A stretch of 64,000 nt of DNA from Arthrobacter sp. NicSoilB8 (GTDB taxonomy: Bacteria; Actinomycetota; Actinomycetes; Actinomycetales; Micrococcaceae). Below the pieces are notes generated by a model, which did not search any database, was not told where the DNA came from, and saw nothing but the letters and a program-made list of their open reading frames with translations. The position numbers and the translations under genes were made by a program. Positions 1 to 64,000 of the stretch are shown piece after piece (the first letter of the stretch is position 1; the number at the start of each line of letters is the position of its first letter). The stretch spans positions 2,232,001 to 2,296,000 of the forward strand of contig NZ_AP024655.1 in NCBI RefSeq assembly GCF_019977355.1, written 5' to 3'.

Positions 1-323
1 GGCACCTCGGCAAGGCCGCGCGCGGCCACGCTGGACCTGCGCGGGACCAGGTTCTGCACCCGGCAGGGTTCGATGCCTGGGTAAGGCGCTGGCGCGCCGA
101 GGCCCCGGATGCTGACGCCATGGACCGGGTCAACCCCGTCTACATCCCGCGGAACCACCTGGTAGAAGAGACCCTGACTGCCGCAACCGGCGGGAATACC
201 GGTCCGCTGGAAGGGTTGATGGACGCATTAGCCTCACCCTTCGACGAACGGACCGGTCTCGAGCATTACGCCGCTGCCGCCCCGGAAAGTTTCGGCCCTT
301 ACCGGACCTTCTGCGGAACCTGA
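1..323 (+). CDS. selO: Protein adenylyltransferase SelO, C-terminal end (5' cut by window edge)
   Basis: The open frame runs from the window edge (codons in phase with base 3) to a TGA at 321. Its last part reads [17 protein letters not shown], ends [10 protein letters not shown], and contains [12 protein letters not shown]. These are hallmark C-terminal sequences of the SelO/YdiU (UPF0061) family, pseudokinase-fold enzymes that AMPylate proteins in redox stress. Only about 107 residues are present, so the catalytic core lies outside the window. An ATG at 120 is internal and not a start. The gene converges on the LigD-like gene, with 91 bp between stops and nothing recognisable there. Confidence 0.9.
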
Positions 324-414
324 GCGCCCGGAATGAAACTGAAGGATTGTCCTGAGCTATGGCCAAGCTCGTCGAGGCAGGCGGGGCCTTCGGTCTCGTG
401 ACCCAAGCCCCCGG

Positions 415-1638
415 TCACTCTTTGCCCGCCCAGGGGTCGTAGTCAGCGATGAGCCCCTCCTGGCCCGGACGCTCATTTTCGGGGACGTGCTGCAGGTTCA
501 CCCGCACCCGATACCAGAGCGAACTCGACCCGCGCATTCCGTCAACGAGGATGTCGGCGGGATGCAGGGCGGGGACGAGGTCCGCATGCAGCGTCTTCCA
601 CTCGTCGAGCGCCGCAAGCGCCTCGGGCCTGGTCTTGGTACGGGCCACCTCGATCAGCGGCATCACCGACTGCCGGCGGCCCACGCCGTCGCCGCCGCGC
701 GGCGGCTTTTCGGCGGGACCGAGGTCGGCAGCCAAGCTGATAAGTCCGTCGAGTGTCCCTGCAGCATTGTCGATGCCGGCGTGGGGGTCGCCCATCACTG
801 CGAAACGCTCAATCACCGTCGGCACCGTGAATTGTTCCGGCCGGGTGGAGGCAACCTCATCCCAAGTGAGCGGAGTCGAGACTCGGGCGTCGGGCAGGGG
901 CCGGATCGAGTATGCCGATGCCACGGTGCGGTCCTTGGCGTTCTGATTGAAGTCGACGAACACACTCTCGCCGCGCTCCTCCTTCCACCACCGCGCCGTG
1001 GCGAGGCCCGGGGCCCGCTTCCCGACCTCGCGGGCGAGGGTCTCGGCGGCGAGCCGCACGTCCCGGTAGGCCCACCGGGGCGCGATGCGCACCAGGATGT
1101 GGAGACCCCGCGAACCGCTCGTCTTCGGCCACCCCACCAGTCCCACGTCGTCGAGCACGTCACGCGCGACATAGGCGACGTCAACAATCTGCGACCAGTC
1201 GACCCCCGGCATCGGGTCGAGGTCGACCCGGAGTTCGTCGGGATGCTCGAGGTCCTCGGCGCGCACGGGGTGCGGGTTGAGGTCCAGGCATCCAAGATTC
1301 ACGACCCACGCCAGGCCCGCGGCATCCCGGATGACGGCCTCTTCGGCGGATGTCCCCGACGCGTAGTGCAGCGTCACTGTGTCGATGAAGTCGGGGTGGT
1401 TTTCAGGCACGCGCTTCTGAAAGAACGGCTCAGCGCCGATCCCCTTCGGGAAACGCTTGAGCACCATGGGTCGTCCGCCGGCGCCCCTCAGTGCACCGTC
1501 CGCGACGGCGAGGTAGTAACGAACCACGTCGAGCTTGGTCAGCCCGGGCTCGGGGAACACCACCTTGTCCGGATTCGAGATGCGAACCGCGTTACCGGCA
1601 ATGTTGAGGATCTCGGCGGGGGTCTTCGACGAGTTCAT
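415..1638 (-). CDS. LigD-type DNA polymerase/primase domain protein
   Basis: A 407-residue archaeo-eukaryotic primase-type polymerase domain of the kind found in bacterial NHEJ ligase D. The sequence shows the two metal-binding aspartates in RVDLDPMPG (D139, D141), the SGSRGLH motif with its nucleotide-binding His (about 174-180) and the third acidic site in VFVDFNQNAKDRT (D229). In the family these polymerases fill gaps with ribonucleotides during end joining. There is no ligase or phosphoesterase domain, so this is a stand-alone Pol protein, common in actinobacteria beside other LigD parts. About 110 C-terminal residues after the core are less recognisable. No Ku or ligase gene is nearby in the window. 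The ATG at 1638 gives a natural N-terminus. Confidence 0.9.
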   Translation of the reverse strand: MNSSKTPAEILNIAGNAVRISNPDKVVFPEPGLTKLDVVRYYLAVADGALRGAGGRPMVLKRFPKGIGAEPFFQKRVPENHPDFIDTVTLHYASGTSAEEAVIRDAAGLAWVVNLGCLDLNPHPVRAEDLEHPDELRVDLDPMPGVDWSQIVDVAYVARDVLDDVGLVGWPKTSGSRGLHILVRIAPRWAYRDVRLAAETLAREVGKRAPGLATARWWKEERGESVFVDFNQNAKDRTVASAYSIRPLPDARVSTPLTWDEVASTRPEQFTVPTVIERFAVMGDPHAGIDNAAGTLDGLISLAADLGPAEKPPRGGDGVGRRQSVMPLIEVARTKTRPEALAALDEWKTLHADLVPALHPADILVDGMRGSSSLWYRVRVNLQHVPENERPGQEGLIADYDPWAGKE

Positions 1639-1833
1639 TCCGCCACGCTAGCAATGATCGGATGTACCAGCCAGAGCATCTGTGCGGCAGACGAGCCTGC
1701 GGTGAAAAGTGCCCGACCCGCGGCTGGGCGGCGCAGTTGTGTCATCCCGACGCCGTTTCTCGCCGCGGGACTCATAGACCGGCGCCGAGGGGAAACGCCG
1801 TGACAATTTGGGCCTGTAAACGTCACCCGCTGG

Positions 1834-2235
1834 TTAGCGGCCGTTGTACTCGTCGTCTGTGATGTGCCCGTTCCAAGTGGTGGTCTTGGACGGGTCTTCA
1901 CCGTTTTGCAGCATGGCAATGTGTTCCATGAAACAGCCGGGGGCGGCGGCGTGCCAGTGCTCCTCGCCGGGTGGGGTATAGATCGTCTGGCCGGGGTGGA
2001 CTTCGATGATCTTCCCGTCCCGGGTGCCGAAGCGGCCTACACCCTGGGTGACGCGCAGGTACTGGCCGTGCTGGTGGGAGTGCCAGGCGGTACGTGCTCC
2101 GGGCGCGAAGCGGACGGTCGCGACGACCATCGTCTGGTCGCTCTCGTGGGGAAGAGCGATTGGATCCAGCCACACGTCGCCGGCGAACTGGGCTGGCGGG
2201 TTTTTGGTTGTCGGCACAGTGGGTTCGATATTCAT
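1834..2235 (-). CDS. Cupin-domain protein
   Basis: A 133-residue single-domain cupin. Cupin motif 1 is visible in PGARTAWHSHQHGQYL (His cluster for a metal, with Gln/Tyr where the canonical Glu would be), and motif 2 in PGQTIYTPPGEEHWHAA. Substrate unknown. It is the last gene of a leftward run that also holds a carboxymuconolactone decarboxylase family protein, an aldo/keto reductase and a zinc alcohol dehydrogenase; cupin plus CMD pairs often travel with such oxidoreductases. The stop of the CMD gene lies only 8 bp upstream of this start, so they are probably co-transcribed. A good ribosome binding site (AAGGAAA) precedes the ATG. Confidence 0.88.
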   Translation of the reverse strand: MNIEPTVPTTKNPPAQFAGDVWLDPIALPHESDQTMVVATVRFAPGARTAWHSHQHGQYLRVTQGVGRFGTRDGKIIEVHPGQTIYTPPGEEHWHAAAPGCFMEHIAMLQNGEDPSKTTTWNGHITDDEYNGR

Positions 2236-2243
2236 GATTTTCC

Positions 2244-2576
2244 TTAGGTGTTCTCTGTGAAAAGCTGCTTGGCGATGCCCATCGCGGACATGCCCTTCGG
2301 CCAGCCGGCGTAGAGCGTGACATGGGTGATGGCTTCGATGAGCTCGTCCCGGGTCACGCCGTTTTCGATGGCGCGGCCCAGATGGAAGCCCAACTGCTCG
2401 GTGTTTCCGCCGGTGGTGAGAACGGCGACGGTGATGAGGCTGCGGTCCCGTGCGGAGAGTTCGGGCCGGTTCCAGACGTCCTCGAAGAGCATGTCGTCGG
2501 TGAGCTCGGCAAGCTTCGGTGCGAAGTCGCCGAACATTTTTCGGCCGCCTCCGAGCTGCCTGGGTTGGTCAGTCAT
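2244..2576 (-). CDS. Carboxymuconolactone decarboxylase family protein
   Basis: A 110-residue all-helical protein of the CMD/AhpD-like fold. The motif RDRSLITVAVLTTGGNTEQL followed by FHLGRAIENGVTRDEL and the HVTLYAGWPKGMSAM segment is typical of the 4-carboxymuconolactone decarboxylase branch. It lacks the CxxC pair of AhpD, so peroxidase-type thiol chemistry is unlikely. The true substrate cannot be told; in this context (cupin, AKR, ADH) it is more likely an accessory oxidoreductase-cluster protein than a protocatechuate pathway enzyme, since no other pathway genes are nearby. It is tightly linked to the cupin gene downstream and to a decayed NTF2-like gene upstream. Confidence 0.88.
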   Translation of the reverse strand: MTDQPRQLGGGRKMFGDFAPKLAELTDDMLFEDVWNRPELSARDRSLITVAVLTTGGNTEQLGFHLGRAIENGVTRDELIEAITHVTLYAGWPKGMSAMGIAKQLFTENT

Positions 2577-2847
2577 GATGATCCTTCTTCCGGTTTGAAC
2601 TGCTTAGTGGCCGGTTGTTCCTACGACTGTCGGCCGATGATTTCGACGCCGGCGAGGCGGAAGCCCAGGAGTACTTCCCGCTTCCGCGCGAGTACGGCTT
2701 GGCGGAGCCTGATGTCTTCAGGTGGGTAAGGGTGAATTCCTCGGTCAGGATGCTGTCCAGCACTGCCACGTCCCCGGCGACCATCGCCTCGCAGAGGGCA
2801 TCATGAAGCGCTCTCACCGCGGCGGCGGTCACATCTGTCGCCGTCAT
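2569..2847 (-). pseudogene. Truncated NTF2-like (DUF4440/SnoaL) protein
   Basis: The frame opens with an ATG at 2847 that overlaps the TGA of the aldo/keto reductase (ATGA), a normal translational coupling. The first ~42 residues (through AVLDSILTEEFTLTHL) match the start of nuclear-transport-factor-2-like proteins. After that the sequence becomes low-complexity Ser/Arg and no longer resembles the family. In a neighbouring frame the same DNA reads EDIRLRQAVLARKREVLLGF and then stops, which looks like the tail of a different coding sequence. This suggests a deletion that joined the start of an NTF2-like gene to the end of another gene out of frame. It overlaps the CMD gene start by 8 bp. Confidence 0.6.
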
Positions 2848-3854
2848 CGTGCCCCGGGCGTCAGTTCGTGGGTACCGTAACTGTTGTCGTCCGGGTTGAC
2901 GGTCACGCCTGGTGCGACGAGCTCGTCGATGCGGTCCAATACGTCGATTGAAAGAGTGATGTCGGCCGCCGGCAGATACGACTCCAATTGATCCATGGTG
3001 CGCGGTCCTACGATCGCCGCCGTGACACCGGGGTGGTTGATCACAAACGCGATCGCCAGCTCGATGAGGGTCAGTCCGGTTTGTTCGGCCAGCCGGGCAA
3101 GTTCTTCGACGATATCGAGTTTTCGCTGGTTGGCCGGGCTGCTCATATCGAAGCGGGCGCTCGGACGCGCGGACGAGGTGGGTGCGGACGCTGAGTCTTG
3201 GCGCCAGCGCCCGGAGAGCCACCCGCCACTGAGCGGGCTGTACGTGAGTGTGCCCATGCCGTGGCGTTGCACCGTCGGGAGGATGTCTTCCTCGATGCCG
3301 CGGACCAGGATCGAGTAGGGCGGCTGCTCGGTGACGAACCGCTCCAGGTTGCGTTCCCGGGATGCCCACTGGGCTTCCACGATCTGGGATCCGGAGTACG
3401 ACGAGGAGCCGATGTAACGGACCTTCCCGTGGCGGACAAGGTCGCTGAGGGCGCTGAGGGTCTCCTCGACGTCGGTATTGGGGCTGGGCCGGTGGACCTG
3501 GTAGAGATCGATGTAATCGGTGTTCAGGCGGCGCAGGGAGTCTTCGACCTCACGGATGATCCAGCGCCGGGATCCACCGCGCCGGTTGGGGTCCTCGCTC
3601 ATGGGCATGAAGAACTTCGTGGCGAGGAACACGTCATCGCGCCGGCCCTCCAGTGCCTGTCCGACGATTTCTTCGGATGCCCCGCCGGAGTAGACGTCGG
3701 CGGTGTCGATGAAGTTGATGCCCGCGTCGATGGCGTGGTGGATGATGCGGATGGAATCGGGGGTGTCCTTGTTGCCCCAGGGGCCGAACATCATCGCGCC
3801 CAGGCACAACGGACTGACCTGCACCCCGGTGCGGCCGAGGGGCCGGTATTCCAT
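2844..3854 (-). CDS. Aldo/keto reductase
   Basis: A 336-residue NADPH-dependent TIM-barrel reductase. The catalytic Asp/Tyr are in NFIDTADVYSGG, the Lys in FLATKFFMP, and the His in DLYQVHRPSP. The NADP-binding end follows the usual AKR pattern (SSYSGSQ, ELAIAFVINHPGVTAAIVGPR). Length and layout match the YajO/voltage-gated-channel-beta-like AKR branch that reduces aldehydes and ketones. A good ribosome binding site (AGAGAAGGAACC) precedes the ATG. Its stop overlaps the start of the decayed NTF2-like gene. Upstream is the fossil of a second AKR and then a zinc alcohol dehydrogenase, so the operon once coded for two AKRs. Confidence 0.92.
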   Translation of the reverse strand: MEYRPLGRTGVQVSPLCLGAMMFGPWGNKDTPDSIRIIHHAIDAGINFIDTADVYSGGASEEIVGQALEGRRDDVFLATKFFMPMSEDPNRRGGSRRWIIREVEDSLRRLNTDYIDLYQVHRPSPNTDVEETLSALSDLVRHGKVRYIGSSSYSGSQIVEAQWASRERNLERFVTEQPPYSILVRGIEEDILPTVQRHGMGTLTYSPLSGGWLSGRWRQDSASAPTSSARPSARFDMSSPANQRKLDIVEELARLAEQTGLTLIELAIAFVINHPGVTAAIVGPRTMDQLESYLPAADITLSIDVLDRIDELVAPGVTVNPDDNSYGTHELTPGAR

Positions 3855-3890
3855 GGTGGTTCCTTCTCTCTGTCGTGGGCTTTTCCGGTC

Positions 3891-4036
3891 TTAGACTTCG
3901 GGGATGACCAGGGCGAAGCGGCCCTTGCGGGCCTCGTCGGGGTCCGGTTCGTTGCGCATTCCAGTGGCGGTCGCGTCGATGGCGGCGAGTTCGTCGGCAC
4001 TGAGTTCGACGTTGAAGCCGCCGAAGTCTGATTCGG
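3891..4036 (-). pseudogene. C-terminal remnant of a second aldo/keto reductase
   Basis: Between the alcohol dehydrogenase stop and the aldo/keto reductase start, the minus strand keeps an open frame reading DFGGFNVELSADELAAIDA, then TGMRNEPDPDEARKGRF, then a TAA at 3891-3893. The ELSADELAAIDA...PDPD pattern is the typical C-terminus of diketogluconate-reductase-type AKRs. There is no start codon and no room for the roughly 230 missing N-terminal residues, because the frame runs directly into the end of the dehydrogenase gene. It is best read as a deletion remnant. Confidence 0.7.
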
Positions 4037-4039
4037 TCG

Positions 4040-5071
4040 TTACGGGCGGACGAGTACTTTGAGCGCTTCGCGGTCGGCCATGGCCTGATAGCCGGCAGGA
4101 ACGTCGTCCATGCCGACGATGCGGTCGAAGACCCTGCCCGGTTCGATGCTTCCATCGAGCACGAGAGGCAGCAGTTCCTCGATGTACGCGCGAGCGGGTG
4201 CGACGCCTCCGGTGAGGGTGATGTTGCGCATGAACTCGGGGAATCCGAGCGGCACTTCGGAGAACTGCGGCGCGCCGACACGGCTGATGACGCCTCCGTC
4301 ACGGACCACCCCGATCGCCATCTCGATCGCCGGCTTGAGACCGACAGCTTCGAGGACGGCGTGGGTTCCGTCGCCGTTCGTGAGTTCCTTGACCCTGGCG
4401 ATGCCCTCCTCGCCGCGTTCGGCGACGACGTCGGTGGCACCGAATTCGCGTCCCAGACCGGTACGCGCCTCGTGGCGGCCCATGAGGATGATGCGCGAGG
4501 CGCCCATGAGCTTTGCCGAGAGAACGGCGGAGAGGCCGACTGCGCCGTCGCCGATCACGGTGACGCTCTGGCCGGGTTTGATGCCGGCCTTCTTGGCCGC
4601 GTGGTATCCGGTCGACATGACATCGGAGAGGCTCAACAGCGACGGGATCAGCTTCTCATCGAAGCCGGCAGGGACCACGACAAGGGTGCCCGAGGCCTGT
4701 GGCACGCGGGCGAATTCTCCCTGGCCGCCGTCGTCGTGGCCGCCCCAGTGTGCGCCGTGGCGGCAGGAGGTCTGCAGGCCTTCCTGGCAGAAGTCGCACG
4801 TGCCGTCGGAGGCGACAAATGGTGCGATGACAAAGTCGCCGATCGCCAGGCCGGTCACCTCGGAGCCGAGTTCTTCGACGATGCCGACGAATTCGTGGCC
4901 CATGCGGGAGCCTTCGGCGGACTCCGGCTTGGAGGCATACGGCCACAGGTCGCTGCCGCAGATGCAGCCGGCGACGATGCGCACGATGGCGTCTGTGGGC
5001 TCCTGGATGGTGGGGTTGGGGACGGTTTCGACGCGCACGTCTCCGGCGCCGTACATCAGTGTTGCTCGCAT
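4040..5071 (-). CDS. Zinc-dependent alcohol dehydrogenase family protein
   Basis: A 343-residue medium-chain dehydrogenase. Catalytic zinc ligands are suggested by GCICGSDLWPY and GHEFVGIVEE, the structural-zinc loop by CDFCQEGLQTSCRHG (Cys-rich but not perfectly canonical), and the NAD(P)-binding Rossmann motif by VIGDGAVGLSAVLSAKLMGA. The start was set at the ATG at 5071 (MRATLMYGAG), which has AAGGAA seven bases upstream; a longer frame to 5140 has no family similarity at its N-terminus. It heads the leftward oxidoreductase run ending with the cupin. Substrate unknown; the family covers threonine, glutathione-dependent formaldehyde and aryl-alcohol dehydrogenases. Confidence 0.9.
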   Translation of the reverse strand: MRATLMYGAGDVRVETVPNPTIQEPTDAIVRIVAGCICGSDLWPYASKPESAEGSRMGHEFVGIVEELGSEVTGLAIGDFVIAPFVASDGTCDFCQEGLQTSCRHGAHWGGHDDGGQGEFARVPQASGTLVVVPAGFDEKLIPSLLSLSDVMSTGYHAAKKAGIKPGQSVTVIGDGAVGLSAVLSAKLMGASRIILMGRHEARTGLGREFGATDVVAERGEEGIARVKELTNGDGTHAVLEAVGLKPAIEMAIGVVRDGGVISRVGAPQFSEVPLGFPEFMRNITLTGGVAPARAYIEELLPLVLDGSIEPGRVFDRIVGMDDVPAGYQAMADREALKVLVRP

Positions 5072-5182
5072 GGTGGGATTCCTTACTAAGTTATCGGACA
5101 ATTTCCAGTCAACACCGGGCAAGCACCTCTTGGGAGTCACGGCTGATCAGGGTATCGACAGAACCCCCTTGGGGTTACTGGT

Positions 5183-6634
5183 TCAGCGGGTGGTCTCGGC
5201 CAGGGCCACGGGCCGCACTGCGGGAAACCTCCTGGTGCGGCGCTCGGCCAATTCTGCGGGCAGGATGAGGGCCGCAGCGACTGCCAGGGCCATGAGCAGG
5301 AGGACACTGCCTGCAGTGAGCGCAACGCTGACCTGCTCGGCCAGGTGCGCTACGGCAGAACCCGTGGTCGGGACGGTCGCTGCGGCAGCCACCGCGATGC
5401 CGAGTCCCAGGCAGGTGCCCACCTGGTGGAAGGTGTTCACCAGGCCCGATGCCGCGCCGGCGTCAGCCGCGGGGGCGCCGATGATGCCGAACGAGGTCAG
5501 CGGCGCAAAAGCGAGGCCCTGGCCGGCCCCGATGAGGATCATGGGCAGAGCCACCCCGGTCAGGTATGCGGAGTCCACGCCGACCCGGCTCAGCCAGAAC
5601 ATCCCGGCAAGAGTGACCAGGATGCCTGCCACGAGCGGAACCGAGCCCGGCATCCGTGCTGCCAGCCGCGGCATGCTCATCGCGACGGCGAAATTGACCG
5701 CCGTCATGGGGAGGAATCCGATGCCGGCCTGCAGCGGGTCAAAGCCCAGCACTTCCTGCAGGAACTGGGTGGTGAAGAAGAAGAACCCGATCATCGCGCC
5801 CAGGTACAGGAAGCGGGCGACGTAGGCGCCGGTGCGGCGGCGGCTCGCGAACAGCCGCAGCGGCATGATCGGCTGGGCCGCCCCGCGCTCGATCAGCACG
5901 AACGCGACCAGGAGCACGACGCCGGCACTGACGGCCGTGATGGTAACCAGTGAGGTCCAGCCGGCGTCGACGGTGTTGATGATGCCGAACACAAGCGCGC
6001 CGACACCCAGTGTGGCGCTGAGCGCACCGAAAAGGTCGAAGCGTCCGCTGGCCCGGCCTGTCTCCGGGATGAACCGCGGCGCGAGTGCGATCATCGCGGC
6101 GCCAATGGGGACGTTGACGAAGAACCCGGCCCGCCAGGAGATCCAGTGCGCCAGCGCCCCGCCGATGACCAGGCCAAGGCTGGCGCCAATCCCCGCGGTG
6201 GCCCCGTACAAAGCGACGGCCCGGGTGCGCCCAGGGCCCTCCGGAAAGCTTGCCGTGAGCAGGGACAGCGAGGCGGGCGCTACGATCGCCGCTCCGATAC
6301 CCTGGACCGCGCGGCCGGCGATTGCCCACCAGCCCGCCGGGGCCAGTCCGATCAGCAGGGACGCGATCGAGAACACCACCAGCCCGAACACGAACACCCG
6401 GCGGCGGCCGAGCAGGTCGCCTGCCCGGGCGCCGAGGAGGAGCAGGCCGCCGAAGACCAGCGTGTAGGCATCCTGGACCCAGGAGAGCTCACCGGTGCTC
6501 AGCTGCAGGTCTGCCTGCAGGCTCGGCAGGGCGGTGAAGATGACCGAGTTGTCCAGCAGGATCATGAAGTAGCTGACGAGGATGATCGCCAGGATCGCTG
6601 CCGGGCGGGGAGCGGTTGTGGGTGCAGGTTTCAT
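5183..6634 (-). CDS. MFS multidrug-type transporter (DHA2-like, about 14 TM)
   Basis: A 483-residue integral membrane exporter. It begins with a hydrophobic helix carrying the family signature DNSVIFTALPSLQADL, followed by the loop 2-3 motif GDLLGRRRVFVFG and the antiporter motif GIGASLGLVIGGAL, and shows about 14 hydrophobic segments, as in proton-coupled drug:H+ antiporters (EmrB/QacA type). The ATG at 6634 (MKPAPTTAP) was chosen; a longer open frame upstream has no transporter character and would cross the divergent promoter. It is divergent from an XRE/MmyB regulator 102 bp away, which is the likely repressor. Substrate unknown. Confidence 0.9.
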   Translation of the reverse strand: MKPAPTTAPRPAAILAIILVSYFMILLDNSVIFTALPSLQADLQLSTGELSWVQDAYTLVFGGLLLLGARAGDLLGRRRVFVFGLVVFSIASLLIGLAPAGWWAIAGRAVQGIGAAIVAPASLSLLTASFPEGPGRTRAVALYGATAGIGASLGLVIGGALAHWISWRAGFFVNVPIGAAMIALAPRFIPETGRASGRFDLFGALSATLGVGALVFGIINTVDAGWTSLVTITAVSAGVVLLVAFVLIERGAAQPIMPLRLFASRRRTGAYVARFLYLGAMIGFFFFTTQFLQEVLGFDPLQAGIGFLPMTAVNFAVAMSMPRLAARMPGSVPLVAGILVTLAGMFWLSRVGVDSAYLTGVALPMILIGAGQGLAFAPLTSFGIIGAPAADAGAASGLVNTFHQVGTCLGLGIAVAAAATVPTTGSAVAHLAEQVSVALTAGSVLLLMALAVAAALILPAELAERRTRRFPAVRPVALAETTR

Positions 6635-6736
6635 GCTTTCAAGGCAACCCTGGTTTCCTGCGGGTCGGGAGTCACTGTCGTTCCGGGTAACGCCAGTGCC
6701 TCCCTCGTTCCATCGGCCGCGCGTAGCGTGGATGCC

Positions 6737-7621
6737 ATGACACACAGCGACGACGTGCGGAAGTTCCTGACCTCCCGCCGCGCAAGGATCACGCCGGAGG
6801 ATGCCGGTCTGCCGGTCTATGGCGGAAACCGGCGGGTTTCCGGGCTGCGCCGCGAGGAAGTCGCCATGCTCGCCGGGATGAGCATTGATTACTACATACG
6901 CCTTGAGCGGGGAAACCTCTCCGGCGCCTCGGACAGTGTCCTTGAAGCCCTCGGGCGTGCGCTGAAGCTCGACGACGCCGAAACGGCGCACCTGTTTGAC
7001 CTTGCCCGCGCCGCGACGGCCTCCCCCCGGGTCCGGCGCAAGCGAAGCCCGCTAACGGTCCGGCCGAGCGTGCAGCGCGTCATCGATGCGATCACGACGG
7101 CGCCGGCCTGGGTCCGCAACGATCGAGGGGATGTCCTCGCCGCCAACGAACTGGGCCGGGCCCTGTACCTGGACATGATGGCAGAGGAGGGGCTAACTCC
7201 GCCGAACAGCGCACGATTTACCTTCCTGAACCCGAAAGCGCGGGAGTTCTTCGCCGACTGGGAGCGCGCAGCGGACGACATTGTCGCGGTCCTGCGCTCC
7301 ACCGCCGGGAAGAACCCCTACGACAAGGACCTCACGGACCTGATCGGTGAGCTGTCCACCCGGAGTGAAGAGTTCCGCACCCGGTGGGCCAGACACGACG
7401 TGAAATACCACCGCGCCGGCCGCAAACGGCTCCACCACCCGATCGTCGGGGACCTGGACCTAAGCTTTGAAGCGCTGGAACTCCCCGCCGACCCGGGACT
7501 GCGCATCAACGTCTACACGGCAGATCCCGGGACACCCTCCGAGGACGCGCTGAAAGTCCTTGCCAGCTGGGCCGCCACCCAGCGTGCAACGTCAAGGGCC
7601 GCGGTCAAGGAGAATAAATGA
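6737..7621 (+). CDS. XRE-family transcriptional regulator with MmyB-like ligand domain
   Basis: A 294-residue regulator. The N-terminal third holds a Cro/C1-type helix-turn-helix (GLRREEVAMLAGMSIDYYIR, about residues 36-55, followed by LERGNLSGASDSVLEALGRA). The C-terminal part (VQRVIDAITTAPAWVRNDRG onwards) is the MmyB-like ligand-binding domain common in actinobacteria. Members usually repress an adjacent oxidoreductase or efflux gene. Here the divergent MFS pump and the downstream SDR are the natural targets; the SDR has decayed. The stop codon overlaps the ATG of that SDR (ATGA), so the pair was once translationally coupled. Confidence 0.9.
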   Translation: MTHSDDVRKFLTSRRARITPEDAGLPVYGGNRRVSGLRREEVAMLAGMSIDYYIRLERGNLSGASDSVLEALGRALKLDDAETAHLFDLARAATASPRVRRKRSPLTVRPSVQRVIDAITTAPAWVRNDRGDVLAANELGRALYLDMMAEEGLTPPNSARFTFLNPKAREFFADWERAADDIVAVLRSTAGKNPYDKDLTDLIGELSTRSEEFRTRWARHDVKYHRAGRKRLHHPIVGDLDLSFEALELPADPGLRINVYTADPGTPSEDALKVLASWAATQRATSRAAVKENK

Positions 7622-8216
7622 GCCACCGTCCCTCCACTGTCCTGGTGGTCGGCGCCACCGGCAGCATCGGACGCTACGCCGTGGCCGAGGCGCTGCGGCA
7701 GGGCTACGCGGTCCGGGCCTCAAAGCCTTGGACGGCCGCCGGACACATATCGCGCTCATGACTGCCATTGGCACCACCCGGCCAGGCGTCGCTTAAGCCC
7801 AGTGGAAGCTGCGCAGTGAGCGGCTCGTCCGCGCCAGCGGTAACCCGTACACGATCGTGCGCCCCGGCTGGTTTGCCTACACTCAACCCGACCAGCGGTC
7901 GATCGTCACGCTCCAGGGCGACAGGCGACAGTCCGGATCACCCGCCGACGGCGCCATCGCCTGGGACCAGATCGCGCGCGTCCTCATTGAGAGTCTTCAC
8001 ACTGATGCCGCGGACCACCAGACTCTCGAACTCGTCGCCGAGCACGGACCCGACCAAGACGACCTCACCACCGACTTCACCTCCCTGGCACCGGACTCAG
8101 CCGGATCCCTCGATGCAGCCGAGGACGTGGTCGACCTCCCCATGGAGAGTGAGCCCAAGATGTTCCGTGACGACCTGGCCACAATTACAGCAGGAAGCCT
8201 CAAAGCCGGGGACTGA
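7618..8216 (+). pseudogene. Decayed SDR-type NAD(P)-binding oxidoreductase
   Basis: The N-terminus is intact: SHRPSTVLVVGATGSIGRYA has the GxxGxxG dinucleotide motif, and its ATG overlaps the regulator's stop. The frame then ends at a TGA near 7760. A second frame carries LKALDGRRTHIALMTAIGT before a stop, and a third carries WKLRSERLVRASGNPYTIVR, continuing through PGWFAYT to a normal family C-terminus at 8216. Compared with intact homologues the middle (roughly 50 codons) is missing and the pieces lie in different frames. This needs at least two deletions, so it is an old pseudogene rather than a single sequencing error. Confidence 0.82.
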
Positions 8217-8398
8217 ATCTGGGCTCCTTCTCCGCATGACAGCCAGGCGCCGCTATGAACGCGGCCTGGGTGATTCCAAAAGGCGTGGTGGAAAACGAGA
8301 CAGATAGCTCTGCTATTCACAGTCTTGAGCTGCGATCAGATGAATCTGTGTGTTGCACGCGGCCGATATCGTTTGGGGAACTCCAGCTGCCGCGTTAG

Positions 8399-8760
8399 CT
8401 GTCTCTTGGCCCCTACGGCTGGGCCCAGGTCCTCAACTTCGTGCAGACAGGAACCTTGCTGCTGACGTTCGTCCGTGGCCTCGCCGCATTTCTCAACGAT
8501 GGCGCGGCTGCCAAATCCGGGCGGGTGCTTGCGCAGGGCACCGGAGTCAGCCTAATTGCCTCCAGGCCGTTCGTCGCCGACCCGTCGGCGATCTTCGCCC
8601 AGGCCACTCCGCACGGCATCTTCGGCGCCATCGTCTTCACGTCCGCGCCGCTCAGCTCGTTTTCTACCGGCGCTTCCGCAGCGATCCGGACTGGCGCCCA
8701 CTGGCAGGGTGGGCACTATTCAGTGGTGTCTGCTCAGGATCAGCCAGCAGGCCGGGAGCG
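8399..8760 (+). pseudogene. Decayed DUF998 membrane protein
   Basis: After an in-frame TAG at 8396, the frame reads SLGPYGWAQVLNFVQTGTLL and continues LTFVRGLAAFLNDG, then a HGIFGAIVFT segment. LGPYGWxQxLNF and HGxFGxxVF are typical of DUF998 membrane proteins. The expected continuation (FYRRFRSDPDWRPLAGWALF) is in another frame and the next piece (YSVVSAQD) in a third. The N-terminal helices are absent. It sits directly behind the decayed SDR, so 7.6-8.8 kb is a stretch of eroding genes. An intact DUF998-like protein lies at 44808. Confidence 0.6.
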
Positions 8761-8959
8761 GTCTGTGCTGATGGAAAGGTCTCGGGCAACGGGTCATTCT
8801 GGTCACGTTCATGGCCTGCCTGGCAAGGGGATGCGGCATCACAGGAATTCCTGCCCAAGGGCTGGGGTTGGAGAGTGAGAGACCTGTTCTGTTCTGTTCG
8901 GATCCGGATCCGGGTGCGGCGAGGGTGGCTGCGCCGTTTTCTCCCGTCGGGCGGCCGCG

Positions 8960-9997
8960 TCAGGTTTGCATGACGCGGGCGGTGCTGTTGCGAACGATGA
9001 GGCGCGGGGCCAGCACGCTGGTACGTGGCGGCAGGGAGGGATCGGCGATGCGGGCGAGGAGAAACTCCGCGGCGCGGACGCCTACTTCCCGGCTGACGGG
9101 GTCCACGCTGGTAAGGGAGACGTGCCGGATTCCGGCGAGATAGGTGTTGTCGTAACCGACGAGTGAGAGTTGCGCAGGGACGCTGACGCCGTGGCCGTCG
9201 GCGGCCGAAAGGGCACCGACGGCGAGGATATCGTTGGCGGCGAAGACCGCTGTGGGCGTCCGTCCGCCGTCGATCAGGCTGCTCATGGCCGCATATCCGG
9301 AGTGTTCGCTCATGTCCGTGGGCATCACCCGGATGTACTCCTGGAGGCCGTGCCGGGTCATCGTTTCCCGGTAGGCGTCCGCCCGCGCCCTGGCGGATCC
9401 GGTGGGAGCGGTGAGGAAGGCAATGTCGTTGTGGCCTAGGCCAATCAGATGCTCGACGGCCAGGCGGGCGCCGGCGTCGTCGTCGTTGGTCACCCGGTCC
9501 GCCGCCGGGAGATCGAAGGCGCGGGTACCGACGACCACGGCTGGCGTGTGCAGTGTGGCGCGTGTGAGGTCTTCATCGGCGTTGAAGTCTCCGGCGATGA
9601 TGAGGCCATCGACGCGCAGTTCCATGAAGGCTGACACCGGGCTTTCCCCCGGGTGGGCCAGATAGCGGGGGTCGCCGAGGACCATCCGGAGGTTCTGCTC
9701 CCGGAAGATGCTCTGCATCCCGTCGAGAAGCTCCACGAACCAGGGATTGGCGAGGTCATCGAGCAGCACTCCGACTGTTCGCGTGCGTCCGCTGGCAAGA
9801 GTGCGGGCCGCGTTGCTTGGGCGGTAATCGAGTGCGGCTATGGCCTTGGCAACGGCTTCTCTTTTTTGTTCACTCACCTTTGGTGAGCCCCGCAGCACCA
9901 GGGAAACGAGTGCACGCGATACACCGGCTTCGCGCGCCACGTCCTCAATGGTGGCGCGCTTGGCCGCACCGTGCTGCTTCAGTTCACTCCCCGACAA
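8960..9997 (-). CDS. LacI-family transcriptional regulator
   Basis: A 345-residue repressor. The N-terminal helix-turn-helix is canonical (ATIEDVAREAGVSRALVSLV then LRGSPKVSEQKREAV), followed by the hinge RPSNAARTLASGRTRTVGVL and a periplasmic-binding-protein-like sugar domain ending ASVDP-type (LTSVDPVSREVGVRAAEFLL). The start is a TTG at 9997 preceded by a perfect AGGAGG (10003-10008) five bases away; no ATG fits the domain boundary. It lies directly downstream of the sugar porter and 2 kb from a Gfo/Idh/MocA dehydrogenase. An 18-bp LacI-type palindrome in their divergent promoter is its probable operator. The inducer is unknown, probably a sugar or inositol derivative. Confidence 0.92.
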   Translation of the reverse strand: MSGSELKQHGAAKRATIEDVAREAGVSRALVSLVLRGSPKVSEQKREAVAKAIAALDYRPSNAARTLASGRTRTVGVLLDDLANPWFVELLDGMQSIFREQNLRMVLGDPRYLAHPGESPVSAFMELRVDGLIIAGDFNADEDLTRATLHTPAVVVGTRAFDLPAADRVTNDDDAGARLAVEHLIGLGHNDIAFLTAPTGSARARADAYRETMTRHGLQEYIRVMPTDMSEHSGYAAMSSLIDGGRTPTAVFAANDILAVGALSAADGHGVSVPAQLSLVGYDNTYLAGIRHVSLTSVDPVSREVGVRAAEFLLARIADPSLPPRTSVLAPRLIVRNSTARVMQT

Positions 9998-10064
9998 AAT
10001 GGCCTCCTGCCGGCAAGCGTATCGCGGGACGGACAGGGGCTCCGGCTCCTTCACCTTGGACCAG

Positions 10065-10136
10065 GGAACCGGCGCCGCCGCGGTTACCAGGACCGCCGGT
10101 GGAACCGGTGCCGCCGCGGTGACGAGGACCGCGGCG
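10065..10136. repeat. Imperfect 36-bp tandem duplication
   Basis: Two adjacent ~36-bp units, each starting GGAACCGG and carrying GCCGCCGCGGT, at 10065-10100 and 10101-10136. They lie between the sugar-porter stop and the TTG start of the LacI gene. No credible reading frame covers them. This may be simple slippage; it lies in the 5' region of the repressor gene. Confidence 0.6.
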
Positions 10137-10199
10137 GCCGCCTGCCAGCCGGACTGCGTTGGTAAACCGCCGGCGTGGATCTCTGCGCCGTTCAGCAAC

Positions 10200-11648
10200 T
10201 TACAGGGCCGCGGCCCTCTCGCCAGCCGCCGCCGGGGGCACGATGACGGGTATCGCTCCGGTGCGGAAGTGCACCTCCAACTCTTCCAGGGACTGGCCCT
10301 TTGTCTCCGGGACAAATTTCGCCACGAAGATCAGGGACACGATGTTGACCAGCACGAACACGGTGAACGTGCCGGTTGAACCCAGGGCAACCACCAGGAT
10401 CGGGAACAGGAAGGAGATTGCCGCGTTCACGGTCCAGAGGGCGAACACCGCAATGCCCATCGCGAAGCCGCGGATGGCCATCGGGAAGATTTCGGAAAGC
10501 AGCAGCCACACACAGGTTCCAATGAAGCACTGCACGAAGGCCACGAATAGCATCATCGCAGCCAGGATGGTGTAGCTGACGACGTCCGACTGGGGGAGCG
10601 TGAAGACGACGGCGAGGAGTGCCTGCGAACCCACGACCCCGGAGAAGCCAATGACCAGCATGCGGCGGCGTCCGACGAAGCCCAGCAGCCAGATGCCCAG
10701 GACGGTCATCAGCACCGACGTCACACCGACGGCGATGGTCGCCACGAGGGAAGCGCTCACGCCGAGACCGCTGCGCTCGAGGATCGTGGGGGCGTAGTAG
10801 TTCACGGTGTTGATGCCCGTTGCCTGCTGGGCAGCGGCGAGCCCGATGCCGACCCAGAGGAGGCGGCGCATCCAGGGGTTGTTCTTCAGATCGCGCCAGG
10901 CACTGGAGCGCTCATTGCGGGCTATATTCGCAGACTCGACGATTTCCTTGTACTCGAAGTCGGCCTCTTCCGGGCTGCGGCTGAGATCGAGGATGCGGCG
11001 GCTCTCGTCAAACCTGTCACGGATAGCGAACCAGCGCGGCGACTCGGGCAGGACGTACATGCCGATCAGGAGCGCGATGGCGGGGATGGAGGCAACGCCA
11101 AGCATGATGCGCCAGACCTCCGAGTCGTGGATGACGGCGTCGAGGAGGGCGTTGATGGCAAAAGCGAGCATCTGTCCGGTAACGATCATCAGTTCGTTGA
11201 TCGTGACCATGCGTCCGCGCAGGTGCGCCGGCGCCATTTCCGCGAGGTAGAGGGGGCACGTCACGGCGGCAGCGCCGACGCCCAGGCCGAGGATGACGCG
11301 GGCCACGACCATGAATCCCACAGTCGGCGCGATGGCGCAGCCGATTGCGCCGAAGAGGAAGAGGAGCGCACAGACGAGCAGCGTGCCGCGCCGTCCGAGC
11401 TTGTCGGCGAGCCGGCCTCCGCTCAGCGCGCCGACCGCGGCGCCGGGAAACAGCAGCGCGCTGACGACCGTGGCCTCTTCGACGGGGCTCATGTTCAGGG
11501 AGTCCTGCATGTAGAGCAGCGCACCGGAGATGACGCCGGTGTCATAGCCGAACAGGAGGCCGCCGAGCGTGGAGATGACGGTAAGACGGGCGAGATATCC
11601 GCGATGTTTGGAGCCCGATGCGGGCGAGCTTGCTGTGTGCAACGACAT
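10200..11648 (-). CDS. MFS sugar porter (SP family)
   Basis: A 482-residue 12-helix sugar:H+ symporter. Family signatures are GGLLFGYDTGVISGAL in helix 1, GRLADKLGRRG in loop 2-3, PESPRWF ending helix 6, QQATGINTVNYYAPTI in helix 7 and PETKGQSLEELE at the C-terminus. These match the xylose/glucose/inositol transporter branch. The start is the ATG at 11648 (MSLHTASS), with GAGGAAG nine bases upstream. The gene lies downstream of an 18-bp perfect palindrome and is followed by lacI. The divergent dehydrogenase of the Gfo/Idh/MocA family suggests an inositol or unusual-sugar uptake and oxidation module. Confidence 0.92.
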   Translation of the reverse strand: MSLHTASSPASGSKHRGYLARLTVISTLGGLLFGYDTGVISGALLYMQDSLNMSPVEEATVVSALLFPGAAVGALSGGRLADKLGRRGTLLVCALLFLFGAIGCAIAPTVGFMVVARVILGLGVGAAAVTCPLYLAEMAPAHLRGRMVTINELMIVTGQMLAFAINALLDAVIHDSEVWRIMLGVASIPAIALLIGMYVLPESPRWFAIRDRFDESRRILDLSRSPEEADFEYKEIVESANIARNERSSAWRDLKNNPWMRRLLWVGIGLAAAQQATGINTVNYYAPTILERSGLGVSASLVATIAVGVTSVLMTVLGIWLLGFVGRRRMLVIGFSGVVGSQALLAVVFTLPQSDVVSYTILAAMMLFVAFVQCFIGTCVWLLLSEIFPMAIRGFAMGIAVFALWTVNAAISFLFPILVVALGSTGTFTVFVLVNIVSLIFVAKFVPETKGQSLEELEVHFRTGAIPVIVPPAAAGERAAAL

Positions 11649-11733
11649 TGTTGACTTCCTCGATTCGGCCGACCTGAAGGGCGGACTTTGAATTCGGAGC
11701 GTTCCGGGAGTGTGCTGGATCACGTGCCTTCAA

Positions 11734-11751
11734 CGTTAGAGCGCTCTAACG
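11734..11751. promoter_or_regulatory. LacI-type operator (18-bp perfect palindrome)
   Basis: CGTTAGAGCGCTCTAACG is a perfect 18-bp palindrome with the central CG step typical of LacI-family operators. It lies 86 bp upstream of the sugar-porter start. The next 250 bp up to the divergent dehydrogenase hold no gene, only a second short palindrome. The LacI protein of the same locus is the obvious ligand. The centre-to-edge design (TTAGAGCGCTCTAA) matches known LacI sites in form, not in exact bases. Confidence 0.75.
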
Positions 11752-11927
11752 CCGCCGTCAAGACTTTGTACTGACATTCAATCAAAGTGCCCGGCGTCGG
11801 GCTGAATGACGGTCGCCTCCAGTCCGGCGCGGGGCGGCGGCGCAGCGCCGTGAAGCCGGCGTGCCGTGCGGAAAGGGGTCGGCGCGCAGTCCCGAGGGCT
11901 TCTCCCGATAGGGATAGTTTGTTATTA

Positions 11928-11937
11928 TGTCCGGACA
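11928..11937. promoter_or_regulatory. Candidate second operator, TGTCCGGACA palindrome
   Basis: A perfect 10-bp palindrome, TGTCCGGACA, in an A/T-rich setting (TTATTATG before, AAAATA after), about 63 bp upstream of the Gfo/Idh/MocA start. It overlaps a TATTAT that could serve as a -10 element, so a bound protein would block transcription. It differs from the 11734 palindrome, so it may belong to another regulator. The rest of 11649-11999 holds no supported gene; a 12-codon frame from 11966 ends in an ATGA overlap with the dehydrogenase start, but has no clear ribosome binding site. Confidence 0.4.
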
Positions 11938-11999
11938 AAATATCGAAAAAAGGCTGTAACTCTCATGCGAATTGACGTCAATGCCACGGCGGCCAGCTC

Positions 12000-13028
12000 A
12001 TGACCGCGATTCGTTCGCTCCCAGCGTCCAGGGTGCCGGACTCCCGCGACGCACCTCCGCTCCGGTGGGGGATCATGGGGCCGGGCTGGATTGCGGAACG
12101 CTTCACGGAGTCCGTCCAAGCGCACACCTCGCAGGTGATTGCCGCGATCGGATCCCGGTCGCTGGACCGTTCCGAAGCGTTTGCCGGTCGCCACGGCATC
12201 CCTGCAGCCTTCGGCAGCTATGAGGAGCTGGCGGCCGCCGACGTCGACATCATCTACGTCGCCACCCCGCACAACTTCCACTACAAGGCTGCCCTCATGG
12301 CGCTGGACGCCGGCAAGCACGTCCTCATCGAGAAGCCGATCGGCATCAGCCGCGAACAGGCGGCCGGCATCGCCAGCCGGGCAGCCGGGGCGGGTCTGTT
12401 CGCCGCCGAGGCCATGTGGACATTCTTCCTGCCCAAGTTCGACGTCATCCGTCAAGTGCTCGACGCTGGAATGCTCGGGGACGTCACGACCGTCTTCGCC
12501 GAATACGGTGAGCACTTTGACCGCAGCCACCGGATCTTCGACCCGGCCCTGGCAGGCGGCCCGCTGCTGGACCTGGGGACCTATCCGCTCGCGCTGATCA
12601 CCTCCATCCTCGGCGAACCGGACCGCCTCCTGGCGCTCGGTGAACCGCACGAATCCGGAGTCAACGCCCAGCTTTCGGCGGTGATGTCCTTTGCTGGCGG
12701 GCGCCAGGCGATGATGAACACCCAATTGCACAATTTCACGCCAACCTCGGCCACCATCGTGGGCACGGAGGCTTCATTGACCATTGACGGGCCTTTCAAC
12801 ATGCCCGGCTGCTTCACTATCCGTTTCCCGGACGGCACCCTGCTGGCCTATGAAGAGCCGGCCGGCACGCATTTTGACGGCCTGCATTACGAGGCTGCCG
12901 CCGTCGCCCGCGCCATTGCGGCAGGGGAGCTGGAAGTCCCGCAGCGCCCGCTCGCCGAATCCATCCGGACCATGGCCGTCGCCGACGCCATCAGGAACCA
13001 GCTGGGAATCGGGTTCCCCGGCGAATAA
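12000..13028 (+). CDS. Gfo/Idh/MocA family oxidoreductase
   Basis: A 342-residue NAD(P)-dependent sugar or cyclitol dehydrogenase-type protein. The Rossmann motif is LRWGIMGPGWIAERFTESV (about residues 21-39). The conserved EKPIG (Lys is the catalytic base) follows AGKHVLI, and GGPLLDLGTYPLALI is the family substrate-domain signature. This subfamily includes trans-dihydrodiol, glucose-6-phosphate-3- and inositol dehydrogenases; the substrate is unknown. It is divergent from the sugar porter, and together with lacI this forms an uptake-plus-oxidation locus. It converges on the P450 gene with about 100 bp between. Confidence 0.9.
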   Translation: MTAIRSLPASRVPDSRDAPPLRWGIMGPGWIAERFTESVQAHTSQVIAAIGSRSLDRSEAFAGRHGIPAAFGSYEELAAADVDIIYVATPHNFHYKAALMALDAGKHVLIEKPIGISREQAAGIASRAAGAGLFAAEAMWTFFLPKFDVIRQVLDAGMLGDVTTVFAEYGEHFDRSHRIFDPALAGGPLLDLGTYPLALITSILGEPDRLLALGEPHESGVNAQLSAVMSFAGGRQAMMNTQLHNFTPTSATIVGTEASLTIDGPFNMPGCFTIRFPDGTLLAYEEPAGTHFDGLHYEAAAVARAIAAGELEVPQRPLAESIRTMAVADAIRNQLGIGFPGE

Positions 13029-13129
13029 ACGACGGATTCCCTGACCCCGTCGGCCAGCCCAACTCCGATACGCCGGGCAGGCTCCCGTTCCACGCCGCCG
13101 CGCACGCCGACAGCATGCTTCGCTGTTGC

Positions 13130-14374
13130 CTACTGATGAGGGGCGACGCCGTCGATGTCGATCAGGAGATGTGCGGGGCCGCGAAGGAACGGGCTCGGCC
13201 GGTACGGGGGCGGGTCGGAGACCAGCCGCGGGTTCTCCAGTCTGGTGGCGAACGCGGTGAGGGCGATCTGGGCTTCGAGCCGGGCCAGGGGTGCGCCGAA
13301 GCAGAGGTGGATGCCGCCGCCAAAGCCGAGGTGTTGGTTGTTGCGCCGGTCCGGGATGAAGAGGTCGGGGTCGGTGACGTGGGCGGGGTCGCGGTTCCCC
13401 GAGGCCAGGAGCAGAGTGAGGGAGGCGCCAGCGGGGATGGTGGTGCCGGCGATGTCGATGTCGTCGAGTGCTGTGCGGAAAGGGACGAAATGTACTGGCG
13501 GCTCGTAGCGTAGCAATTCCTCGACCATCGGGATGGCGAGGTCGGGGTCGTTGCGTAGCCGCTGGAGTTCGGCCGGGTGGCGGAGCAACGTCAGTGCGCC
13601 GTTGGAGATGAGGTTCACGGTGGTTTCATGTCCGGCGATGAGCAGAAGAAGCCCGGTGCTCACCAGTTGTTCGTCCGGCATTCGGCCTTCCGGACCGTCA
13701 TCGGTGACCATCGCCGAGAGCAGGTCCGGGCCCGGCGACCGCCGGTGGGCTTCAACCAGTTCCTCCATGAAGGCGCGCAGTTCCCTGCCGGCCTCGGCCC
13801 TCTTCTTCTGCTGTGTTTCGGGATCGAGCCCGGGATCCGTGGATTGCAGGGCTACCTCCACCCAGACCCGGAAACGCTGTTCGTCGCCCGGAGGCACCCC
13901 CAGCAGCTCGCAGATCACCGTGACGGGCAGCGGATACGCCAGATCATCGACGACGTCGATCCGCGGGTGGGCCGCCATGGTGTCGACCAAGTCCGTGACA
14001 ATTTCCGCCATCCTCGCCTCCATCCCTGCGACCCTGCCCGGCGTCGCAGGCGGTCCGAAGTGGCGCATGGTGATCCGTCGAAACTTGTCGTGATCAGGCG
14101 GGTCCATGCTGAGGAAAGTCGGAGACATACCCGGGCCGTCCCCGTCGTCGCCGACGGCAGCGGCGCCCGCAGCAGCAGCAGCCGGGTTGCGGCTGATGTC
14201 GGAACTGACCCTCGGGTCGTGCAGCAGGGCGGCGATCTCCGCGTAGGTGCTTACGAGGTAGCTTCCGTCCGGAAGCCGTGTCACGGGGGTCCTGCGGAGC
14301 TCGTCGTAAAACGGGTAGGGGTTAGCCCGGTTGGAGAAGTCAAGGATCTGCTCCCAGATGCTGGCCTCTGTCAT
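13130..14374 (-). CDS. Cytochrome P450
   Basis: A 414-residue soluble bacterial P450. The I-helix oxygen-activation motif is AGHETT (247-252), the ExxR pair is EELLRYEPP (E286, R289) and the haem-binding loop is LGFGGGIHLCFGAPLAR with Cys358 as the thiolate ligand. Length and style fit bacterial class I P450s such as the CYP105/CYP107 clans. The ATG overlaps the TGA of the upstream ferredoxin/reductase gene (ATGA), which strongly suggests that protein is its dedicated electron supplier. Substrate unknown; no biosynthetic partner genes are next to it. Confidence 0.95.
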   Translation of the reverse strand: MTEASIWEQILDFSNRANPYPFYDELRRTPVTRLPDGSYLVSTYAEIAALLHDPRVSSDISRNPAAAAAGAAAVGDDGDGPGMSPTFLSMDPPDHDKFRRITMRHFGPPATPGRVAGMEARMAEIVTDLVDTMAAHPRIDVVDDLAYPLPVTVICELLGVPPGDEQRFRVWVEVALQSTDPGLDPETQQKKRAEAGRELRAFMEELVEAHRRSPGPDLLSAMVTDDGPEGRMPDEQLVSTGLLLLIAGHETTVNLISNGALTLLRHPAELQRLRNDPDLAIPMVEELLRYEPPVHFVPFRTALDDIDIAGTTIPAGASLTLLLASGNRDPAHVTDPDLFIPDRRNNQHLGFGGGIHLCFGAPLARLEAQIALTAFATRLENPRLVSDPPPYRPSPFLRGPAHLLIDIDGVAPHQ

Positions 14375-16059
14375 GGTGAAGCCTCCTTCAATCGGGGGGT
14401 GGATTCCGCGGGTCTCCGCGACGGCGTTTCACCGGCTGCGGTGTTGGTCAGCCTGGCGCGGCGTTCATTGGGATCGTGGCCGGTCACAACGACAGTCGCG
14501 TCCTGGGTAGGGCTCACAGCGGGCTTGAAGCCGGCCGGCTCGGGCCGGGCCTGGACTGACTCATCGACGTGGCGGAATGCCGGCGGAAAGGGTGCGGCCT
14601 GCTCGATCAGGGGTTCGTAGAAGTCGAGCCACTTATTCTGGTTGAAGGCCACCGCCGCCACGATGCGGCCCTTGTAGCCATAGACGGCCAGGAATCGCTT
14701 GGTGTCCACCGATCCTTGGACGATGGCCACCTCATCGGCGACCGACGGTACTCCGACGCTCTTTATTTCCGTGCCGAATTGGACTGACCAGAATTTCGGC
14801 ACTTCCAAGTGGGGCCACCGTTCGGTCTCGCCGCTGACCATGTTGTGTGCCGCGACCTCGGCCTGGGAGATGGCGTTTCCCCAGTGCTCGACGGCGAGGT
14901 ATTGATAGCCGTACATCGGCTGCGGGGCGCGGGCTATGTCGCCGGCGACAAACACATCATCCGTGACCAGCCCGTTGGCGTCGAACGCGCGGCAGCCGGC
15001 ATCGCACGCTACACCCCAGACGCCGCACGCGAGACCGGAATCTGCAAGCCATTCGACATTGCGGACGGAGCCCAGCGCGGCGACCGCCACATCCACCTGG
15101 AGCGTTGTCCCGTCGGAGAGGACGGCCCGGCACAGCTGTCCGGTGGCGTCACCCTCAAGGGACAGCACGCGGACCCCGCACCGCAGGTCCACGCCATTGT
15201 CTGTCTGCAGCTCCCCGGCGACTGCGCCGATCACCCCGCCAAGAGCAGCGACGAGCGGAGCCGGCCCAGCTTCTGCCACCGTGACCGGCAGGTCCAGTTC
15301 GCGGCAGACGGACGCGACCTCGCACCCGATGAACCCGGCGCCGATGACGAGTACCCGACGCGGACGCCTCGCGAGGTGCTGCCGCAGGGTTGCGGCGTCC
15401 TCCCGGGTGCGCAATGTCATCACACCTGCAAGGGCCGCTTCCCCAGGGTTAGGCCAGGGGCGGGCCCGCAGGCCGGTGGTGATCAACAGTTTGTCGAATC
15501 CAATCCGGCTGCCGTCGGCGAGGTGGAGCTGCTTCGCAGCCAGATCCAGCCCGGTCGCCGCCATGCCCAGCCGCCAAGTGGCGCGGATGTCCCGGCGGCG
15601 TGGCAGTGAGGTGTCTTCCAGGGGCGCCGACCCGGACAGGACCTGCTTGGACAGCGGAGGACGGTCGTAGGGCTCGTGCGGTTCCTGGCCGACCAGGGTC
15701 AGCGATCCGGTGAAACCTTCCTCGCGCAACCGCTCCGCCGCGCGCAGCCCCGCCATCGATGCCCCCACGATGACGATCCGTCCAGTTCTCCTAAAAGTGC
15801 CCCCGCTGTCTTCGACCGGAGCAGCCGTCGCCGGTCGTGTGGCCGGATGCGGCCACCCGTCCTGCCCGTCCGGTTCTTCAAGCCGGATGGCCTGAACCGG
15901 ACACGCCGCGGCGGCCCGCCGAACCCTCTGCAGATGCGCCCCGTCAGGGTGCGGATCGTAGGTCAGTGCCTCGTCCCCCTGAATCGTGAACACGTCCGGG
16001 GCGAGAAAGGCACACTGGGCATAGCCCTGGCATTTGGTGAGATCGACGAGGATCCTCAT
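14371..16059 (-). CDS. Ferredoxin fused to ferredoxin reductase (P450 redox partner)
   Basis: A 562-residue fusion. Residues 1-60 are a small single-cluster ferredoxin with cysteines in CQGYAQC (C10, C16) and ACPVQAI (C53), the three-Cys pattern of [3Fe-4S] or [4Fe-4S] P450 ferredoxins. A Pro/Ala-rich linker (~65-92) leads to a putidaredoxin-reductase-like flavoprotein with FAD motif RIVIVGASMAGLRAAERL and NAD(P) motif VLVIGAGFIGCEVAS. It would pass electrons NAD(P)H to FAD to Fe-S to P450. Ferredoxin and reductase are usually separate genes, so the fusion makes a compact two-gene P450 system with the coupled gene downstream. The C-terminal ~60 residues are poorly conserved and probably disordered. 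Confidence 0.92.
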   Translation of the reverse strand: MRILVDLTKCQGYAQCAFLAPDVFTIQGDEALTYDPHPDGAHLQRVRRAAAACPVQAIRLEEPDGQDGWPHPATRPATAAPVEDSGGTFRRTGRIVIVGASMAGLRAAERLREEGFTGSLTLVGQEPHEPYDRPPLSKQVLSGSAPLEDTSLPRRRDIRATWRLGMAATGLDLAAKQLHLADGSRIGFDKLLITTGLRARPWPNPGEAALAGVMTLRTREDAATLRQHLARRPRRVLVIGAGFIGCEVASVCRELDLPVTVAEAGPAPLVAALGGVIGAVAGELQTDNGVDLRCGVRVLSLEGDATGQLCRAVLSDGTTLQVDVAVAALGSVRNVEWLADSGLACGVWGVACDAGCRAFDANGLVTDDVFVAGDIARAPQPMYGYQYLAVEHWGNAISQAEVAAHNMVSGETERWPHLEVPKFWSVQFGTEIKSVGVPSVADEVAIVQGSVDTKRFLAVYGYKGRIVAAVAFNQNKWLDFYEPLIEQAAPFPPAFRHVDESVQARPEPAGFKPAVSPTQDATVVVTGHDPNERRARLTNTAAGETPSRRPAESTPRLKEASP

Positions 16060-16154
16060 GCCGCTTCTCTCCCTCTAGCGGGCTTGCGCCGGCCGTCAGC
16101 CAGCCGGCCGGCGCCTCTTCCGAACCAGCCGGGGCGGCCCGGGTCCGTCAGAAC

Positions 16155-16222
16155 TTCCGTTCCCCCAACCGGGGCAACGGAACGGGGCCTGCACTCGATT
16201 CGACGTGATGAGTGTAGGCCCC
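16155..16222. promoter_or_regulatory. Two adjacent stem-loops upstream of the P450 operon
   Basis: TTCCGTT (16155-16161) pairs with AACGGAA (16176-16182) around an inner CCCC/GGGG stem, and GGGGCCTGCACTC (16184-16196) pairs with GAGTGTAGGCCCC (16210-16222) with one mismatch. The two hairpins are back to back, 95-165 bp upstream of the ferredoxin-reductase ATG. The flanking stretch 16060-16310 contains no convincing gene. They could be an upstream terminator/attenuator or an RNA regulatory leader. There is no U-run. Confidence 0.4.
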
Positions 16223-16312
16223 GTGCACGCGCGGCGGAAGAGGCCTGCGACCGGACAATGCGGGGCCGGGACCGCGGCCGGATCCGGTCGCGAACGTGCC
16301 GACGTCCAGGAA

Positions 16313-16504
16313 TCACGGCACCGGTCCCTGGCGGCGCTGCAGTCCGCTGATCCGTGATTCCATCTGCTTCGCCGTGATTCCGGACTCTTTGGCTTCTTCG
16401 GAGGAATAACGGGGGCCGCGCCGGTCTTGTTCTAACTGGGGCGTCGACGACCGGCTGCCTCGTGAAAGGACCTCCTTGCCCACTTCCTTTATCCCGTTCA
16501 CCAT
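16313..16504 (-). CDS. Hypothetical small protein (63 aa)
   Basis: An ATG at 16504 (MVNGIKEVGKEVLSRG) opens a 63-residue frame ending ISGLQRRQGPVP. It is rich in Lys/Glu/Arg/Gln and predicted helical (SEEAKESGITAKQMESRI). Third-position GC is about 70%, lower than in neighbouring real genes. It overlaps by 29 bp the start of the plus-strand hypothetical gene at 16476, so at most one of the two starts may be used efficiently. No family recognised. Confidence 0.3.
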   Translation of the reverse strand: MVNGIKEVGKEVLSRGSRSSTPQLEQDRRGPRYSSEEAKESGITAKQMESRISGLQRRQGPVP

Positions 16505-16751
16505 GCGCGCCACCGTCCGCGAAGACCACAAGCGCTCCTTCCGGACGGACATCGAACGTCTTACCGGCGGCCATCGCGGATGGGCGCCGCTGGACGTCGT
16601 CAAGTCCACCGATACCCAGGCGCTACTGCGCGGAGCGATCGCGCAGAGCGTTCACACCGCCACCGACGCGAGCCTTGCCCAGTACCTCCAGGACCGCTTC
16701 GTCGCCGACAACGACATCCATCTGGATCTCACCGTCTGCATCGGGCGCTAA
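16476..16751 (+). CDS. Hypothetical protein (91 aa)
   Basis: A small protein of unknown function. Codons are strongly biased to G/C at the third position, as in true genes of this window. The favoured start is a TTG at 16476, five bases after AAAGGA; the ATG at 16503 has no visible ribosome binding site. The sequence (HKRSFRTDIERLTGGHRGWA; VVKSTDTQALLRGAIAQSVH; LAQYLQDRFVADNDIHLDL) has a hydrophilic helical character with no membrane segment and no recognised motif. A strong terminator follows its stop, supporting expression as its own unit. Confidence 0.6.
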   Translation: MPTSFIPFTMRATVREDHKRSFRTDIERLTGGHRGWAPLDVVKSTDTQALLRGAIAQSVHTATDASLAQYLQDRFVADNDIHLDLTVCIGR

Positions 16752-16766
16752 CAGGCGCCCACGCAG

Positions 16767-16796
16767 GCCCCGGACCATGCTGGTCCGGGGCTCTTT
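16767..16796 (+). terminator. Rho-independent terminator
   Basis: GCCCCGGACCA and TGGTCCGGGGC form an 11-bp perfect stem around a TGC loop, followed by TCTTT. It begins 16 bp after the stop of the 16476 gene. Confidence 0.85.
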
Positions 16797-16986
16797 CCAG
16801 ACATGACCTGCGGGGATTTCTTAAGGAATCTTCCTCTGCTGGCGGTGATGGGCGCCTGAACCTTCCTCGGACGATTGTCTGAGGGTGCATGCGGGACTAA
16901 TTCGGTGAACGACGCGGTTATGCAGTCGGAGCCGGAACCGGTTCCGCGCGCAACGCCCGTTGGGGCGCCGAGGGGAATGAGCTCAC

Positions 16987-18423
16987 GTGACCACAACGCC
17001 TGCCGAGGGAGTCGGCTTCCGGTCCCAACGCGGACCGGTGCTCATTGCCCTGATGCTCTCGACGGGTCTGGTGGCGATCGACGCGACGGTTGTGGCGACA
17101 GCGGTGCCTTCAATCGTCCATGACATCGGCGGGTTCACGTCGTTCCCGTGGCTATTCTCGGCCTACCTGCTGGCCCAGGCTGTTTCAGTACCGGTCTATG
17201 CGAAGCTTTCGGACATCATTGGCCGCAAGCCCATCATGCTCATCGGGATCGGCCTCTTCCTGTTCGGCTCCGTCCTCTGCGGAGTCGCCTGGAGCATGCC
17301 GGTCCTCATTGCGTTCCGCGTGGTGCAGGGCCTGGGCGCCGGAGCGGTCCAGCCCATGGCGATCACGATCGCCGGCGATATCTACACCCTGGCGGAGCGG
17401 GCAAAAGTGCAGGGCTACCTGGCGAGCGTGTGGGCAGTCTCCTCCGTCGTCGGCCCGACACTCGGCGGAGTGTTTGCCACACTCGGGATCTGGCGTGGCA
17501 TCTTCCTCATAAATATCCCGCTGTGCCTGGTGGCAGGCTGGATGCTGCTCCGGTCGTTCCACGAGAATATCGAGCGCGTCAAGCACCGGGTCGACTATCT
17601 GGGGGCGGGGCTGCTCACGGTCTCGCTCACCCTGCTCATTCTGGGCGCCCTCGAGGGCGGCCAGGCCTGGGCCTGGAACTCCGCCATCAGCAGCGCAGTG
17701 TTCGCCGGCGGCGCCGTCCTGTTCGTCGCGTTCATCCTCGTCGAGCGGCGGGCGGCGGAGCCGGTCCTGCCGCCGTGGGTTGTGTCCCGGCGGCTGCTGG
17801 CGACGACGGCGATGATCGCCTTCGGCGTGGGAGCCGTCATGCTTGGCCTCACCTCTTACGTTCCCACGTTCCTCGAAGGAGCCCTGTCGACCTCCCCGAT
17901 CCTGGCCGGGCTCGCCCTGGCGGCGCTGACCATCGGCTGGCCGATCAGCGCGTCCCAATCGGGCCGCCTGTACCTTCGGATCGGGTTCCGGAACACCGCC
18001 CTGATCGGCGTCACAGTCACCGTCATCGGCACGGCAGCACTTGCCCTGACGGCCTCCTCGCCCAGCATTGGGTTGGTGGCGGCCAGTTGTTTCATCGTCG
18101 GACTCGGTCTCGGGCTCGTTGCGACCCCGACCCTCATCGCCGCCCAGTCGAGTGTCGAATGGAATGAGCGTGGCGTCGTCACCGGCACCAACCTTTTCGC
18201 GCGATCGATCGGCAGCTCCATCGGCGTCGCCGTTTTCGGGGCGATCGCGAACGCCGTCTACGCCGGCACCCCGCACGGCGACACGGACCCCCACACCATC
18301 GTTGCTGCCTCCGCCGCCGTGTTCCTGGCCGTCATGATCTGTGCCGTACTTACTGTCGTCGCCGTCATCGCGATGCCGGCCACAAAACCCGTCAAACAGG
18401 CCCAGGCCGCCGCGCGGCGGTGA
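16987..18423 (+). CDS. MFS drug-resistance transporter (DHA2-like)
   Basis: A 478-residue exporter. It starts with GTG at 16987, with AGGGGAATGAG just upstream. Signatures are STGLVAIDATVVATAVPSIV in helix 1, AKLSDIIGRKPIMLIG in loop 2-3 and the antiporter motif SSVVGPTLGGVFA in helix 5; there are about 14 hydrophobic helices. No regulator is adjacent, and the 110-bp leader shows no clear operator. Substrate unknown. The last residues are basic/Ala-rich and cytoplasmic. Confidence 0.9.
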   Translation: MTTTPAEGVGFRSQRGPVLIALMLSTGLVAIDATVVATAVPSIVHDIGGFTSFPWLFSAYLLAQAVSVPVYAKLSDIIGRKPIMLIGIGLFLFGSVLCGVAWSMPVLIAFRVVQGLGAGAVQPMAITIAGDIYTLAERAKVQGYLASVWAVSSVVGPTLGGVFATLGIWRGIFLINIPLCLVAGWMLLRSFHENIERVKHRVDYLGAGLLTVSLTLLILGALEGGQAWAWNSAISSAVFAGGAVLFVAFILVERRAAEPVLPPWVVSRRLLATTAMIAFGVGAVMLGLTSYVPTFLEGALSTSPILAGLALAALTIGWPISASQSGRLYLRIGFRNTALIGVTVTVIGTAALALTASSPSIGLVAASCFIVGLGLGLVATPTLIAAQSSVEWNERGVVTGTNLFARSIGSSIGVAVFGAIANAVYAGTPHGDTDPHTIVAASAAVFLAVMICAVLTVVAVIAMPATKPVKQAQAAARR

Positions 18424-18468
18424 CCCGGAAGCGGGTGCCTGGGGACCTGCTTGGGGTCGGTCCGGCCG

Positions 18469-18800
18469 TCAGCCAATCCGCTCCGCGTGCATGACGATGG
18501 TGCCCTCCTGGCCGCGGACGTAGCAGAACCGGCCGGTATCCTGGAACTTTCCGACCCCACCGAAGAGCTCCGTGCCTCGGGCCAGCAGCCCGTCTGCTGC
18601 GGCGTCGATGTCATCGACAGAAATCGCGACACGGCGGATACCAAGGGTGTTCGGCGCCGCGTTCCGGCCGCCGCCCAAGGCCAGCGGGTAGTGGCATTTC
18701 ATTAGCTCGAGCCGACCGTGGCCGTCCGGCCGGAGCCTCCAACATCGCGCTACCCACCCGGGCATCCTCAAGGACCACCACCCAGCCGCCCCCAGCGGTC
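18469..18800 (-). pseudogene. Frameshifted VOC (glyoxalase-like) protein remnant
   Basis: The C-terminal half is well preserved: DGHGRLELMKCHYPL, APNTLGIRRVAISVDDIDAA, GRFCYVRGQEGTIVMHAE. That is the second beta-alpha module of a VOC-fold protein. The preceding segment, VVVLEDARVGSAMLEAP, also typical of the family, is in another frame, and the N-terminal module is missing. It follows the DHFR-like gene by about 90 bp on the same strand and was probably part of that operon. Confidence 0.7.
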
Positions 18801-18890
18801 GGGGCGCAGGCATATCCGGACCATCTGCCGCCCGTCGACGTGGGGCCGCTGGTGGCGGAGTACCTACCCGGCCGCGCGGAGGAATCGTGC

Positions 18891-19454
18891 TCAGCGTCGC
18901 GTCTCGTACCTGGTCAGGACCACGCCGCCGGGAAACGTCCGCGTCTCCACCAGATTCAGATTCACCCAACTGTCCAGCGCAGTGAAGAACGGCGTGCCGC
19001 CGCCCACCAGGACCGGATGGGTGGCTAGCGCGTATTCGTCGATCAGCCCGGCCCGCATGGCCGCCCCGGCGAGCGTTGCGCCGCCGACGCTCATCGGTCC
19101 GCCGTCCCCGGCCTTGAGCCGGGTGATCTCGGCGATCGCGTCGCCGGTGACCAGGCGGGTGTTCCAGTCGACCTTGTCGATCGTCGAGGAGAACACCACC
19201 TTTGGCGTGTCCCGCCAGTTCCGCGCGAATTCGATCTCCGCCGGGGTGGCGTTGGGCTGCTGGTCGCCGGTCGGCCAGTAGGAACTCATGGTCTCCCAGA
19301 GCTTGCGCCCGTAAAGGGACAGGCTGCTAGCCCGCTCCTGGTCGTGCCACCACTGGAACAGTTCGTCGCTCGGCGCGCTCCAGCCGATGTCGTCGCCGGC
19401 CGCAGCGATGTAGCCGTCCAAGGTCAGATTCATGCCGTAGATCAGTTTCCGCAC
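18891..19454 (-). CDS. Dihydrofolate reductase family protein (RibD C-terminal-like)
   Basis: A 187-residue protein of the RibD-C/YwjB-like DHFR fold, with the typical start (RKLIYGMNLTLDGYIAA), the middle YGRKLWETMSSYW and the NADPH-binding GPMSVGGATLAGAAMRAGLI. Family members are NADPH reductases of unknown or varied substrates, rarely true folate enzymes. The start is a GTG at 19454. A 32-codon frame (ATG at 19540) overlaps this start by 13 bp and may be a fragment of a lost upstream gene. Downstream is the decayed VOC gene. Confidence 0.88.
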   Translation of the reverse strand: MRKLIYGMNLTLDGYIAAAGDDIGWSAPSDELFQWWHDQERASSLSLYGRKLWETMSSYWPTGDQQPNATPAEIEFARNWRDTPKVVFSSTIDKVDWNTRLVTGDAIAEITRLKAGDGGPMSVGGATLAGAAMRAGLIDEYALATHPVLVGGGTPFFTALDSWVNLNLVETRTFPGGVVLTRYETRR

Positions 19455-19540
19455 GGCGCCAGCCCTTCCGTCTCGTGGTGGTCGAGGGCGGCATTGAACT
19501 CTGCCGTCCCGCAGATGATCGGCAGCATCCTGTCGCTCAT

Positions 19541-19911
19541 GGAACCACCGTAACTGCCCATGATCTGGATGCCATAGCCTTCGGTCCGCGTTTCAACTGA
19601 GCTGCCCGGTGAAGGATCGGCTTACGGACAGACAACCGAAGTGCAGGCGACTTCTGAAAATGCCACGCATCCCGGCAGCATGACTCTATCGTCGTCCGTA
19701 CACGTCCTCGTTCGGCGTCTGGGCATCCCGATTCCGCATCTCATCGTGAAACAAAACCCGCAACTATGAGGAGGCGCTGAAGGCACTCCGCCAAGCGGCC
19801 CGGCAATTGGCGGACGACACAATCGGCGCGTAGCCTGGCGGCTCGCGATCGCACATCCGCCTGCTCCACCGGGAGCTCTTCCCGGTCTGGCGTGCTTTTA
19901 GCGACCTGCGG
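19541..19911. other. Gene-poor stretch with a coding-like tail
   Basis: No complete gene is visible. Between 19750 and 19833 the plus strand reads NYEEALKALRQAARQLADD then TIGA and a TAG, a helical, coding-like C-terminus with no start or upstream part. It is probably another gene fragment. No hairpin or operator stood out. Confidence 0.35.
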
Positions 19912-20244
19912 CTAGTGTTCTTTCTCTACAACCAGTTTGTCGGGCGTCCACGACTGAATCCGGCGGTGGGAGGGCTGGCCCGCCGCCGTGGGGAGCGTGA
20001 TTTGTGCCCGCCCGTTTCCAAGGTCCTCCCAGCGACCCGGGATCGCCTGCCCGCGGTCGTCCGGGCCGCTGCCATGCCAGACGCAGCTGCCGTCCTCTTG
20101 CAGCTCAATGGCGTCCCGCCAACGTGCCGGCCCGAAGGCATAGTGGCGGGGGCGGAATACCATTGTCGAGGCAGTGTCATCCTCGTGGGAGTGGAGCCAA
20201 ATGCCAATAATCTCCGGCGGGGGGCCAGTCACTGCTGCACCCAC
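19912..20244 (-). CDS. Hypothetical protein (110 aa)
   Basis: Not recognised. The sequence looks genuinely coding and beta-rich, with regularly spaced aromatic and Gly residues (EIIGIWLHSHEDD, MVFRPRHYAFGPARWRDAIE, GRWEDLGNGRAQI, RRIQSWTPDKLVVEKE), as in small lipocalin-like or antiparallel beta domains. The start is GTG (20244, or GTG at 20232). It lies 24 bp downstream of the M43 protease stop on the same strand, so it is likely co-transcribed. It could be a protease-associated inhibitor or accessory, by analogy with the emfourin beside the M4 protease nearby, but nothing in the sequence shows this. Confidence 0.6.
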   Translation of the reverse strand: MGAAVTGPPPEIIGIWLHSHEDDTASTMVFRPRHYAFGPARWRDAIELQEDGSCVWHGSGPDDRGQAIPGRWEDLGNGRAQITLPTAAGQPSHRRIQSWTPDKLVVEKEH

Positions 20245-20268
20245 CCGGTTAGTGTCGTCATCCTTCCA

Positions 20269-21462
20269 TCATCCACCGCCGGGGTTGGCGGCGTCACTCT
20301 TTAGCACCGCGCGGATGCTGTCCAGGAGTGACTCGGCCCGCTGGTAGTCGCGGCGGAGTCGCTCGACTTCTTGGCGGAGCCGGAGTACCTCAGCGTCCCC
20401 CTCGCCAGGTGCAGGTGCAGGTGCAGGGGTAGGGGCCGGGGGAGCCAATGCCGCGGGAGTCGCCGGCGCGGGTGTGGGCTGGGCGGCAGCCGGTGCGAAG
20501 GCCGGCGCTGTCAGGAAGGAAGCCCGGGCACCCTCGAGACATGCGTCCATGCGCCTTGACTGGCCGTGAGTGAACATGAACATGGCTGCGTCATCGGTGT
20601 AGTCCATGTAGTTCATGAACATGTTGCCGTTGGGTCCGTTGTTGCAGCTGATTTGGGGGAACGACGGCTTGTTGAAGGTGGCGTCGGCCTGATTGGGCGT
20701 GTCGGCGACAAGGTCGCTTCCGCTGCACGAGCCGCGGTCGTCGCCCCAGATGTGCCGCAGGTCCAACCAGTGGCCGATCTCGTGCGTTGCGGTCCGACCG
20801 AGATCGAAAGGAGGCTGCGCCGTTCCACTCGTGCCGAAACAAAAGCTCGCGATGACAACGCCGTCGGTGGACGGAGGGCCGCCAGGGAATTGGGCGTATC
20901 CGAGGATCACCCGCCCGATCCCGTCCCTGAGTTCATTGCACACCCAGAGGTTGAGGTATTCGTCGCTTGGCCAGGGGTCTGCCCCGCCGGTCGCATTCGA
21001 CTTGACGTCGTCCAGTTCAGTGGAGAAGAACGGCATTGTTGACGGGGTCCGGGTGATCCCGTCGGTTGGATTACCGTGCGGGTCCTGGGACGCGAGCTCG
21101 AACTGAATCCTGCAATCAGCCACCCGGTCCGTCCACACGGGAGGAACCTGCGACACATCGGGGTTGCTGGCCCGGAAATCCTTGTTCAGGGACTCGATCT
21201 GGCTTTGGATCTGCGCCTGGCTGATGTTCTGGGAAGGATCAGCTTGATTGTGCACCACGTGGACCACCACCGGAATGCTGACTACGCCGCTTCGCGCGAT
21301 GCTGCGTGTCCGGTGCTCGTAGGCCAAGGCCCGGTTGTCAATCAGGGCGCGCCGTTCCTGGTAACTGATGCTCGTATTGAGAAGCCGGCGGTGCACTTCC
21401 ATGGTCCCGCACAATTCACGGGTACGCGGATTCGTGAGGTTTAGCTGGTCCAACTCGGTCAT
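20269..21462 (-). CDS. M43 (pappalysin/cytophagalysin-type) zinc metalloprotease
   Basis: A 397-residue metzincin-like protease. The zinc site is [11 protein letters not shown] (H227, E228, H231, H237), followed by IWGDDRGSC and the Met-turn NYMDYTDDA with M286. The N-terminal [14 protein letters not shown] segment is typical of this branch. After the catalytic domain comes a Pro/Ala linker (about 318-350) and a C-terminal coiled coil of about 40 residues ([20 protein letters not shown]). No signal peptide is visible, so export is unclear. The start is the ATG at 21462 with GAAGGAGA seven bases upstream. Its upstream region carries 11-bp-period GTTAC repeats like those before the M4 protease. 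Confidence 0.92.
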
Positions 21463-21872
21463 CGTAAGGTCTCCTTCACCTGTTCGGTCGAGCAATGCGG
21501 CTGCCACTGTCCAGGAGCTGAGCAACGAACGGGGCGTTCATCCGCAGGAGCTCCGGCCACAAGCCCAAACCGCCGGCGCCCGGCACGGTGTCGAGGTGCG
21601 CGGTGACGAACGGTACCTCGTTGCATTCAACGTCGCTGGTCGGCCGACGTCCGTTGAAGAATCCTTGTCGGCCTTCTCGCGCTGAGTCTCCGTCATCAGG
21701 CGTTACTCGGGTGTTACCAGCCTCAAAGAGTTGCCCGGCCGGTCAGTGCAAGTAACGCCGCAATAACGCGGTAGGGCTAGAGTCGCAGTCTCTGGTGATG
21801 GCGGCTACCGGCCCTTCACATCGGGTCCTCGCCGTCGTTCACCACCGTGAGCTGCTGAAGACTGGAGGCGTC
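21463..21872. promoter_or_regulatory. Intergenic region with two SARP-like direct-repeat pairs
   Basis: This 410-bp region separates the M43 protease from the divergent histidine phosphatase. It holds CGTTACT at 21701 and TGTTACC at 21712 (11-bp period, plus orientation), and AGTAACG at 21751 with AATAACG at 21762 (11-bp period, minus orientation). Heptamer repeats with an 11-bp period, placing sites on one DNA face, are the known binding pattern of SARP regulators, and a SARP gene lies at 24041. A coding-like tail (VEVRGDERYLVAFNVAGRPT, ending at 21685, plus strand) has no start and may be a gene fragment. Confidence 0.55.
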
Positions 21873-22313
21873 ATGACTTCCCGGGAACGGGTGGAAGAGC
21901 CGGGGCCTGTTGTGGTCCTGATCCGGCACGCGGATGTAACGCCCGGTGGCGGCGCGGATCCTCCGCTGAATGCCGCCGGTACCGCCCGTGCGCAGCAACT
22001 GAGGCACGTGCTCGGCGACTGCGGGGTCACGGCAATCTTCGTGAGCTCGCTCCAGCGGACGCAGGCGACCGCGCAACCGCTGGCGGCAGCCCTCGGACTG
22101 CAGCCGATCATCCAGGACGACGCGGCGTCTATTGCGGCCGCGATCCGAAATCTGGCGAACTCCACGACGGCGCTGGTGGTCGGACACAGCAATACCGTGC
22201 CTGACGTGGTCGCACGCTTGGACGGCCCGGCGGTAACGCCCATCGCAGCCACCGAGTTCGACCGGCTCCTCGTCCTGGCAGGCCGCAGGCTTTGCACCCT
22301 CCGGTACGGGTAG
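21873..22313 (+). CDS. Histidine phosphatase family protein
   Basis: A 146-residue phosphoglycerate-mutase-like phosphatase. The catalytic phospho-acceptor is in VVLIRHADV (R18, H19), supporting arginine in SSLQRTQATAQPLA, and the second histidine in ALVVGHSNTVPDVV. The fold is minimal, as in SixA/YjgR-type proteins. The start is the ATG at 21873, four bases after GGAGG; a longer frame from 21795 is not family-like. It is divergent from the M43 protease and converges on the emfourin gene (15 bp between stops). Substrate unknown. Confidence 0.88.
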   Translation: MTSRERVEEPGPVVVLIRHADVTPGGGADPPLNAAGTARAQQLRHVLGDCGVTAIFVSSLQRTQATAQPLAAALGLQPIIQDDAASIAAAIRNLANSTTALVVGHSNTVPDVVARLDGPAVTPIAATEFDRLLVLAGRRLCTLRYG

Positions 22314-22328
22314 GGAAACCGGGCGGGG

Positions 22329-22640
22329 CTACGGCTCTATGGATTCGACGCGCTCGGGCCGCCCGTCAACCCACGCGAGCAGTTGGCGGACGCCTTCGGG
22401 GAGGGACGCCTCGGAATATCGGCGGCTGTCTTGGCGTCCGGACTCCTCCCAGGAGACCTCGTAGAGCTGGTCATCCGGCCGCCGCACGGCAGCAGGAGGT
22501 TCCCCTGGCTCCCGCAGTCCGGACCGATTCATGTGTGCGGCAAACATCTCCGCATCAGGCGGCGGCAGGTCGCTCGCATCGAGTTCAGTCCGCGCGACAA
22601 TGCCCGCGATGCCGCCGCCCCTGCGGATTGTCAGTTTCAC
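22329..22640 (-). CDS. Emfourin-type protealysin inhibitor
   Basis: A 103-residue protein whose opening KLTIRRGGGIAGIVARTELD and closing pattern (YEVSWEESGR, LLAWVDGRPE) match the emfourin family, inhibitors of protealysin-like M4 proteases. The start is a GTG at 22640 that overlaps the protease stop (GTGA), so the inhibitor is translationally coupled to the enzyme it would restrain. In characterised pairs the inhibitor protects the producing cell because the protease has no classical secretion signal. The same logic fits here. Confidence 0.85.
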   Translation of the reverse strand: MKLTIRRGGGIAGIVARTELDASDLPPPDAEMFAAHMNRSGLREPGEPPAAVRRPDDQLYEVSWEESGRQDSRRYSEASLPEGVRQLLAWVDGRPERVESIEP

Positions 22641-23710
22641 GACAGAACGCCGACCTCCTCCCATGCCTTCCTGACGGCCTTCTGCTCGGTCTCGCCGAAC
22701 GAGCCCGCGACGTCGACCGTGGCCTGCGCGGCCTCATCGAACTGGGTGCTGGGTCCCAGGCGCGTGGTCAGGGTTGTGTACCAAATCTTGCCGGCGACGT
22801 CCCAGGCGTGACCGCCCAGCGCTGTGGCCGCCAGATAGAACGCGTGGTTTGGGATTCCAGAGTTGATGTGCACGCCTCCGTTGTCGTTGCGCGGATCGTT
22901 ATCGTCGGGCAGATCAACGTAGTTGTCCATGTGGCTTGGCTGCCGGTCTCCTGTGTATGCCGTGCCGGGTTGGCTCATTGAGCGTAGCGCTTTGCCCAGC
23001 GCGGGAACAAGGATCCCCTCGCCGATGAGCCAGTCCGCTTCGGCGGCCGACTGCTTCAGGCTGTACTGCTTGACGAGCGAACCAAACACGTCCGAAAAGT
23101 GTTCGTTGAGGGCGCCCGGCTGCTTGCTGTAGACAAGTCCCGCGGTGAATTCGGTGACGCCGTGGGTGAGCTCGTGGGCGATGACATCCAGGGACCGGGT
23201 CAGGCCGCCGACCTGGAAAATCCGGCCGCTGCCGTCGCCATAGACCATCTGCGCGCCGTCCCAGAACGCATTATCGAACGCCACCCCGTAGTGGACGGAG
23301 GATACGAGCTCCATGCCGGCTCCATCCAGGGAATTACGATGAAGGACATCGCGGTAGAACTCGTATGTTGCCGCGCTGCCGTCGTAGGCCTGGTTTACCG
23401 CTTCATCTGCGGTGGGTGGTTCTGTCCATCCGCGGGCCCGGACACCGGGGAGGAACGACCTGCCCTTCTTCTGGTTGTCGTAGACAGTTTGACGGCGTTC
23501 TGTCCTGATGCCCAAGCTGGCCATACGTCCGCCGTCCAGGCTGAACTGTCGTGCGAACCGGCCCATCACGGCCCGTTGTGAGCGGATTGCCGCTGATGTG
23601 GCCAGTGCACGTACTGCGGCTTCGCGCTGTTTGGGCTTACCCTCGATGGCAAGCCGGCCCAGCAGGTCGGGAGGGGCAATTTGGCAACAGGTCCTGGGAG
23701 TTCGGGTCAT
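22637..23710 (-). CDS. M4-family metalloprotease (protealysin-like)
   Basis: A 357-residue thermolysin-fold protease. The zinc site is HELTH (179-183) with third ligand E203 in ALNEHFSDVFG, and the catalytic His289 is in HINSGIPNHAFY. The N-terminus carries the short protealysin-type propeptide with CCQIAPPDLLGRLA rather than a signal peptide and long FTP/PepSY prosequence. Family members act on cytoskeletal or competitor proteins and are controlled by emfourins, and one is encoded immediately downstream. Upstream lie three 11-bp-spaced CGTT repeats and a divergent SARP regulator. Confidence 0.93.
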   Translation of the reverse strand: MTRTPRTCCQIAPPDLLGRLAIEGKPKQREAAVRALATSAAIRSQRAVMGRFARQFSLDGGRMASLGIRTERRQTVYDNQKKGRSFLPGVRARGWTEPPTADEAVNQAYDGSAATYEFYRDVLHRNSLDGAGMELVSSVHYGVAFDNAFWDGAQMVYGDGSGRIFQVGGLTRSLDVIAHELTHGVTEFTAGLVYSKQPGALNEHFSDVFGSLVKQYSLKQSAAEADWLIGEGILVPALGKALRSMSQPGTAYTGDRQPSHMDNYVDLPDDNDPRNDNGGVHINSGIPNHAFYLAATALGGHAWDVAGKIWYTTLTTRLGPSTQFDEAAQATVDVAGSFGETEQKAVRKAWEEVGVLS

Positions 23711-23876
23711 GATGTTCCTTCCATGGAGTTCAGGATTGAGAATCTGCGAAACACCTTTTGTGAGTGGCGAAGGGCATGGAGTCCGACGTCGGTGCGCCGG
23801 ACTCGGCGCGGCGGTTCAGGCTGGTGAACTTCCCCAGCCGTGAGGGGATCGGTCGACCGCAGGTTAATTCCCCAGC

Positions 23877-23905
23877 CGTTACTGCAGCGTTACTCCCACG
23901 TTGTG
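23877..23905. promoter_or_regulatory. Triple 11-bp direct repeat, probable SARP binding site
   Basis: CGTTACT at 23877, CGTTACT at 23888 and CGTTGTG at 23899 form three direct heptamers with exact 11-bp period. They lie between the M4 protease (start 167 bp away) and the divergent SARP gene (start 136 bp away). The 330-bp intergenic region 23711-24040 holds no gene. The same heptamer occurs with the same period upstream of the M43 protease. Confidence 0.6.
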
Positions 23906-24040
23906 CGGGTGCCCGCACTCACGCCGTGTCGCTTCACAAAACCGGCACAATCGGCGGGCCATTGACAGGCCCAGCCGAAATGCGGATCCTCTTGGCTAGA
24001 ACTGTTCCAGCTCGCAGTCACGCTGGATTTGGGGGTGCCA

Positions 24041-24748
24041 ATGGGAAGCGGCGACTTTTGCCATTTTCAGCTGAGCCTTTTCCAATCGTGGAAACTCCGC
24101 AGTGACTCGTGCATCATGCATGTTGCGGCGCGTCAGCAGCGGCTCATTACCGCCCTGGCCATCCACGGTCCCCGCCCGCGAAGCTACCTGGTCGGGCTCC
24201 TGTGGCCGGAGAGTCGCGAGAGCCGGGCCATGGAGAGCCTGCGCGTGAGCATGCACCTGGTCTCCCGACAAGCCCCGGGCCTGCTGGTCAACGGGGGCGC
24301 CGAGCTTTCGCTTAGCGATTTGGTCGACGTCGACCTGTACCGGGTCCGGTCCTGCGTTCGAGAGCTAAGCCAAACCGGGCTCAACCGGAACCCCGCGTCG
24401 TCCCTGAACCTGTTACGCGATGCCGAACTGCTCCCGGGCTGGTACGACGACTGGGTGCTCTTTGAACAGAGCAGATTGCGGCAGGACCGGCTCCACGCGT
24501 TCCACATCATTGCCCGCGAGTCGCTGGCGCGCTGCGACTTTGAGCTGGCCCTGGAAGCATCGGAGGCAGCACTGGAACTTGAACCGCTCTACGAAAGTGC
24601 AGTTGGACTTCTCATTCAGGCTCAAAGGCATCAGGGCAACAATGCTGCCGCGCTTCGGGCCTTCGAAAAGTATCGAGCGAAACTGAACGAGGACATGGGC
24701 CTTGTACCGTCGGAGGGCATTCGGCGCCTCGTCGCCGACGTTCTATAA
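24041..24748 (+). CDS. SARP/AfsR-type transcriptional regulator (BTAD domain)
   Basis: A roughly 235-residue activator of the Streptomyces antibiotic regulatory protein class. The N-terminal winged helix is recognisable (VAARQQRLITALAIHGPRPR; YLVGLLWPESRESRAMESLR; VSMHLVSRQ) and the C-terminal bacterial transcriptional activation domain is a TPR-like helical array (LLPGWYDDWVLFEQSRLRQD; ALEASEAALELEPLYESAVG; YRAKLNEDMGLVPSEGIRRL). The ATG at 24041 was chosen; a TTG at 24029 is possible. There is no NB-ARC ATPase, so it is a small SARP. In this setting its likely targets are the neighbouring metalloprotease genes rather than an antibiotic cluster, since no biosynthetic genes are present. Confidence 0.9.
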   Translation: MGSGDFCHFQLSLFQSWKLRSDSCIMHVAARQQRLITALAIHGPRPRSYLVGLLWPESRESRAMESLRVSMHLVSRQAPGLLVNGGAELSLSDLVDVDLYRVRSCVRELSQTGLNRNPASSLNLLRDAELLPGWYDDWVLFEQSRLRQDRLHAFHIIARESLARCDFELALEASEAALELEPLYESAVGLLIQAQRHQGNNAAALRAFEKYRAKLNEDMGLVPSEGIRRLVADVL

Positions 24749-24813
24749 GCGCAGCCGGTAATTGGCGCTGCCCGTAAGAGGAGCGGCCCGGCCAGGCGGA
24801 ATTGGCCAGGTTG

Positions 24814-25134
24814 CTAAACATCAGGCAGGTTGTCTAGCCAACGGTTCACCACCGCAATGACTTCTTCCCGGTCTTGAGCAAAACTAATCGTGCGCTCGTC
24901 ACTGTTCGATGATCCCGCAATGATCCGGGCACGGAAGGGGACGGGACTTTCCGTGTCCCTCCAGACTCGGATGACCAAGGTTGCCTGGCTGGGCGGACCA
25001 CCGTTCCCGCCCTCGGAGCCCCCCGACGTTACCTTGTCTGCCACTATCAGCTCCTCTCGATCCAACCATAAAGTGGCTCCTTTGATCTGGCTCGCCAACT
25101 GTGGCAGCTTGGTTCCGCGCAGTCTCTCAGACAA
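24814..25134 (-). CDS. Hypothetical protein (106 aa)
   Basis: Not recognised as a named family. It contains ATLVIRVWRDTESPVPFRAR followed by ISFAQDREEVIAVVNRWLDN, a pattern seen in small actinobacterial proteins of unknown function (a short beta domain then a helix). A Gly/Ser-rich loop (SGGSEGGNGGPPS) precedes the core. It is cytoplasmic, with no membrane or signal segment. It stands alone between the SARP gene and the DUF3616 gene. Confidence 0.6.
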   Translation of the reverse strand: MSERLRGTKLPQLASQIKGATLWLDREELIVADKVTSGGSEGGNGGPPSQATLVIRVWRDTESPVPFRARIIAGSSNSDERTISFAQDREEVIAVVNRWLDNLPDV

Positions 25135-25277
25135 ATCTCGAGATTTCCTGCATCAGCTCAACCCGGCCCCGGGGCAGTGGCCCCGACTGCCCGCCGGGTG
25201 GATGATGAGGGTGACGAGATGAAGCACTGAGGCTTGGACGCGGGGCGGCTCCCCGCTGGTTGGGAGGGTGAACCACG

Positions 25278-26363
25278 ATGCGCGGATGGCCGCGGCCGGA
25301 CGAACCGTCCGGCCAAATCACGCTCGTACTGGATCAGCGCAGCACCCTGGACCCAGGGGATGACCTCCGCGATGGACTTTCCGCGATCGCTCGCCAGGGC
25401 CCCCACCTCTGGGTCGCCAATGACGAGACGACAAGTGTCGAACGGCTCACGCTTGAGGATGGGGACCGCGCCCGGGCCCATCGTAGTTTCGATCTCACCA
25501 ATGTCCTTGAACTGCCCGGGGACACGGGTGAGCTGGACATCGAAGGCCTCGATATCGAAGCTGACACGCTCTGGCTGCTCGGATCGCACAGCTCGGCCCG
25601 CAAACAGGTGAAGGACAAGTCCACGCCCGCAGAGGCGCAGAGATCCCTGGCGACGGTGGAGGTCAGCCAGCGTCGGCGGGTGCTGGCCCGAGTCCCGACT
25701 GCGGTTCTCCTGGATCCGGGCGGCCGGACCAGGCAGCAGCAGCCCGCCGCTGTGCTTGGCCTCGGTCGCAGCGAGGATCTGGTGGAGCTTCTGTCCGATG
25801 ACCCGCACCTTGGCGTTTACATACAGGCCTCGAAGACCGGGGTGCACCCGATCCCGGGCAAGGAAAACGGCATTGACTGCGAGGGCCTCGCCGTAGCAGG
25901 CCGCCGCGTGTTCATCGGCCTGCGCGGGCCGGTGCTGCGCGGCTGGGCGATGATTATTGAACTCACCGTGGGCGACGGGCCCGGCATCGAGCCACAGCCG
26001 ATCGGTCCGGGGAACCGGCGCTACCGCAAACACTTTCTCCACCTCGATGGCTTGGGCGTGCGGGATCTCTGCCGTCACGGAGATGACCTGCTCGTTTTGG
26101 CAGGACCCACCATGGAGCTCGACGGGCGCACGCCCGTCTTTCGCTGGCGCAACGCGCTGACGTCGCAAGCCGAGGCCGTCCTGCGCAAAGACGACTTGCC
26201 TTGCGAATTCGACGCACCGTTCGGAAGAGGCGACGACCACGCCGAGGGGATCACCGTACTCGACGACGGCCGGTCGGCCCTGGTCTTGTACGGCACACCG
26301 GCCGGACAACGCAAGACCGGACGCCACGAGATCACAGCCGATGTCTTCCATTTGAGCCCGTAG
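25278..26363 (+). CDS. DUF3616 domain-containing protein
   Basis: A 361-residue protein of the DUF3616 family, beta-propeller-like proteins of unknown function. Recognisable elements are GLSAIARQGPHLWVANDETT, ELDIEGLDIEADTLWLLGSH, GIDCEGLAVAGRRVFIGLRG and a closing HAEGITVLDDGRSALVLY, i.e. repeated D/E-G-L blocks that occupy successive blades. No signal peptide. A minus-strand open frame across the same region is a GC-rich shadow. It is followed at 107 bp by an MFS gene on the same strand. Confidence 0.85.
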   Translation: MRGWPRPDEPSGQITLVLDQRSTLDPGDDLRDGLSAIARQGPHLWVANDETTSVERLTLEDGDRARAHRSFDLTNVLELPGDTGELDIEGLDIEADTLWLLGSHSSARKQVKDKSTPAEAQRSLATVEVSQRRRVLARVPTAVLLDPGGRTRQQQPAAVLGLGRSEDLVELLSDDPHLGVYIQASKTGVHPIPGKENGIDCEGLAVAGRRVFIGLRGPVLRGWAMIIELTVGDGPGIEPQPIGPGNRRYRKHFLHLDGLGVRDLCRHGDDLLVLAGPTMELDGRTPVFRWRNALTSQAEAVLRKDDLPCEFDAPFGRGDDHAEGITVLDDGRSALVLYGTPAGQRKTGRHEITADVFHLSP

Positions 26364-26469
26364 GGACTGCGGCCGGGCGGCGGATTGCCGGATCATCTGG
26401 CGCGCACCGGCGCGGCGGGACGAGAATGGGCTCGTGCTTCCCCTTCGCCCCGGCGGGGGCGGCGAGGCG

Positions 26470-27744
26470 ATGAACGCCGCCGCCCGCAAGATTCAGCGCA
26501 TCTATCTGACGTTGACGCTGGGCAATACCCTTGCGGCGTCGTTCATCTGGGGGATCAACACCCTCTTCCTGCTCGATGCCGGACTCAGCAACTTTGAGGC
26601 GTTTGCCGCGAACGCCTTCTTCACGGCCGGAATGGTGCTCTTCGAGGTGCCCACCGGCGTCGTCGCCGACTCGTGGGGGCGCCGCGTCTCGTTCCTGCTC
26701 GGCACCGTGACCTTGGCAGGATCGACCTACCTCTACTACCTGCTCTGGCAGTTTTCCGCCCCGTTCTGGTCGTGGGCCGTGGTGTCGGTCCTGCTCGGCC
26801 TGGGGTTCACCTTCTTCTCTGGTGCGGTCGAGGCCTGGCTGATCGACGCGCTGCGCTTCTCGGGGTATGAAGGCGGGATGGAGACGGTGCTGGGGCGGGG
26901 CCAGATGGTCTCCGGCGTCGCGATGCTCGCCGGCTCGGTGGCCGGCGGCGTGATCGCGCAGGCCACCAACCTGGGCGTGCCGTTCCTGCTGCGCGTGGGC
27001 GTGCTGTTAGCCATGTTTGCGGTGGCCTTCGGGCTCATGCGCGACGTCGGATTCACCCCCGAACGCTCGACCCATCCTCTTCAGGCGACACGGGCAGTCC
27101 TGTCTGCCTCAATCGAGAACGGCTTGAAGAACCCACCCGTGCGTTACGTGATGCTGGCCGCGCCGTTCAGCGCCGGCGTCGGGATCTATGTGTTTTACGC
27201 CCTGCAGCCGTACCTGCTGGAGCTGTTCGGGGATCCGCACGCGTATTCCGTCGCCGGCCTCGCGGCGGCCATCGTGGCCGGAGCGCAGGTGCTCGGCGGC
27301 TGGATAGCGCCCCGCGTCAGGCGCCTCGTCCGCAAGCGCACGACGGTGTTGATTCTGAGCAGCATCACGGGCGCAATAATCCTGGTGGTGCTCGGGTTCA
27401 CGCAGGTGTTCTGGGTGGCTCTGGTGCTCTTGGCGCTCTGGGCCGTGATCTCCTCGGCGGGCATCCCGGTGCGTCAGGCGTACTTGAACGACATGATCGC
27501 CTCCAAGCAAAGGGCAACAGTGCTCAGCTTCGATTCCCTCATGGGATCAAGCGGTGGCGTGGTGGTGCAGCCCATGCTCGGCCGGGCAGCCGATGTGTAC
27601 GGCTACCCGGCCTCGCTGGCAATCGGCGGCGCAATCGAACTCTTCGCTGTGCCCTTCCTGCTGGCGAGCCGCCGTCAGCACCACCGGGCCGATCAGGCCA
27701 ACGCTCCGACCCAAGGGACGAACACCGGACCCCAGACGGCCTAG
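26470..27744 (+). CDS. MFS transporter
   Basis: A 424-residue, 12-helix transporter. Helix 1 carries TLGNTLAASFIWGINTLFLL, loop 2-3 is GVVADSWGRRVSFLLG, and helix 5 has GSVAGGVIAQA. It resembles uncharacterised actinobacterial MFS proteins in the tetracycline/bicyclomycin-like range. The start was set at the ATG at 26470 (MNAAARKIQ); a longer frame begins 12 codons earlier. The C-terminal 25 residues are hydrophilic (HHRADQANAPTQGTNTG). Substrate unknown. Confidence 0.87.
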   Translation: MNAAARKIQRIYLTLTLGNTLAASFIWGINTLFLLDAGLSNFEAFAANAFFTAGMVLFEVPTGVVADSWGRRVSFLLGTVTLAGSTYLYYLLWQFSAPFWSWAVVSVLLGLGFTFFSGAVEAWLIDALRFSGYEGGMETVLGRGQMVSGVAMLAGSVAGGVIAQATNLGVPFLLRVGVLLAMFAVAFGLMRDVGFTPERSTHPLQATRAVLSASIENGLKNPPVRYVMLAAPFSAGVGIYVFYALQPYLLELFGDPHAYSVAGLAAAIVAGAQVLGGWIAPRVRRLVRKRTTVLILSSITGAIILVVLGFTQVFWVALVLLALWAVISSAGIPVRQAYLNDMIASKQRATVLSFDSLMGSSGGVVVQPMLGRAADVYGYPASLAIGGAIELFAVPFLLASRRQHHRADQANAPTQGTNTGPQTA

Positions 27745-27840
27745 ACGCGAACCGGAAAATCGTTTCCGCCGGGCGCCTTACTTGCCGAGGCCTTCCGGGC
27801 CTACAGTTGGGCGTGTAGAACCGTCGACAGGAGAGCCTCA

Positions 27841-28143
27841 GTGATTACTCTGCAAATCGAACACCAGGTCCGGGACTTCGACATGTGGAGGAGGGCTTTC
27901 GACAGTGATCCTCTGAACCGTGCCGCGTCCGGCGTGAAGTCGTACCGGATCTCGCGTCCGCTTGGCCAGCAAGACTACGTGATGCTGGAGATGGACTTCG
28001 AAACGCAGGAGGCCGCCGTGGACTTCCTGGGCCGGTTGCAGAACGACACGTGGAAAACCGGTGTGACGGCGCCGGCGCTGGTCGGTGAGCCATCGACCAG
28101 AATCATCGAAACGGTCTCCATCGAGAATGTGACCGCCCCCTGA
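27841..28143 (+). CDS. Small dimeric alpha-beta barrel (cyclase/monooxygenase-like) protein
   Basis: A 100-residue protein starting with GTG after a good AGGAGA. It opens ITLQIEHQVRDFDMWRRAFD and continues with SGVKSYRISRPLGQQDYVML, a pattern typical of ferredoxin-like dimeric alpha-beta barrels (antibiotic biosynthesis monooxygenase-type and related cyclases). Function unknown; such proteins may bind small aromatic or haem-like ligands. Two more proteins of this general type occur at 35174 and 62536. Confidence 0.72.
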   Translation: MITLQIEHQVRDFDMWRRAFDSDPLNRAASGVKSYRISRPLGQQDYVMLEMDFETQEAAVDFLGRLQNDTWKTGVTAPALVGEPSTRIIETVSIENVTAP

Positions 28144-28241
28144 GTCCTCAGCACTGTGGGGCCGGTGCCTTACCGGGCCCGGAGACCATGCCTGAAGCGT
28201 CTTGAGCGAGAAGTTCGCTGGCTACTTTCGGGCAGCGCCAG

Positions 28242-28952
28242 TCACCCCCCGTTGTTAACGGTGTCCCCATTTGCAGCTGGACGGGCAGGGAATGAGAACC
28301 GCTCTTGGATCCAGGCCCCGAGTTCTCCGAGCGTTTCACCGCTCATGTGATGCCCTCCGGGGTCGCGGCGGGCATGGGTGACGGCAGCAGAATGCGTCAG
28401 CAGGTATTGCCATGTGCGGTCCAGCAGCTCTGCCGGAATTACCCTGTCCTGGTCGCCGTGCGCGACGAAAACCGGAAGGCCGGCCAGCCGCGCCGGCGTG
28501 ACCGGTACCCCGGCCTCGAACGGCAAGGTCCCGTACAGAATGGCGGCTCCGGAAAATCGTTCCGGATCTTGAAGTATCAGGCCGCCCGCGAATGCTGCTC
28601 CGCCGCTGAAGCCGACGAGCACCACCGGCCTGCCGGCCGGGGCCGTGGCATCGAGCCAAATACGGAACCAGGCCACGGAATCAGCCAGCGACTCTGCGAC
28701 CGGGCGGCCGATGCCCCGGTTGGCGAACCATGCATAGCCGCCGCCCTCGGCAATGGGCGCCCGAACAGCGGCGTAGGCAGGGCCGGGCGGCAGCTGGCCG
28801 GCGAGGGTAATGATCTCGCGCTCGCTCGAGCCGCGGCCGTGCAGCAGCACCACCAGTGGCGCTGCCGGGTCGGGTGACCCGGCGGTCGCCACCACGGGTG
28901 AACCGGTCTGGGATGGGCCGTCCGCGATTTCGGGCGTCTCGGGGATTCGCAT
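28242..28952 (-). CDS. Alpha/beta hydrolase (carboxylesterase/phospholipase-like)
   Basis: A 236-residue serine hydrolase. The oxyanion region is PLVVLLHGRGSSERE, the nucleophile elbow VVLVGFSGGAAFAGGL (GFSGG), the acid FVAHGDQDRVIP and the histidine DPGGHHMSGE. The set fits the acyl-protein thioesterase/carboxylesterase family often found beside glyoxalase-type ring-cleavage dioxygenases in MhqR-like regulons. The start is the ATG at 28952 with AGGAG six bases upstream. Thirty bp upstream is a TTGAAGTTTCAA element that resembles one before the dioxygenase at 42163. Confidence 0.88.
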   Translation of the reverse strand: MRIPETPEIADGPSQTGSPVVATAGSPDPAAPLVVLLHGRGSSEREIITLAGQLPPGPAYAAVRAPIAEGGGYAWFANRGIGRPVAESLADSVAWFRIWLDATAPAGRPVVLVGFSGGAAFAGGLILQDPERFSGAAILYGTLPFEAGVPVTPARLAGLPVFVAHGDQDRVIPAELLDRTWQYLLTHSAAVTHARRDPGGHHMSGETLGELGAWIQERFSFPARPAANGDTVNNGG

Positions 28953-28981
28953 GGCTGCTCCTGAGGGTAGTGGCAAATTTA

Positions 28982-28993
28982 TTGAAGTTTCAA
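28982..28993. promoter_or_regulatory. MarR-type near-palindrome TTGAAGTTTCAA
   Basis: A near-perfect palindrome 30 bp upstream of the hydrolase ATG, in an A/T-rich stretch unlike the surrounding DNA. It differs by one base from the perfect palindrome before the dioxygenase gene (42128). Confidence 0.5.
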
Positions 28994-29171
28994 CTATCAT
29001 GCAGGAGTGCGTATTTGCCGTCAACTATTGCGGGCGCCATGTGGCCGCTGCCGATGCGATCCGCCCGGCGTCACGACGAGGCCGGACACCAAGGCTTCGC
29101 TGCTGTTGATGGTGACAACTTCATACCCGTCGGGCCCTCGCCTGCATGCCCGAGCGGCTCTCGCCGGGGCT

Positions 29172-29537
29172 TTAGGTGGCGACGACGAGTTTGCCGCTGG
29201 AGCGGCTTTCCTCCATGTCGGTGTGGGCCTGGACGATGTCATTCAGGGTGTAGACCTTGCCGATGGGCACGGTTGCGGTGCCGTCACTGACGGCCTGCAG
29301 GAATCCCTGCAGCACGCTGCCGGGATGGCGCCTATGACGGACCAGGGCAGCGCTGCGTCGAACGGTATGAAGTGCCGGGCCGGCACGCACGTGTACTCGG
29401 CGTAGCCGCCGTCGAACACGCGGCCCATGCCGCCCATTAGGGTGGTCGCCTTCTGTCCGGCGCGGAATTCACCGCCGGGGCGTCCGCCACTTCTCCGGCG
29501 GCTTCGATCCCGGGCTGCCCAGCACAATGGCCCGCAT
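29172..29537 (-). pseudogene. Decayed zinc-binding (quinone-type) alcohol dehydrogenase
   Basis: From an ATG at 29537 (MRAIVLGSPG), successive frames carry PGIEAAGEVADAP, then GGEFRAGQKATTLMGGMGRV with FDGGYAEYTCVPARHFIPF, then SDGTATVPIGKVYTLNDIVQ with AHTDMEESRSSGKLVVAT and a stop. These are the start, the domain-1 strand region and the C-terminus of a zinc-binding dehydrogenase, with frameshifts between them and the whole Rossmann domain (roughly 150 residues) deleted. Confidence 0.82.
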
Positions 29538-29606
29538 GGTGCCGCCGCTCACGGCCTTCCGGTAGTTCAGCGTCTGGGAGTTCGGTGCCTGGCGACCGTT
29601 TCGTGG

Positions 29607-29732
29607 CTACTCGCGTGCGGAACCAGAGCCCAGGAGTGCCCGCGCCTGGAGGATCGCCTGTTCGACGTCGCCGTTGAGCTCTTCGGCGGGCAGTGCACCG
29701 ACTTCGCCGCGGAGCAGTCCAACGTCCTTGAG
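29607..29732 (-). pseudogene. C-terminal fragment of an unidentified protein
   Basis: The minus strand has strongly G/C-ending codons reading LLKDVGLLRGEVGALPAEEL then NGDVEQAILQARALLGSGSA and a TAG at 29607. It is helical and coding-like but lacks a start; it abuts the thiolase fragment on the opposite strand within about 5 bp. The parent family is not recognised. Confidence 0.5.
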
Positions 29733-29736
29733 TAGG

Positions 29737-30003
29737 GACGAGGTGGGCGCCATCGAACTGAACGAGGCGTTCGCCGCGCAGTCCCTGGCCTGCATCAACG
29801 CCTGGGGCATCGATGCGTCCATCGTGAACCGGCACGGCGGCGCGATCGCGATGGGCCATCCGCTCGGCGCGTCGGGCGGGCGCATCCTGGCCCGGTCCCT
29901 GCAGGCCTCCGGGCAGCGCTGGGGCGTCGCGGCGATCTGCATCGGCGTCGGCCAGGGTCTCGCCGTCGTCCTCGAAAACGTCACTACCGCCGCATCGGCA
30001 TAA
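29737..30003 (+). pseudogene. C-terminal fragment of an acetyl-CoA acetyltransferase (thiolase)
   Basis: The frame reads DEVGAIELNEAFAAQSLACI, then IVNRHGGAIAMGHPLGASGG and ICIGVGQGLAVVLEN to a TAA at 30003. The NEAFA motif, the GGAIAMGHPLGASG catalytic His loop and the CIGVGQG cysteine loop are diagnostic of thiolases. About 300 N-terminal residues, including the nucleophilic Cys, are missing. The cut edge meets an unrelated fragment on the other strand. Confidence 0.88.
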
Positions 30004-30129
30004 CCAGCCGGCCTAACCAGCCGGCATAACCCGGCAGGGACTGCGTGGATCCGGGCACATTCCCGCCGCTGGGCAGACGTCGGGATGCGGGGCCGTGCAG
30101 GCGGTTGTTGTCATGGCGGCCCCGCAATC

Positions 30130-31818
30130 CTATGCGGGCCGGGCTCCGGTGGCGGCGCTCCGCGGAGCCACAGTGAGGGCAGCGACGCGTTCCAGCCTGG
30201 GATGCAGGTTGTCGCCGTCGTCCAGGACGCCCGTCTGCCACCACAGCTTCAGCCCCTCCGGCGCCACCTCCAGATAGGCCAGGTTGTTCTGGAACCACGG
30301 CCCGTCGATGCCGGACCAGTGAAACGGCGGGTCCGGGACCTTCGCCGAGCGTGCCACAAGGGCGCCAACCGGCGTGGCCAGTCCGTAAGACATGATCGCC
30401 GCGAAGGACCTCATCAGCCGCGGCAGCGGGTTGCGGATGGGGGAGCAGACCGCCTGCACGACCCGGCTGCCCGACGTGCGCTCCACCTCCGCAACGTAGG
30501 AGTAATGCACGTCCCCGGAGAGGAAGGTGATTGTCTCCGGTGCCTGGCCGCGTTTGCCGTCGGCGACATCAGTCACCATTGACGCCACCTCGCGGAAGCT
30601 GTTCTGGAACGCGGCCCAGTGTTCAAGGTCCAAAGCCTGACGTAGCTTTTCGCCGGCCCGGGCGGCAAGTTTCCCCCAGGCGCCTTGGGACACTGCCTCG
30701 TTCCAGGACTCGACGTAGTGCAGGCCCATCGGCAGCAGGTAGGGCAGCGACGTGGCGACCAGCAGGTGGCGGAAACCGCCGCGCATCCGGCCGTCGAACC
30801 AGGCCATTTCCGCCTTGTCCACGAGGGCTCGATCGTCCGGCGTCAGGTCCCGGGCTGCCCGGGAATCCACCACAATCAGCCGGGTGTCGCCAAAATCCCG
30901 GCAGTAGCTCCACCGGTACGATCCCGGGTCCTGGTCGGCCCGCTCCGCGAAACTGTCCAGTGCCGCGCTCACATCGATCTCATCCTCGCCCGCGTGAGCG
31001 GCGATCAGCTGCCAGATGGCGTCCTCGGCCCGCTCCTGCGGTGACATATTCCCCAGATGCTGATAGACCCAGTACGAGGCCAGCCCCGCGACAATCCGCC
31101 CATGCCACCAGGAAGTCGCTTCCATTTTCCTCTTCCAGCTGAGTGAGGTGTTCCAGTCGTCGCGGATGTCGTGGTCATCGAAGATCATGGCGCTGGGCAG
31201 GGTGGACAGCAGCCACCTGTTCGCGGGGTCTGACCAGGCCAGATAGTACAGGTGAGCGTATTCCTCGTAGTCCTTGAGCTCCTGGCCAGGTGGTGCCTTG
31301 ATGTCCCGTCGGGCGCGGATGAACTCCTGCATCTGCTTGCTGGTCAGGTCGGCGTACACCTGGTCCCCGAGGAAGGCGACCAGATCCGGCCACGGCAGGT
31401 CACCGCCGCCGGAGGAGGCCATCTGCAGGGCGTAGGCGCGCAGCGAGTCGACGCCGTGGGTCCGGTTGCCGGACGCATCGTGCGGGACACTGGTCCGGCA
31501 GGAGCCGTAGGCCATCCGCAGCGGCTTCCCGGGCTTCAGCGTCGCGATCATGGACGGCGGGAACCCGGACTCCGGATCGGGCCAGACCCGCGTTCCGTTG
31601 ACGTCGACGGCGTACGGCATGACCGTTGCCGGCTCCAGCCCGTGCAACTCCACCAACGCGTAGTGGTGACCATGAACTGCAAACGTACTGGCTGCCCAGT
31701 CCCTGCCGCCGGCACGGATCGAGACGCGGGCAGCGAACCGGGTCTCCACCCAGACACTCGCCGATTTCTCATCCACGTACCGCATCATGGGGCCGAGCAC
31801 CAGGGGAGAGGTTGTCAT
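30130..31818 (-). CDS. PhoD-like alkaline phosphatase family protein
   Basis: A 562-residue metallophosphatase of the PhoD-like branch. The N-terminal part is a small beta domain (VLGPMMRYVDEKSASVWVET). The catalytic domain shows RMAYGSCRTS, LVAFLGDQVYADLT, MIFDDHDIRDDWN and FLSGDVHYSYVAEV, which carry the Asp/His metal ligands. No Tat signal is visible, unlike secreted PhoD, so this is likely a cytoplasmic or non-classical member. The ATG at 31818 starts at the natural domain boundary. Exact substrate unknown (phosphoesters). Confidence 0.9.
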   Translation of the reverse strand: MTTSPLVLGPMMRYVDEKSASVWVETRFAARVSIRAGGRDWAASTFAVHGHHYALVELHGLEPATVMPYAVDVNGTRVWPDPESGFPPSMIATLKPGKPLRMAYGSCRTSVPHDASGNRTHGVDSLRAYALQMASSGGGDLPWPDLVAFLGDQVYADLTSKQMQEFIRARRDIKAPPGQELKDYEEYAHLYYLAWSDPANRWLLSTLPSAMIFDDHDIRDDWNTSLSWKRKMEATSWWHGRIVAGLASYWVYQHLGNMSPQERAEDAIWQLIAAHAGEDEIDVSAALDSFAERADQDPGSYRWSYCRDFGDTRLIVVDSRAARDLTPDDRALVDKAEMAWFDGRMRGGFRHLLVATSLPYLLPMGLHYVESWNEAVSQGAWGKLAARAGEKLRQALDLEHWAAFQNSFREVASMVTDVADGKRGQAPETITFLSGDVHYSYVAEVERTSGSRVVQAVCSPIRNPLPRLMRSFAAIMSYGLATPVGALVARSAKVPDPPFHWSGIDGPWFQNNLAYLEVAPEGLKLWWQTGVLDDGDNLHPRLERVAALTVAPRSAATGARPA

Positions 31819-31999
31819 GCCTCAGTTGTACCGGCTTGGGCTGGATGCGGCCATGCTCTGGCGGAAAGATGCGGCGGACCGGGTCCGAGGTCGCCAGCGC
31901 GGCTGACCGAACTGTCCTGGCCGAGTTTTGTGGGCAGCGCCCCTGATGTCGCGCTTCACGGGATGGGCGGTTCCCGTCCGTCGGCATAGGGACCTGCCG

Positions 32000-32770
32000 C
32001 TACCCGGCGTCCTTGTGAGGCATGTCTTCGGCAGGGCTGCTGGTGGATTCGCCCGCGTCCCGGGCTAGCCGGTCATGGAGCCGGTTGATCTGGGCGGTGA
32101 GGCGGGCGAGCTCCTCCCGGCTGGCGGCGTCGTCCGCGTTCGTGCGCGCACTGGTTGCGGCGGTCACACTCTCAACCAGCCAGGAGGACACCGCCGCGGT
32201 GACCATGCTGAGCACGGCAAACCCGCCGACCATCAATGCCGCCGCGGCCCAGCGGCCGGGAATGGTGACGGGGTAGAAGTCGCCATAACCGATCGTGGTG
32301 ATCGTGACAATCGCCCACCATAAGGAGTCGCCCATCGTCGTGATATTCGCGTTCGGAGCGCCCTTTTCGAAACTGAGGACGCTCAGGGCGACGGTATAGA
32401 TCAGCAGCATGGCGGAGACAATGACGTAGGCCATGACGCGCGCCCTGATGGCAGTGCCGGGGGCCCTTTCCATGACCCGACGCAGGGTGAAGGGACGCAG
32501 GAGCCGCAAGGGCCGCGCGACCGGAAGCGCCACCATGAGCAGGTCCAGCGGGTGGCGGACGAACCATCGGCCCCGATGGGGTGCCAGGAGCAGTTTCACG
32601 ATGTAGTCGACGCCGAAGGCAATCCACGTCGTGACCATGACAAGAGTCAGGGCGGAGGCGTAGGGGTCCGGGGGATCGGCTATGACCTGGATGGAGTAGG
32701 CCGCCAGGAAAACAAAAGCCGCGCCGACGAGGGGCCACTCCGAATACTTTTGCCATGTTTCTTGCGTCAT
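32000..32770 (-). CDS. Voltage-gated-type potassium channel
   Basis: A 256-residue ion channel with six membrane segments. The S4-like helix is basic (RPLRLLRPFTLRRVMERAPG, about 86-105), the pore helix and filter are WWAIVTITTIGYGDFYPVT (TTIGYGD 158-164), and a coiled-coil-like cytoplasmic tail follows (EELARLTAQINRLHDRLARD). It resembles bacterial Kv-like channels, which set membrane potential. The start is the ATG at 32770; an upstream extension is not channel-like. It is divergent from the aquaporin gene, suggesting shared osmotic or membrane-stress function. Confidence 0.92.
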   Translation of the reverse strand: MTQETWQKYSEWPLVGAAFVFLAAYSIQVIADPPDPYASALTLVMVTTWIAFGVDYIVKLLLAPHRGRWFVRHPLDLLMVALPVARPLRLLRPFTLRRVMERAPGTAIRARVMAYVIVSAMLLIYTVALSVLSFEKGAPNANITTMGDSLWWAIVTITTIGYGDFYPVTIPGRWAAAALMVGGFAVLSMVTAAVSSWLVESVTAATSARTNADDAASREELARLTAQINRLHDRLARDAGESTSSPAEDMPHKDAG

Positions 32771-32998
32771 GGCTGAATCGTAGGACTTTGCCCTCGTGAT
32801 GTCCGCACGAATTTGCTGGCGCTTTTCGGGGCTCCGGAGGCGGCGGTCGGGCCGGCACGACGCCGGGCCGTCAGCGAGCCACCGGCGCACCGCTGACAAG
32901 CGGGCCCGGCAGCGGTACATTGGGGCTCTCAAGTGCCGGCCGGCTTGGGTCAACAAGTTGGCAAGGTACGGGTCCAGAACCGGCGGAGGCGACGTGCC

Positions 32999-33862
32999 AT
33001 GGCGGAAAATCAGGGCAAAAGCGGTACCGGACGGGCGGGGGCGCGTGAGGACCAGGCGCGCAATCACAATCTCGCCAGCGAACTTGGAGTAGTCGAGCAA
33101 AATATCCTGTTGCGGATTCAGAATTTTGATGATCCCCGCCAGGAATGGCGGCGGCTGTTCTCGGAGCTCTATGGCACATTTCTGCTGGTCATCGTCGCGG
33201 CCGGGGGAGGCATGATGAGCCAGGCCTTCCCCGGTGTCATCAGCCGCACGGCGGCCGTGGTGGCCCCCGGCTTGATGGTGATGGGGATCATTCTGTTTAT
33301 GGGCAAGATTTCCGGCGCGCACCTGAACCCGGCCGTCAGCATCGCGTTCGCGCTCCGCGGCGACTTTCCCTGGCGCCGGGTCCCCGGCTACATCGTCGTT
33401 CAGCTCATCGGGGCGACCCTTGCCTGCCTGCTGCTCCAGGCCGTGATCGGCGTATCCGCCACCTATGGTTCGAACTATCCGGCGGCAGGCTATTCCGCCG
33501 GCGCCGCGTTCTGGATGGAGGCGCTGCTGACGCTGGCGCTGGTCAGTGTCATCCTGGGAACCGCGTCCGGGGCGCAAAATGTCGGGCTGCTCGGCGCTTT
33601 TGCCGTGGGCGCGTACATTGCCGTGGCGGGCCTGTGGGGCAGTCCCATTTCCGGCACATCAATGAATCCGGCGCGAACGTTCGGGCCCGATCTTGCCGGC
33701 GGCAATTTCAGCGACTACTGGGTCTATGTCGCCGGTCCGCTGGCCGGTGCGGTGGCCGCCGTCGGTATAGCCTTTATCCTGCGGGGCGCGGGCGGCGGCA
33801 CATCGGGGTCCGGAGCCGCGCAGGGCGACCTCTTCACGGAGGCCGCCAGGAAACAAGACTGA
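32999..33862 (+). CDS. Aquaporin / MIP-family channel
   Basis: A 287-residue channel of six helices. The two half-pore motifs are HLNPAVS (NPA 110-112) and SMNPART (NPA 223-225), the second followed by the conserved Arg. A hydrophilic N-terminal extension of about 50 residues precedes helix 1 and is unusual in length. The ATG at 32999 follows GGAGG by nine bases. Selectivity (water or glycerol) is not certain from sequence alone. It is followed by a PLP-enzyme gene on the same strand after 41 bp. Confidence 0.92.
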   Translation: MAENQGKSGTGRAGAREDQARNHNLASELGVVEQNILLRIQNFDDPRQEWRRLFSELYGTFLLVIVAAGGGMMSQAFPGVISRTAAVVAPGLMVMGIILFMGKISGAHLNPAVSIAFALRGDFPWRRVPGYIVVQLIGATLACLLLQAVIGVSATYGSNYPAAGYSAGAAFWMEALLTLALVSVILGTASGAQNVGLLGAFAVGAYIAVAGLWGSPISGTSMNPARTFGPDLAGGNFSDYWVYVAGPLAGAVAAVGIAFILRGAGGGTSGSGAAQGDLFTEAARKQD

Positions 33863-33903
33863 GCCCGCATCGGAACGGGAAGCATAGGGGATAGGGGATC
33901 CGT

Positions 33904-35106
33904 GTGGGCAGGCTGAACAGGAGCCAGGGCGGCGCAGACGTGGCCGGGCCGGCGCAGACCTTCAAGGGCCCGGCGTACCCGCAACTGCGGCTCAACAACG
34001 CTGCCCTCGAAAACAACATCCGGGTCATGGCGGAGTGGTGCCGCGGGCGGGGCGTGGAGCTCGCCCCGCATGTCAAGACGACCATGTCGGCACCGATCAC
34101 CGAGAGGCAGGTGGCTGCCGGCGCGGTCGGCGTCACCGTCGCCACCGTGGATCAAGTCGCCGCGGTACTGGAGTGGGGCCATGGCCGCGTTCTCGTCGCC
34201 AACGAGATCGTCGACAGGCCCGGACTTACGCGTGTCCGCGCGTGGCTGGAGGACGACCCCGAACGGGAACTCCGTTGTTTCGTCGATTCGGCAGCCGGGG
34301 TCGAGGCGGCGGCGCAAATATTCGACGGCGCGGCAGTCCCTCTCGAAGTGCTGATCGACGTCGGAACACCCGGCGGGCGCACAGGCGTGCGCAGCCTTCA
34401 CGACGGTCTGCTCCTGGCGGAGATGGTCCGTGCCGCGCCGGGGCTGAGACTGGTCGGCGTCGCCGGATACGAAGGCGTCGTGCCGAACAGCAGGGCCGAG
34501 GACACGGTCGCTGCCGTTGACCGGCACTGCAGGCTGGTGCGGGACGTCTATCTGCAGGCGGCGACGTACTTTGAGACCGCCGCGCCGGTCTATTCCATGG
34601 GCGGGTCCGCGTTCCCGGACCGCGTTGTTGAGTTCCTTCCCGACCCCCGCCAGGTGCCTGGAACCAGGATTGTTCTGCGGTCCGGCTGCTATGTCACCCA
34701 CGATCACGGAACATACGCCGCCGTCAGCCCCGTTGCGGGACTCATCCCGGCCATTTCCGTTCGCGCCGTCGTACTGTCCACCCCCGAGGAGGGGATGGCC
34801 GTCGTCGGTGCCGGCAAACGCGATCTTCCGTACGACGCCGGACTGCCCACCTTCCTGACGGCCCGGACGGCAGATGGTGCCCCAAAGGACGGTGCCGCCG
34901 CCGTGGTCCGGAATCTCTTCGACCATCACGCAGTCCTCACCGGGGTAACCAGACTGGAGGTCACCGATACCGTGGATTTCGGGCTGTCCCATCCCTGCTC
35001 CGCCTTTGACCGCTGGCCCGACTACGTCCTCACCGACGGAGACGGACACGAGATCGACGTGTGGCAAACGGACTTCCGCCGGTCCTCCCTGAGAGTTCCT
35101 TCCTGA
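33904..35106 (+). CDS. D-serine dehydratase-like PLP enzyme (alanine-racemase fold)
   Basis: A 400-residue fold-type III PLP protein. The PLP lysine is in APHVKTTMSAPI (K58). The C-terminal D-serine dehydratase-like domain has the metal-binding DFGLSHPCSAFDRWPDYVLT (His and Cys zinc ligands). Families include D-threonine aldolase, D-serine deaminase DSD1 and 3-hydroxy-D-aspartate aldolase. The exact substrate cannot be told. The start is GTG at 33904. It follows the aquaporin gene closely and may be co-transcribed. Confidence 0.87.
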   Translation: MGRLNRSQGGADVAGPAQTFKGPAYPQLRLNNAALENNIRVMAEWCRGRGVELAPHVKTTMSAPITERQVAAGAVGVTVATVDQVAAVLEWGHGRVLVANEIVDRPGLTRVRAWLEDDPERELRCFVDSAAGVEAAAQIFDGAAVPLEVLIDVGTPGGRTGVRSLHDGLLLAEMVRAAPGLRLVGVAGYEGVVPNSRAEDTVAAVDRHCRLVRDVYLQAATYFETAAPVYSMGGSAFPDRVVEFLPDPRQVPGTRIVLRSGCYVTHDHGTYAAVSPVAGLIPAISVRAVVLSTPEEGMAVVGAGKRDLPYDAGLPTFLTARTADGAPKDGAAAVVRNLFDHHAVLTGVTRLEVTDTVDFGLSHPCSAFDRWPDYVLTDGDGHEIDVWQTDFRRSSLRVPS

Positions 35107-35173
35107 TCGGCCTGACGAGCGGCGGGGTTCGCGACCTGGACTGTGACTAACTCGCCGTGCAACCGGCGCCCTC

Positions 35174-35458
35174 TCATTCCTTGAGTTGATTTGTCAGCAC
35201 TTCGAATTCCTCGACGCCGAGGATCTGCAGGTGCTGCTCAGCGCTGGTCTCGGTGCGGATCTTCGTTGCAGCCTCCTCACTGCCGGCCAGGGCAGCCGCA
35301 TCCTCCCACAGCGTGATCGACAGTGACTTATTGTCCTTCCCCAACAGGTAATAAATGCCCAAGCACCCCGGAAGCTGGAGCACCCGGCTGACCGTGTCCT
35401 CTGATGGTGCTCCTGAACTGTCCGGGCCGGGCTGATATGTGCTGACGCGAGCGAACAT
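35174..35458 (-). CDS. Small alpha-beta barrel protein of unknown function
   Basis: A 94-residue protein, MFARVSTYQPGPD at the N-terminus and CLGIYYLLGKDNKSLSITLW in the centre. The opening FARVSTYQ and the ITLWEDAAALAGSEEAA helix are typical of small dimeric alpha-beta barrel (ABM-like) actinobacterial proteins. The ATG at 35458 is six bases after AGGAGG; two upstream in-frame ATGs overlap that ribosome binding site and are unlikely. Confidence 0.72.
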   Translation of the reverse strand: MFARVSTYQPGPDSSGAPSEDTVSRVLQLPGCLGIYYLLGKDNKSLSITLWEDAAALAGSEEAATKIRTETSAEQHLQILGVEEFEVLTNQLKE

Positions 35459-36188
35459 GTCCATCCTCCTCATCCAGATCCGACGACTGGAGTGCCTGCC
35501 GATCTTGCCCCAGACCCGGGGACCTGACCTTCACAACGGGCGGCCCTGGTCGCCGTCGGCCCGCTCTCCTCCCACCAGTAAGGACCTGTGAGCGCGGATG
35601 CACAAGGCCGGAACGGGCTGCCAGCCGGGACGGGCAACGTGAGTCTCTCCGGCCGGGCTCGGCGGCGGCGGCCGGCGTCACCCACGCACTGTCGCCCATG
35701 CGGTGCAGACGGCGGCCGTCGTCAGAGGATATCGGCGGCGGATTCCGTTGCGGTAAAGCACTCATGATGCGGAGAAGTTCCGGCGCTACGGGCATAACCG
35801 TAGCGCCGGACGTTGGACGCATCGGGAACCGGAAAACGCAGGGAAAACGCAGGAAAACGCCGCGAAATCGGCCGTGTCGGAGGCACCGGCTGCGTTTCGC
35901 ATGGACTCCAGAGGCGACGGAGCCGGTCGCGATAGCCCTTCGATAGCGATACCACTTTCTGCCGTTTTACCTTGCCGGCCGCCTTCTTCTCACGGTCGCT
36001 CAGACGGCGGCCGCCCGGTTGCCCGCAGGGCCCGATGACCCTGTCTCGTTGCCGGTGAACGGTGGGACGATCCGTGGGTATAAGTACTAGGACCCCGTTG
36101 CCGTTCTCGGTTCCTGGCTGCCGGTTCCCGGCGTCGGGCGCACTCGGCCGGTGATGTCAACCTGCGAGGTCCACCTAGGAGGTATCTG
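35459..36188. other. Long gene-poor region with a perfect hairpin
   Basis: No gene is supported in this 730-bp stretch. It contains a perfect 13-bp stem (TCCGGCGCTACGG at 35779-35791 and CCGTAGCGCCGGA at 35798-35810) with a six-base loop and no U-run. It also has three short GGAAAACGC direct repeats between 35830 and 35865, and two CGATAG repeats near 35932-35948. Base composition is less G/C-biased than in genes. A good AGGAGG lies at its right end before the VOC gene. Confidence 0.5.
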
Positions 36189-36560
36189 ATGATCACTGCC
36201 ACGATGGTTGTAGCCACGATTCCGGTCACGGACCTGGAGCGGGCGAAAGCGTTCTACGGCGAAACCCTCGGCCTGACATTCTTGTGGGAAACCCCCGTCG
36301 GCGTGCGGTACCGCTGCGGAACTGCCAGCGAAATCTCCGTTTTCAAGCGCCCGCCCGTCGAGACGGAGCACACCCTCGCTCACTTCGAAGTGGGGAACAT
36401 CGAGGCCGTGGTCCAAGACCTGGGCGCTAGGGGCGTCGAATTCCTGGACTATGCCGAAGGCCCCCTCACGACGACGGGCCACATAGCCCAGCTCGGCCCC
36501 GCGAGGGCTGCGTGGTTCCGTGATCCGGACGGCAACATCCTGGGGCTGCGCCAGGGCTAG
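36189..36560 (+). CDS. VOC-family protein (glyoxalase/bleomycin-resistance fold)
   Basis: A 123-residue protein of two beta-alpha-beta3 modules. The first is VVATIPVTDLERAKAFYGET with LGLTFLWE, the second LAHFEVGNIEAVVQDLGARG ending AAWFRDPDGNILGLRQ, the usual C-terminal metal-binding region (DPDGN). A strong AGGAGG precedes the ATG by six bases. Substrate unknown; such proteins include lyases, dioxygenases and antibiotic-binding proteins. Confidence 0.9.
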   Translation: MITATMVVATIPVTDLERAKAFYGETLGLTFLWETPVGVRYRCGTASEISVFKRPPVETEHTLAHFEVGNIEAVVQDLGARGVEFLDYAEGPLTTTGHIAQLGPARAAWFRDPDGNILGLRQG

Positions 36561-36627
36561 AAAGCGAACCCCCGCCGCGCCCCGGGCCGTGGGGCCAGGG
36601 CTGGCGGCAGGGGCTCATCGCGCTGGG

Positions 36628-36816
36628 TCAGTAGCCGGTGCTGCGTCCGCGGATGAGGCCGTCCGCGGTGCCGCAGAGCCCTACCCGGGTGCCGCCGGCG
36701 GTGCTCATCGCCTGCGCGGCCGCCCAGAATCGGTCGCCGGATGCCTTGACTCCTAGGCGCGTGGCAATGGCCCGTGCCATCAGCTCCACAGCATGCAGCG
36801 CAGGTGTTCCGCGCAC
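36628..36816 (-). CDS. Coding-like short frame, possibly a gene fragment
   Basis: A 62-residue frame with strongly G/C-biased third positions: GTPALHAVELMARAIATRLG, FWAAAQAMSTAGGTRVGLCG, TADGLIRGRSTGY. It looks like a conserved C-terminal domain. The only start is a GTG at 36816, with no clear ribosome binding site, and the frame is open back to the stop of the PaiB-like gene 15 bp upstream. It is either a small co-transcribed protein or the tail of a truncated gene. Family not recognised. Confidence 0.4.
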   Translation of the reverse strand: MRGTPALHAVELMARAIATRLGVKASGDRFWAAAQAMSTAGGTRVGLCGTADGLIRGRSTGY

Positions 36817-36831
36817 CGTGAGGGCCGGTTC

Positions 36832-37512
36832 CTAGCTCAGCTCGGAGGACCCGGCCGGGTCGCCGGAGTGCGGGCGCCGTGCCTGCTCGCGGGCCTCGCG
36901 TGCCGCCTCGACGTCGGCGGCGCTCTCCATGTGCCCGCGCGACCGCAGCCCGGCCACGACGCCGTCAATATCGGCGTCGGGCCGGTTCTGGCTGAGTTTG
37001 TGTTTCGCCTCGATCCGGGTGATGAGAAGCTCGACGCCGACGATCGCGCGCAGCTGGCCGGCAATGTAGCGCCAGGGGGCATCGTCGACCGTCCAGGGCC
37101 GCTCCGAACCGGCTTCGTTGTGATCGCTCAGCCGTCGGACATGGCTGGCGAGCCAGACCGGATCGTCATGGATGACCAGGTTGCCGTAGACGTGGGCGGT
37201 GGAGTAGTTCCACGTGGGTACGACCCGCCCGTGCTCTGCCTTGGACGCGTACCACGACGGTGTGATGTAGGCGTCGGCCCCCTGGATGATGAAGAGCGAT
37301 TCGCCGAGGGCGGGTTCGGACCATTGGGGGTTGTTGCGGGCGAGGTGACCGTGCAGCGCACCCAGCTCGCCGGCCGCCGGGTCATAGACAAAGGGCAGCA
37401 GTGTGGCAAGGATGCCGTTCGCCGTGGCGGTGATCAGGTTGGCCGCAGCCGGCCGGGTCAGCAAGTGCCGGACCGAATCGGGGCTGACGGCGAAATGTGC
37501 GGGGATATACAC
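36832..37512 (-). CDS. PaiB-like FMN-binding negative regulator family protein
   Basis: A 226-residue protein of the PaiB family (split-barrel FMN-binding fold). It starts YIPAHFAVSPDSVRHLL and contains LPFVYDPAAGELGALHGHLA, VPTWNYSTAHVYG and the C-terminal AKHKLSQNRPDADIDGVVAG, all classical for the family. In Bacillus the PaiB homologue represses sporulation and protease genes; in most bacteria it is probably an FMN or haem-linked enzyme. The start is a GTG at 37512. It lies downstream of the EamA exporter on the same strand (125 bp). Confidence 0.9.
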   Translation of the reverse strand: MYIPAHFAVSPDSVRHLLTRPAAANLITATANGILATLLPFVYDPAAGELGALHGHLARNNPQWSEPALGESLFIIQGADAYITPSWYASKAEHGRVVPTWNYSTAHVYGNLVIHDDPVWLASHVRRLSDHNEAGSERPWTVDDAPWRYIAGQLRAIVGVELLITRIEAKHKLSQNRPDADIDGVVAGLRSRGHMESAADVEAAREAREQARRPHSGDPAGSSELS

Positions 37513-37636
37513 GGAGATCTTTCCTTCGGGTGGCGGATCGGACGCGGACCGGATGAGTTGTAAGGAGGAGCGGGTACGGGTACGGGTTGCGGATGCGGGC
37601 TGCCGGCGGAGAGGCCGGGGGAAGAAGGTGGCCGTA

Positions 37637-38677
37637 TCAGCGGGACTGCTTCGCCGTGGCCAGGTCCTTCGCTTCCGCCTCCTGCCCTGCGCTGGACGGC
37701 ACTGCTTCGCTGAAAGGCACTGTTTCGCTGAAAGGCACTGTTGCGCTGGACGGCCTGATGGGGCCGGGGCGGGAGCGGACGGCCAGGCCGGCACAGAAAA
37801 CGACCACGGCGCCGCCGAGGATGGTGGTCCACGTCAGGGTTTCGCCCAGGAGGAGCCCGGCCCAGCAGATGCTCAGCACGGGCTGGACCAGTTGGACCTG
37901 GCTGACCTGCGCCATGGGGCCGATGGCCAGCCCGTGGTACCAGGCGAAGAAGCCAAGAAACATGCTCACGACCCCAAGGTACGCGAAAGCGGCCCACTGC
38001 ACAGGGGTAGCCGACGGCGGCTGCCCGGCCACGGAGACTGCCGCCATGCACACCATGAGAGGTGAGACCAGGACGAGCGCCCAGGAGACGGTCTGCCAGG
38101 CGCCGAGTTCGCGGGCGAGTTTGCCGCCTTCGGCGTAACCGATCGCCGCGGACGCAACCGCACCGAAGAGCAGCAGGTCCGACAGGTGCAGTTGTCCGAG
38201 GCCCCCGGACTGCGCGGACGCGAATCCGATTGCCGCGACGGCGCCGACGCCGGTGATGACCCAGAACATGACGGGCGGGCGCTCGTGGCCACGCAGCACC
38301 GCCATCGTCGCGGTCGCCGCGGGGAGTAGCGCGATAACGACGGCGCCATGGCTGGCGGGCACGGAGGCGAGGGCGAACGAGGTCAGGAGGGGGAAGCCGA
38401 CCACCACCCCGCCGGCGACGACGGCAACGCGCGCCCATTGGGCGCCCCGGGGCCGGCGCGGCCGGGTCAAAGCGAGGGCACACGCGGCGAGGACCGCCGC
38501 GACGACGGCCCGGCCTGATCCGATGAACAGCGGCGACAGGCCCCCAACCGCCACCCGGGTGAACGGAACCGTGAAGGAAAACGCGGCGACGCCGAGCAGG
38601 CCCCACCACAGTCCGGTGACCGGCCGGGACGGTAACGGTTGGTCAAGATGATGAGTAGCGCTACTATTGACTTTCAT
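37637..38677 (-). CDS. EamA/DMT-family transporter
   Basis: A 346-residue 10-helix metabolite exporter with two EamA repeats (LLGVAAFSFTVPFTRVAVGG in the first; AYLGVVSMFLGFFAWYHGLA and VQPVLSICWAGLLLGETLTW in the second). The C-terminal tail contains a short repeat (three copies of an 18-bp unit giving PFSET-type hexapeptides). The start codon at 38677 overlaps the ATG of the divergent MocR regulator, so both transcripts must be leaderless or nearly so. EamA proteins paired with MocR regulators usually export amino acids or related compounds. Confidence 0.9.
   Translation of the reverse strand: MKVNSSATHHLDQPLPSRPVTGLWWGLLGVAAFSFTVPFTRVAVGGLSPLFIGSGRAVVAAVLAACALALTRPRRPRGAQWARVAVVAGGVVVGFPLLTSFALASVPASHGAVVIALLPAATATMAVLRGHERPPVMFWVITGVGAVAAIGFASAQSGGLGQLHLSDLLLFGAVASAAIGYAEGGKLARELGAWQTVSWALVLVSPLMVCMAAVSVAGQPPSATPVQWAAFAYLGVVSMFLGFFAWYHGLAIGPMAQVSQVQLVQPVLSICWAGLLLGETLTWTTILGGAVVVFCAGLAVRSRPGPIRPSSATVPFSETVPFSEAVPSSAGQEAEAKDLATAKQSR
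37698..37751. repeat. Three 18-bp tandem repeats in the EamA tail
   Basis: Units starting GGCACTG at 37698, 37716 and 37734; the first two are nearly identical and the third is diverged. They are in frame and encode a repeated Pro-Phe-Ser-Glu-Thr-Val-like hexapeptide near the exporter's C-terminus. The copy number may vary between strains. Confidence 0.7.
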
Positions 38678-38697
38678 GTCCAACGATAGCACTTCGA
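38639..38697. promoter_or_regulatory. Divergent MocR/EamA promoter and operator
   Basis: For the MocR gene, TTGGTC (38639-38644), a 17-bp spacer and TACTAT (38662-38667) form a plausible promoter whose start site falls at about the ATG (38676). AGTAGCGCTACT (38653-38664) is a perfect 12-bp palindrome overlapping the -10. GCGCTACTATTGAC on the left and GTGCTATCGTTGGAC on the opposite strand form an imperfect inverted repeat centred on the overlapping start codons, a likely MocR operator. Confidence 0.55.
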
Positions 38698-40091
38698 TAA
38701 TCGCGGCCCGGCTCCGGGAATGGATTGCGGGTGCCGCGCCCGGGGCCCGGCTGCCGTCGACGCGGTCCCTGGTTGCCGAATACCAGGCCAGCCCCGTGAC
38801 CGTGCAGAAAGTGCTCCGCACGCTCGCCGCGCAGGGCCTGATCGAGAGCCGTCCCGGCGTCGGAACCTTCGTGCGGGCCGTCCGGATAGCCCGTCCCGCG
38901 GACTACGGCTGGCAGACCGCCGCGCTGGGAACGCCTCGTGCTCCGCTCCGGTCCGTCTCCACGGCGATGCGGAGTGCACCGAACGATGCCATTGCTTTCC
39001 ACTCCGGCTATCCGGACCGCGAACTCCTGCCCGAGCGCCTGGTCCGGGCGGCACTGACGCGCGCAGCCCGGGCAGATGCGGCCTTGTCCCGTCCGCCCGC
39101 CGCGGGCCTGCCCGAACTGCAGTCCTGGTTCGCGCACGAACTCCGGGCCTCCACTCCGGCCGGCGTCATCCCGCCCACGCCCAGCGACGTCATCGTGCTT
39201 CCCGGCAGCCAGAGCGGACTCAGCTCAGTGTTCCGGGCGCTGGTTGGCAGCGGGCAGCCGTTGCTGGTGGAGTCCCCGACGTACTGGGGAGCCATCCTGG
39301 CCGCGGCGCAGGCCGGTGTCCGGGTTGTTCCCGTGCCAAGTGGTCCCGAGGGTCCGGATCCGGAGGAGTTGGCGCGCGCCTTTGACGAGACCGGCGCGCG
39401 GCTGTTCTATGCGCAGCCGAACTATGCCAATCCCACCGGCGCGCAGTGGTCGGCCCGTGCGGGCGAGCAGGTCCTGGACGTTGTGCGGGCGCACGGCGCG
39501 TTCCTTCTCGAGGACGACTGGGCGCACGATTTCGGCATCACCACCGATGCAGTGCCCGTTGCAAGCCGGGACGATTCCGGCCATGTCGTCTACCTGCGCT
39601 CGCTGACGAAGAGTGTGTCCCCGGCTATCCGCATTGCCGCGGTGATCGCCCGCGGACCGGCGCGTGAGCGTATTCTGGCCGACCGCAGTGCCGAGTCGAT
39701 GTACGTCAGTGGCGTTCTGCAGGCGGCCGCCCTCGACGTCGTGACGCAGCCGGCGTGGCAGACCCACCTTCGCGGGCTCCGCCACCAGCTCCAGTCCCGC
39801 CGGGACCTGCTGGTCGGCAGCCTGCGGGAACATGCCCCGCTGGCCCACGTTGAGCATATGCCCAGGGGCGGGCTGAACCTTTGGGCGCGCCTGCCTGACG
39901 GGACCGACGTCGACCAGCTTGTCCGTGACTGCGAGGCGGCGGGGGTCATCATCGCCGCCGGAACCGAGTGGTTCCCGGCCGAACCGGCCGGCCCGTTCAT
40001 CCGGCTCAACTACGCCGGACCCAACCCGGGCGCCTTCCGTGAAGGTGCGCGGATCCTCGGCCGGGTGCTTGAGCGCATGACAGGCCGGTAG
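38676..40091 (+). CDS. MocR-family regulator (GntR domain fused to aminotransferase)
   Basis: A 471-residue PLP-dependent regulator. Residues 1-70 are a GntR winged helix (GARLPSTRSLVAEYQASPVT, IESRPGVGTFVR). The rest is a type I aminotransferase-like domain with LPGSQSGLSSVFRALVG, YAQPNYANPTGAQWS and the PLP lysine in VYLRSLTKSVSPAIRI. MocR proteins sense PLP-bound amino acids and control adjacent transport or metabolism genes, here the EamA exporter. Its ATG shares three bases with the divergent start codon, pointing to leaderless translation. A terminator follows its stop. Confidence 0.93.
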   Translation: MSNDSTSIIAARLREWIAGAAPGARLPSTRSLVAEYQASPVTVQKVLRTLAAQGLIESRPGVGTFVRAVRIARPADYGWQTAALGTPRAPLRSVSTAMRSAPNDAIAFHSGYPDRELLPERLVRAALTRAARADAALSRPPAAGLPELQSWFAHELRASTPAGVIPPTPSDVIVLPGSQSGLSSVFRALVGSGQPLLVESPTYWGAILAAAQAGVRVVPVPSGPEGPDPEELARAFDETGARLFYAQPNYANPTGAQWSARAGEQVLDVVRAHGAFLLEDDWAHDFGITTDAVPVASRDDSGHVVYLRSLTKSVSPAIRIAAVIARGPARERILADRSAESMYVSGVLQAAALDVVTQPAWQTHLRGLRHQLQSRRDLLVGSLREHAPLAHVEHMPRGGLNLWARLPDGTDVDQLVRDCEAAGVIIAAGTEWFPAEPAGPFIRLNYAGPNPGAFREGARILGRVLERMTGR

Positions 40092-40096
40092 GGCGA

Positions 40097-40120
40097 ACCG
40101 GCGGGGGAGCGCCCGCCGGT
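40097..40120. terminator. Bidirectional-type terminator hairpin
   Basis: ACCGGCGGG (40097-40105) and CCCGCCGGT (40112-40120) form a 9-bp perfect stem with a GGAGCG loop, five bases after the MocR stop. The U-run is weak. It also ends the minus-strand small frame to its right. Confidence 0.65.
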
Positions 40121-40121
40121 G

Positions 40122-40250
40122 TTATCCGGCGTCGCGGGGCACGAACATGAAGACGGCGGCCCCGGGCAGGCAGGTCACCGACCCTGGAGTGTCCCACTGG
40201 TCCGGCCGGAAGCCGTCGAAGAAGCCGTCACACGGAGTCACCCCTTGCAT
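40122..40250 (-). CDS. Small coding-like frame (42 aa), possibly a gene remnant
   Basis: A minus-strand frame from ATG 40250 to TAA 40122 with G/C-biased third positions. It reads [20 protein letters not shown] then [14 protein letters not shown]. The regular W, F, P and G spacing looks like the C-terminal end of an enzyme rather than random sequence. There is no clear ribosome binding site. Not recognised. Confidence 0.35.
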
Positions 40251-40279
40251 CCCCGGCCGTTCGGGCGATAACTTTAATC

Positions 40280-40303
40280 TTCAAGTAAAGTTTCAAGTAA
40301 AGT
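40280..40303. promoter_or_regulatory. Tandem TTCAAGTAAAGT motif (candidate MarR/operator site)
   Basis: Two perfect, adjacent 12-bp units TTCAAGTAAAGT at 40280 and 40292, preceded by ACTTTAATC, in an A/T-rich island in otherwise very G/C-rich DNA. It is about 95 bp upstream of the RibA-monooxygenase fusion gene. The TTCAAG/CTTGAA core resembles the elements before the hydrolase (28982) and the dioxygenase (42128). Confidence 0.5.
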
Positions 40304-40398
40304 TTCGCGGGAGAGCCGCGGAACGTGACGCCGCCTGGCCGGTCACATCCGCTCTGGCCAGGCGTCTGAGCCCAGTGCCGAATACCTGAGGACCCGAG

Positions 40399-42087
40399 AT
40401 GACCCTTGCGTCAGAGACCATTTTTCAGGCGTCTGCCGTACCTGCGGCCGCCGTGCGCACCCGTGTTTCGGTGCCGCTGCGCTTTCCGGACGGCTTCACC
40501 GCCGAGGCTGAAGTGATGACCTTCAGCGGGCTCGCCGACGGAAAGGAGCACCTGCTACTGGCCCTCGGCGAGTGGGAGCAGGCCTTGCTGGATGCGGCGC
40601 CAGGCGGCATAGGGCCGGATGGTGCGGGGCCGCTGGTGCGGCTGCACAGCGAGTGCCTGACCGGGGATGTGTTCGGGAGCCAGCGGTGTGACTGCGGCCC
40701 GCAGCTGCGGGAGGCCGTGGAGCGCATCGCCGCAGCAGGCGGATTCCTGCTCTACCTCCGCCAGGAGGGCCGCGGGATCGGACTGTACAGCAAGCTCGAT
40801 GCCTATGCGCTGCAGGACCACACCGCCCACACGCTCGCGCTGCCGCCCGACGTCGGACCCGGCCGCAGTGAGGCGAAAATCAGCGTCGGCTACGAGCCTG
40901 CGGCGCGGGCCGATGCTGTGGCATCGGTTGTCCCGGCCCATGAGGATATGCTCGCCCGGGCCCAGGGGCTCGTTCCGGCCCTGCGGGAGCGGGCCGAGGA
41001 AACGGAGCGCCTTCGCCGCATTCCGGAGTCCACCATGGCGGAGCTGCAGTCGGCCGAAATCTTTCACCTGCTGTCTCCGACGGCGGTCGGCGGATTTGGC
41101 ATGGGGCTGGAGACCTATGGCGAAGTGGTCCGCCGGCTTGCCCGGGGCTGCGCCTCCACCGCCTGGAGCGCCGGCCATCTGATCGAGCATGTCTGGATGC
41201 TGGCGCGCTGGCCCCGGGAGGCGCAGGATGAAGTCTTCGCGAGCGGGCCGGCCCCTTTGGCGGCCGCAACCGGCGCGCCGGCGGGTGTGGCCGAGAAAGT
41301 TCCTGGCGGCTACTCTATCTCGGGCCGGTGGACTTTTGCGTCCGGGGTGATGCATTCCGAGTGGGCGCTGCTGGCAGCGCAGCACGGCGCGGTGCGCCTG
41401 CAGTGCCTGGTGCCGCTGGCCGAGGTCGAGGTGCTCGACGTGTGGCAGACGGCCGGACTGCGGGGGACCGGGAGCAATGACATCCTGGCGGAGGGCCTGT
41501 TCGTCCCGGAGCATCGGGCGCTGGACTGGGAACTCCTGGCCGCGGAAGAGAATCCGGGCAGCGAGCTCCACTTGGACCCACTGATTCATACCCCCATGGG
41601 TGCGCTGCTGAATATGGTGGCTCCTGCCGCCGCCCTTGGATCCGCCGAGTACGCCGTCGAACTCTTCGGCGAGCTGATGATGGTGCGGAAGGTCAAACAT
41701 ACGGCGGAAGCCAGGCAGGCGGATTCACCGCTCGCGCAGGTCCGTTATGCGCAGGCTTACGGGCTGGTCGGCACGGCCCGGCTGCACTGGCAGGAAGCGG
41801 TTGGGGTGGTCTCTGCCTCGCACGCGCGCCGGCCGGCAGCGATGACCGACCGGGAGCGCAGCCAGTACCGTCTGTCCCTCGCATTGAGCGGGGAGGCGTC
41901 GGCCGCGGCGGTCCGGGTGGTCATGGCGGGATCCGGCGGGAGCGTGCACCGCTTAGCGCATCCACTGCAGCGGATCCAGCGCGACGTCAACGTCCTGATG
42001 AACCACGCGGCCCTGGCCGGGGACCCGATTCTTGAGCAGGCCGGCCGCGGCCTCCTGGGCCTCGGGTTCACTGTGCCGTCGTTCTGA
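40399..42087 (+). CDS. RibA-like (GTP cyclohydrolase II) domain fused to flavin monooxygenase/acyl-CoA-dehydrogenase-fold protein
   Basis: A 562-residue in-frame fusion. Residues 20-140 are the N-terminal half of GTP cyclohydrolase II: zinc cysteines in [20 protein letters not shown] (C86, C97, C99) and the GTP loop [20 protein letters not shown]. After that the catalytic half (equivalents of E. coli Tyr105, Asp126, Arg128) is missing. A short HTAHTLALP resembling a RibA tail leads to residues ~180-562, an acyl-CoA-dehydrogenase-fold flavin monooxygenase of the HsaA/HpaB type ([40 protein letters not shown]). The RibA part can hardly be active. The gene has a TTCAAG-type operator and lies beside dioxygenase and quinone-reductase genes. 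Confidence 0.85.
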
Positions 42088-42127
42088 CAGCCGGGCGACG
42101 CCGCTGGCAGGGCGGCAGGCAAGAAGC

Positions 42128-42139
42128 TTGAAGCTTCAA
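42128..42139. promoter_or_regulatory. Perfect MarR-type palindrome TTGAAGCTTCAA
   Basis: A 12-bp perfect palindrome ending 24 bp upstream of the dioxygenase ATG, in an A/T-rich patch. It differs by one base from the element at 28982. The position would overlap the -10 region, consistent with repression. Confidence 0.6.
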
Positions 42140-42162
42140 CAAAAACAGGATAGGATGATGCC

Positions 42163-42960
42163 ATGACTCAGACCACTGACCGGCCGCCGGTCCTCTTCCT
42201 CAGCCACGGTGCCCCGCCGCTGGCCGACGACTCCACGTGGACCCGCGAACTCAACGCCTGGTCCGGCACGTTCGGCAAGCCCAAGGACATCCTCATGGTC
42301 TCCGCCCACTGGGAGAACGCCCCGGTGACGCTCAGCGCCACCGGTCGCGATCCCGGCCTGGTCTACGACTTCTGGGGCTTCCCCCAGAAGTACTATGAGG
42401 TGGCCTATGACGCCCCGCAGGCACCGGAGCTCGCTGCCGAAGTGGAGAAACTCGTCGCCGCCCACGGCCACCATGTGGAGCGCGACGAAAGCCGCGGCCT
42501 GGACCACGGCGCCTACGTTCCGCTGAAGGAGATGTACCCCGCGGCGGACGTGCCGGTGGTGCAGATGTCCATGCCGACGCTTGACCCGCAGGGGTTGTTC
42601 GAACTCGGGATGTCGCTGGGGCCGCTGCGCGACCGGGGAACTCTGATCGTCGGTTCGGGATTCACCACTCACAACCTGCGCTGGTTCAATCCCGCCGGCG
42701 GACCGGACACCACGCCGCCGGCGGCCTCCAGCGAATTCGACCACTGGGCCGAGGAAGCGATGGCCCGCGGCGACGTCGACGCCATCCTCGATTTCCTGAA
42801 CAAAGCACCGGCCGCCCGAGAGGCGCACCCCCGGAGCGAGCACTGGGCCCCGCTCTATGTGGCCCTCGGGGCGGCATACGGCTCGGGGGACATCCAGGCC
42901 AAGACGGCGATCGACGGTTTCTGGTTCGGGCTGTCCAAGCGCTCCTGGACCCTGACCTAA
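42163..42960 (+). CDS. LigB-type class III extradiol dioxygenase (DODA-like)
   Basis: A 265-residue dioxygenase of the 4,5-DOPA/LigB-like family. Metal histidines are in VLFLSHGAPPLADD and ILMVSAHWENAPVTLS, with further conserved His in GLDHGAYVPLKEMYP and GSGFTTHNLRWFN. Family members (YgiD-like) open catechol rings or act as quinone-stress proteins. A perfect TTGAAGCTTCAA precedes the gene, indicating a MarR-type repressor as in other ring-cleavage/quinone-resistance operons. The ATG at 42163 has AGGATAGGATG upstream. A QorB-like quinone reductase gene follows after 173 bp. Confidence 0.9.
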   Translation: MTQTTDRPPVLFLSHGAPPLADDSTWTRELNAWSGTFGKPKDILMVSAHWENAPVTLSATGRDPGLVYDFWGFPQKYYEVAYDAPQAPELAAEVEKLVAAHGHHVERDESRGLDHGAYVPLKEMYPAADVPVVQMSMPTLDPQGLFELGMSLGPLRDRGTLIVGSGFTTHNLRWFNPAGGPDTTPPAASSEFDHWAEEAMARGDVDAILDFLNKAPAAREAHPRSEHWAPLYVALGAAYGSGDIQAKTAIDGFWFGLSKRSWTLT

Positions 42961-43133
42961 CCACGCGACCGCCGGGGTAGGGTCAGCCGGCCGAATGCCG
43001 GCGCCGCACGGCATTAACGTCGCACAACGTAACACCGGAATGCCCCGGACCGGGGACCGGTTGTGCACCGCGGGCCGGTTCGCCGGCCCGCCGAAAGCTT
43101 GATGAACTTCACCGCGGACTCTAGGAGCGCAGC

Positions 43134-43991
43134 ATGACAATTGCAGTAACAGGTGCCACAGGACAGCTGGGCCGGCTGGTCCTCGAGGAACTGCTCGCCA
43201 GCCAGGAACCAGCCTCGCTGGTGGCGGTAGTGCGCGACGCCGGGAAGGCTGAGGAGCTGCGTGTCCGTGGCGTCCAGGTGCGCGCCGCGGACTATTCCGA
43301 TCCGGCCGCGCTGGAGGCCGCCCTCGCGGGTGTCGACAAACTCCTGTTGGTCTCCGGCAGCGAAGTGGGCTCCCGTGTGGCGCAGCACGCCAATGTGATC
43401 AACGCGGCCAAGGCCGCGGGCGTCCGTTTCATCGCCTACACGTCCGTCCTGGCCGCGGACACCACGGAGCTGATCCTGGCACCCGAGCACAAGGCGACAG
43501 AGGAACTCATCCGCGAGTCCGGACTCGAGAACACGATCCTGCGCAACGGCTGGTACACCGAAAACTATGTCCAGGCCGTGACCACGGCCCGTCAGACCGG
43601 CGCCGTCGTGGCCGCTGCAGGAGACGGCCGGGTCGCCAGCGCGGCGCGGGCCGACTACGCGGCCGCCGCGGCGGCGGTGCTCAGCTCCGCGGGACACGAG
43701 GGGCGCGTCTACGAACTCTCCGGCGACTACGCCTGGGACTTCAAGGAACTTGCGACCGCGCTCACCGAGATCGCGGGCCGGGAAGTGGTGTATCAGCCCG
43801 TCTCCGCAGCCGAGCTGGTGGAGGTCCTGACCAGCGCCGGACTCGACCAGGGGACCGCGGGATTCCTCGCCGCCCTTGACACGGACACCCAAGCCGGTCT
43901 GCTGGCAACCGTCACAGGCGAGCTGTCCGGGCTGATCGGGCGCCCGACGACGCCGCTGCTGCAGGCCCTGCGGTCTGCCACCGCGAGCTAG
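43134..43991 (+). CDS. NmrA/QorB-like SDR (NAD(P)H:quinone oxidoreductase family)
   Basis: A 285-residue atypical SDR. The NADPH motif is MTIAVTGATGQLGRLVLEEL; characteristic segments are AAKAAGVRFIAYTSVLAADT, HKATEELIRESGLENTILRN and GWYTENY, as in QorB and NmrA-like quinone reductases. It lacks the classical YxxxK with certainty, as usual for this branch. Upstream, CTTGATGAACTTCA is a weak relative of the MarR-type element before the dioxygenase. With the dioxygenase and monooxygenase fusion it forms a quinone/catechol defence or catabolism set. Confidence 0.9.
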   Translation: MTIAVTGATGQLGRLVLEELLASQEPASLVAVVRDAGKAEELRVRGVQVRAADYSDPAALEAALAGVDKLLLVSGSEVGSRVAQHANVINAAKAAGVRFIAYTSVLAADTTELILAPEHKATEELIRESGLENTILRNGWYTENYVQAVTTARQTGAVVAAAGDGRVASAARADYAAAAAAVLSSAGHEGRVYELSGDYAWDFKELATALTEIAGREVVYQPVSAAELVEVLTSAGLDQGTAGFLAALDTDTQAGLLATVTGELSGLIGRPTTPLLQALRSATAS

Positions 43992-44176
43992 GCACCACGT
44001 CCGGCCCGGCCCCCGGACCAGACGGTCAGCAGCCGCTCGGTCAGCCGCCGGAGGCGGACCGGGTGAACCGGAGTCCCGGCGCCCTTCGCCGGCGGGCCGG
44101 GAATGGGCATAATGAAGGCGTGGATTCTCTGCATGCCCTCAAGGCATAACCGGCCAGCGGTTGCGCGGCTCGACTT

Positions 44177-44704
44177 ATGGTTCCCGTGGAATCGTCCGGT
44201 GATTTCGGCCTGGCCGGCGCCGGGGCGTGGTCGGACGGCCCGCTGGTTCTCGGCGTGCCATGGGATTTCGAGGTGCGGCTGGTGCGGGCCGCCGCGGGGC
44301 TCGCGGCCATCATGGACGCTCACCTGATCTGCGCGTTCGTGGACCCGGCGAGCTACCTCACGGAGTGGGCACCCGCCGGCTCGCAGCCTGGCACCTCGCT
44401 CGATCCCGTCCGCAATGTCGACGCCGAGTATCCCTCCCGGCAGATGCTGGCCGGGCTCGAGCGCGTGCTTGGGCCGCCCGGCGGGGCATGGTCCTTCAGG
44501 GTGCTGAACGGGGAAGTGGCCCAGGCCCTGGGTCGCCTGGCGGAAAGCGCGGATGCGGCTGCGCTGATAGTCGGCGGGCAGCGGCCCGGGCGGGTTGCCA
44601 AAATGGTCCGGCTCCTGGAAGGCTCCGTCAGCGTGTCCCTGACCCGCCTGCAGGCCAAGCCCGTGCTGATCGTTCCGCACATTATTCCGCGCCCAGGCCC
44701 GTGA
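44177..44704 (+). CDS. Universal stress protein family
   Basis: A 175-residue single-domain UspA-like protein. The fold is visible in PLVLGVPWDFEVRLVRAAAG, AALIVGGQRPGRVAKMVRLL, EGSVSVSLTRLQAKPVLIVP. The ATP loop G-x2-G-x9-G(S/T) is degenerate (GGQRPGRVAKMVRLLEGS), so nucleotide binding may be lost. The ATG at 44177 is at the natural start. It is followed by a TCACCC-N5-GGGTGA palindrome and the DUF998-like gene. A second Usp is at 61821. Confidence 0.85.
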   Translation: MVPVESSGDFGLAGAGAWSDGPLVLGVPWDFEVRLVRAAAGLAAIMDAHLICAFVDPASYLTEWAPAGSQPGTSLDPVRNVDAEYPSRQMLAGLERVLGPPGGAWSFRVLNGEVAQALGRLAESADAAALIVGGQRPGRVAKMVRLLEGSVSVSLTRLQAKPVLIVPHIIPRPGP

Positions 44705-44727
44705 TCCGCCGGCCGACGCTGCGGGTT

Positions 44728-44744
44728 TCACCCCTTCCGGGTGA
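44728..44744. promoter_or_regulatory. TCACCC-N5-GGGTGA palindrome (site 1)
   Basis: TCACCCCTTCCGGGTGA, 64 bp upstream of the DUF998-like gene's ATG and 24 bp after the Usp stop. It is one of four perfect N5 copies in the window, all intergenic in 44.7-58.3 kb. Confidence 0.6.
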
Positions 44745-44807
44745 CGGCGCCGAACCCAGAGGGCTTTAGCGTTGGGTTACCACCACGCCAGCGAATCGAA
44801 GTGAGTG

Positions 44808-46040
44808 ATGTCAGGCCGGAACAAACACGCAGCCGTCACGTCAGAGTCGCGGGCGCTCTTCATCGGCAGCGTGGGCTTCGTGGTCCTTGGCGGCGTCGCG
44901 TTTCTGCTGGTCGGACGGGAACCGGTTCCGTTGTCGGGTCGCGGCTCAGCCGGTGACATCGCGGCGATCGGCACGGCCGTCCTTGGTGCCGGGGCGGTGG
45001 TGGCCGGTTGCCTGCAGCGCCGGCCGCCGTTGTCACCGCCGGGGCGTGGGGGCGGCCGGACGCGCAAGGTCATTGACATCGCGGCGCTTGCACTGGCCCA
45101 CGGGTGTATCTTCCTGCTCGGCTGGCTGGCCCTCTTCTCGATCTTCCAGCAGGCGTTTATCGGTGCGGTCCTCTATCCCGTGGCGGCGGCTGTCCTTGTC
45201 GGGACCACGGGAGCCGTCAGCGCCTACATCGCGTACCTCTCGGCGCTCGGCATGAGCGCTTACCGGCTCGCCGCGCTCCTCGCCGCGTTCCTGGTCACCG
45301 GTGTCCTCACGAGCATGCTCACGGCACAGGACCCTCAGTGGTGGCAGGAGAACCTCAGTGCCCTCGGCGCGAGCTCCGACGTCTCCGGGGTGGCCTTCAA
45401 CCTGACCCTGATCATCGCCGGCGTCGTGGTCACCACCCTCGCGGGATACGCCACCATGACTGTTGCGACGACGTCGACCACGCCTTCCGCGCGTCATCGG
45501 GCGAAGCTGCTCGAAGGCGGCATCATCCTCATGGGCGTCTTCCTCGCCTGCGTCGGCGTGTTCCCCGTCGATGAGCGCTTCGGCCTCCACACGCTGGCCG
45601 CGTCCGGCATGGTGGTGGTGTTCGGATCCCTGGCTGTCCGCATCCGCGCGCTCGTCCCGTCCCTCCCGGCGACCTTCGCGGCGCTCGGGTGGGTGTTCCT
45701 GGCGGCCATCGGCGTCGCGGCAGTGCTGTGGTTCCCCGTCGGCTACTACAACCTCACCGCTGTGGAGCTGATCGCCGCCTCGCTGATCTTCTCCTGGCTC
45801 ATTGTCCTGATCCGCAACCTCGCCGCCGTCGACGCGGACCGGCTCGACGCGGACCAAGCCGACACCGCTCAGTTCGACCCGGACCGACTCGACGCGGACC
45901 GGCTCGACACCGCTCAGTTCGACGCGGACCAAACCGACACGGCTCAGTTCGACGCGGCCAGGCCAGCCCGGCGGCAGGCACTGGACAGTAAAGGCGGGCC
46001 GGCGTCAACCGCGAAGGATGAAACGGCGTCCGGGCCGTAG
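44808..46040 (+). CDS. DUF998-like integral membrane protein with repeat tail
   Basis: A roughly 410-residue protein with about eight hydrophobic helices (FIGSVGFVVLGGVAFLLVG at the N-terminus; HGCIFLLGWLALFSIFQQAF; LIIAGVVVTTLAGYATMTVA; FLACVGVFPVDERFGLHTLA). The VFPVDERFGLHTLAA segment is typical of DUF998-family proteins. The last ~60 residues are a tandem repeat of DADRLD/DTAQFD-type pentads, reminiscent of a pentapeptide repeat but very short. The start is ATG 44808, with GTG 44805 possible. A TCACCC-type palindrome lies upstream. A large hairpin follows the stop. Confidence 0.8.
   Translation: MSGRNKHAAVTSESRALFIGSVGFVVLGGVAFLLVGREPVPLSGRGSAGDIAAIGTAVLGAGAVVAGCLQRRPPLSPPGRGGGRTRKVIDIAALALAHGCIFLLGWLALFSIFQQAFIGAVLYPVAAAVLVGTTGAVSAYIAYLSALGMSAYRLAALLAAFLVTGVLTSMLTAQDPQWWQENLSALGASSDVSGVAFNLTLIIAGVVVTTLAGYATMTVATTSTTPSARHRAKLLEGGIILMGVFLACVGVFPVDERFGLHTLAASGMVVVFGSLAVRIRALVPSLPATFAALGWVFLAAIGVAAVLWFPVGYYNLTAVELIAASLIFSWLIVLIRNLAAVDADRLDADQADTAQFDPDRLDADRLDTAQFDADQTDTAQFDAARPARRQALDSKGGPASTAKDETASGP
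45836..45957. repeat. Degenerate 15/30-bp tandem repeat
   Basis: Repeated GACGCGGACCGGCTCGAC and ACCGCTCAGTTCGACGCGG units, in frame with the membrane protein and coding its Asp-rich pentad tail. Units differ by single bases, so the array is old or under selection for the amino acid pattern. Confidence 0.7.
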
Positions 46041-46119
46041 CGCGGCCGGCCAAGACTGCGTGCAGCGGTGTTGCCTGGGCCTGGACCTGGTCCTGGTGTG
46101 GCGGTTCAGTGAAGGGCCG

Positions 46120-46185
46120 CCCAACTAGCTAGCAGCAGGGGCCGTTTTGAGCCCTCAAAACGGCCCCTGCTGCTAGCTAGTTGGG
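46120..46185. terminator. 32-bp perfect inverted repeat between convergent genes
   Basis: Left arm 46120-46151 and right arm 46154-46185 are perfectly complementary over 32 bp with a two-base loop. The arms include AACTAGCTAGCAGCAGG and GGGGCCGTTTTGAG. It lies 79 bp after the DUF998-like stop and 35 bp before the trxB stop, so it probably terminates both. It is far longer than needed for a terminator and lacks a pure U-run, so it may also be a mobile palindrome family. Confidence 0.6.
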
Positions 46186-46220
46186 GGCGGGGCGGGGCTG
46201 GGCGGGGCGGATGCGGTGAC

Positions 46221-47213
46221 CTACGAATGGGTGGGTTCCTCGACGAGGGCGGTGGCGATGCTGTCCGCGTCGTCGAGCGCGGCGAGGTAGCGTTCGGCAT
46301 CGAGGGCCGCGGCGCAGCCGGTGCCGGCGGCGGTGATGGCCTGGCGGTAGCGGTGGTCCACAGCGTCCCCGCACGCGAAAACCCCTGTCAGGTTGGTGAC
46401 GGTGGTCGGGGAGTCCACCGTGATGTAGCCCTCGGCGTCGAGCTCCACCTGGCCGGCCAGCAGTTCGGTCCGGGGGACATGTCCGATCGCGACGAAGATC
46501 CCGGTGGCGGCCTGTTCGCGGGTTGCGCCGGTGCGGGTGTCCGTCAAGGTGACGCCCGTGACTTTGGCATTGCCGTGGATCGCGGTGACGGCGGAGTGCC
46601 ACGCGAAACTGATCTTGGGGTTGTCCTTTGCCCGCTGGGCCATGATGCGGGAGGCCCGCAGTTCACCCTTGCGGACCACCACCGTCACGGACCTTCCGAA
46701 GCGGGTCAGGAAGGTCGCCTCCTCCATGGCGGAGTCCCCGCCGCCGACCACGATGATGTCCTGGTCGCGGAAGAAGAAGCCGTCGCAGGTGGCGCACCAG
46801 GAGACGCCGTGGCCGCTGAACTTCTTTTCCTCCGGCAGGCCGAGTTCCTTGTAGGCGGAGCCGGTGGCGAGGATGACGGCGGGAGCCTCGTGAGTCTCTC
46901 CGGCGCCGGTGACCACGCGCTTGAGGTGGCCGGCGAGCCGGACGCCGGTGACGTCGTCGAACACCACCTGGGCGCCGAACTTCTCGGCCTGCTTCTGCAA
47001 CCCGTCCATCAGTTCCGGGCCCTGGATGCCGTCCGGGAAGCCGGGGAAGTTCTCCACCTCGGTGGTGTTCATCAGGGCACCTCCCGCGGTGACGGCCCCG
47101 GCGATGACGAGCGGCCTTAGCCCGGCGCGGGCGGCGTAGATCGCCGCGGTGTAGCCGGCCGGGCCGGATCCGATGATGATCAGCTGTTCAGTAGTTACGT
47201 TGTCAGCGCTCAT
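46221..47213 (-). CDS. trxB: Thioredoxin-disulfide reductase
   Basis: A 330-residue FAD enzyme that reduces thioredoxin with NADPH. FAD motif [20 protein letters not shown], active-site CATC (140-143) in [18 protein letters not shown] motif [19 protein letters not shown] and the closing [20 protein letters not shown] are all canonical, and the length is normal. The ATG at 47213 was chosen because AAGGAG is seven bases upstream; an earlier ATG at 47219 is too close to it. No trxA is adjacent, which is unusual since actinobacteria often carry trxB-trxA near oriC, so this may be an extra copy. Confidence 0.95.
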
Positions 47214-47350
47214 GGTCATGCTCCTTGGCGGTTGGTATCGGCTCCGGTTGCCTGGCGGCGGGAATGAGGGATGCGATCAGGGCCAGGTATCCAGTGCAAC
47301 AAGGACGGCGACTTCGATCAAGGGGCCGCGGCCGCGGGGAACTGCCCCCG

Positions 47351-49219
47351 TTACGGGGTGACGATATTGAACGCCGGGTCCCCGGTGTCGAGCACTCCCA
47401 GCAGGGCCGGCAGGACGTAGGTGCTGCCGGTCAGGGTGATGCCCGGCGAGGCGGTGTCCCCGCCGAGCAGGGCAAGCAGCCTGGCCTTGGTGAGCCGGAT
47501 CTCGGCGTCCGCCGATTCGCCCGCCACTAACTCGCTGATGAGCACGCCATTGCGGAGGGTCAGATGGTATGTGGCGTCGAGATCCGTGAACGTGACATTG
47601 AGCGAGAGGTCCAGATTCCAGGCTTTGGGTCCATCCACCGCGATGGCGAGGGATCCGAAGAGCTGCTCGGGGGTGAGCTGGGCGACGATCGCCGGTGCCG
47701 CCGTCGCCGTTGGCGTCCCGAAGTTGCCGTCGCGCAGTTCGGTGGCCCCGGAGAGGAAGAAGTTCCGCCACGTCCCGTTCTCCGAGCCGTAACCGAGCTG
47801 TTCCAGCGTGTCGGCGTAGAGCTCCCGCACCCCGGGGTTGCCGGCATCGACGAAGATGGCGTGGTCGAGCAGCGTGGCTGCCCAGCGGAAGTCACCTGCC
47901 TCAAAGGCAGTCCGCGCGGTCCCGATGACGTGGTCCAGCCCTCCCATGGCATCGACATAGCGGGTGGCCAGCCCGGCGGGAGGATGCGGCCAGAGGCGCG
48001 CCGGGTTCCCGTCAAACCACCCCATGTAGCGCTGGTAGATCGCTCTCACATTGTGGCTGACGGAGCCGTAGTAGCCCCGGGTGTGCCAGGCGTTCGCGAG
48101 GGCCGGCGGCAGCTCGATGGCCTCGGCGATCTCGGCGCCGGTATACCCCCGGTTGAGGTATCGCAGGGTCTGGTCGTGGAGGTAGGCATAGAGGTCGCGC
48201 TGGGTCGAGAGGAAGGAAAGTATCCGGTCCGCTCCCCACGTCGGCCAATGGTGGGAGGCGAAGACGACGTCCGTCCGCGTGCCGAACATCCTGATCGCCT
48301 GCGTGAGGTACGTGGACCAGACATGCGGATCACGGACCAGCGCGCCCCGCAGGGTGAGCAGGTTGTGGAGCGTGTGGGTCGCGTTTTCGGCCATGCACAG
48401 GGCGCGGTACCGGGGAAAGTAGAAGTGCATCTCCGCCGGCGCCTCGGTCCCAGGAGCCATCTGGAACTCGATCTCGAGGCCGTCCACTGTGTGGCGCTGG
48501 CCGGTCTCGCGGATGTCCAGCGTCGGCACGATGAGCCCGATTTCCCCTGTTGAGGTCGTTTGGCCGAGGCCGGCGCCCACCTGGCCCCGCGGGCCGCATG
48601 CGAGGGCCGCCCCGTACATGTAGCCGGCCCGGCGCGCCATGGCGGTGCCGGCGTAGACGTTTTCCGAGACGGCATGCTCCACGAAGCCGTCCGGGGCGAT
48701 CACCTCGATAAGCCCGGCATCGGCATCCGCCTGGGTGGCAACACCGAAGACTCCGCCGAAGTGGTCTACATGGCTATGGGTGTAGATGACGGCGGCAACA
48801 CGCCTCTCACCCCGGTGCGACCGGTAGAGCCTGAGCGCGGCGGCGGCCGTCTCAGTCGAGATGAGGGGGTCGATCACAATGACCCCGGTGTCACCTTCCA
48901 CGAAGGTGATGTTCGAGAGGTCGAGGCCGCGGACCTGGTAGATGCCGTCCACCACTTCGAAAAGGCCCTGTTTGGCCACGAGGCCGGACTGCCGCCAGAG
49001 GCTCGGGTTCACCGTGTCGGGGGCCTCACCGCCAAGAAACGAGTATTTGTCGTTGTCCCACACCACCCGCCCGTCGGCTGCGTGCACGACGGCGGGACTC
49101 AGGGCCGCGATGAACCCGCGTGCCGCGTCCTCCTGATCGGCAGCGTCCGCGAAGGGCAATGATGCGGACAGCTCACGGTGGGCAGCCGCGACGGCCTGCT
49201 CGGCTGGCTTGCGGGTCAT
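47351..49219 (-). CDS. Alkyl/aryl-sulfatase (MBL-fold, SdsA/BDS1 type)
   Basis: A 622-residue protein. The metallo-beta-lactamase domain has the zinc motif THSHVDHFGG (H148, H150, D152, H153) with later ligands in APAEMHFYFPRYRALCMAEN. It is followed by an alkylsulfatase dimerisation domain (GYTGAEIAEAIELPPALANA) and a C-terminal SCP2-like domain (AWNLDLSLNVTFTDLDATYH). This is the SdsA1/BDS1 architecture that hydrolyses alkyl sulfates such as SDS. No signal peptide is visible, so it is probably cytoplasmic here. A TCACCC-N5-GGGTGA palindrome lies 67 bp upstream of the start. Confidence 0.93.
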   Translation of the reverse strand: MTRKPAEQAVAAAHRELSASLPFADAADQEDAARGFIAALSPAVVHAADGRVVWDNDKYSFLGGEAPDTVNPSLWRQSGLVAKQGLFEVVDGIYQVRGLDLSNITFVEGDTGVIVIDPLISTETAAAALRLYRSHRGERRVAAVIYTHSHVDHFGGVFGVATQADADAGLIEVIAPDGFVEHAVSENVYAGTAMARRAGYMYGAALACGPRGQVGAGLGQTTSTGEIGLIVPTLDIRETGQRHTVDGLEIEFQMAPGTEAPAEMHFYFPRYRALCMAENATHTLHNLLTLRGALVRDPHVWSTYLTQAIRMFGTRTDVVFASHHWPTWGADRILSFLSTQRDLYAYLHDQTLRYLNRGYTGAEIAEAIELPPALANAWHTRGYYGSVSHNVRAIYQRYMGWFDGNPARLWPHPPAGLATRYVDAMGGLDHVIGTARTAFEAGDFRWAATLLDHAIFVDAGNPGVRELYADTLEQLGYGSENGTWRNFFLSGATELRDGNFGTPTATAAPAIVAQLTPEQLFGSLAIAVDGPKAWNLDLSLNVTFTDLDATYHLTLRNGVLISELVAGESADAEIRLTKARLLALLGGDTASPGITLTGSTYVLPALLGVLDTGDPAFNIVTP

Positions 49220-49285
49220 AGGATTTCGCCATCCCTCCGACGGACCACGGGCGTTCATCGTGGCACACAGCCGGAGCGCAGGCCA

Positions 49286-49302
49286 TCACCCGATTCGGGT
49301 GA
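49286..49302. promoter_or_regulatory. TCACCC-N5-GGGTGA palindrome (site 2)
   Basis: TCACCCGATTCGGGTGA, 67 bp upstream of the alkylsulfatase ATG, between it and the LysE stop. Confidence 0.6.
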
Positions 49303-49387
49303 CACCCGGGCCGGGGTCACTGAGCGTGCCCGTGCTGACGCCCGTGCTTACGCCCGAGCGCCCAGCCCGAGCACTTAGCCCGAGCGC

Positions 49388-50032
49388 TTAGGCGGAGGCC
49401 AGCGTCTTGGTCAGGATCGTGCCGCCAACCCCGACGAGGACAGCGCCCGAACCACCGACGACCATCCGGCCGGTCCGGGGCCGGGCGAGAAAGCCCGTGA
49501 TCTTCTTGAGCCCGCTGAGGAGCAGCACATACCAGGCAAAGGCAATCAGCAGGAAGATGCACGCCATTACGGTGTGCTGGGCGAGCGACGGCAGCGGGGC
49601 GAAATTGAATTGCGGGAACAGCGACAAATAGAAAACGGCGACCTTCGGGTTGAGCAGGTTGCTCACCATTCCCTGCACGAATGGCGAGCTGCCACCAAGC
49701 TGTCGGCCCGGCCGCGGTCCCGCGGGCTGCGTGTGTTCTTTGGGAGCCCTGGCGAATGCCTCGGCGAGCGCGCGGACACCCAGATAGAGCAGGTAGGCGG
49801 CCCCGGCGATCTTTATCCCGGTCCCGAGCACCTCCGAGGCCCCCAGCAGCGCCGTGACACCGAGCACCGCCAGCAGCGCAAGAATCGTGTTGCCCACCAT
49901 GATGCCGGCGGCAGCTGTTGCAGCGGACCGGGGGCCGCGGGCCGCGTTCCTGATGACCAAGGCAAAGTCCGGGCCGGGCACGAGGACCACCACCAGGCAG
50001 GTCAGCACAAAGGCCGTTAGCTGTTCGACCAT
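49388..50032 (-). CDS. LysE/RhtB-family transporter
   Basis: A 214-residue exporter with six hydrophobic segments. The family signature VLVPGPDFALVIRNAARGPR is at helix 1, and NLLNPKVAVFYLSLFPQF is the conserved centre. These proteins export amino acids such as lysine, threonine or homoserine. The ATG at 50032 is natural. It is divergent from the leader peptide and DHA2 pump, with about 294 bp between. Confidence 0.92.
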   Translation of the reverse strand: MVEQLTAFVLTCLVVVLVPGPDFALVIRNAARGPRSAATAAAGIMVGNTILALLAVLGVTALLGASEVLGTGIKIAGAAYLLYLGVRALAEAFARAPKEHTQPAGPRPGRQLGGSSPFVQGMVSNLLNPKVAVFYLSLFPQFNFAPLPSLAQHTVMACIFLLIAFAWYVLLLSGLKKITGFLARPRTGRMVVGGSGAVLVGVGGTILTKTLASA

Positions 50033-50183
50033 GGTGGTTGCCTCCGGGCGTCGGGTTCTTCAGCGGGACGGGATGAATCTGCCCGCGACAGAGCAGGGCA
50101 GGCTTCTACGTTAGGGCATATTCGGCATGACCGGCGTTGATCACGGTTCTTCTATGGCTGCGCGGGCGGCGGGGGCTGGAACT

Positions 50184-50200
50184 TCACCCGCCGGGAATGA
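50184..50200. promoter_or_regulatory. Degenerate TCACCC-N5 palindrome (site 3)
   Basis: TCACCCGCCGGGAATGA has a perfect left half but two mismatches in the right half (GAATGA). It is 127 bp upstream of the leader peptide and lies in the LysE/pump divergent region. It is included because of its position. Confidence 0.3.
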
Positions 50201-50326
50201 TTCGGTCCGGGCACCGGACGGTTAGCTTTGCATTAACATCGCACCACGGCGGGCTCTGGCGGGATGTTTTCCCGCAGTGCCGTGCTGATGTGTGCGCCTG
50301 CCCGGCCAAACGCCAGAGGAGGCGAC

Positions 50327-50428
50327 ATGCCCGGTTGTGAAATGCCCGGTTGTGAAATGCCCGGTTGTGAAACGTCGAGTCGTGAAATGACCCCGGACCC
50401 GGCAAACCGGCGGGATGGCCACCGATGA
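50327..50428 (+). CDS. 33-aa leader peptide with Met-Pro-Gly-Cys-Glu repeats
   Basis: A short frame with an AGGAGG (50317-50322) four bases before its ATG. It encodes three perfect MPGCE pentads, a fourth TSSRE, then MTPDPANRRDGHR. The DNA repeats are 15-bp units ATGCCCGGTTGTGAA at 50327, 50342 and 50357, so each unit also carries its own in-frame ATG. Its TGA overlaps the ATG of the DHA2 pump (ATGA), giving translational coupling; the pump has no good ribosome binding site of its own. The three evenly spaced cysteines could bind a metal or react with electrophiles, but no function is shown. Confidence 0.6.
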   Translation: MPGCEMPGCEMPGCETSSREMTPDPANRRDGHR

Positions 50429-52020
50429 CCGTTCCCAACGACGCCGGGAACCAGCCGGTGCAGTTCAACCAGAAACTCGCGCTGCTGTTGGCGATGGCGA
50501 TGTTCGTGCTCGTTGTCGACACATCGATCATGAACGTCTCGATCTCCGCTGTTGTCAGGGACATCAACAGCACCGTCAGTGACCTTCAAGCGGCTATTGC
50601 CCTTGAAGCGCTGGTATCCGCCGCGTTCATCCTGATCGGCGGCAAAGTGGGCGACCTGATCGGACGCAAGCGCGCCTATGTCCTGGGCCTCTGCGGATAC
50701 GCTGTGGGCGCCGTGGCGATGACGCTGGCTCAGAGCATCACGGCGATCCTCATTTTCTGGGCCCTGATCGGCGGCCTGGGCGCCTCGCTCCTTCTTCCGG
50801 CGATGCAGTCCCTCATCCACGGCAACTTCGACGGCGATGCCCGCAAGCGCGTCTATGCGTTCGTCGGGGCCTCGGCGGCGATCGCCGCCGCCGTCGGGCC
50901 CCTCCTGGGCGGCTTCATCACCACATTTCTGTCCTGGCGGGTGGCCTTCCTGCTGGAAGCGGTCATCATCGCCGTCGTCCTGTCCGGAATCAAGCTCGTG
51001 AAGGACGTCCCGTATACGGGACCCCGGGAGTTCGACGTCGTCGGATCACTCCTTTCCGTCTTGGGCATGGGCGGAATCGTCCTGGGAATACTGGTCTGGC
51101 AGGAAGGCGGCGAGGCTGTTGGCGCCCTCCTGATTGTCGGGGCGGCCGGACTGGGCGGGCTCTTCTTCTGGCTCGTGCGGCGTGAGCGCCTCAAAAAGCC
51201 GATGCTGCTGGATCCAGGGTTGTTCCGGTCGCAAGGCTTCCGGTTCGGCGCTACACAGCAAATGCTCCAGCAGGTCACCCTCGGCGGCACCATGATCGTG
51301 CTGCCGATCTACCTTCAGATGGTGCTCGAGTACAACGCGATGCAGGCAGGGTTGTCCATTGCGCCGCTCTCACTGAGCATGTTCGGCATTGCCCTGCTGG
51401 CCGGCAAGAGGGCCGGGACGCGGCGCCCTGCAAGCATCATCAGATGGGGCTTCATTCTCCTGCTGGTGGGTTTGCTCGCGATCTTGCCTGTTGTGCCGCG
51501 CGCTGACTCCGGCTGGTGGCTCTTGGTCCCGCTGATCATTGCGGGCTGCGGCCTCGGGCTGCTGGTGTCGCAGCTGAACAACTACACGCTGTCCCCGATC
51601 TCGGACGAGCGCGTCAGCGAGGCTGCCGGAGTGAACTCGGCCGCAGGGTCGTTCGGATTGTCGTTCGGTCTCGCGTTCGCCGGCGCCATCATGCTGGCCT
51701 CGCTGTCGTTGATTTTCACCGCCATGGCGACCTCGAGCACGGTGCTCCCGCCCGCCGAACAGCAGCAGGTGGCGCAGGCGCTGGAGGAGGACGCCCAGGT
51801 CCTCAGCAACACCCAACTCTCGGAACTCCTCGTCAGCCAGCCGGCGGACATCCAGGCCGAAGTCATCCGCATCAACACGGACGCCCGGCCCATCGCCCTG
51901 CAGATCGGTCTGCTGATCCCGATTCTCGCCAGCGTGGCCGGCCTCTTGATCTCCTTCCGCATGATGCGGATCCCTGATCCCAAGCCCTCCGGCACCGGCG
52001 AGGGCGCATTCCTGGATTGA
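50425..52020 (+). CDS. DHA2-family MFS efflux pump
   Basis: A 531-residue transporter of about 14 helices. Helix 1 has MFVLVVDTSIMNVSISAVV, loop 2-3 GGKVGDLIGRKRAYVLG, helix 5 the antiporter motif AAAVGPLLGGFITTF. After helix 13 there is a hydrophilic external loop (STVLPPAEQQQVAQALEEDA) before the last helix, seen in some actinobacterial members. The ATG overlaps the stop of the Cys-repeat leader. Substrate unknown, presumably toxic organic compounds. It converges on the GAP-family gene with 50 bp between. Confidence 0.92.
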   Translation: MTVPNDAGNQPVQFNQKLALLLAMAMFVLVVDTSIMNVSISAVVRDINSTVSDLQAAIALEALVSAAFILIGGKVGDLIGRKRAYVLGLCGYAVGAVAMTLAQSITAILIFWALIGGLGASLLLPAMQSLIHGNFDGDARKRVYAFVGASAAIAAAVGPLLGGFITTFLSWRVAFLLEAVIIAVVLSGIKLVKDVPYTGPREFDVVGSLLSVLGMGGIVLGILVWQEGGEAVGALLIVGAAGLGGLFFWLVRRERLKKPMLLDPGLFRSQGFRFGATQQMLQQVTLGGTMIVLPIYLQMVLEYNAMQAGLSIAPLSLSMFGIALLAGKRAGTRRPASIIRWGFILLLVGLLAILPVVPRADSGWWLLVPLIIAGCGLGLLVSQLNNYTLSPISDERVSEAAGVNSAAGSFGLSFGLAFAGAIMLASLSLIFTAMATSSTVLPPAEQQQVAQALEEDAQVLSNTQLSELLVSQPADIQAEVIRINTDARPIALQIGLLIPILASVAGLLISFRMMRIPDPKPSGTGEGAFLD

Positions 52021-52071
52021 GCCTCGCGGGGGTGTGCCCGCCCGGGCCTGATCTGCGCGGCCTCTTCCGGA

Positions 52072-52740
52072 TCAGAGTTGCAGGAAGCTGTAGCCGACGA
52101 TGAAGAGTCCGATCGCGAGGGTGACGATCGCCGCTATCCTGCGGCCGTGGCGCTGCAGCCAGTTGTAGAGGGCGGTCAGGGGCACTTGGGCGCGCTCCGG
52201 AGAGTGGAGCCACACGGCGACCGGAACAACGACGGCGGACTGGACCACCGCGGCGTACGCGAGGACCAGTACGCTTCCTTCCAGCGGCGGCAGGCCCTGG
52301 ACACCGATCACGGCACCTGCCGCGACGGCCAGCAGGATTGCCTTGGGACGCAGGTTTAGGCCCAGGCCCAGGACGACGAATTCCCAGGGCCGGGCCGAAC
52401 GGAACCTCGACTTCATCTTGCCGAGCATGGCGTTTTCCCGCCGGCTCTTGCTCACGAAGAGGTACAGGGAGTAGCCGATCAGCATTGCACCGATCACAAT
52501 GCCAAACTGGGCCACCCATTCGTCCTTGCGCAGGAGCGGCGGCCTGACGGGCAAGAGCTGGAGCCCGACCGCCGACAGGCTCACCATCACAATTGAACCG
52601 ACGAGGCTGCCGATGAGGAAGGGAAGCGCGCCGCGGCGTGGATTTGGCGAGAGCAGAATCATGATCGTCACGCTGACGGGCACGGTGCTCACGGCCCCGG
52701 CGAGGGCGAAGAGCACCAGACTGGCTAACGTGTTCAGCAT
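52072..52740 (-). CDS. GAP-family membrane protein (Sap-like)
   Basis: A 222-residue protein with six hydrophobic helices (TLASLVLFALAGAVSTVPVS; FLIGSLVGSIVMVSLSAVGL). The motif PWEFVVLGLGLNLRPKAILL matches the LysE-like GAP (sulfolipid-addressing, Sap) family. In mycobacteria these proteins help export glycolipids; the substrate here is unknown. The ATG at 52740 was chosen over an upstream ATG (52767) because the hydrophobic start is right after it. It lies 39 bp downstream of the AI-2E family gene and may be co-transcribed. Confidence 0.82.
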   Translation of the reverse strand: MLNTLASLVLFALAGAVSTVPVSVTIMILLSPNPRRGALPFLIGSLVGSIVMVSLSAVGLQLLPVRPPLLRKDEWVAQFGIVIGAMLIGYSLYLFVSKSRRENAMLGKMKSRFRSARPWEFVVLGLGLNLRPKAILLAVAAGAVIGVQGLPPLEGSVLVLAYAAVVQSAVVVPVAVWLHSPERAQVPLTALYNWLQRHGRRIAAIVTLAIGLFIVGYSFLQL

Positions 52741-52779
52741 GCGGCTGTCACCTGCCCCGGACGGCACCCTGGCGGCACG

Positions 52780-53934
52780 TCATGCCTTCGGCGCACTGCC
52801 CGTTTCCGGGCGCCCCGGCCGGGGCCGTCCGCGGCGGGCCCGGATCGCCTCGTCCTCTTGCTTGAGGAGCACCTGCAGGTCGGTTCTGTCGCCCGTGAAG
52901 GGCCGCCACCATGACATCGACGGGTCGGAATCGAGCAGGATCGTGCGAACGAAGAGCGTCAGGGGGACTGCAAGGATGGCTCCGACCGGGCCCAGAAGCA
53001 GGGCCCAGAAGAGGACGGAGGCAAAGGTCAGAGTCTCGCTGAGCGACACCGCGTTGCCCACGTACTTGGGCTGGATGATGGACTGGATCACGCTGTTGAT
53101 CCCGCCATAGATGACGATGATGGCCACGACAGTCGGCCAGCCGCCGGTGAGGAAACCAAAGAACAGCGGCGGGACGATCGCGATGAAGTAGCCGATGTTG
53201 GGGATAAAGCTGCAAATGAACGACAACAACCCCCAGAGCAGGGCGCCGGGGACCTGCAGGATGACCAGGACCAGCCAGTTGAACAGGCCCTGGGCGATTC
53301 CGAGGACCGTGGTGGCGACCATGTAACGGCGCACACCTATACCGAAGCCGATGAACGCGGTGACCAGTGCCGGCCGGTGGTAGTTCAGATGCGTCAGGAG
53401 GGCCGGTACGCGGGAGCCATCAACGGCCATGAGGATGAGCATGGTCAGGATGACCACGAGGCTCCCCACCAGGCTCGCAATATTCCCCAGGAGGCCGCCG
53501 AGGAACCCGATGATACGGCCCGGCGTAAACCCGTTGAGGACTTCCTGGGCTTGCTCTGGCCCAAAACCTACCGATTCCAACAGACCGGCGAGACTGGCGC
53601 CGAGTTGGGCCACCTGGGGGGCGTATTGCGGCAGCAGCGCGGAGAACTGTGCGAGGGAGGCAATCAGGACAGCCGCGAAAGCTGTCAGCAACCCGAAGAC
53701 GGCTGCGATGGTTGTCCCCGTGGCGATGCCCCGGGAAATTCCCCGTGCTTGCATCCAGCGGCGAATGGGATGAACACACAGCGTGAGAACGAACGCAAAG
53801 AATATGGGGGTGACGATTCCCCTCATGGCGCCAAGGCCGAACGCCACGACAGTGGCGCCGGCCAGTGTGAGCAGGATCGTGACGGTGCGGGGGAGGGCAG
53901 GGCGTGGATCGGATTCCGATGATGCCGGCTCCAT
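52780..53934 (-). CDS. AI-2E family transporter (PerM/DUF20)
   Basis: A 384-residue protein with about eight helices in the YdiK/PerM pattern: TIAAVFGLLTAFAAVLIASL, LVGSLVVILTMLILMAVDGS, LLSFICSFIPNIGYFIAIVP, VVAIIVIYGGINSVIQSIIQ then PKYVGNAVSLSETLTFASVL. Members include the AI-2 exporter TqsA and sodium-proton antiporters, so the exact substrate is open. The cytoplasmic C-terminus is basic and hydrophilic. The ATG at 53934 follows AAGGAGGG. Confidence 0.9.
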   Translation of the reverse strand: MEPASSESDPRPALPRTVTILLTLAGATVVAFGLGAMRGIVTPIFFAFVLTLCVHPIRRWMQARGISRGIATGTTIAAVFGLLTAFAAVLIASLAQFSALLPQYAPQVAQLGASLAGLLESVGFGPEQAQEVLNGFTPGRIIGFLGGLLGNIASLVGSLVVILTMLILMAVDGSRVPALLTHLNYHRPALVTAFIGFGIGVRRYMVATTVLGIAQGLFNWLVLVILQVPGALLWGLLSFICSFIPNIGYFIAIVPPLFFGFLTGGWPTVVAIIVIYGGINSVIQSIIQPKYVGNAVSLSETLTFASVLFWALLLGPVGAILAVPLTLFVRTILLDSDPSMSWWRPFTGDRTDLQVLLKQEDEAIRARRGRPRPGRPETGSAPKA

Positions 53935-54041
53935 TGAGCCCTCCTTGGTTCAGTCTGGCCCTAGTTTAGAGGCGAGGAGGCGTGGCGAGTAGTGGATTAA
54001 TAGTGGCCTGCTGGCCGGCTGATAGGGATCCCCAATCTGAG

Positions 54042-54428
54042 TCAGGCAATTACTCTGCTTTTGATCCGTTCGAACTCCGCCGCGCTGATGGTTCCGGCGT
54101 CCATGAGCGCCTTGGCCTTGGCGATCTCCTCACTGGGGCTCGCTGCGGCGGCCTGCCGGATATAGGAATCCATTTCCGCCTGGCTCTTGCGGGCCTGTTC
54201 CCTGGACCTCTCCGTCATTCCCTTGCCGCGCGCGACCATGTATACCAACAGCGACAGGAAGGGCACGAAGGCCAGGAAGAAGATCCAGACGGCCTTCCAC
54301 CAGCCACTGAGTTCGTGGTCCCGGAAGAGATCAGCAATGACCATGAACAATGCCCACAGGAAGGCGAAAATTGCGTAGACGCAGAACAACCACCAGACAA
54401 TGTCCCAAAAGTTCTGGAAGAAACTCAT
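54042..54428 (-). CDS. SHOCT-domain protein with PLDc_N-type membrane region
   Basis: A 128-residue protein. Residues 5-65 form two membrane helices (NFWDIVWWLFCVYAIFAFLW; WWKAVWIFFLAFVPFLSLLV) in the PLD-nuclease N-terminal style, with the WK-xxW motif. The C-terminal SHOCT motif is AKAKALMDAGTISAAEFERI (about 104-123), a short oligomerisation element. Function unknown; such proteins are frequent in stress operons. The start is ATG 54428. Confidence 0.87.
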   Translation of the reverse strand: MSFFQNFWDIVWWLFCVYAIFAFLWALFMVIADLFRDHELSGWWKAVWIFFLAFVPFLSLLVYMVARGKGMTERSREQARKSQAEMDSYIRQAAAASPSEEIAKAKALMDAGTISAAEFERIKSRVIA

Positions 54429-54494
54429 TTCGGCTTCCCTGCTTTCACTCGGCGCGGCGTTGTTTTGGACGCAGGCTCTGGTCGGGCCGTGGGC

Positions 54495-54950
54495 CTAGCA
54501 CTTGACGTCATTCGTGAGGTCGCTGATGGCCGCCTGCACGTTAGCGGCTTCGTCCCGCAGCGAGTTCACAGCCTGAGTAAGCGTTGCACTGTCGGGCACG
54601 GAGTTCACGGCGGAAGCAAACTTCTGCTGAGCAGCTTTGACGGCATCCACCCGGTCCTTGGCGGCGTCCCCGGCAACCTTGACCAGCTCGTCATAGGCCG
54701 TCCGGACCTGATCCCGGGCCGTCTGGATCTGGTCTATCGTGGCGCCTGGTTTGAGGGTGTCCTTGAAATTGGTCAAGGCCGCCGAGAAGGCATCGGCGGC
54801 GGCACACACGGGCGAAACGGTCTTAGTCTGGCTGGTGGTGGGGCTGGCGCTGGGGCTGCTGCTCGGGCTGGTGGTGCTGCAGCCGCCGAGCAACGCAATT
54901 GCGGCCCCGAGCGCCAACACCCGGGCGACGGTTGATGGTGGTCTCGACAT
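54495..54950 (-). CDS. Lipoprotein of unknown function
   Basis: A 151-residue predicted lipoprotein: basic N-terminus, hydrophobic stretch, lipobox LLGGC (Cys24), then a Ser/Pro/Thr-rich linker (SPSSSPSASPTTSQT). The mature part is helical (FKDTLKPGATIDQIQTARDQ; AQQKFASAVNSVPDS; AVNSLRDEAANVQAAISDLT) and ends in Cys, resembling small secreted helical bundles in actinobacteria. A TCACCC-N5-GGGTGA site is 105 bp upstream. It follows the SHOCT gene direction, about 66 bp apart. Confidence 0.85.
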   Translation of the reverse strand: MSRPPSTVARVLALGAAIALLGGCSTTSPSSSPSASPTTSQTKTVSPVCAAADAFSAALTNFKDTLKPGATIDQIQTARDQVRTAYDELVKVAGDAAKDRVDAVKAAQQKFASAVNSVPDSATLTQAVNSLRDEAANVQAAISDLTNDVKC

Positions 54951-55294
54951 CGGAGGCCCCTCTCTTCATGGGCTCGCACTCTTCATGCGCTTGCGCCTGG
55001 CAGCCCAGGCACTGGCAGGTATCACCAGTGTTGGCTTCGCGCCACACGGGCACCTCACCCGCCGGGGGTGATCCTGGGCGGCACCCACCAGCGCCGGGCA
55101 AGGCCGTCCCTCAGACGCAGAGGGGGTGATCGGCGTCGTCGGAGTTTCCCCAAGTGGGCCCCTCGGAGCAGTGCCGGAGAATCTGGGCCGGCAAATCCGT
55201 GCCGGAGAATCTGGGCCGTCGAATCACCCCGGGGTGATGATGTGCCGGCCACGCACACGTGATGGACTTCAGTCCACAGGAGAGGGAGGACGCC
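54951..55294. promoter_or_regulatory. Divergent intergenic region with two TCACCC palindromes and a 20-bp repeat
   Basis: The region between the lipoprotein and the amidotransferase carries TCACCCGCCGGGGGTGA (55055-55071, N5 spacing) and TCACCCCGGGGTGA (55224-55237, N2 spacing; extends to a 16-bp palindrome). Between them a 20-bp sequence (GTGCCGGAGAATCTGGGCCG) is repeated at 55171-55190 and 55199-55218, a 28-bp period. There is no gene. The first palindrome is nearer the lipoprotein, the second 58 bp from the amidotransferase ATG. Confidence 0.6.
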
Positions 55295-56125
55295 ATGTGT
55301 CGTTGGCTCGCGTATTCGGGTTCGCCGATCAACCTTGAGGAGCTTTTGTACAAACCCGCCAACTCGCTCGTGATGCAAAGCAGACACGCACGGTTGGGAG
55401 TTGAAACCACCAACGGGGACGGCTTTGGTGTTGGCTGGTATGGTTCGGCGCCGTATCCCGGACTGTTCCACAGCACGGAGCCGGCCTGGCACGACCGTAA
55501 CCTCCGCGAACTGTCCGGCCAGGCGTCATCCGGGCGGGTTTTCGCACATATCCGGGCCTCGACCGGCTCGGCTGTCCAACAGACGAACTGCCATCCGTTC
55601 CGGCATCGCCGATGGCTGTGGATGCACAACGGGCTCATCACGGATTTTCCGGCGGTGAAGCGTGACCTGGCCATGGCCGTGGAACCTTCGCTTTTTCCGC
55701 AGATCGAGGGAGCTACGGACTCGGAGCTGTTCTTCTTCCTCGCGCTCACCTTCGGCCTGGAGCAGGATCCCCACGGGGCCGTTTCTGCCGCGGTAGGGCT
55801 GATTGAAGACGTCGGAAGGCAGCACGGCATCGATTTTCCGATCCAGATGACGGTGGCAACCACCGACGGCGACACCACCTGGGCGTTCCGCTACTCAAGC
55901 GAAGGCCGGTCCAGGTCGCTGTTCCACAGCACTGACGTCGCGACGCTTCGCGCCCAGTACCCGGACAACCCCATGCTCCATGCCCTCTCGGACGACGCCC
56001 GGCTGATTGTCTCCGAGCCGTTGGGCGACTTGCGCGGCGCCTGGCGGGAAGTGCCGGAGTCCACATGCGTTGTGGTCCACGGCGGCGGGGAAGACCTGCT
56101 GGAGTTCTCGCCCGCAGTTGTCTAG
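55295..56125 (+). CDS. Class II glutamine amidotransferase (YafJ/EgtC-like)
   Basis: A 276-residue Ntn-hydrolase. Met1 is followed by Cys2 (MCRWLAYSGSPINLEELLYK), the N-terminal nucleophile after Met removal. Other family elements are ETTNGDGFGVGWYGSAPYPG, SGRVFAHIRASTGSAVQQTN, CHPFRHRRWLWMHNGLITDF and ATDSELFFFLALTFG. Ergothioneine-pathway EgtC is one close relation, but no egt genes are nearby, so the exact role is open. The ATG at 55295 follows GGAGG by five bases. A TCACCC-type palindrome lies 58 bp upstream. A terminator follows. Confidence 0.92.
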   Translation: MCRWLAYSGSPINLEELLYKPANSLVMQSRHARLGVETTNGDGFGVGWYGSAPYPGLFHSTEPAWHDRNLRELSGQASSGRVFAHIRASTGSAVQQTNCHPFRHRRWLWMHNGLITDFPAVKRDLAMAVEPSLFPQIEGATDSELFFFLALTFGLEQDPHGAVSAAVGLIEDVGRQHGIDFPIQMTVATTDGDTTWAFRYSSEGRSRSLFHSTDVATLRAQYPDNPMLHALSDDARLIVSEPLGDLRGAWREVPESTCVVVHGGGEDLLEFSPAVV

Positions 56126-56162
56126 TCCCGCAGTTGCCTAGCCCGCAGTTGCCGAGAGCCGG

Positions 56163-56188
56163 GCCGCCCGCCGCAGCAGGCGGGCGGC
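56163..56188 (+). terminator. Rho-independent terminator
   Basis: GCCGCCCGCC and GGCGGGCGGC form a 10-bp perfect stem with a GCAGCA loop, followed by TTCCTCTT, 38 bp after the amidotransferase stop. Confidence 0.85.
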
Positions 56189-56240
56189 TTCCTCTTGCCG
56201 GGGGCAAATGAGCCCCTGACAGCCCCTAAACCGTGAGCCC

Positions 56241-57815
56241 CTACGGCAGAGGAATCGTCGGGTTTGGTTCGTCCCGCGGACCGGCCGACGTGGCGGGGCC
56301 GGCGGCGGACGCGGCGACGGACCCGGGGCCGGATGAGGCCGCCGGCGCGGTCGGCCCGGCGGCGGACCCCGCGTCGGTAGTGGCCCCCGCGGCGGTACCG
56401 GTCCCGGCGGCGGTACCGGTCCCGGCGGCGGGCTCCATGACGGTCCCGGTCCCGGACACCGCGGCGGAGTCGGCCTCCGGACCTAGGACAATGGCTGGCC
56501 GGCATAGCAGCTCGATGAGGAGAATGGCCAGGACGGCGAGGACCGCCGTCCAGATGGCGACGGCTGCCGTCGGGTCCTGCCAAAAGATCAGCACCAGCAC
56601 GGCGATTCCGACGACGACGGCGTCCAGTATCCTCCGGTAACGGGCCAACCACCGCTGCCACGGTTGGACCTGGCCGGCACCAACCTTGCCGTTGATGTAG
56701 TCGCCCGCACTCGCCAGCCCGTGGCGGACAAACTCAGCGGGACGTGAGTGGCCGCTCAGGAATGCGGCCAGGGCAATGATGAGTCCCACCACGAAGACGA
56801 GCCGCACGCTGCTCCGCAGGGGCACCAGAAGTGTCTCGACCAGGCTTTGAGCCGCCGCCGGGGAGACAGAGTCGGGAGGAATCGAATTCAACAGGATACT
56901 GCGCCCGATCACTAGTCCCAGCGCCAGCACCGCCATGGCTATGGCCACGCCCAAACCGACGCCGCTGGTGGTGCTCCGTTTCCGGCCACGCGGTGCCACC
57001 GCGATGGCACCTACGGCGGTAATCACCGTCAGCCACGCCAGTATTGGGGCAGTCGAGTCCAGGGTCCTGATGGCGTTAGTGGCCCGGACCAGCTCCGGCG
57101 ACTGGAACAGGGTAATCTGCGCGTCAACGTCCGGGATCCTGGCGGCGATCTCGATTCCCTGCTGGACCAGGGCGGTCTTGACCCGGGCAATGATCTCTTT
57201 GGTGGAGATCGTTACAGTGCCGTTCTGGTCAATATTGACCGTGCCGCCGGTGTTACCGGTGGCAAGGTTCACCAGGCCCTGGTGTGCCACCCGGTTCACC
57301 TGGATCCAAAGATCCTGGAACTGTGGCGTTGCCACGAATTTGGACACGGTGGAATGAATGAGGTTCTTTGTCTGCTCCGCAATCACCGGAGCCAGCCCGG
57401 TGATCACTGCGGCCACGCGCGGCGCCGTTTTGCTGAGTTCGTTGAGCGCATCGCGAGTGATGGTCTCAAAGTCCACGGAGTCGGTGATCTGTTTCGTGAC
57501 CTTGTCTGCGATCTCGGCCTGGATCGCAGGGTCCGACGCTAACGGCGCCACGGTGGCCACGTAGCGGTCGGTGTCGATTAATTCGCTGCGCAAATACATG
57601 GCGGGCACGGCGGCGAGGGCCAGTACGGCGGTCAGTACGACCAGCACGATCGCTATGATCCGGCGGGCCAGTCCGGGATGAGGCCCGGCCGTCCTCGGGC
57701 GGGCCTTTCTGGCGTCGTCCCGTTCGCGCTGCAACCGGGCAACCTCCGCCCGAAGCCGCAGTATTTCTTCCTGTTCCGGGCTGCCGGTGCCGGGGGTCTG
57801 GTCCTGGAGAGACAT
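56241..57815 (-). CDS. Actinobacterial integral membrane protein with coiled coil and disordered tail
   Basis: A 524-residue protein. The N-terminus is a short coiled coil (EILRLRAEVARLQRERDDAR, about 18-37), followed by a helix (IIAIVLVVLTAVLALAAVP), a large extracellular-type region (~75-240; SELIDTDRYVATVAPLASDP; VNIDQNGTVTISTKEI) and about five more helices. The C-terminal ~85 residues are Ala/Gly/Thr-rich with GTGTAAGTGTAAG repeats and probably disordered. This layout is common in actinobacterial proteins of unknown function. Confidence 0.8.
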   Translation of the reverse strand: MSLQDQTPGTGSPEQEEILRLRAEVARLQRERDDARKARPRTAGPHPGLARRIIAIVLVVLTAVLALAAVPAMYLRSELIDTDRYVATVAPLASDPAIQAEIADKVTKQITDSVDFETITRDALNELSKTAPRVAAVITGLAPVIAEQTKNLIHSTVSKFVATPQFQDLWIQVNRVAHQGLVNLATGNTGGTVNIDQNGTVTISTKEIIARVKTALVQQGIEIAARIPDVDAQITLFQSPELVRATNAIRTLDSTAPILAWLTVITAVGAIAVAPRGRKRSTTSGVGLGVAIAMAVLALGLVIGRSILLNSIPPDSVSPAAAQSLVETLLVPLRSSVRLVFVVGLIIALAAFLSGHSRPAEFVRHGLASAGDYINGKVGAGQVQPWQRWLARYRRILDAVVVGIAVLVLIFWQDPTAAVAIWTAVLAVLAILLIELLCRPAIVLGPEADSAAVSGTGTVMEPAAGTGTAAGTGTAAGATTDAGSAAGPTAPAASSGPGSVAASAAGPATSAGPRDEPNPTIPLP

Positions 57816-58316
57816 GAGGGGCTCCGCCTAAGTAGCAACTCGTCGCGCCGGCCCGTTGCTACAGGCGGCTGGGTGTGGATGAGTCAGCGCCGTCATGGAA
57901 GCACCCGTTGAGGCAGGGCTGCTGGATACGGGCACGCGAACCACCTCCAACAATATGCCGACGGCGTCTGGCCGCGTTGCCGGGTCTGACGCGTCTTCCT
58001 TGGACGCCTGCCTGAAGCAGGAAGCGGGAGTGGCGGATGCCGCTCCCGTTCCGCGGTTGGGCACTCATGACAATTTTCATTGTCCGCTCGGCGTGCGTGC
58101 CCAGCCCCATCCACACAGGGTGATCTGTTAGCCCGAAGGGTACTTCGCCCCGGCCGGGCGGTGGTTGGGGCGGAACGTGGGATGTCGTGATGATGGGCAA
58201 ATCGGATCCCGGCATGGCCGCAGGGGCGGGATATCCGCCTCTTTCAGTTCCGTATCTCCTTGGCGCCTCGATGCGGCATCACCCCGTGCGGGTGATTAGA
58301 AAGTCCGGATTTGGGT
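57816..58316. promoter_or_regulatory. 500-bp gene-free region with a TCACCC-N5-GGGTGA palindrome
   Basis: TCACCCCGTGCGGGTGA (58279-58295) is a perfect N5 copy, 22 bp after the potassium channel stop and far upstream of the 57815 start. A single GGGTGA half-site is at 58118. Short stems such as CGAAG/CTTCG near 58133-58150 are weak. No coding sequence is supported in either strand. Confidence 0.5.
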
Positions 58317-58877
58317 CTAATGGCCCAGACGCCGGCCGGCCGCAAAAAAGGACACTTTTGCCACTAAAAGGAGAGCCCCCAGATCAGCAATCATCTGCAC
58401 GGATACGACTGCGCGGGCCAGTTGACTTGTCGGCGTAATGTCGCCGAACCCAACTGTGGCAAACGTGCTGGTTGTGAAGTAGAGCGCGTCTGTTCTGTCC
58501 AGGGGTTCGCTAAATGACAACAGGTCTGTTACCGACATGGATGTGTAGAGCAAGGCAAAGAGACACAAGAACAGCAAAACGGATTCGACGACCGCCTCTG
58601 CCGCCCGGACCTGGGGGATATGCGCCGTCAGGATCATCCGTAATTGGATGGCCATGGTGGCCAAGAAAATCAGCACTATGACCGCCAGCCGGATCCACGC
58701 GGCCGCGGGATTGGCGTCGTTGAAACCCCCTATTGGAATAAGGAAATAAAGGCCGAGCACTATGACGGTGAATGCGACCAGACGGACTACCGCGAAAATA
58801 AGGACGCGCCTTCGGCCGGCTTTATCGAGGTCGCGGAGGAAAAGCGGGTCCGTTTGGCTGCCGTGCTTCGAAGCCAT
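58317..58877 (-). CDS. Potassium channel (two-TM/ion-channel family)
   Basis: A 186-residue membrane protein with about five hydrophobic segments, ending in the pore helix YFTTSTFATVGFGDITPTS (filter TVGFGD 141-146) and a last inner helix (AVVSVQMIADLGALLLVAKV). It lacks an S4-type basic helix, unlike the channel at 32000. The start is the ATG at 58877 (MASKHGSQ); an upstream extension to 58928 lacks similarity. It is divergent from the LuxR-type regulator, whose start is 135 bp away. Confidence 0.88.
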   Translation of the reverse strand: MASKHGSQTDPLFLRDLDKAGRRRVLIFAVVRLVAFTVIVLGLYFLIPIGGFNDANPAAAWIRLAVIVLIFLATMAIQLRMILTAHIPQVRAAEAVVESVLLFLCLFALLYTSMSVTDLLSFSEPLDRTDALYFTTSTFATVGFGDITPTSQLARAVVSVQMIADLGALLLVAKVSFFAAGRRLGH

Positions 58878-59011
58878 GACTGATGATACCCCCGCCCGCG
58901 AAATTTGTGCCGTGGCGCATTTGGACATTCCTGGCCGCTACTCCGGCGCGCCACGCCGAGGACGACAAGGGGTCTTTGCGCCCTGTTAGGGCCCTTTTGC
59001 GCGAGCCTAGC

Positions 59012-61666
59012 ATGTGCTACGTGGGAGAGATGCTAAATGCCGGATGGGTGCCTGGTCCTCAGTTCAAGATCAGGCCACCTGTGCGAGGCCTCGGAGCGCT
59101 GGAGCGCCCGCGCCTGGAAAGCGCCTTGTCCGCGTCCGCCGATTCGCACCGTCTGACGCTCGTCGCGGCACCAGCCGGCTACGGCAAGTCCACGTTATTG
59201 GGTGACTGGGTCCGCAAGTGCGATCTTCCGTGCGCGTGGCTGTCGCTCGACCGGTTCGATACTCAGCCCGCACGGCTGTTTAGCGGGGTCGTCGGAGCGG
59301 TGCAGGCCGCGGCCGGCAGGCTTCCGCTGCCCGGCACAGATGCCCTCCTGGCCCTCGACCAGGGCCTTGCCCACGACCGGGCCGCCTCCTACGACCTACT
59401 CCTCGGTGCCCTGGAGCACCTCACCGAGCCGATTGCCCTGGTGATCGACGACGTTCATTTGGCAGGGCCGGGGCTGGCCAACGGAATCGTCGGGGTCCTC
59501 GCGGCCTCGGCACCCCCTTCATTGCGGCTGGTGCTCTCCGGACGTGGCCACACGTCCATCCAGCTGGAAAGGTTCCGGTACGGCGAGGGCCTTGGCGAGC
59601 TTCGCGCCGCCGAACTCGCCCTCACCCGGGAGGAAGTTGCCCAGTTTGCCACATCGTTGGGACAGGACGGAGACTTCGACGCCGGATCCCTGTGGGCGGT
59701 GACAGGCGGCTGGCCGGTCGCCGTCCACGCCAGCCTGGTTTCATTGGCGCAATCCCGCAACGTACCGGTCACGACGCCGGGCTCCACGCCGGCGCACATC
59801 CCCCTGGCCGACTACGTCGCGGAAGAGATCCTCGACCAGCTCGAACCGGCGCTGGCGGAGTTCATCCTTCGGGCCACCACGAGCGACTGGCTCGGCCGTC
59901 GGCTCGCCGTTGAACTCTATGGCCGGCCCCGCGGCGGCGTGCTGCTTGAGGAATGCCTCCGCAACGGTCTCTTCATTGAGGAGCACGATTACCGCGGCGG
60001 TGAATCCATGTACCGCTGGCAGTCACTCTTCGCGGCGCAATGCCGGCGGATACTTCAGAGGCGGGATCCCCTTCTGGCCGAGCGGCTGCACCGCGTGGCG
60101 GCGCGGTACTACCAGGACACCGACGTCGTCGAGTGCGCAGCCCAGGCGCTGCAAGGGCGTGCACCCCGGCAGGCAGTGATATCCCTCGGAGCGCATTGGC
60201 TCGAGTTCGTGCTTGGAAAGGATGCCCAGACCCTGGAGCGGCTGTGCAGGGAACTGCCGGCGCCGTGGAACGAGGACCCAGAGATCCTGATGATCCGGTC
60301 TGTCTGCCGCGTCCTTGCCGGCGATGCCGCGGCAGCATCGGAGCTCTCCGAACGGGCGCTGTCACGGACTTTTGTGCTGGATGCAGTCCGCCGCCGGCAG
60401 CTTGACGGCTACCGGGTCCTCTTCGAGTCTTCGCCTGCCGGTGGCCGTCTGGACCTTCTCACTACCCTGGCGGACGATGGCCGGTCAGCTGTTGGCGCTT
60501 CAGACGACGGCCGTTCCGCTTCCTGCTCGTCCGGACTCTTCCTCCTAGCCCAGGCGGAATATCGGTTGCACCGCAGCAGCGATCAGGCGACCGTACTGCT
60601 CCACGCAGTCAGCGGCAGCGGCAACCCCAAACAACTGGAAGCGGTGGAAATCCCCGCCCAGGCGGATCTCGCGTTGGCTTTCGCGGCAGCCGGCGACCTG
60701 GTCGGCGCGGACGAACATGCCACCCAAGCCGTGGGGCGGGCAGAAGCGCTGGGCTGGAGTTCGAGGCAGCGGATCGCTCCGGCCTGGCTGGCACGCGGTA
60801 TTGCGTGCTACTGGCGCGATGACCTGACAGCCGCGCGGACGTGCCTGGTGAAAGCCCAGCGATTGGGCAGCGACCTCTTCCCGGCCGGTCCGCTCAGCGC
60901 CGTTTATCGGGTGCTGGTCGATCATGCCGCGGGTGATGCGCCCCGGCTTGCCGACTCCGGTGCGGCGCTGGAGTCCTTTCACACCCGTGGGTTCTACGCC
61001 GTGTCGGGAGATGCCCTGCATACCATCGCCGTGGCAAAACTCGCCGAAGCCCAGGGGAACGTCGCCGGTGCGTTGGCGATCGTTCAACCGCTGGGCGCCG
61101 GAGGCCATGGGGCGTTGGCGGACGCCCTGCTGGCGGAGATGCTGCGTCGCGGAGGGGACGTCGACGCTGCCCAGCGCTGTGCGGAGTCAGTGGCCGACCG
61201 CCGTCGGAACTCCTATGTCGACACCTGCCTGAGCCTGACCGAGGCGCTTCTGGCGAACGGGACCGGGGATACTGCGGCCGCACACGAGCGGCTTGAACAC
61301 GCAGTCCAACGGGCCGAACCCGAGTCAGTTCTGCGGCCTTTCGTGGAGCGGCGAGGCGAACTCGCGGACCTGCTTGTGCAGCATGCGGTCTGGGGGACCG
61401 CCCATGAGTCCTTCATCGCGGCCCTCATGGCACGCGAGACGCAAGGTGAGACCCGTCTCCGGCCCCAGTCGTATTGGAGCCTGACGGAACGTGAACGCGA
61501 AGTCCTTGCCTACATGCGCTCCATCATGACCGCGGCCGAAATTGCCGACGCGCTGTACATTTCGGTGAATACCGTCAAGACGCACGAACGGTCCATCTAC
61601 CGCAAACTTGGTGCGGGAAGCCGGCGGGACGCCCTCAAGACTGCAGCCAAGCGCGGCATCGTCTGA
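59012..61666 (+). CDS. Large LuxR-family (MalT/LAL-like) regulator
   Basis: An 884-residue ATP-dependent activator. The Walker A is VAAPAGYGKSTLLGDWV (about 51-67), with LALVIDDVHLAG-like Walker B (PIALVIDDVHLAG). A long TPR-like helical region follows (GAHWLEFVLGKDAQTLERLC; AQADLALAFAAAGDLVGADE), and the C-terminal LuxR helix-turn-helix is WSLTEREREVLAYMRSIMTA then AEIADALYISVNTVKTHERS. Such proteins sense small ligands and act at palindromes. The ATG at 59012 is favoured; ATG 59030 is possible. A longer frame to 58883 would overlap the channel promoter. It lies in the stress region and could control the TCACCC sites, but this is untested. Confidence 0.9.
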   Translation: MCYVGEMLNAGWVPGPQFKIRPPVRGLGALERPRLESALSASADSHRLTLVAAPAGYGKSTLLGDWVRKCDLPCAWLSLDRFDTQPARLFSGVVGAVQAAAGRLPLPGTDALLALDQGLAHDRAASYDLLLGALEHLTEPIALVIDDVHLAGPGLANGIVGVLAASAPPSLRLVLSGRGHTSIQLERFRYGEGLGELRAAELALTREEVAQFATSLGQDGDFDAGSLWAVTGGWPVAVHASLVSLAQSRNVPVTTPGSTPAHIPLADYVAEEILDQLEPALAEFILRATTSDWLGRRLAVELYGRPRGGVLLEECLRNGLFIEEHDYRGGESMYRWQSLFAAQCRRILQRRDPLLAERLHRVAARYYQDTDVVECAAQALQGRAPRQAVISLGAHWLEFVLGKDAQTLERLCRELPAPWNEDPEILMIRSVCRVLAGDAAAASELSERALSRTFVLDAVRRRQLDGYRVLFESSPAGGRLDLLTTLADDGRSAVGASDDGRSASCSSGLFLLAQAEYRLHRSSDQATVLLHAVSGSGNPKQLEAVEIPAQADLALAFAAAGDLVGADEHATQAVGRAEALGWSSRQRIAPAWLARGIACYWRDDLTAARTCLVKAQRLGSDLFPAGPLSAVYRVLVDHAAGDAPRLADSGAALESFHTRGFYAVSGDALHTIAVAKLAEAQGNVAGALAIVQPLGAGGHGALADALLAEMLRRGGDVDAAQRCAESVADRRRNSYVDTCLSLTEALLANGTGDTAAAHERLEHAVQRAEPESVLRPFVERRGELADLLVQHAVWGTAHESFIAALMARETQGETRLRPQSYWSLTEREREVLAYMRSIMTAAEIADALYISVNTVKTHERSIYRKLGAGSRRDALKTAAKRGIV

Positions 61667-61820
61667 ACCTGCGTTCCTGGTGAGTCCTGACGAGTCTTGG
61701 CCAAATCCAGGCGAGGTCCGGTGCCGGGAAGTTGGCCCGGGCCGCGCGACTCTTCCGGCAAGGACCAGATCGGGCCAGAGGCCTCTAGGCGCCGCTTGCC
61801 GGCAGTGAAAGTCTGGAACC

Positions 61821-62291
61821 ATGACAAATTCAGATCCCTTTGTGATTGTGGTTGGGTTTGACGGTTCGAAGCAATCGCACGGCGCCCTCGAATGGGCCAT
61901 TGAAGAGTCCCGATACCGCGATGCGGAACTGCGGGTAGTGACAGTCTGGAACAAGGCGCCGATGTCGTGGTATCCGGCGCTGCTGGAAACCGCCGCAGGG
62001 GAAATCGTGGCAGAGGAGTCCCCGGAGCAGCAGGCTGAGGCCCTCAGCGCGGCGGCGGCCGCGGCGGCGGCCGCGGCGGGTGTGAACGTTGTGACGCGGA
62101 CCGTCCATCACGACTCTGCGGCATCGGCCATTCTCGGGGCCGCACGCGAAGCCGACTTGGTCGTCATCGGCTCCCGCGGCCACGGTGGCTTTGCCGGCAT
62201 GCACATCGGCTCGGTCTCGACGCACGTGGTAGGCCACTCTCCGTGCCCTGTGCTGGTGGTGCGTCCGAAGGCGGCGGGCGCGTCCAGCTGA
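61821..62291 (+). CDS. Universal stress protein A family protein
   Basis: A 156-residue Usp with an intact ATP loop (GSRGHGGFAGMHIGSVS, G-x2-G-x9-GS pattern). It begins VIVVGFDGSKQSHGALEWAI and ends VVGHSPCPVLVVRPK. Ala-rich helix (AAAAAAAAAG, about residues 76-88) is unusually homopolymeric. The ATG at 61821 fits. It is the second Usp in the region and follows the LuxR-type regulator (155 bp apart). Confidence 0.93.
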   Translation: MTNSDPFVIVVGFDGSKQSHGALEWAIEESRYRDAELRVVTVWNKAPMSWYPALLETAAGEIVAEESPEQQAEALSAAAAAAAAAAGVNVVTRTVHHDSAASAILGAAREADLVVIGSRGHGGFAGMHIGSVSTHVVGHSPCPVLVVRPKAAGASS

Positions 62292-62306
62292 CTGACTCCC
62301 ACCCTC

Positions 62307-62402
62307 GCTGACTGGCTCCCTTGCTGACTGGCTCCCTTGCTGACTGGCTCCCTTGCTGACTGGCTCCCTTGCTGACTGGCTCCCTTGCTGACTGGCTCCC
62401 TT
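62307..62402. repeat. Six perfect copies of a 16-bp minisatellite
   Basis: Unit GCTGACTGGCTCCCTT at 62307, 62323, 62339, 62355, 62371 and 62387, all identical, followed by a partial unit and preceded by a degenerate one. It starts 16 bp after the Usp stop. There are no spacers, so it is not CRISPR. It lies in no convincing gene. Its perfect identity suggests recent expansion and possible copy-number variation. Confidence 0.95.
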
Positions 62403-62535
62403 GCTGACGGCCGGGCGGACTCCGGAGGGACAGCGGCAGTGCCCTCCGCCGTCGGGCCCCTGGACTGGTCCGAACACACGGCCTGAAGTGGCTGGCGTTA
62501 GGGCAGGGGCTGGCAGCTCCGGCAGAAACGGGTAC

Positions 62536-62832
62536 TTAGGGCAGGACCTTGTAGAGGTCGATGACCGTCTCTTCAGGCGGAGAGGTGAAGCCGCCCTCAA
62601 TGCCCGCTTGCATCCGCGGCACGAGAATCGTGTCCCGGAATTTCTCCCAGCTCTCCTTCGAATCATGGACTGCCACGACGGTCCAACCGCCCGCGGACGA
62701 CCCTGCGGCGTGGAAGATCTGGCCCTCCGGCAGGAGTCCCTGGCCAGGATGGACCGCGGCAAGCGACGCTTCGTACTGCTCCTTGGTGCCTCCCGGGAAA
62801 AAATGCACGACTCCGTAGGGCGAGGTTTCCAT
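62536..62832 (-). CDS. Small alpha-beta barrel protein of unknown function
   Basis: A 98-residue protein: GVVHFFPGGTKEQYEASLAA, GQIFHAAGSSAGGWTVVAVH, DSKESWEKFRDTILVPRMQA. The sequence of strand, HxAG loop and SWExFRD helix is typical of small ABM/EthD-like conserved proteins in actinobacteria. No catalytic residues can be assigned. The ATG at 62832 has a good AGGAGT upstream. It stands alone; about 280 bp upstream hold nothing recognisable. Confidence 0.75.
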   Translation of the reverse strand: METSPYGVVHFFPGGTKEQYEASLAAVHPGQGLLPEGQIFHAAGSSAGGWTVVAVHDSKESWEKFRDTILVPRMQAGIEGGFTSPPEETVIDLYKVLP

Positions 62833-63114
62833 GGCTACTCCTAGGATGGTGGACGGATCTCGACAAGGCCAGTCCTAGACTTCGCCGCGGGGCCTGTCAA
62901 GGGGCTGAGGTTTAGGGCACTCAGGAGACTTGGCGGTGAAAGAGCGGGCTGGTTGCCCGGTGATATCCAGCGCCAGTGCGGGCGTTCGGAGGCTAAGTGC
63001 TCCGGCAGGCGGAAACCGCGTGGCCGCGTTCGCTGCCGCCCTCGGCCAGGACCAACCAACCCGGGTGAGTTAGCAGCTACTGTTCGTGTCCCAGGCAGGG
63101 CCCGGATCCGGACC

Positions 63115-63954
63115 CTACCTCGAAACGGCGCTGACTTCGGCCCTGTACCCGAGATTTCGGGACACCGCCCTGGCCGTTGCCTGAACTGCCGGCGCCAGCA
63201 CGTTCGGGGGAGTGGCGCCGTCGGGAACCACAATGGAAAGTGCTGCGACGACGGCGCCCTGGGCGTCAAAAATGGGCGAGGCCACGGACACTGTCCGGGA
63301 GGGCGCCGACCTTCTGATCATGGCGACGCCGGTGCGGCGCACGTCGGAAAGCGTGCGTCTAAGCTGCCCCTCCGGCATCGCGTCCACGCCGGCCTCCACG
63401 TCAGCGGGCTGCTGGATGACGGATTCCTGGAAGGCCGTGTCGGCTCCGGCGAGCAGAACCAGGCCTACTGCAGTCGAGCGCAGCGGCGCGCGGCCGCCAA
63501 CCCGGTAGGCCACCTCGGTTGCCTCTTTGGAGGACAGCCGTTCGATCAGCACGGCCTCGTTCTTGTCGCGCACCGCCAGCAGGACGTGATGGCGCGTCAC
63601 CTCAAAGAGGTCTTCCAGATACGGCAGCGCAATTTCCCGCACGCCATGACCGCGGGGCGACAGTGACGCGACTTCCCACAACCTCACGCCCACCACGTAA
63701 CGGCCGTCCTCGAGTCGTTCCAAGGCGCCCCAGGCAACCAGCCGGGCAATCAAGCGGAGTGCTGTCGGGGCGGGCATGTCGGCGTATCTGGCCATTTCCG
63801 ACAACGTCAGCGCCCGCCGGCGGTCGGAAAAGACGGCGAGAAGGCTGAGGGCCCGGTCGATGACCGGTTCGCCCTGTTTGGGGCGTTTGCCGCGGGCAGG
63901 AGCGGGGGCGGCCGGCCCCGCCCTGTCCGGATCCTTTTCCGGGAATGCTGTCAT
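63115..63954 (-). CDS. IclR-family transcriptional regulator
   Basis: A 279-residue regulator. The N-terminal winged helix is VIDRALSLLAVFSDRRRALT then LSEMARYADMPAPTALRLIA, with a basic, Pro/Ala-rich extension before it. The C-terminal effector domain has RVGGRAPLRSTAVGLVLLAG and SVASPIFDAQGAVVAALSIV. IclR proteins typically control catabolism of aromatic or small organic acids; the target is not in the window since the gene ends near the edge. The ATG at 63954 is natural. Confidence 0.92.
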   Translation of the reverse strand: MTAFPEKDPDRAGPAAPAPARGKRPKQGEPVIDRALSLLAVFSDRRRALTLSEMARYADMPAPTALRLIARLVAWGALERLEDGRYVVGVRLWEVASLSPRGHGVREIALPYLEDLFEVTRHHVLLAVRDKNEAVLIERLSSKEATEVAYRVGGRAPLRSTAVGLVLLAGADTAFQESVIQQPADVEAGVDAMPEGQLRRTLSDVRRTGVAMIRRSAPSRTVSVASPIFDAQGAVVAALSIVVPDGATPPNVLAPAVQATARAVSRNLGYRAEVSAVSR

Positions 63955-64000
63955 TTCAAACCGTTCCTTCTTCGCCGCCAGAGACCCTCACCACAATACG

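Follow-up and report, generated by a model that had tools for sequence, protein, structure and literature searches.

A TCACCC-N5-GGGTGA palindrome appears to mark a patchily inherited actinobacterial regulon switched on by a MalT-like regulator

Results

Palindromes, neighbouring genes and a candidate regulator in the window

The window, the whole 64 kb stretch of Arthrobacter sp. NicSoilB8 DNA analysed here, carries four perfect TCACCC-N5-GGGTGA palindromes, at 44728, 49286, 55055 and 58279. Our scan re-found all four and no further perfect copy in the 64 kb, in agreement with the initial annotation, whose distances from sites to start codons were also correct. The first copy (44728..44744, + strand; motif scan) precedes the gene of a DUF998-like membrane protein (44808..46040, +; GTG/ATG start at 44805 or 44808; Pfam DUF998 below the curated cut-off), with a predicted -10 element, TAGCGT, at the conserved distance (44767..44772, +). 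The second (49286..49302, -; motif scan) lies before an alkylsulfatase gene (47351..49219, -; metallo-beta-lactamase fold, Pfam), and its predicted -10, CACGAT (49257..49262, -), stands one base beyond the commonest offset. The third (55055..55071, -), between a lipoprotein and an amidotransferase gene, faces the former and has AACACT (55027..55032, -) as predicted -10. This small lipoprotein gene (54495..54950, -; cluster c1, nine genomes), whose product matched no Pfam family above cut-off, is followed by a gene for a SHOCT-type membrane protein (54042..54428, -; SHOCT just below cut-off, cluster c0). The DUF998, alkylsulfatase and lipoprotein genes are predicted targets. The last perfect copy (58279..58295, no strand assigned; motif scan) lies 22 bp past the 3′ end of the gene of a potassium-channel-type protein (Ion_trans_2; 58317..58877, -), a conserved cluster member; a -10 match was found on neither side of it, and no clear target.

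A further site at 55224..55240 (+) had been described as a variant with a 2-bp spacer. The site was retained but its spacing was not: in all nine orthologous amidotransferase promoters printed, TCACCC is followed by N5 and TGATGA, AGATGA or AGGTGA (by eye), and the presence of this N5 right half led us to reject the N2 reading in favour of a degenerate site, TCACCC-N5-TGATGA. Its likely target is the class II glutamine amidotransferase gene (55295..56125, +; Pfam GATase_4), with a possible -10, TGGACT (55263..55268, +), at the same distance and without the A. The degenerate copy formerly listed at 50184 was discarded as chance level, six two-mismatch copies being present in the window against 5.05 matches with at most two mismatches expected.

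The proposed regulator, a MalT/LAL-type LuxR protein, is encoded at 59012..61666 (+). Its 884 aa agree with the ~900 aa of MalT/LAL-type STAND LuxR regulators. Near the N-terminus it carries a P-loop, APAGYGKS, of which A53 P54 A55 G56, G58 and K59 are invariant in 21 rows. In the MalT-type NTPase region, its profile matches MalT 8bob over positions 16-426 (E 3.5e-64), also the best fold match of the protein (E 2.6e-12), and Pfam AAA_16 is seen below cut-off only. Helical repeats in the structure model form a TPR-like region; MalT domain III (1hz4) is among the weaker fold matches (E 0.011, rank 50), and Pfam TPR_MalT is below cut-off here and above it in the regulator at L263. The C-terminal helix-turn-helix is of GerE type (Pfam GerE, 53.4 bits versus a cut-off of 23.5). 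No receiver domain match was found in the protein, which thus lacks the receiver plus GerE architecture of NarL/FixJ regulators. Hence, of the NarL/FixJ or LuxR-class geometry first suggested, the LuxR part stands and the NarL/FixJ part is replaced by the MalT/LAL-type STAND class.

The palindrome is enriched at a single spacing

The 5.17 Mb genome contains 11 perfect TCACCC-N5-GGGTGA copies, seven of them outside the window, against none in the reversed control. Eleven TCACCC palindromes at spacer 5 compare with 13 in total for the remaining 20 spacers between 0 and 20 (0.65 each), an excess with a Poisson probability of ~1e-10. One-mismatch copies showed no excess (6 versus 7 in the reversed control). 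The genome-wide comparison of coding and intergenic hits proposed in the initial annotation placed nine of the 11 sites outside any called gene; site 334845 falls inside one, and site 55055 falls where an antisense ORF call ends, a call judged spurious because it displaces the conserved lipoprotein gene. Over all fetched loci, with genes called by our own simple caller, 72 of 80 sites lay outside called genes, whereas 79% of the own-genome loci sequence is called coding.

The same spacing emerged in 80 named regulator loci, with 12 TCACCC palindromes at spacer 5 and 0-2 at each other spacer; L261 being the same record as G131, 11 of these 12 are new. TCANNN palindromes overall were not enriched at spacer 5 (15, 17 and 18 at spacers 3, 4 and 5), and the enrichment is specific to TCACCC among them. 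TCATCC-N5-GGATGA was found at L263 only among these loci. As a separate observation, they hold five copies of TCACCA at spacer 4.

The palindrome tracks one class of regulator

The palindrome tracks a single protein class, the MalT/LAL-type LuxR regulators. Among 198 genomes of the genus, the site was present in 40 of the 41 with the class versus 20 of the 157 without it, the latter being the background rate. Outside the genus, at least two sites occurred in 16 of 24 regulator genomes versus 21 of 265 others, at a 75-bit cut-off chosen after the scores were seen; all these counts take in related, non-independent genomes. Palindrome and class were found together in several families. The site lies 28-53 bp beyond the regulator gene end at seven loci and 87-98 bp upstream of the gene at four others. 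There were exceptions on both sides. G087 has a regulator and no site; G364, G278, G219 and G249 have a regulator (78-118 bits) and no TCACCC site, and the 3.4 kb examined contained no other perfect TCANNN-N5 palindrome. Conversely, G047, G228, G361, G367 and G429 carry 3-4 sites without a regulator, although the one examined of the three in G047 (L213) appears by eye to lie within a coding stretch.

Several MalT-type paralogues might use the sites jointly, the 59012-61666 protein being only one of them. Several genomes indeed encode two or more such regulators (e.g. G128, G036, G258, G475), and sites were present in each of the 16 genus genomes that have a second paralogue alone, with a profile (A1) that contains two second-paralogue sequences picked for adjoining sites. 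However, the mean number of sites per genus genome was much larger where the close orthologue was present (4.36) than with the second paralogue only (1.56) or with neither (0.14; reversed control 0.157), and in the own genome (G000), which appears once above the 162-82 bit gap, the next class-profile matches fall below it. We thus consider joint use unlikely and the 59012-61666 protein the main candidate.

A -10 element at fixed distance

A -10-like element with A at +24 and T at +28 followed 30 of 59 non-redundant sites, versus 1.4 on average for other offsets; 14 more of the 59 had it at +25, and four had it on the far side. As orientation was set by the annotated target, then by the nearest gene, this count is not blind. 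The +24 element was found in 22 of 33 sites within the genus versus 8 of 26 outside. When one site per genome was scored on both sides, some of these sites being among the 59, the -10 was present in 14 of 16 close-orthologue genomes versus 2 of 16 class-less genus genomes. In second-paralogue genomes it was present in one of eight loci, seven of which represent one orthologous site. The combined pattern of site and -10 was counted 9, 8, 6, 9 and 7 times in five regulator genomes versus 0, 0, 0, 0, 1, 0 and 0 in seven without, the latter chosen knowing that perfect sites were absent. The element is absent at three of the 11 sites in the own genome. With start sites deduced from the -10, the fixed distance would have the palindrome span roughly -51 to -35, which is where an activator would sit.

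An altered half-site accompanies an altered recognition helix

G461 and G408, which belong to two other genera, have the regulator but no TCACCC site. Their regulator clusters carry instead TCATCA-N5-TGATGA, with the -10 at the same distance as for TCACCC sites, and the change of half-site goes along with a change in the recognition helix. The scan of the two loci (L200 and L201) gave further palindromes, TCATCA-N5 being the one common to both. These variant genomes and the class co-occurrence make the LuxR-type protein at 59012, already put forward as a candidate, the best-supported regulator.

Another helix-turn-helix protein might bind the palindrome, for instance one like BldM, an orphan NarL/FixJ response regulator of ~200 aa, the MalT-type gene being a co-inherited neighbour. 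GerE-type domains are common to the NarL/FixJ and MalT-type families, and the BldM group I half-sites, TCACcCgnncGgGTGA, are identical as described in PMC4125116. Nevertheless, the BldM spacer is 4 and the own genome holds no N4 copy, on which ground the BldM reading was rejected; the co-occurrence across several families and the joint change in G461 and G408 also make any such regulator very improbable. Finally, an RNA hairpin, terminator or dispersed repeat, for which one could invoke the 6-bp stem possible in each copy and the several copies just beyond a gene's 3′ end, was rejected as scarcely credible given the copy at 55055 between divergent genes, the varied spacers and flanks, the fixed -10 and the dependence on one regulator class.

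Discussion

We consider it highly probable that TCACCC-N5-GGGTGA is the operator of the 59012-61666 protein and its relatives, at promoters that they would activate; binding, dimer geometry and activation by this protein we infer from sequence. In this reading the regulator, a STAND ATPase, has TPR-like repeats followed by a GerE helix-turn-helix at its C-terminus, and two molecules of it would occupy the inverted GGGTGA half-sites in head-to-head orientation. As the downstream half-site ends near -35, the bound protein would stand in for the -35 element and recruit RNA polymerase to the -10 some 22 bp downstream, in class II-type activation. Predicted targets in the window would be the genes for the DUF998 protein, the alkylsulfatase and the lipoprotein and, via its degenerate site, that for the class II amidotransferase. 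Outside it they would include a second lipoprotein, a holin/phosphodiesterase, a SHOCT/cardiolipin synthase region, a CLC channel and DUF6325, each preceded by a site and a matching -10. Of the stress regulon first proposed, the idea of a regulon built on dimeric-protein sites is supported, and the regulon extends well beyond the region; the stress role is conjectural.

The palindrome appears to mark a patchily inherited actinobacterial regulon switched on by a MalT-like regulator. A wider model seems to us evenly balanced between right and wrong: a broad actinobacterial MalT/LAL class, with one rigid layout (inverted MalT boxes, 5-bp spacer, end at -35), would govern an envelope and ion-homeostasis regulon of patchy inheritance with no link to maltose, its half-site (TCACCC, TCATCC, TCATCA) drifting with the recognition helix. 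In that case genome sequence would reveal what orphan LAL proteins control. Actinobacteria commonly encode LAL/MalT-type LuxR proteins, most of which have no known targets. Here, sequence evidence joins a regulator to an operator, a promoter geometry and a predicted set of targets; the half-site change seen in two genera hints at a recognition code, and the results give a first lead on how SHOCT, DUF6325 and small lipoprotein genes are controlled. A literature search, mostly outside subscription papers, found no report of a TCACCC-N5 operator or of the 59012-61666 regulator.

Among known systems, BldM group I of Streptomyces shares the TCACCC/GGGTGA half-sites and a GerE-type DNA-binding domain but differs in spacer (4 versus 5) and in its developmental regulon, as described in PMC4125116. 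The Streptomyces LAL regulator SCO6993 is, like the protein proposed here, a large actinobacterial ATP-binding regulator that binds palindromes; according to PMC9628970 it is however a repressor with no predicted consensus. The SARP-LAL PimR is again large, actinobacterial and ATP-binding, but binds heptameric direct repeats according to the description in PMC5930380. Escherichia coli MalT has an N-terminal domain (8bob) matching the window regulator. In the account of PMC7567727, it controls maltose genes and its box, GGA(T/G)GA, resembles GGGTGA/GGATGA and overlaps -35, but its boxes are repeats of one core hexamer and not one inverted pair.

The closest precedent is MalT of Actinoplanes sp. 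SE50/110 (ACSP50_3915), which, in the description of PMC7567727, acts at TCATCC-N5-GGATGA, with 17 sites lying within one 51-gene region. Its half-site is TCATCC versus TCACCC here, and its regulon differs by maltose-dependent expression and gene content such as arginine deiminase (PMC7567727). On the other hand, its palindrome ends (3′) 34.4 +/- 1.0 bp from the TSS (PMC7567727); the sites studied here likewise combine a 5-bp spacer with an end near -35, the TSS being deduced from the -10. Taking Actinoplanes as described there (PMC7567727), the two systems also have in common a MalT-like LuxR activator, a palindrome with 6-bp halves, a regulator gene within the target cluster, a patchy distribution and, in the regulon, genes for a class II amidotransferase and aminopeptidase P.

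Distribution of the palindrome

The four perfect copies of TCACCC-N5-GGGTGA described in the initial annotation were recovered at 44728, 49286, 55055 and 58279, and no further perfect match occurred in the 64-kb window. A whole-genome scan gave 11 copies against none for the reversed control. The fixed 5-bp spacer was also confirmed as specific (11 copies against 13 summed over 20 other spacer lengths), and one-mismatch copies in this genome (6) did not exceed the reversed control (7). Nine of the 11 genomic sites were free of called genes, and 334845 fell inside a gene call. We judged spurious the antisense ORF call whose end falls on site 55055.

Matches were present in 15 of 39 relatives, this genome included (7 in G019, 10 in G028 and few in the rest). 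The 198 genomes of the genus carried 0 to 11 sites each, the reversed control giving 0 or 1.

Genes behind the sites include those for SHOCT, DUF6325, small lipoprotein, CLC channel, holin/phosphodiesterase, cardiolipin synthase, DUF998 and alkylsulfatase proteins, and in other families sulfatase genes. These gene types suggest envelope or ion homeostasis for the predicted target set; the stress role first suggested stays hypothetical. At its 3′ end, the DUF998-like gene codes for a repeated segment rich in Asp (45830-45960; RLDADQADTAQFD and variants). Separately, a reverse-strand ORF at 62108-62479 encodes a short repeated peptide (SAREPVSKGASQQGSQ), hence a tandem DNA repeat downstream of the Usp gene, and a 562-aa ORF (40399-42087) by eye apparently fuses a truncated GTP cyclohydrolase II region to an acyl-CoA dehydrogenase-like region.

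Co-occurrence with a LuxR-type regulator

The surroundings of many sites were fetched, genes called and proteins clustered. Cluster c6 (LuxR-type, ~880 aa), comprising close orthologues of the proposed regulator at 59012-61666 (+), was represented in the DNA fetched from each of the nine site-rich genus genomes examined; two further genomes carried a different LuxR-type protein, the second paralogue c59. A site follows the 3′ end of a c6/c59-like regulator gene by 28-53 bp in seven loci. One regulator gene (G067:C1:848758-851387) is split into several frames in a 79% complete genome retaining 4 sites.

Close orthologues of c6 (>600 bits) occur in 25 of the 198 genus genomes. Scored with a profile built on the last 150 residues of six c6 and two c59 sequences, the 198 fell on either side of a wide gap (162 vs 82 bits), 41 with the regulator class and 157 without. 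At least one site was present in 40 of the 41 vs 20 of the 157, counts whose p-values are not independent tests because the genomes are related; the sole class-bearing genome lacking a site, G087, is 83% complete. Sites averaged 4.36 per genome with a close orthologue (n=25), 1.56 where the second paralogue stood alone (n=16) and 0.14 with neither (n=157); the reversed control averaged 0.157.

Outside the genus, two or more sites were found in 16 of 24 genomes at ≥75 bits, a cut chosen after scores were known, vs 21 of 265 below it, and in 9 of 13 vs 28 of 276 at a 100-bit cut. Seven genomes (G413, G482, G036, G380, G475, G258 and G255) carried sites and regulator gene on one fetched stretch, and in four loci the site lies 87-98 bp 5′ of the regulator gene. 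In loci L195 and L196 (G475 and G258), the genes for a ~2485-aa protein and a sulfatase-like protein lie between two MalT-type regulator genes; one regulator is preceded by a site, and another site lies close to the sulfatase-like gene.

Among 80 named regulator loci, 12 TCACCC palindromes had spacer 5 vs 0-2 at each other spacer (range 0-11). They fell in eight loci (Arthrobacter [G131 record], an Acidimicrobiales MAG, Nesterenkonia, Cellulomonas, two Lentzea, Planosporangium and Nocardioides); 71 of the 80 had neither this palindrome nor TCATCC-N5-GGATGA.

Promoter geometry

The fetched loci held 80 sites; a gene starts within 330 bp of 73 of them, and removal of similar flanks left 59. A -10 match, A at +24 with T at +28 past the palindrome, was observed for 30 of the 59 (genus 22/33, outside 8/26), and in another 14 it lay one base farther out; the mean at other offsets was 1.4, and the far side of these sites gave 4/59. 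With A and T taken as -11 and -7, the palindrome would span about -51 to -35. When each genome was represented by a single site, and both flanks and both offsets were scored, we found the match in 14/16 genomes with a close orthologue and 6/9 with the regulator in other families, in 2/16 (genus) and 3/23 (order) with no regulator, and in 1/8 with the second paralogue, seven of these eight being one orthologous site. A combined search for site plus -10 yielded 9, 8, 6, 9 and 7 matches across five genomes with the regulator, against 0, 0, 0, 0, 1, 0 and 0 across seven others; with the reversed control there was 1 here and 1 in G114. In this genome, the -10 accompanies eight of the 11 perfect sites and, in addition, a GGATGA variant at 2809668; in the window it is present for 44728, 49286 and 55055 and absent for 58279.

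Divergent half-sites

Two genomes with the class (G461, 141 bits; G408, 124 bits) have zero TCACCC sites. Their regulator clusters carry TCATCA-N5-TGATGA (L200:3080, L200:9390 and L201:2916) and a mixed copy (L201:7886), all four showing A24/T28 on the side of the next gene; behind the TCATCA sites are FGE-sulfatase and DUF1254 genes. Perfect copies in these genomes occur only at those cluster positions, and 25 other genomes total 3. The recognition helix reads NTVRTHQR there vs NTVKTHER, the K/R residue presumably corresponding to a base-contacting residue in NarL. A Leucobacter locus (L264), also with the R-type helix, has mixed halves (TCATCA/TCATCC and TGGTGA/GGGTGA). The pairing breaks down for G255 and a G380 fragment, whose R-type proteins are encoded in loci bearing TCACCC sites.

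Comparison with MalT

The proposed window regulator has a GerE domain (Pfam), with TPR_MalT and AAA_16 under the Pfam cut-offs. The family profile matched MalT 8bob over positions 16-426 (E 3.5e-64). The best fold match of the predicted model (mean pLDDT 77, pTM 0.50) was again 8bob (E 2.6e-12), MalT domain III being among weaker matches. Luteimicrobium has two TCATCC-N5-GGATGA copies near a MalT-type gene (L263:7097 and 10066), possibly a link between the Actinoplanes-type and TCACCC operator forms.

MalT of Actinoplanes SE50/110 offers the closest published parallel. For it, PMC7567727 describes TCATCC-5 nt-GGATGA at 17 TSSs, a distance of 34.4 ± 1.0 bp between the palindrome's 3′ end and the TSS, and lowered expression of 42 of 51 genes upon malT deletion. 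Both regions have a class II amidotransferase gene (here 55295-56125), and the aminopeptidase P gene there is paralleled by an M24 peptidase gene behind site C1:2181080, which has no -10 match. The half-site differs, TCATCC there and TCACCC here. Judging by the geometry and shared genes, the predicted window system would work like that of Actinoplanes, the exact half-site excepted.
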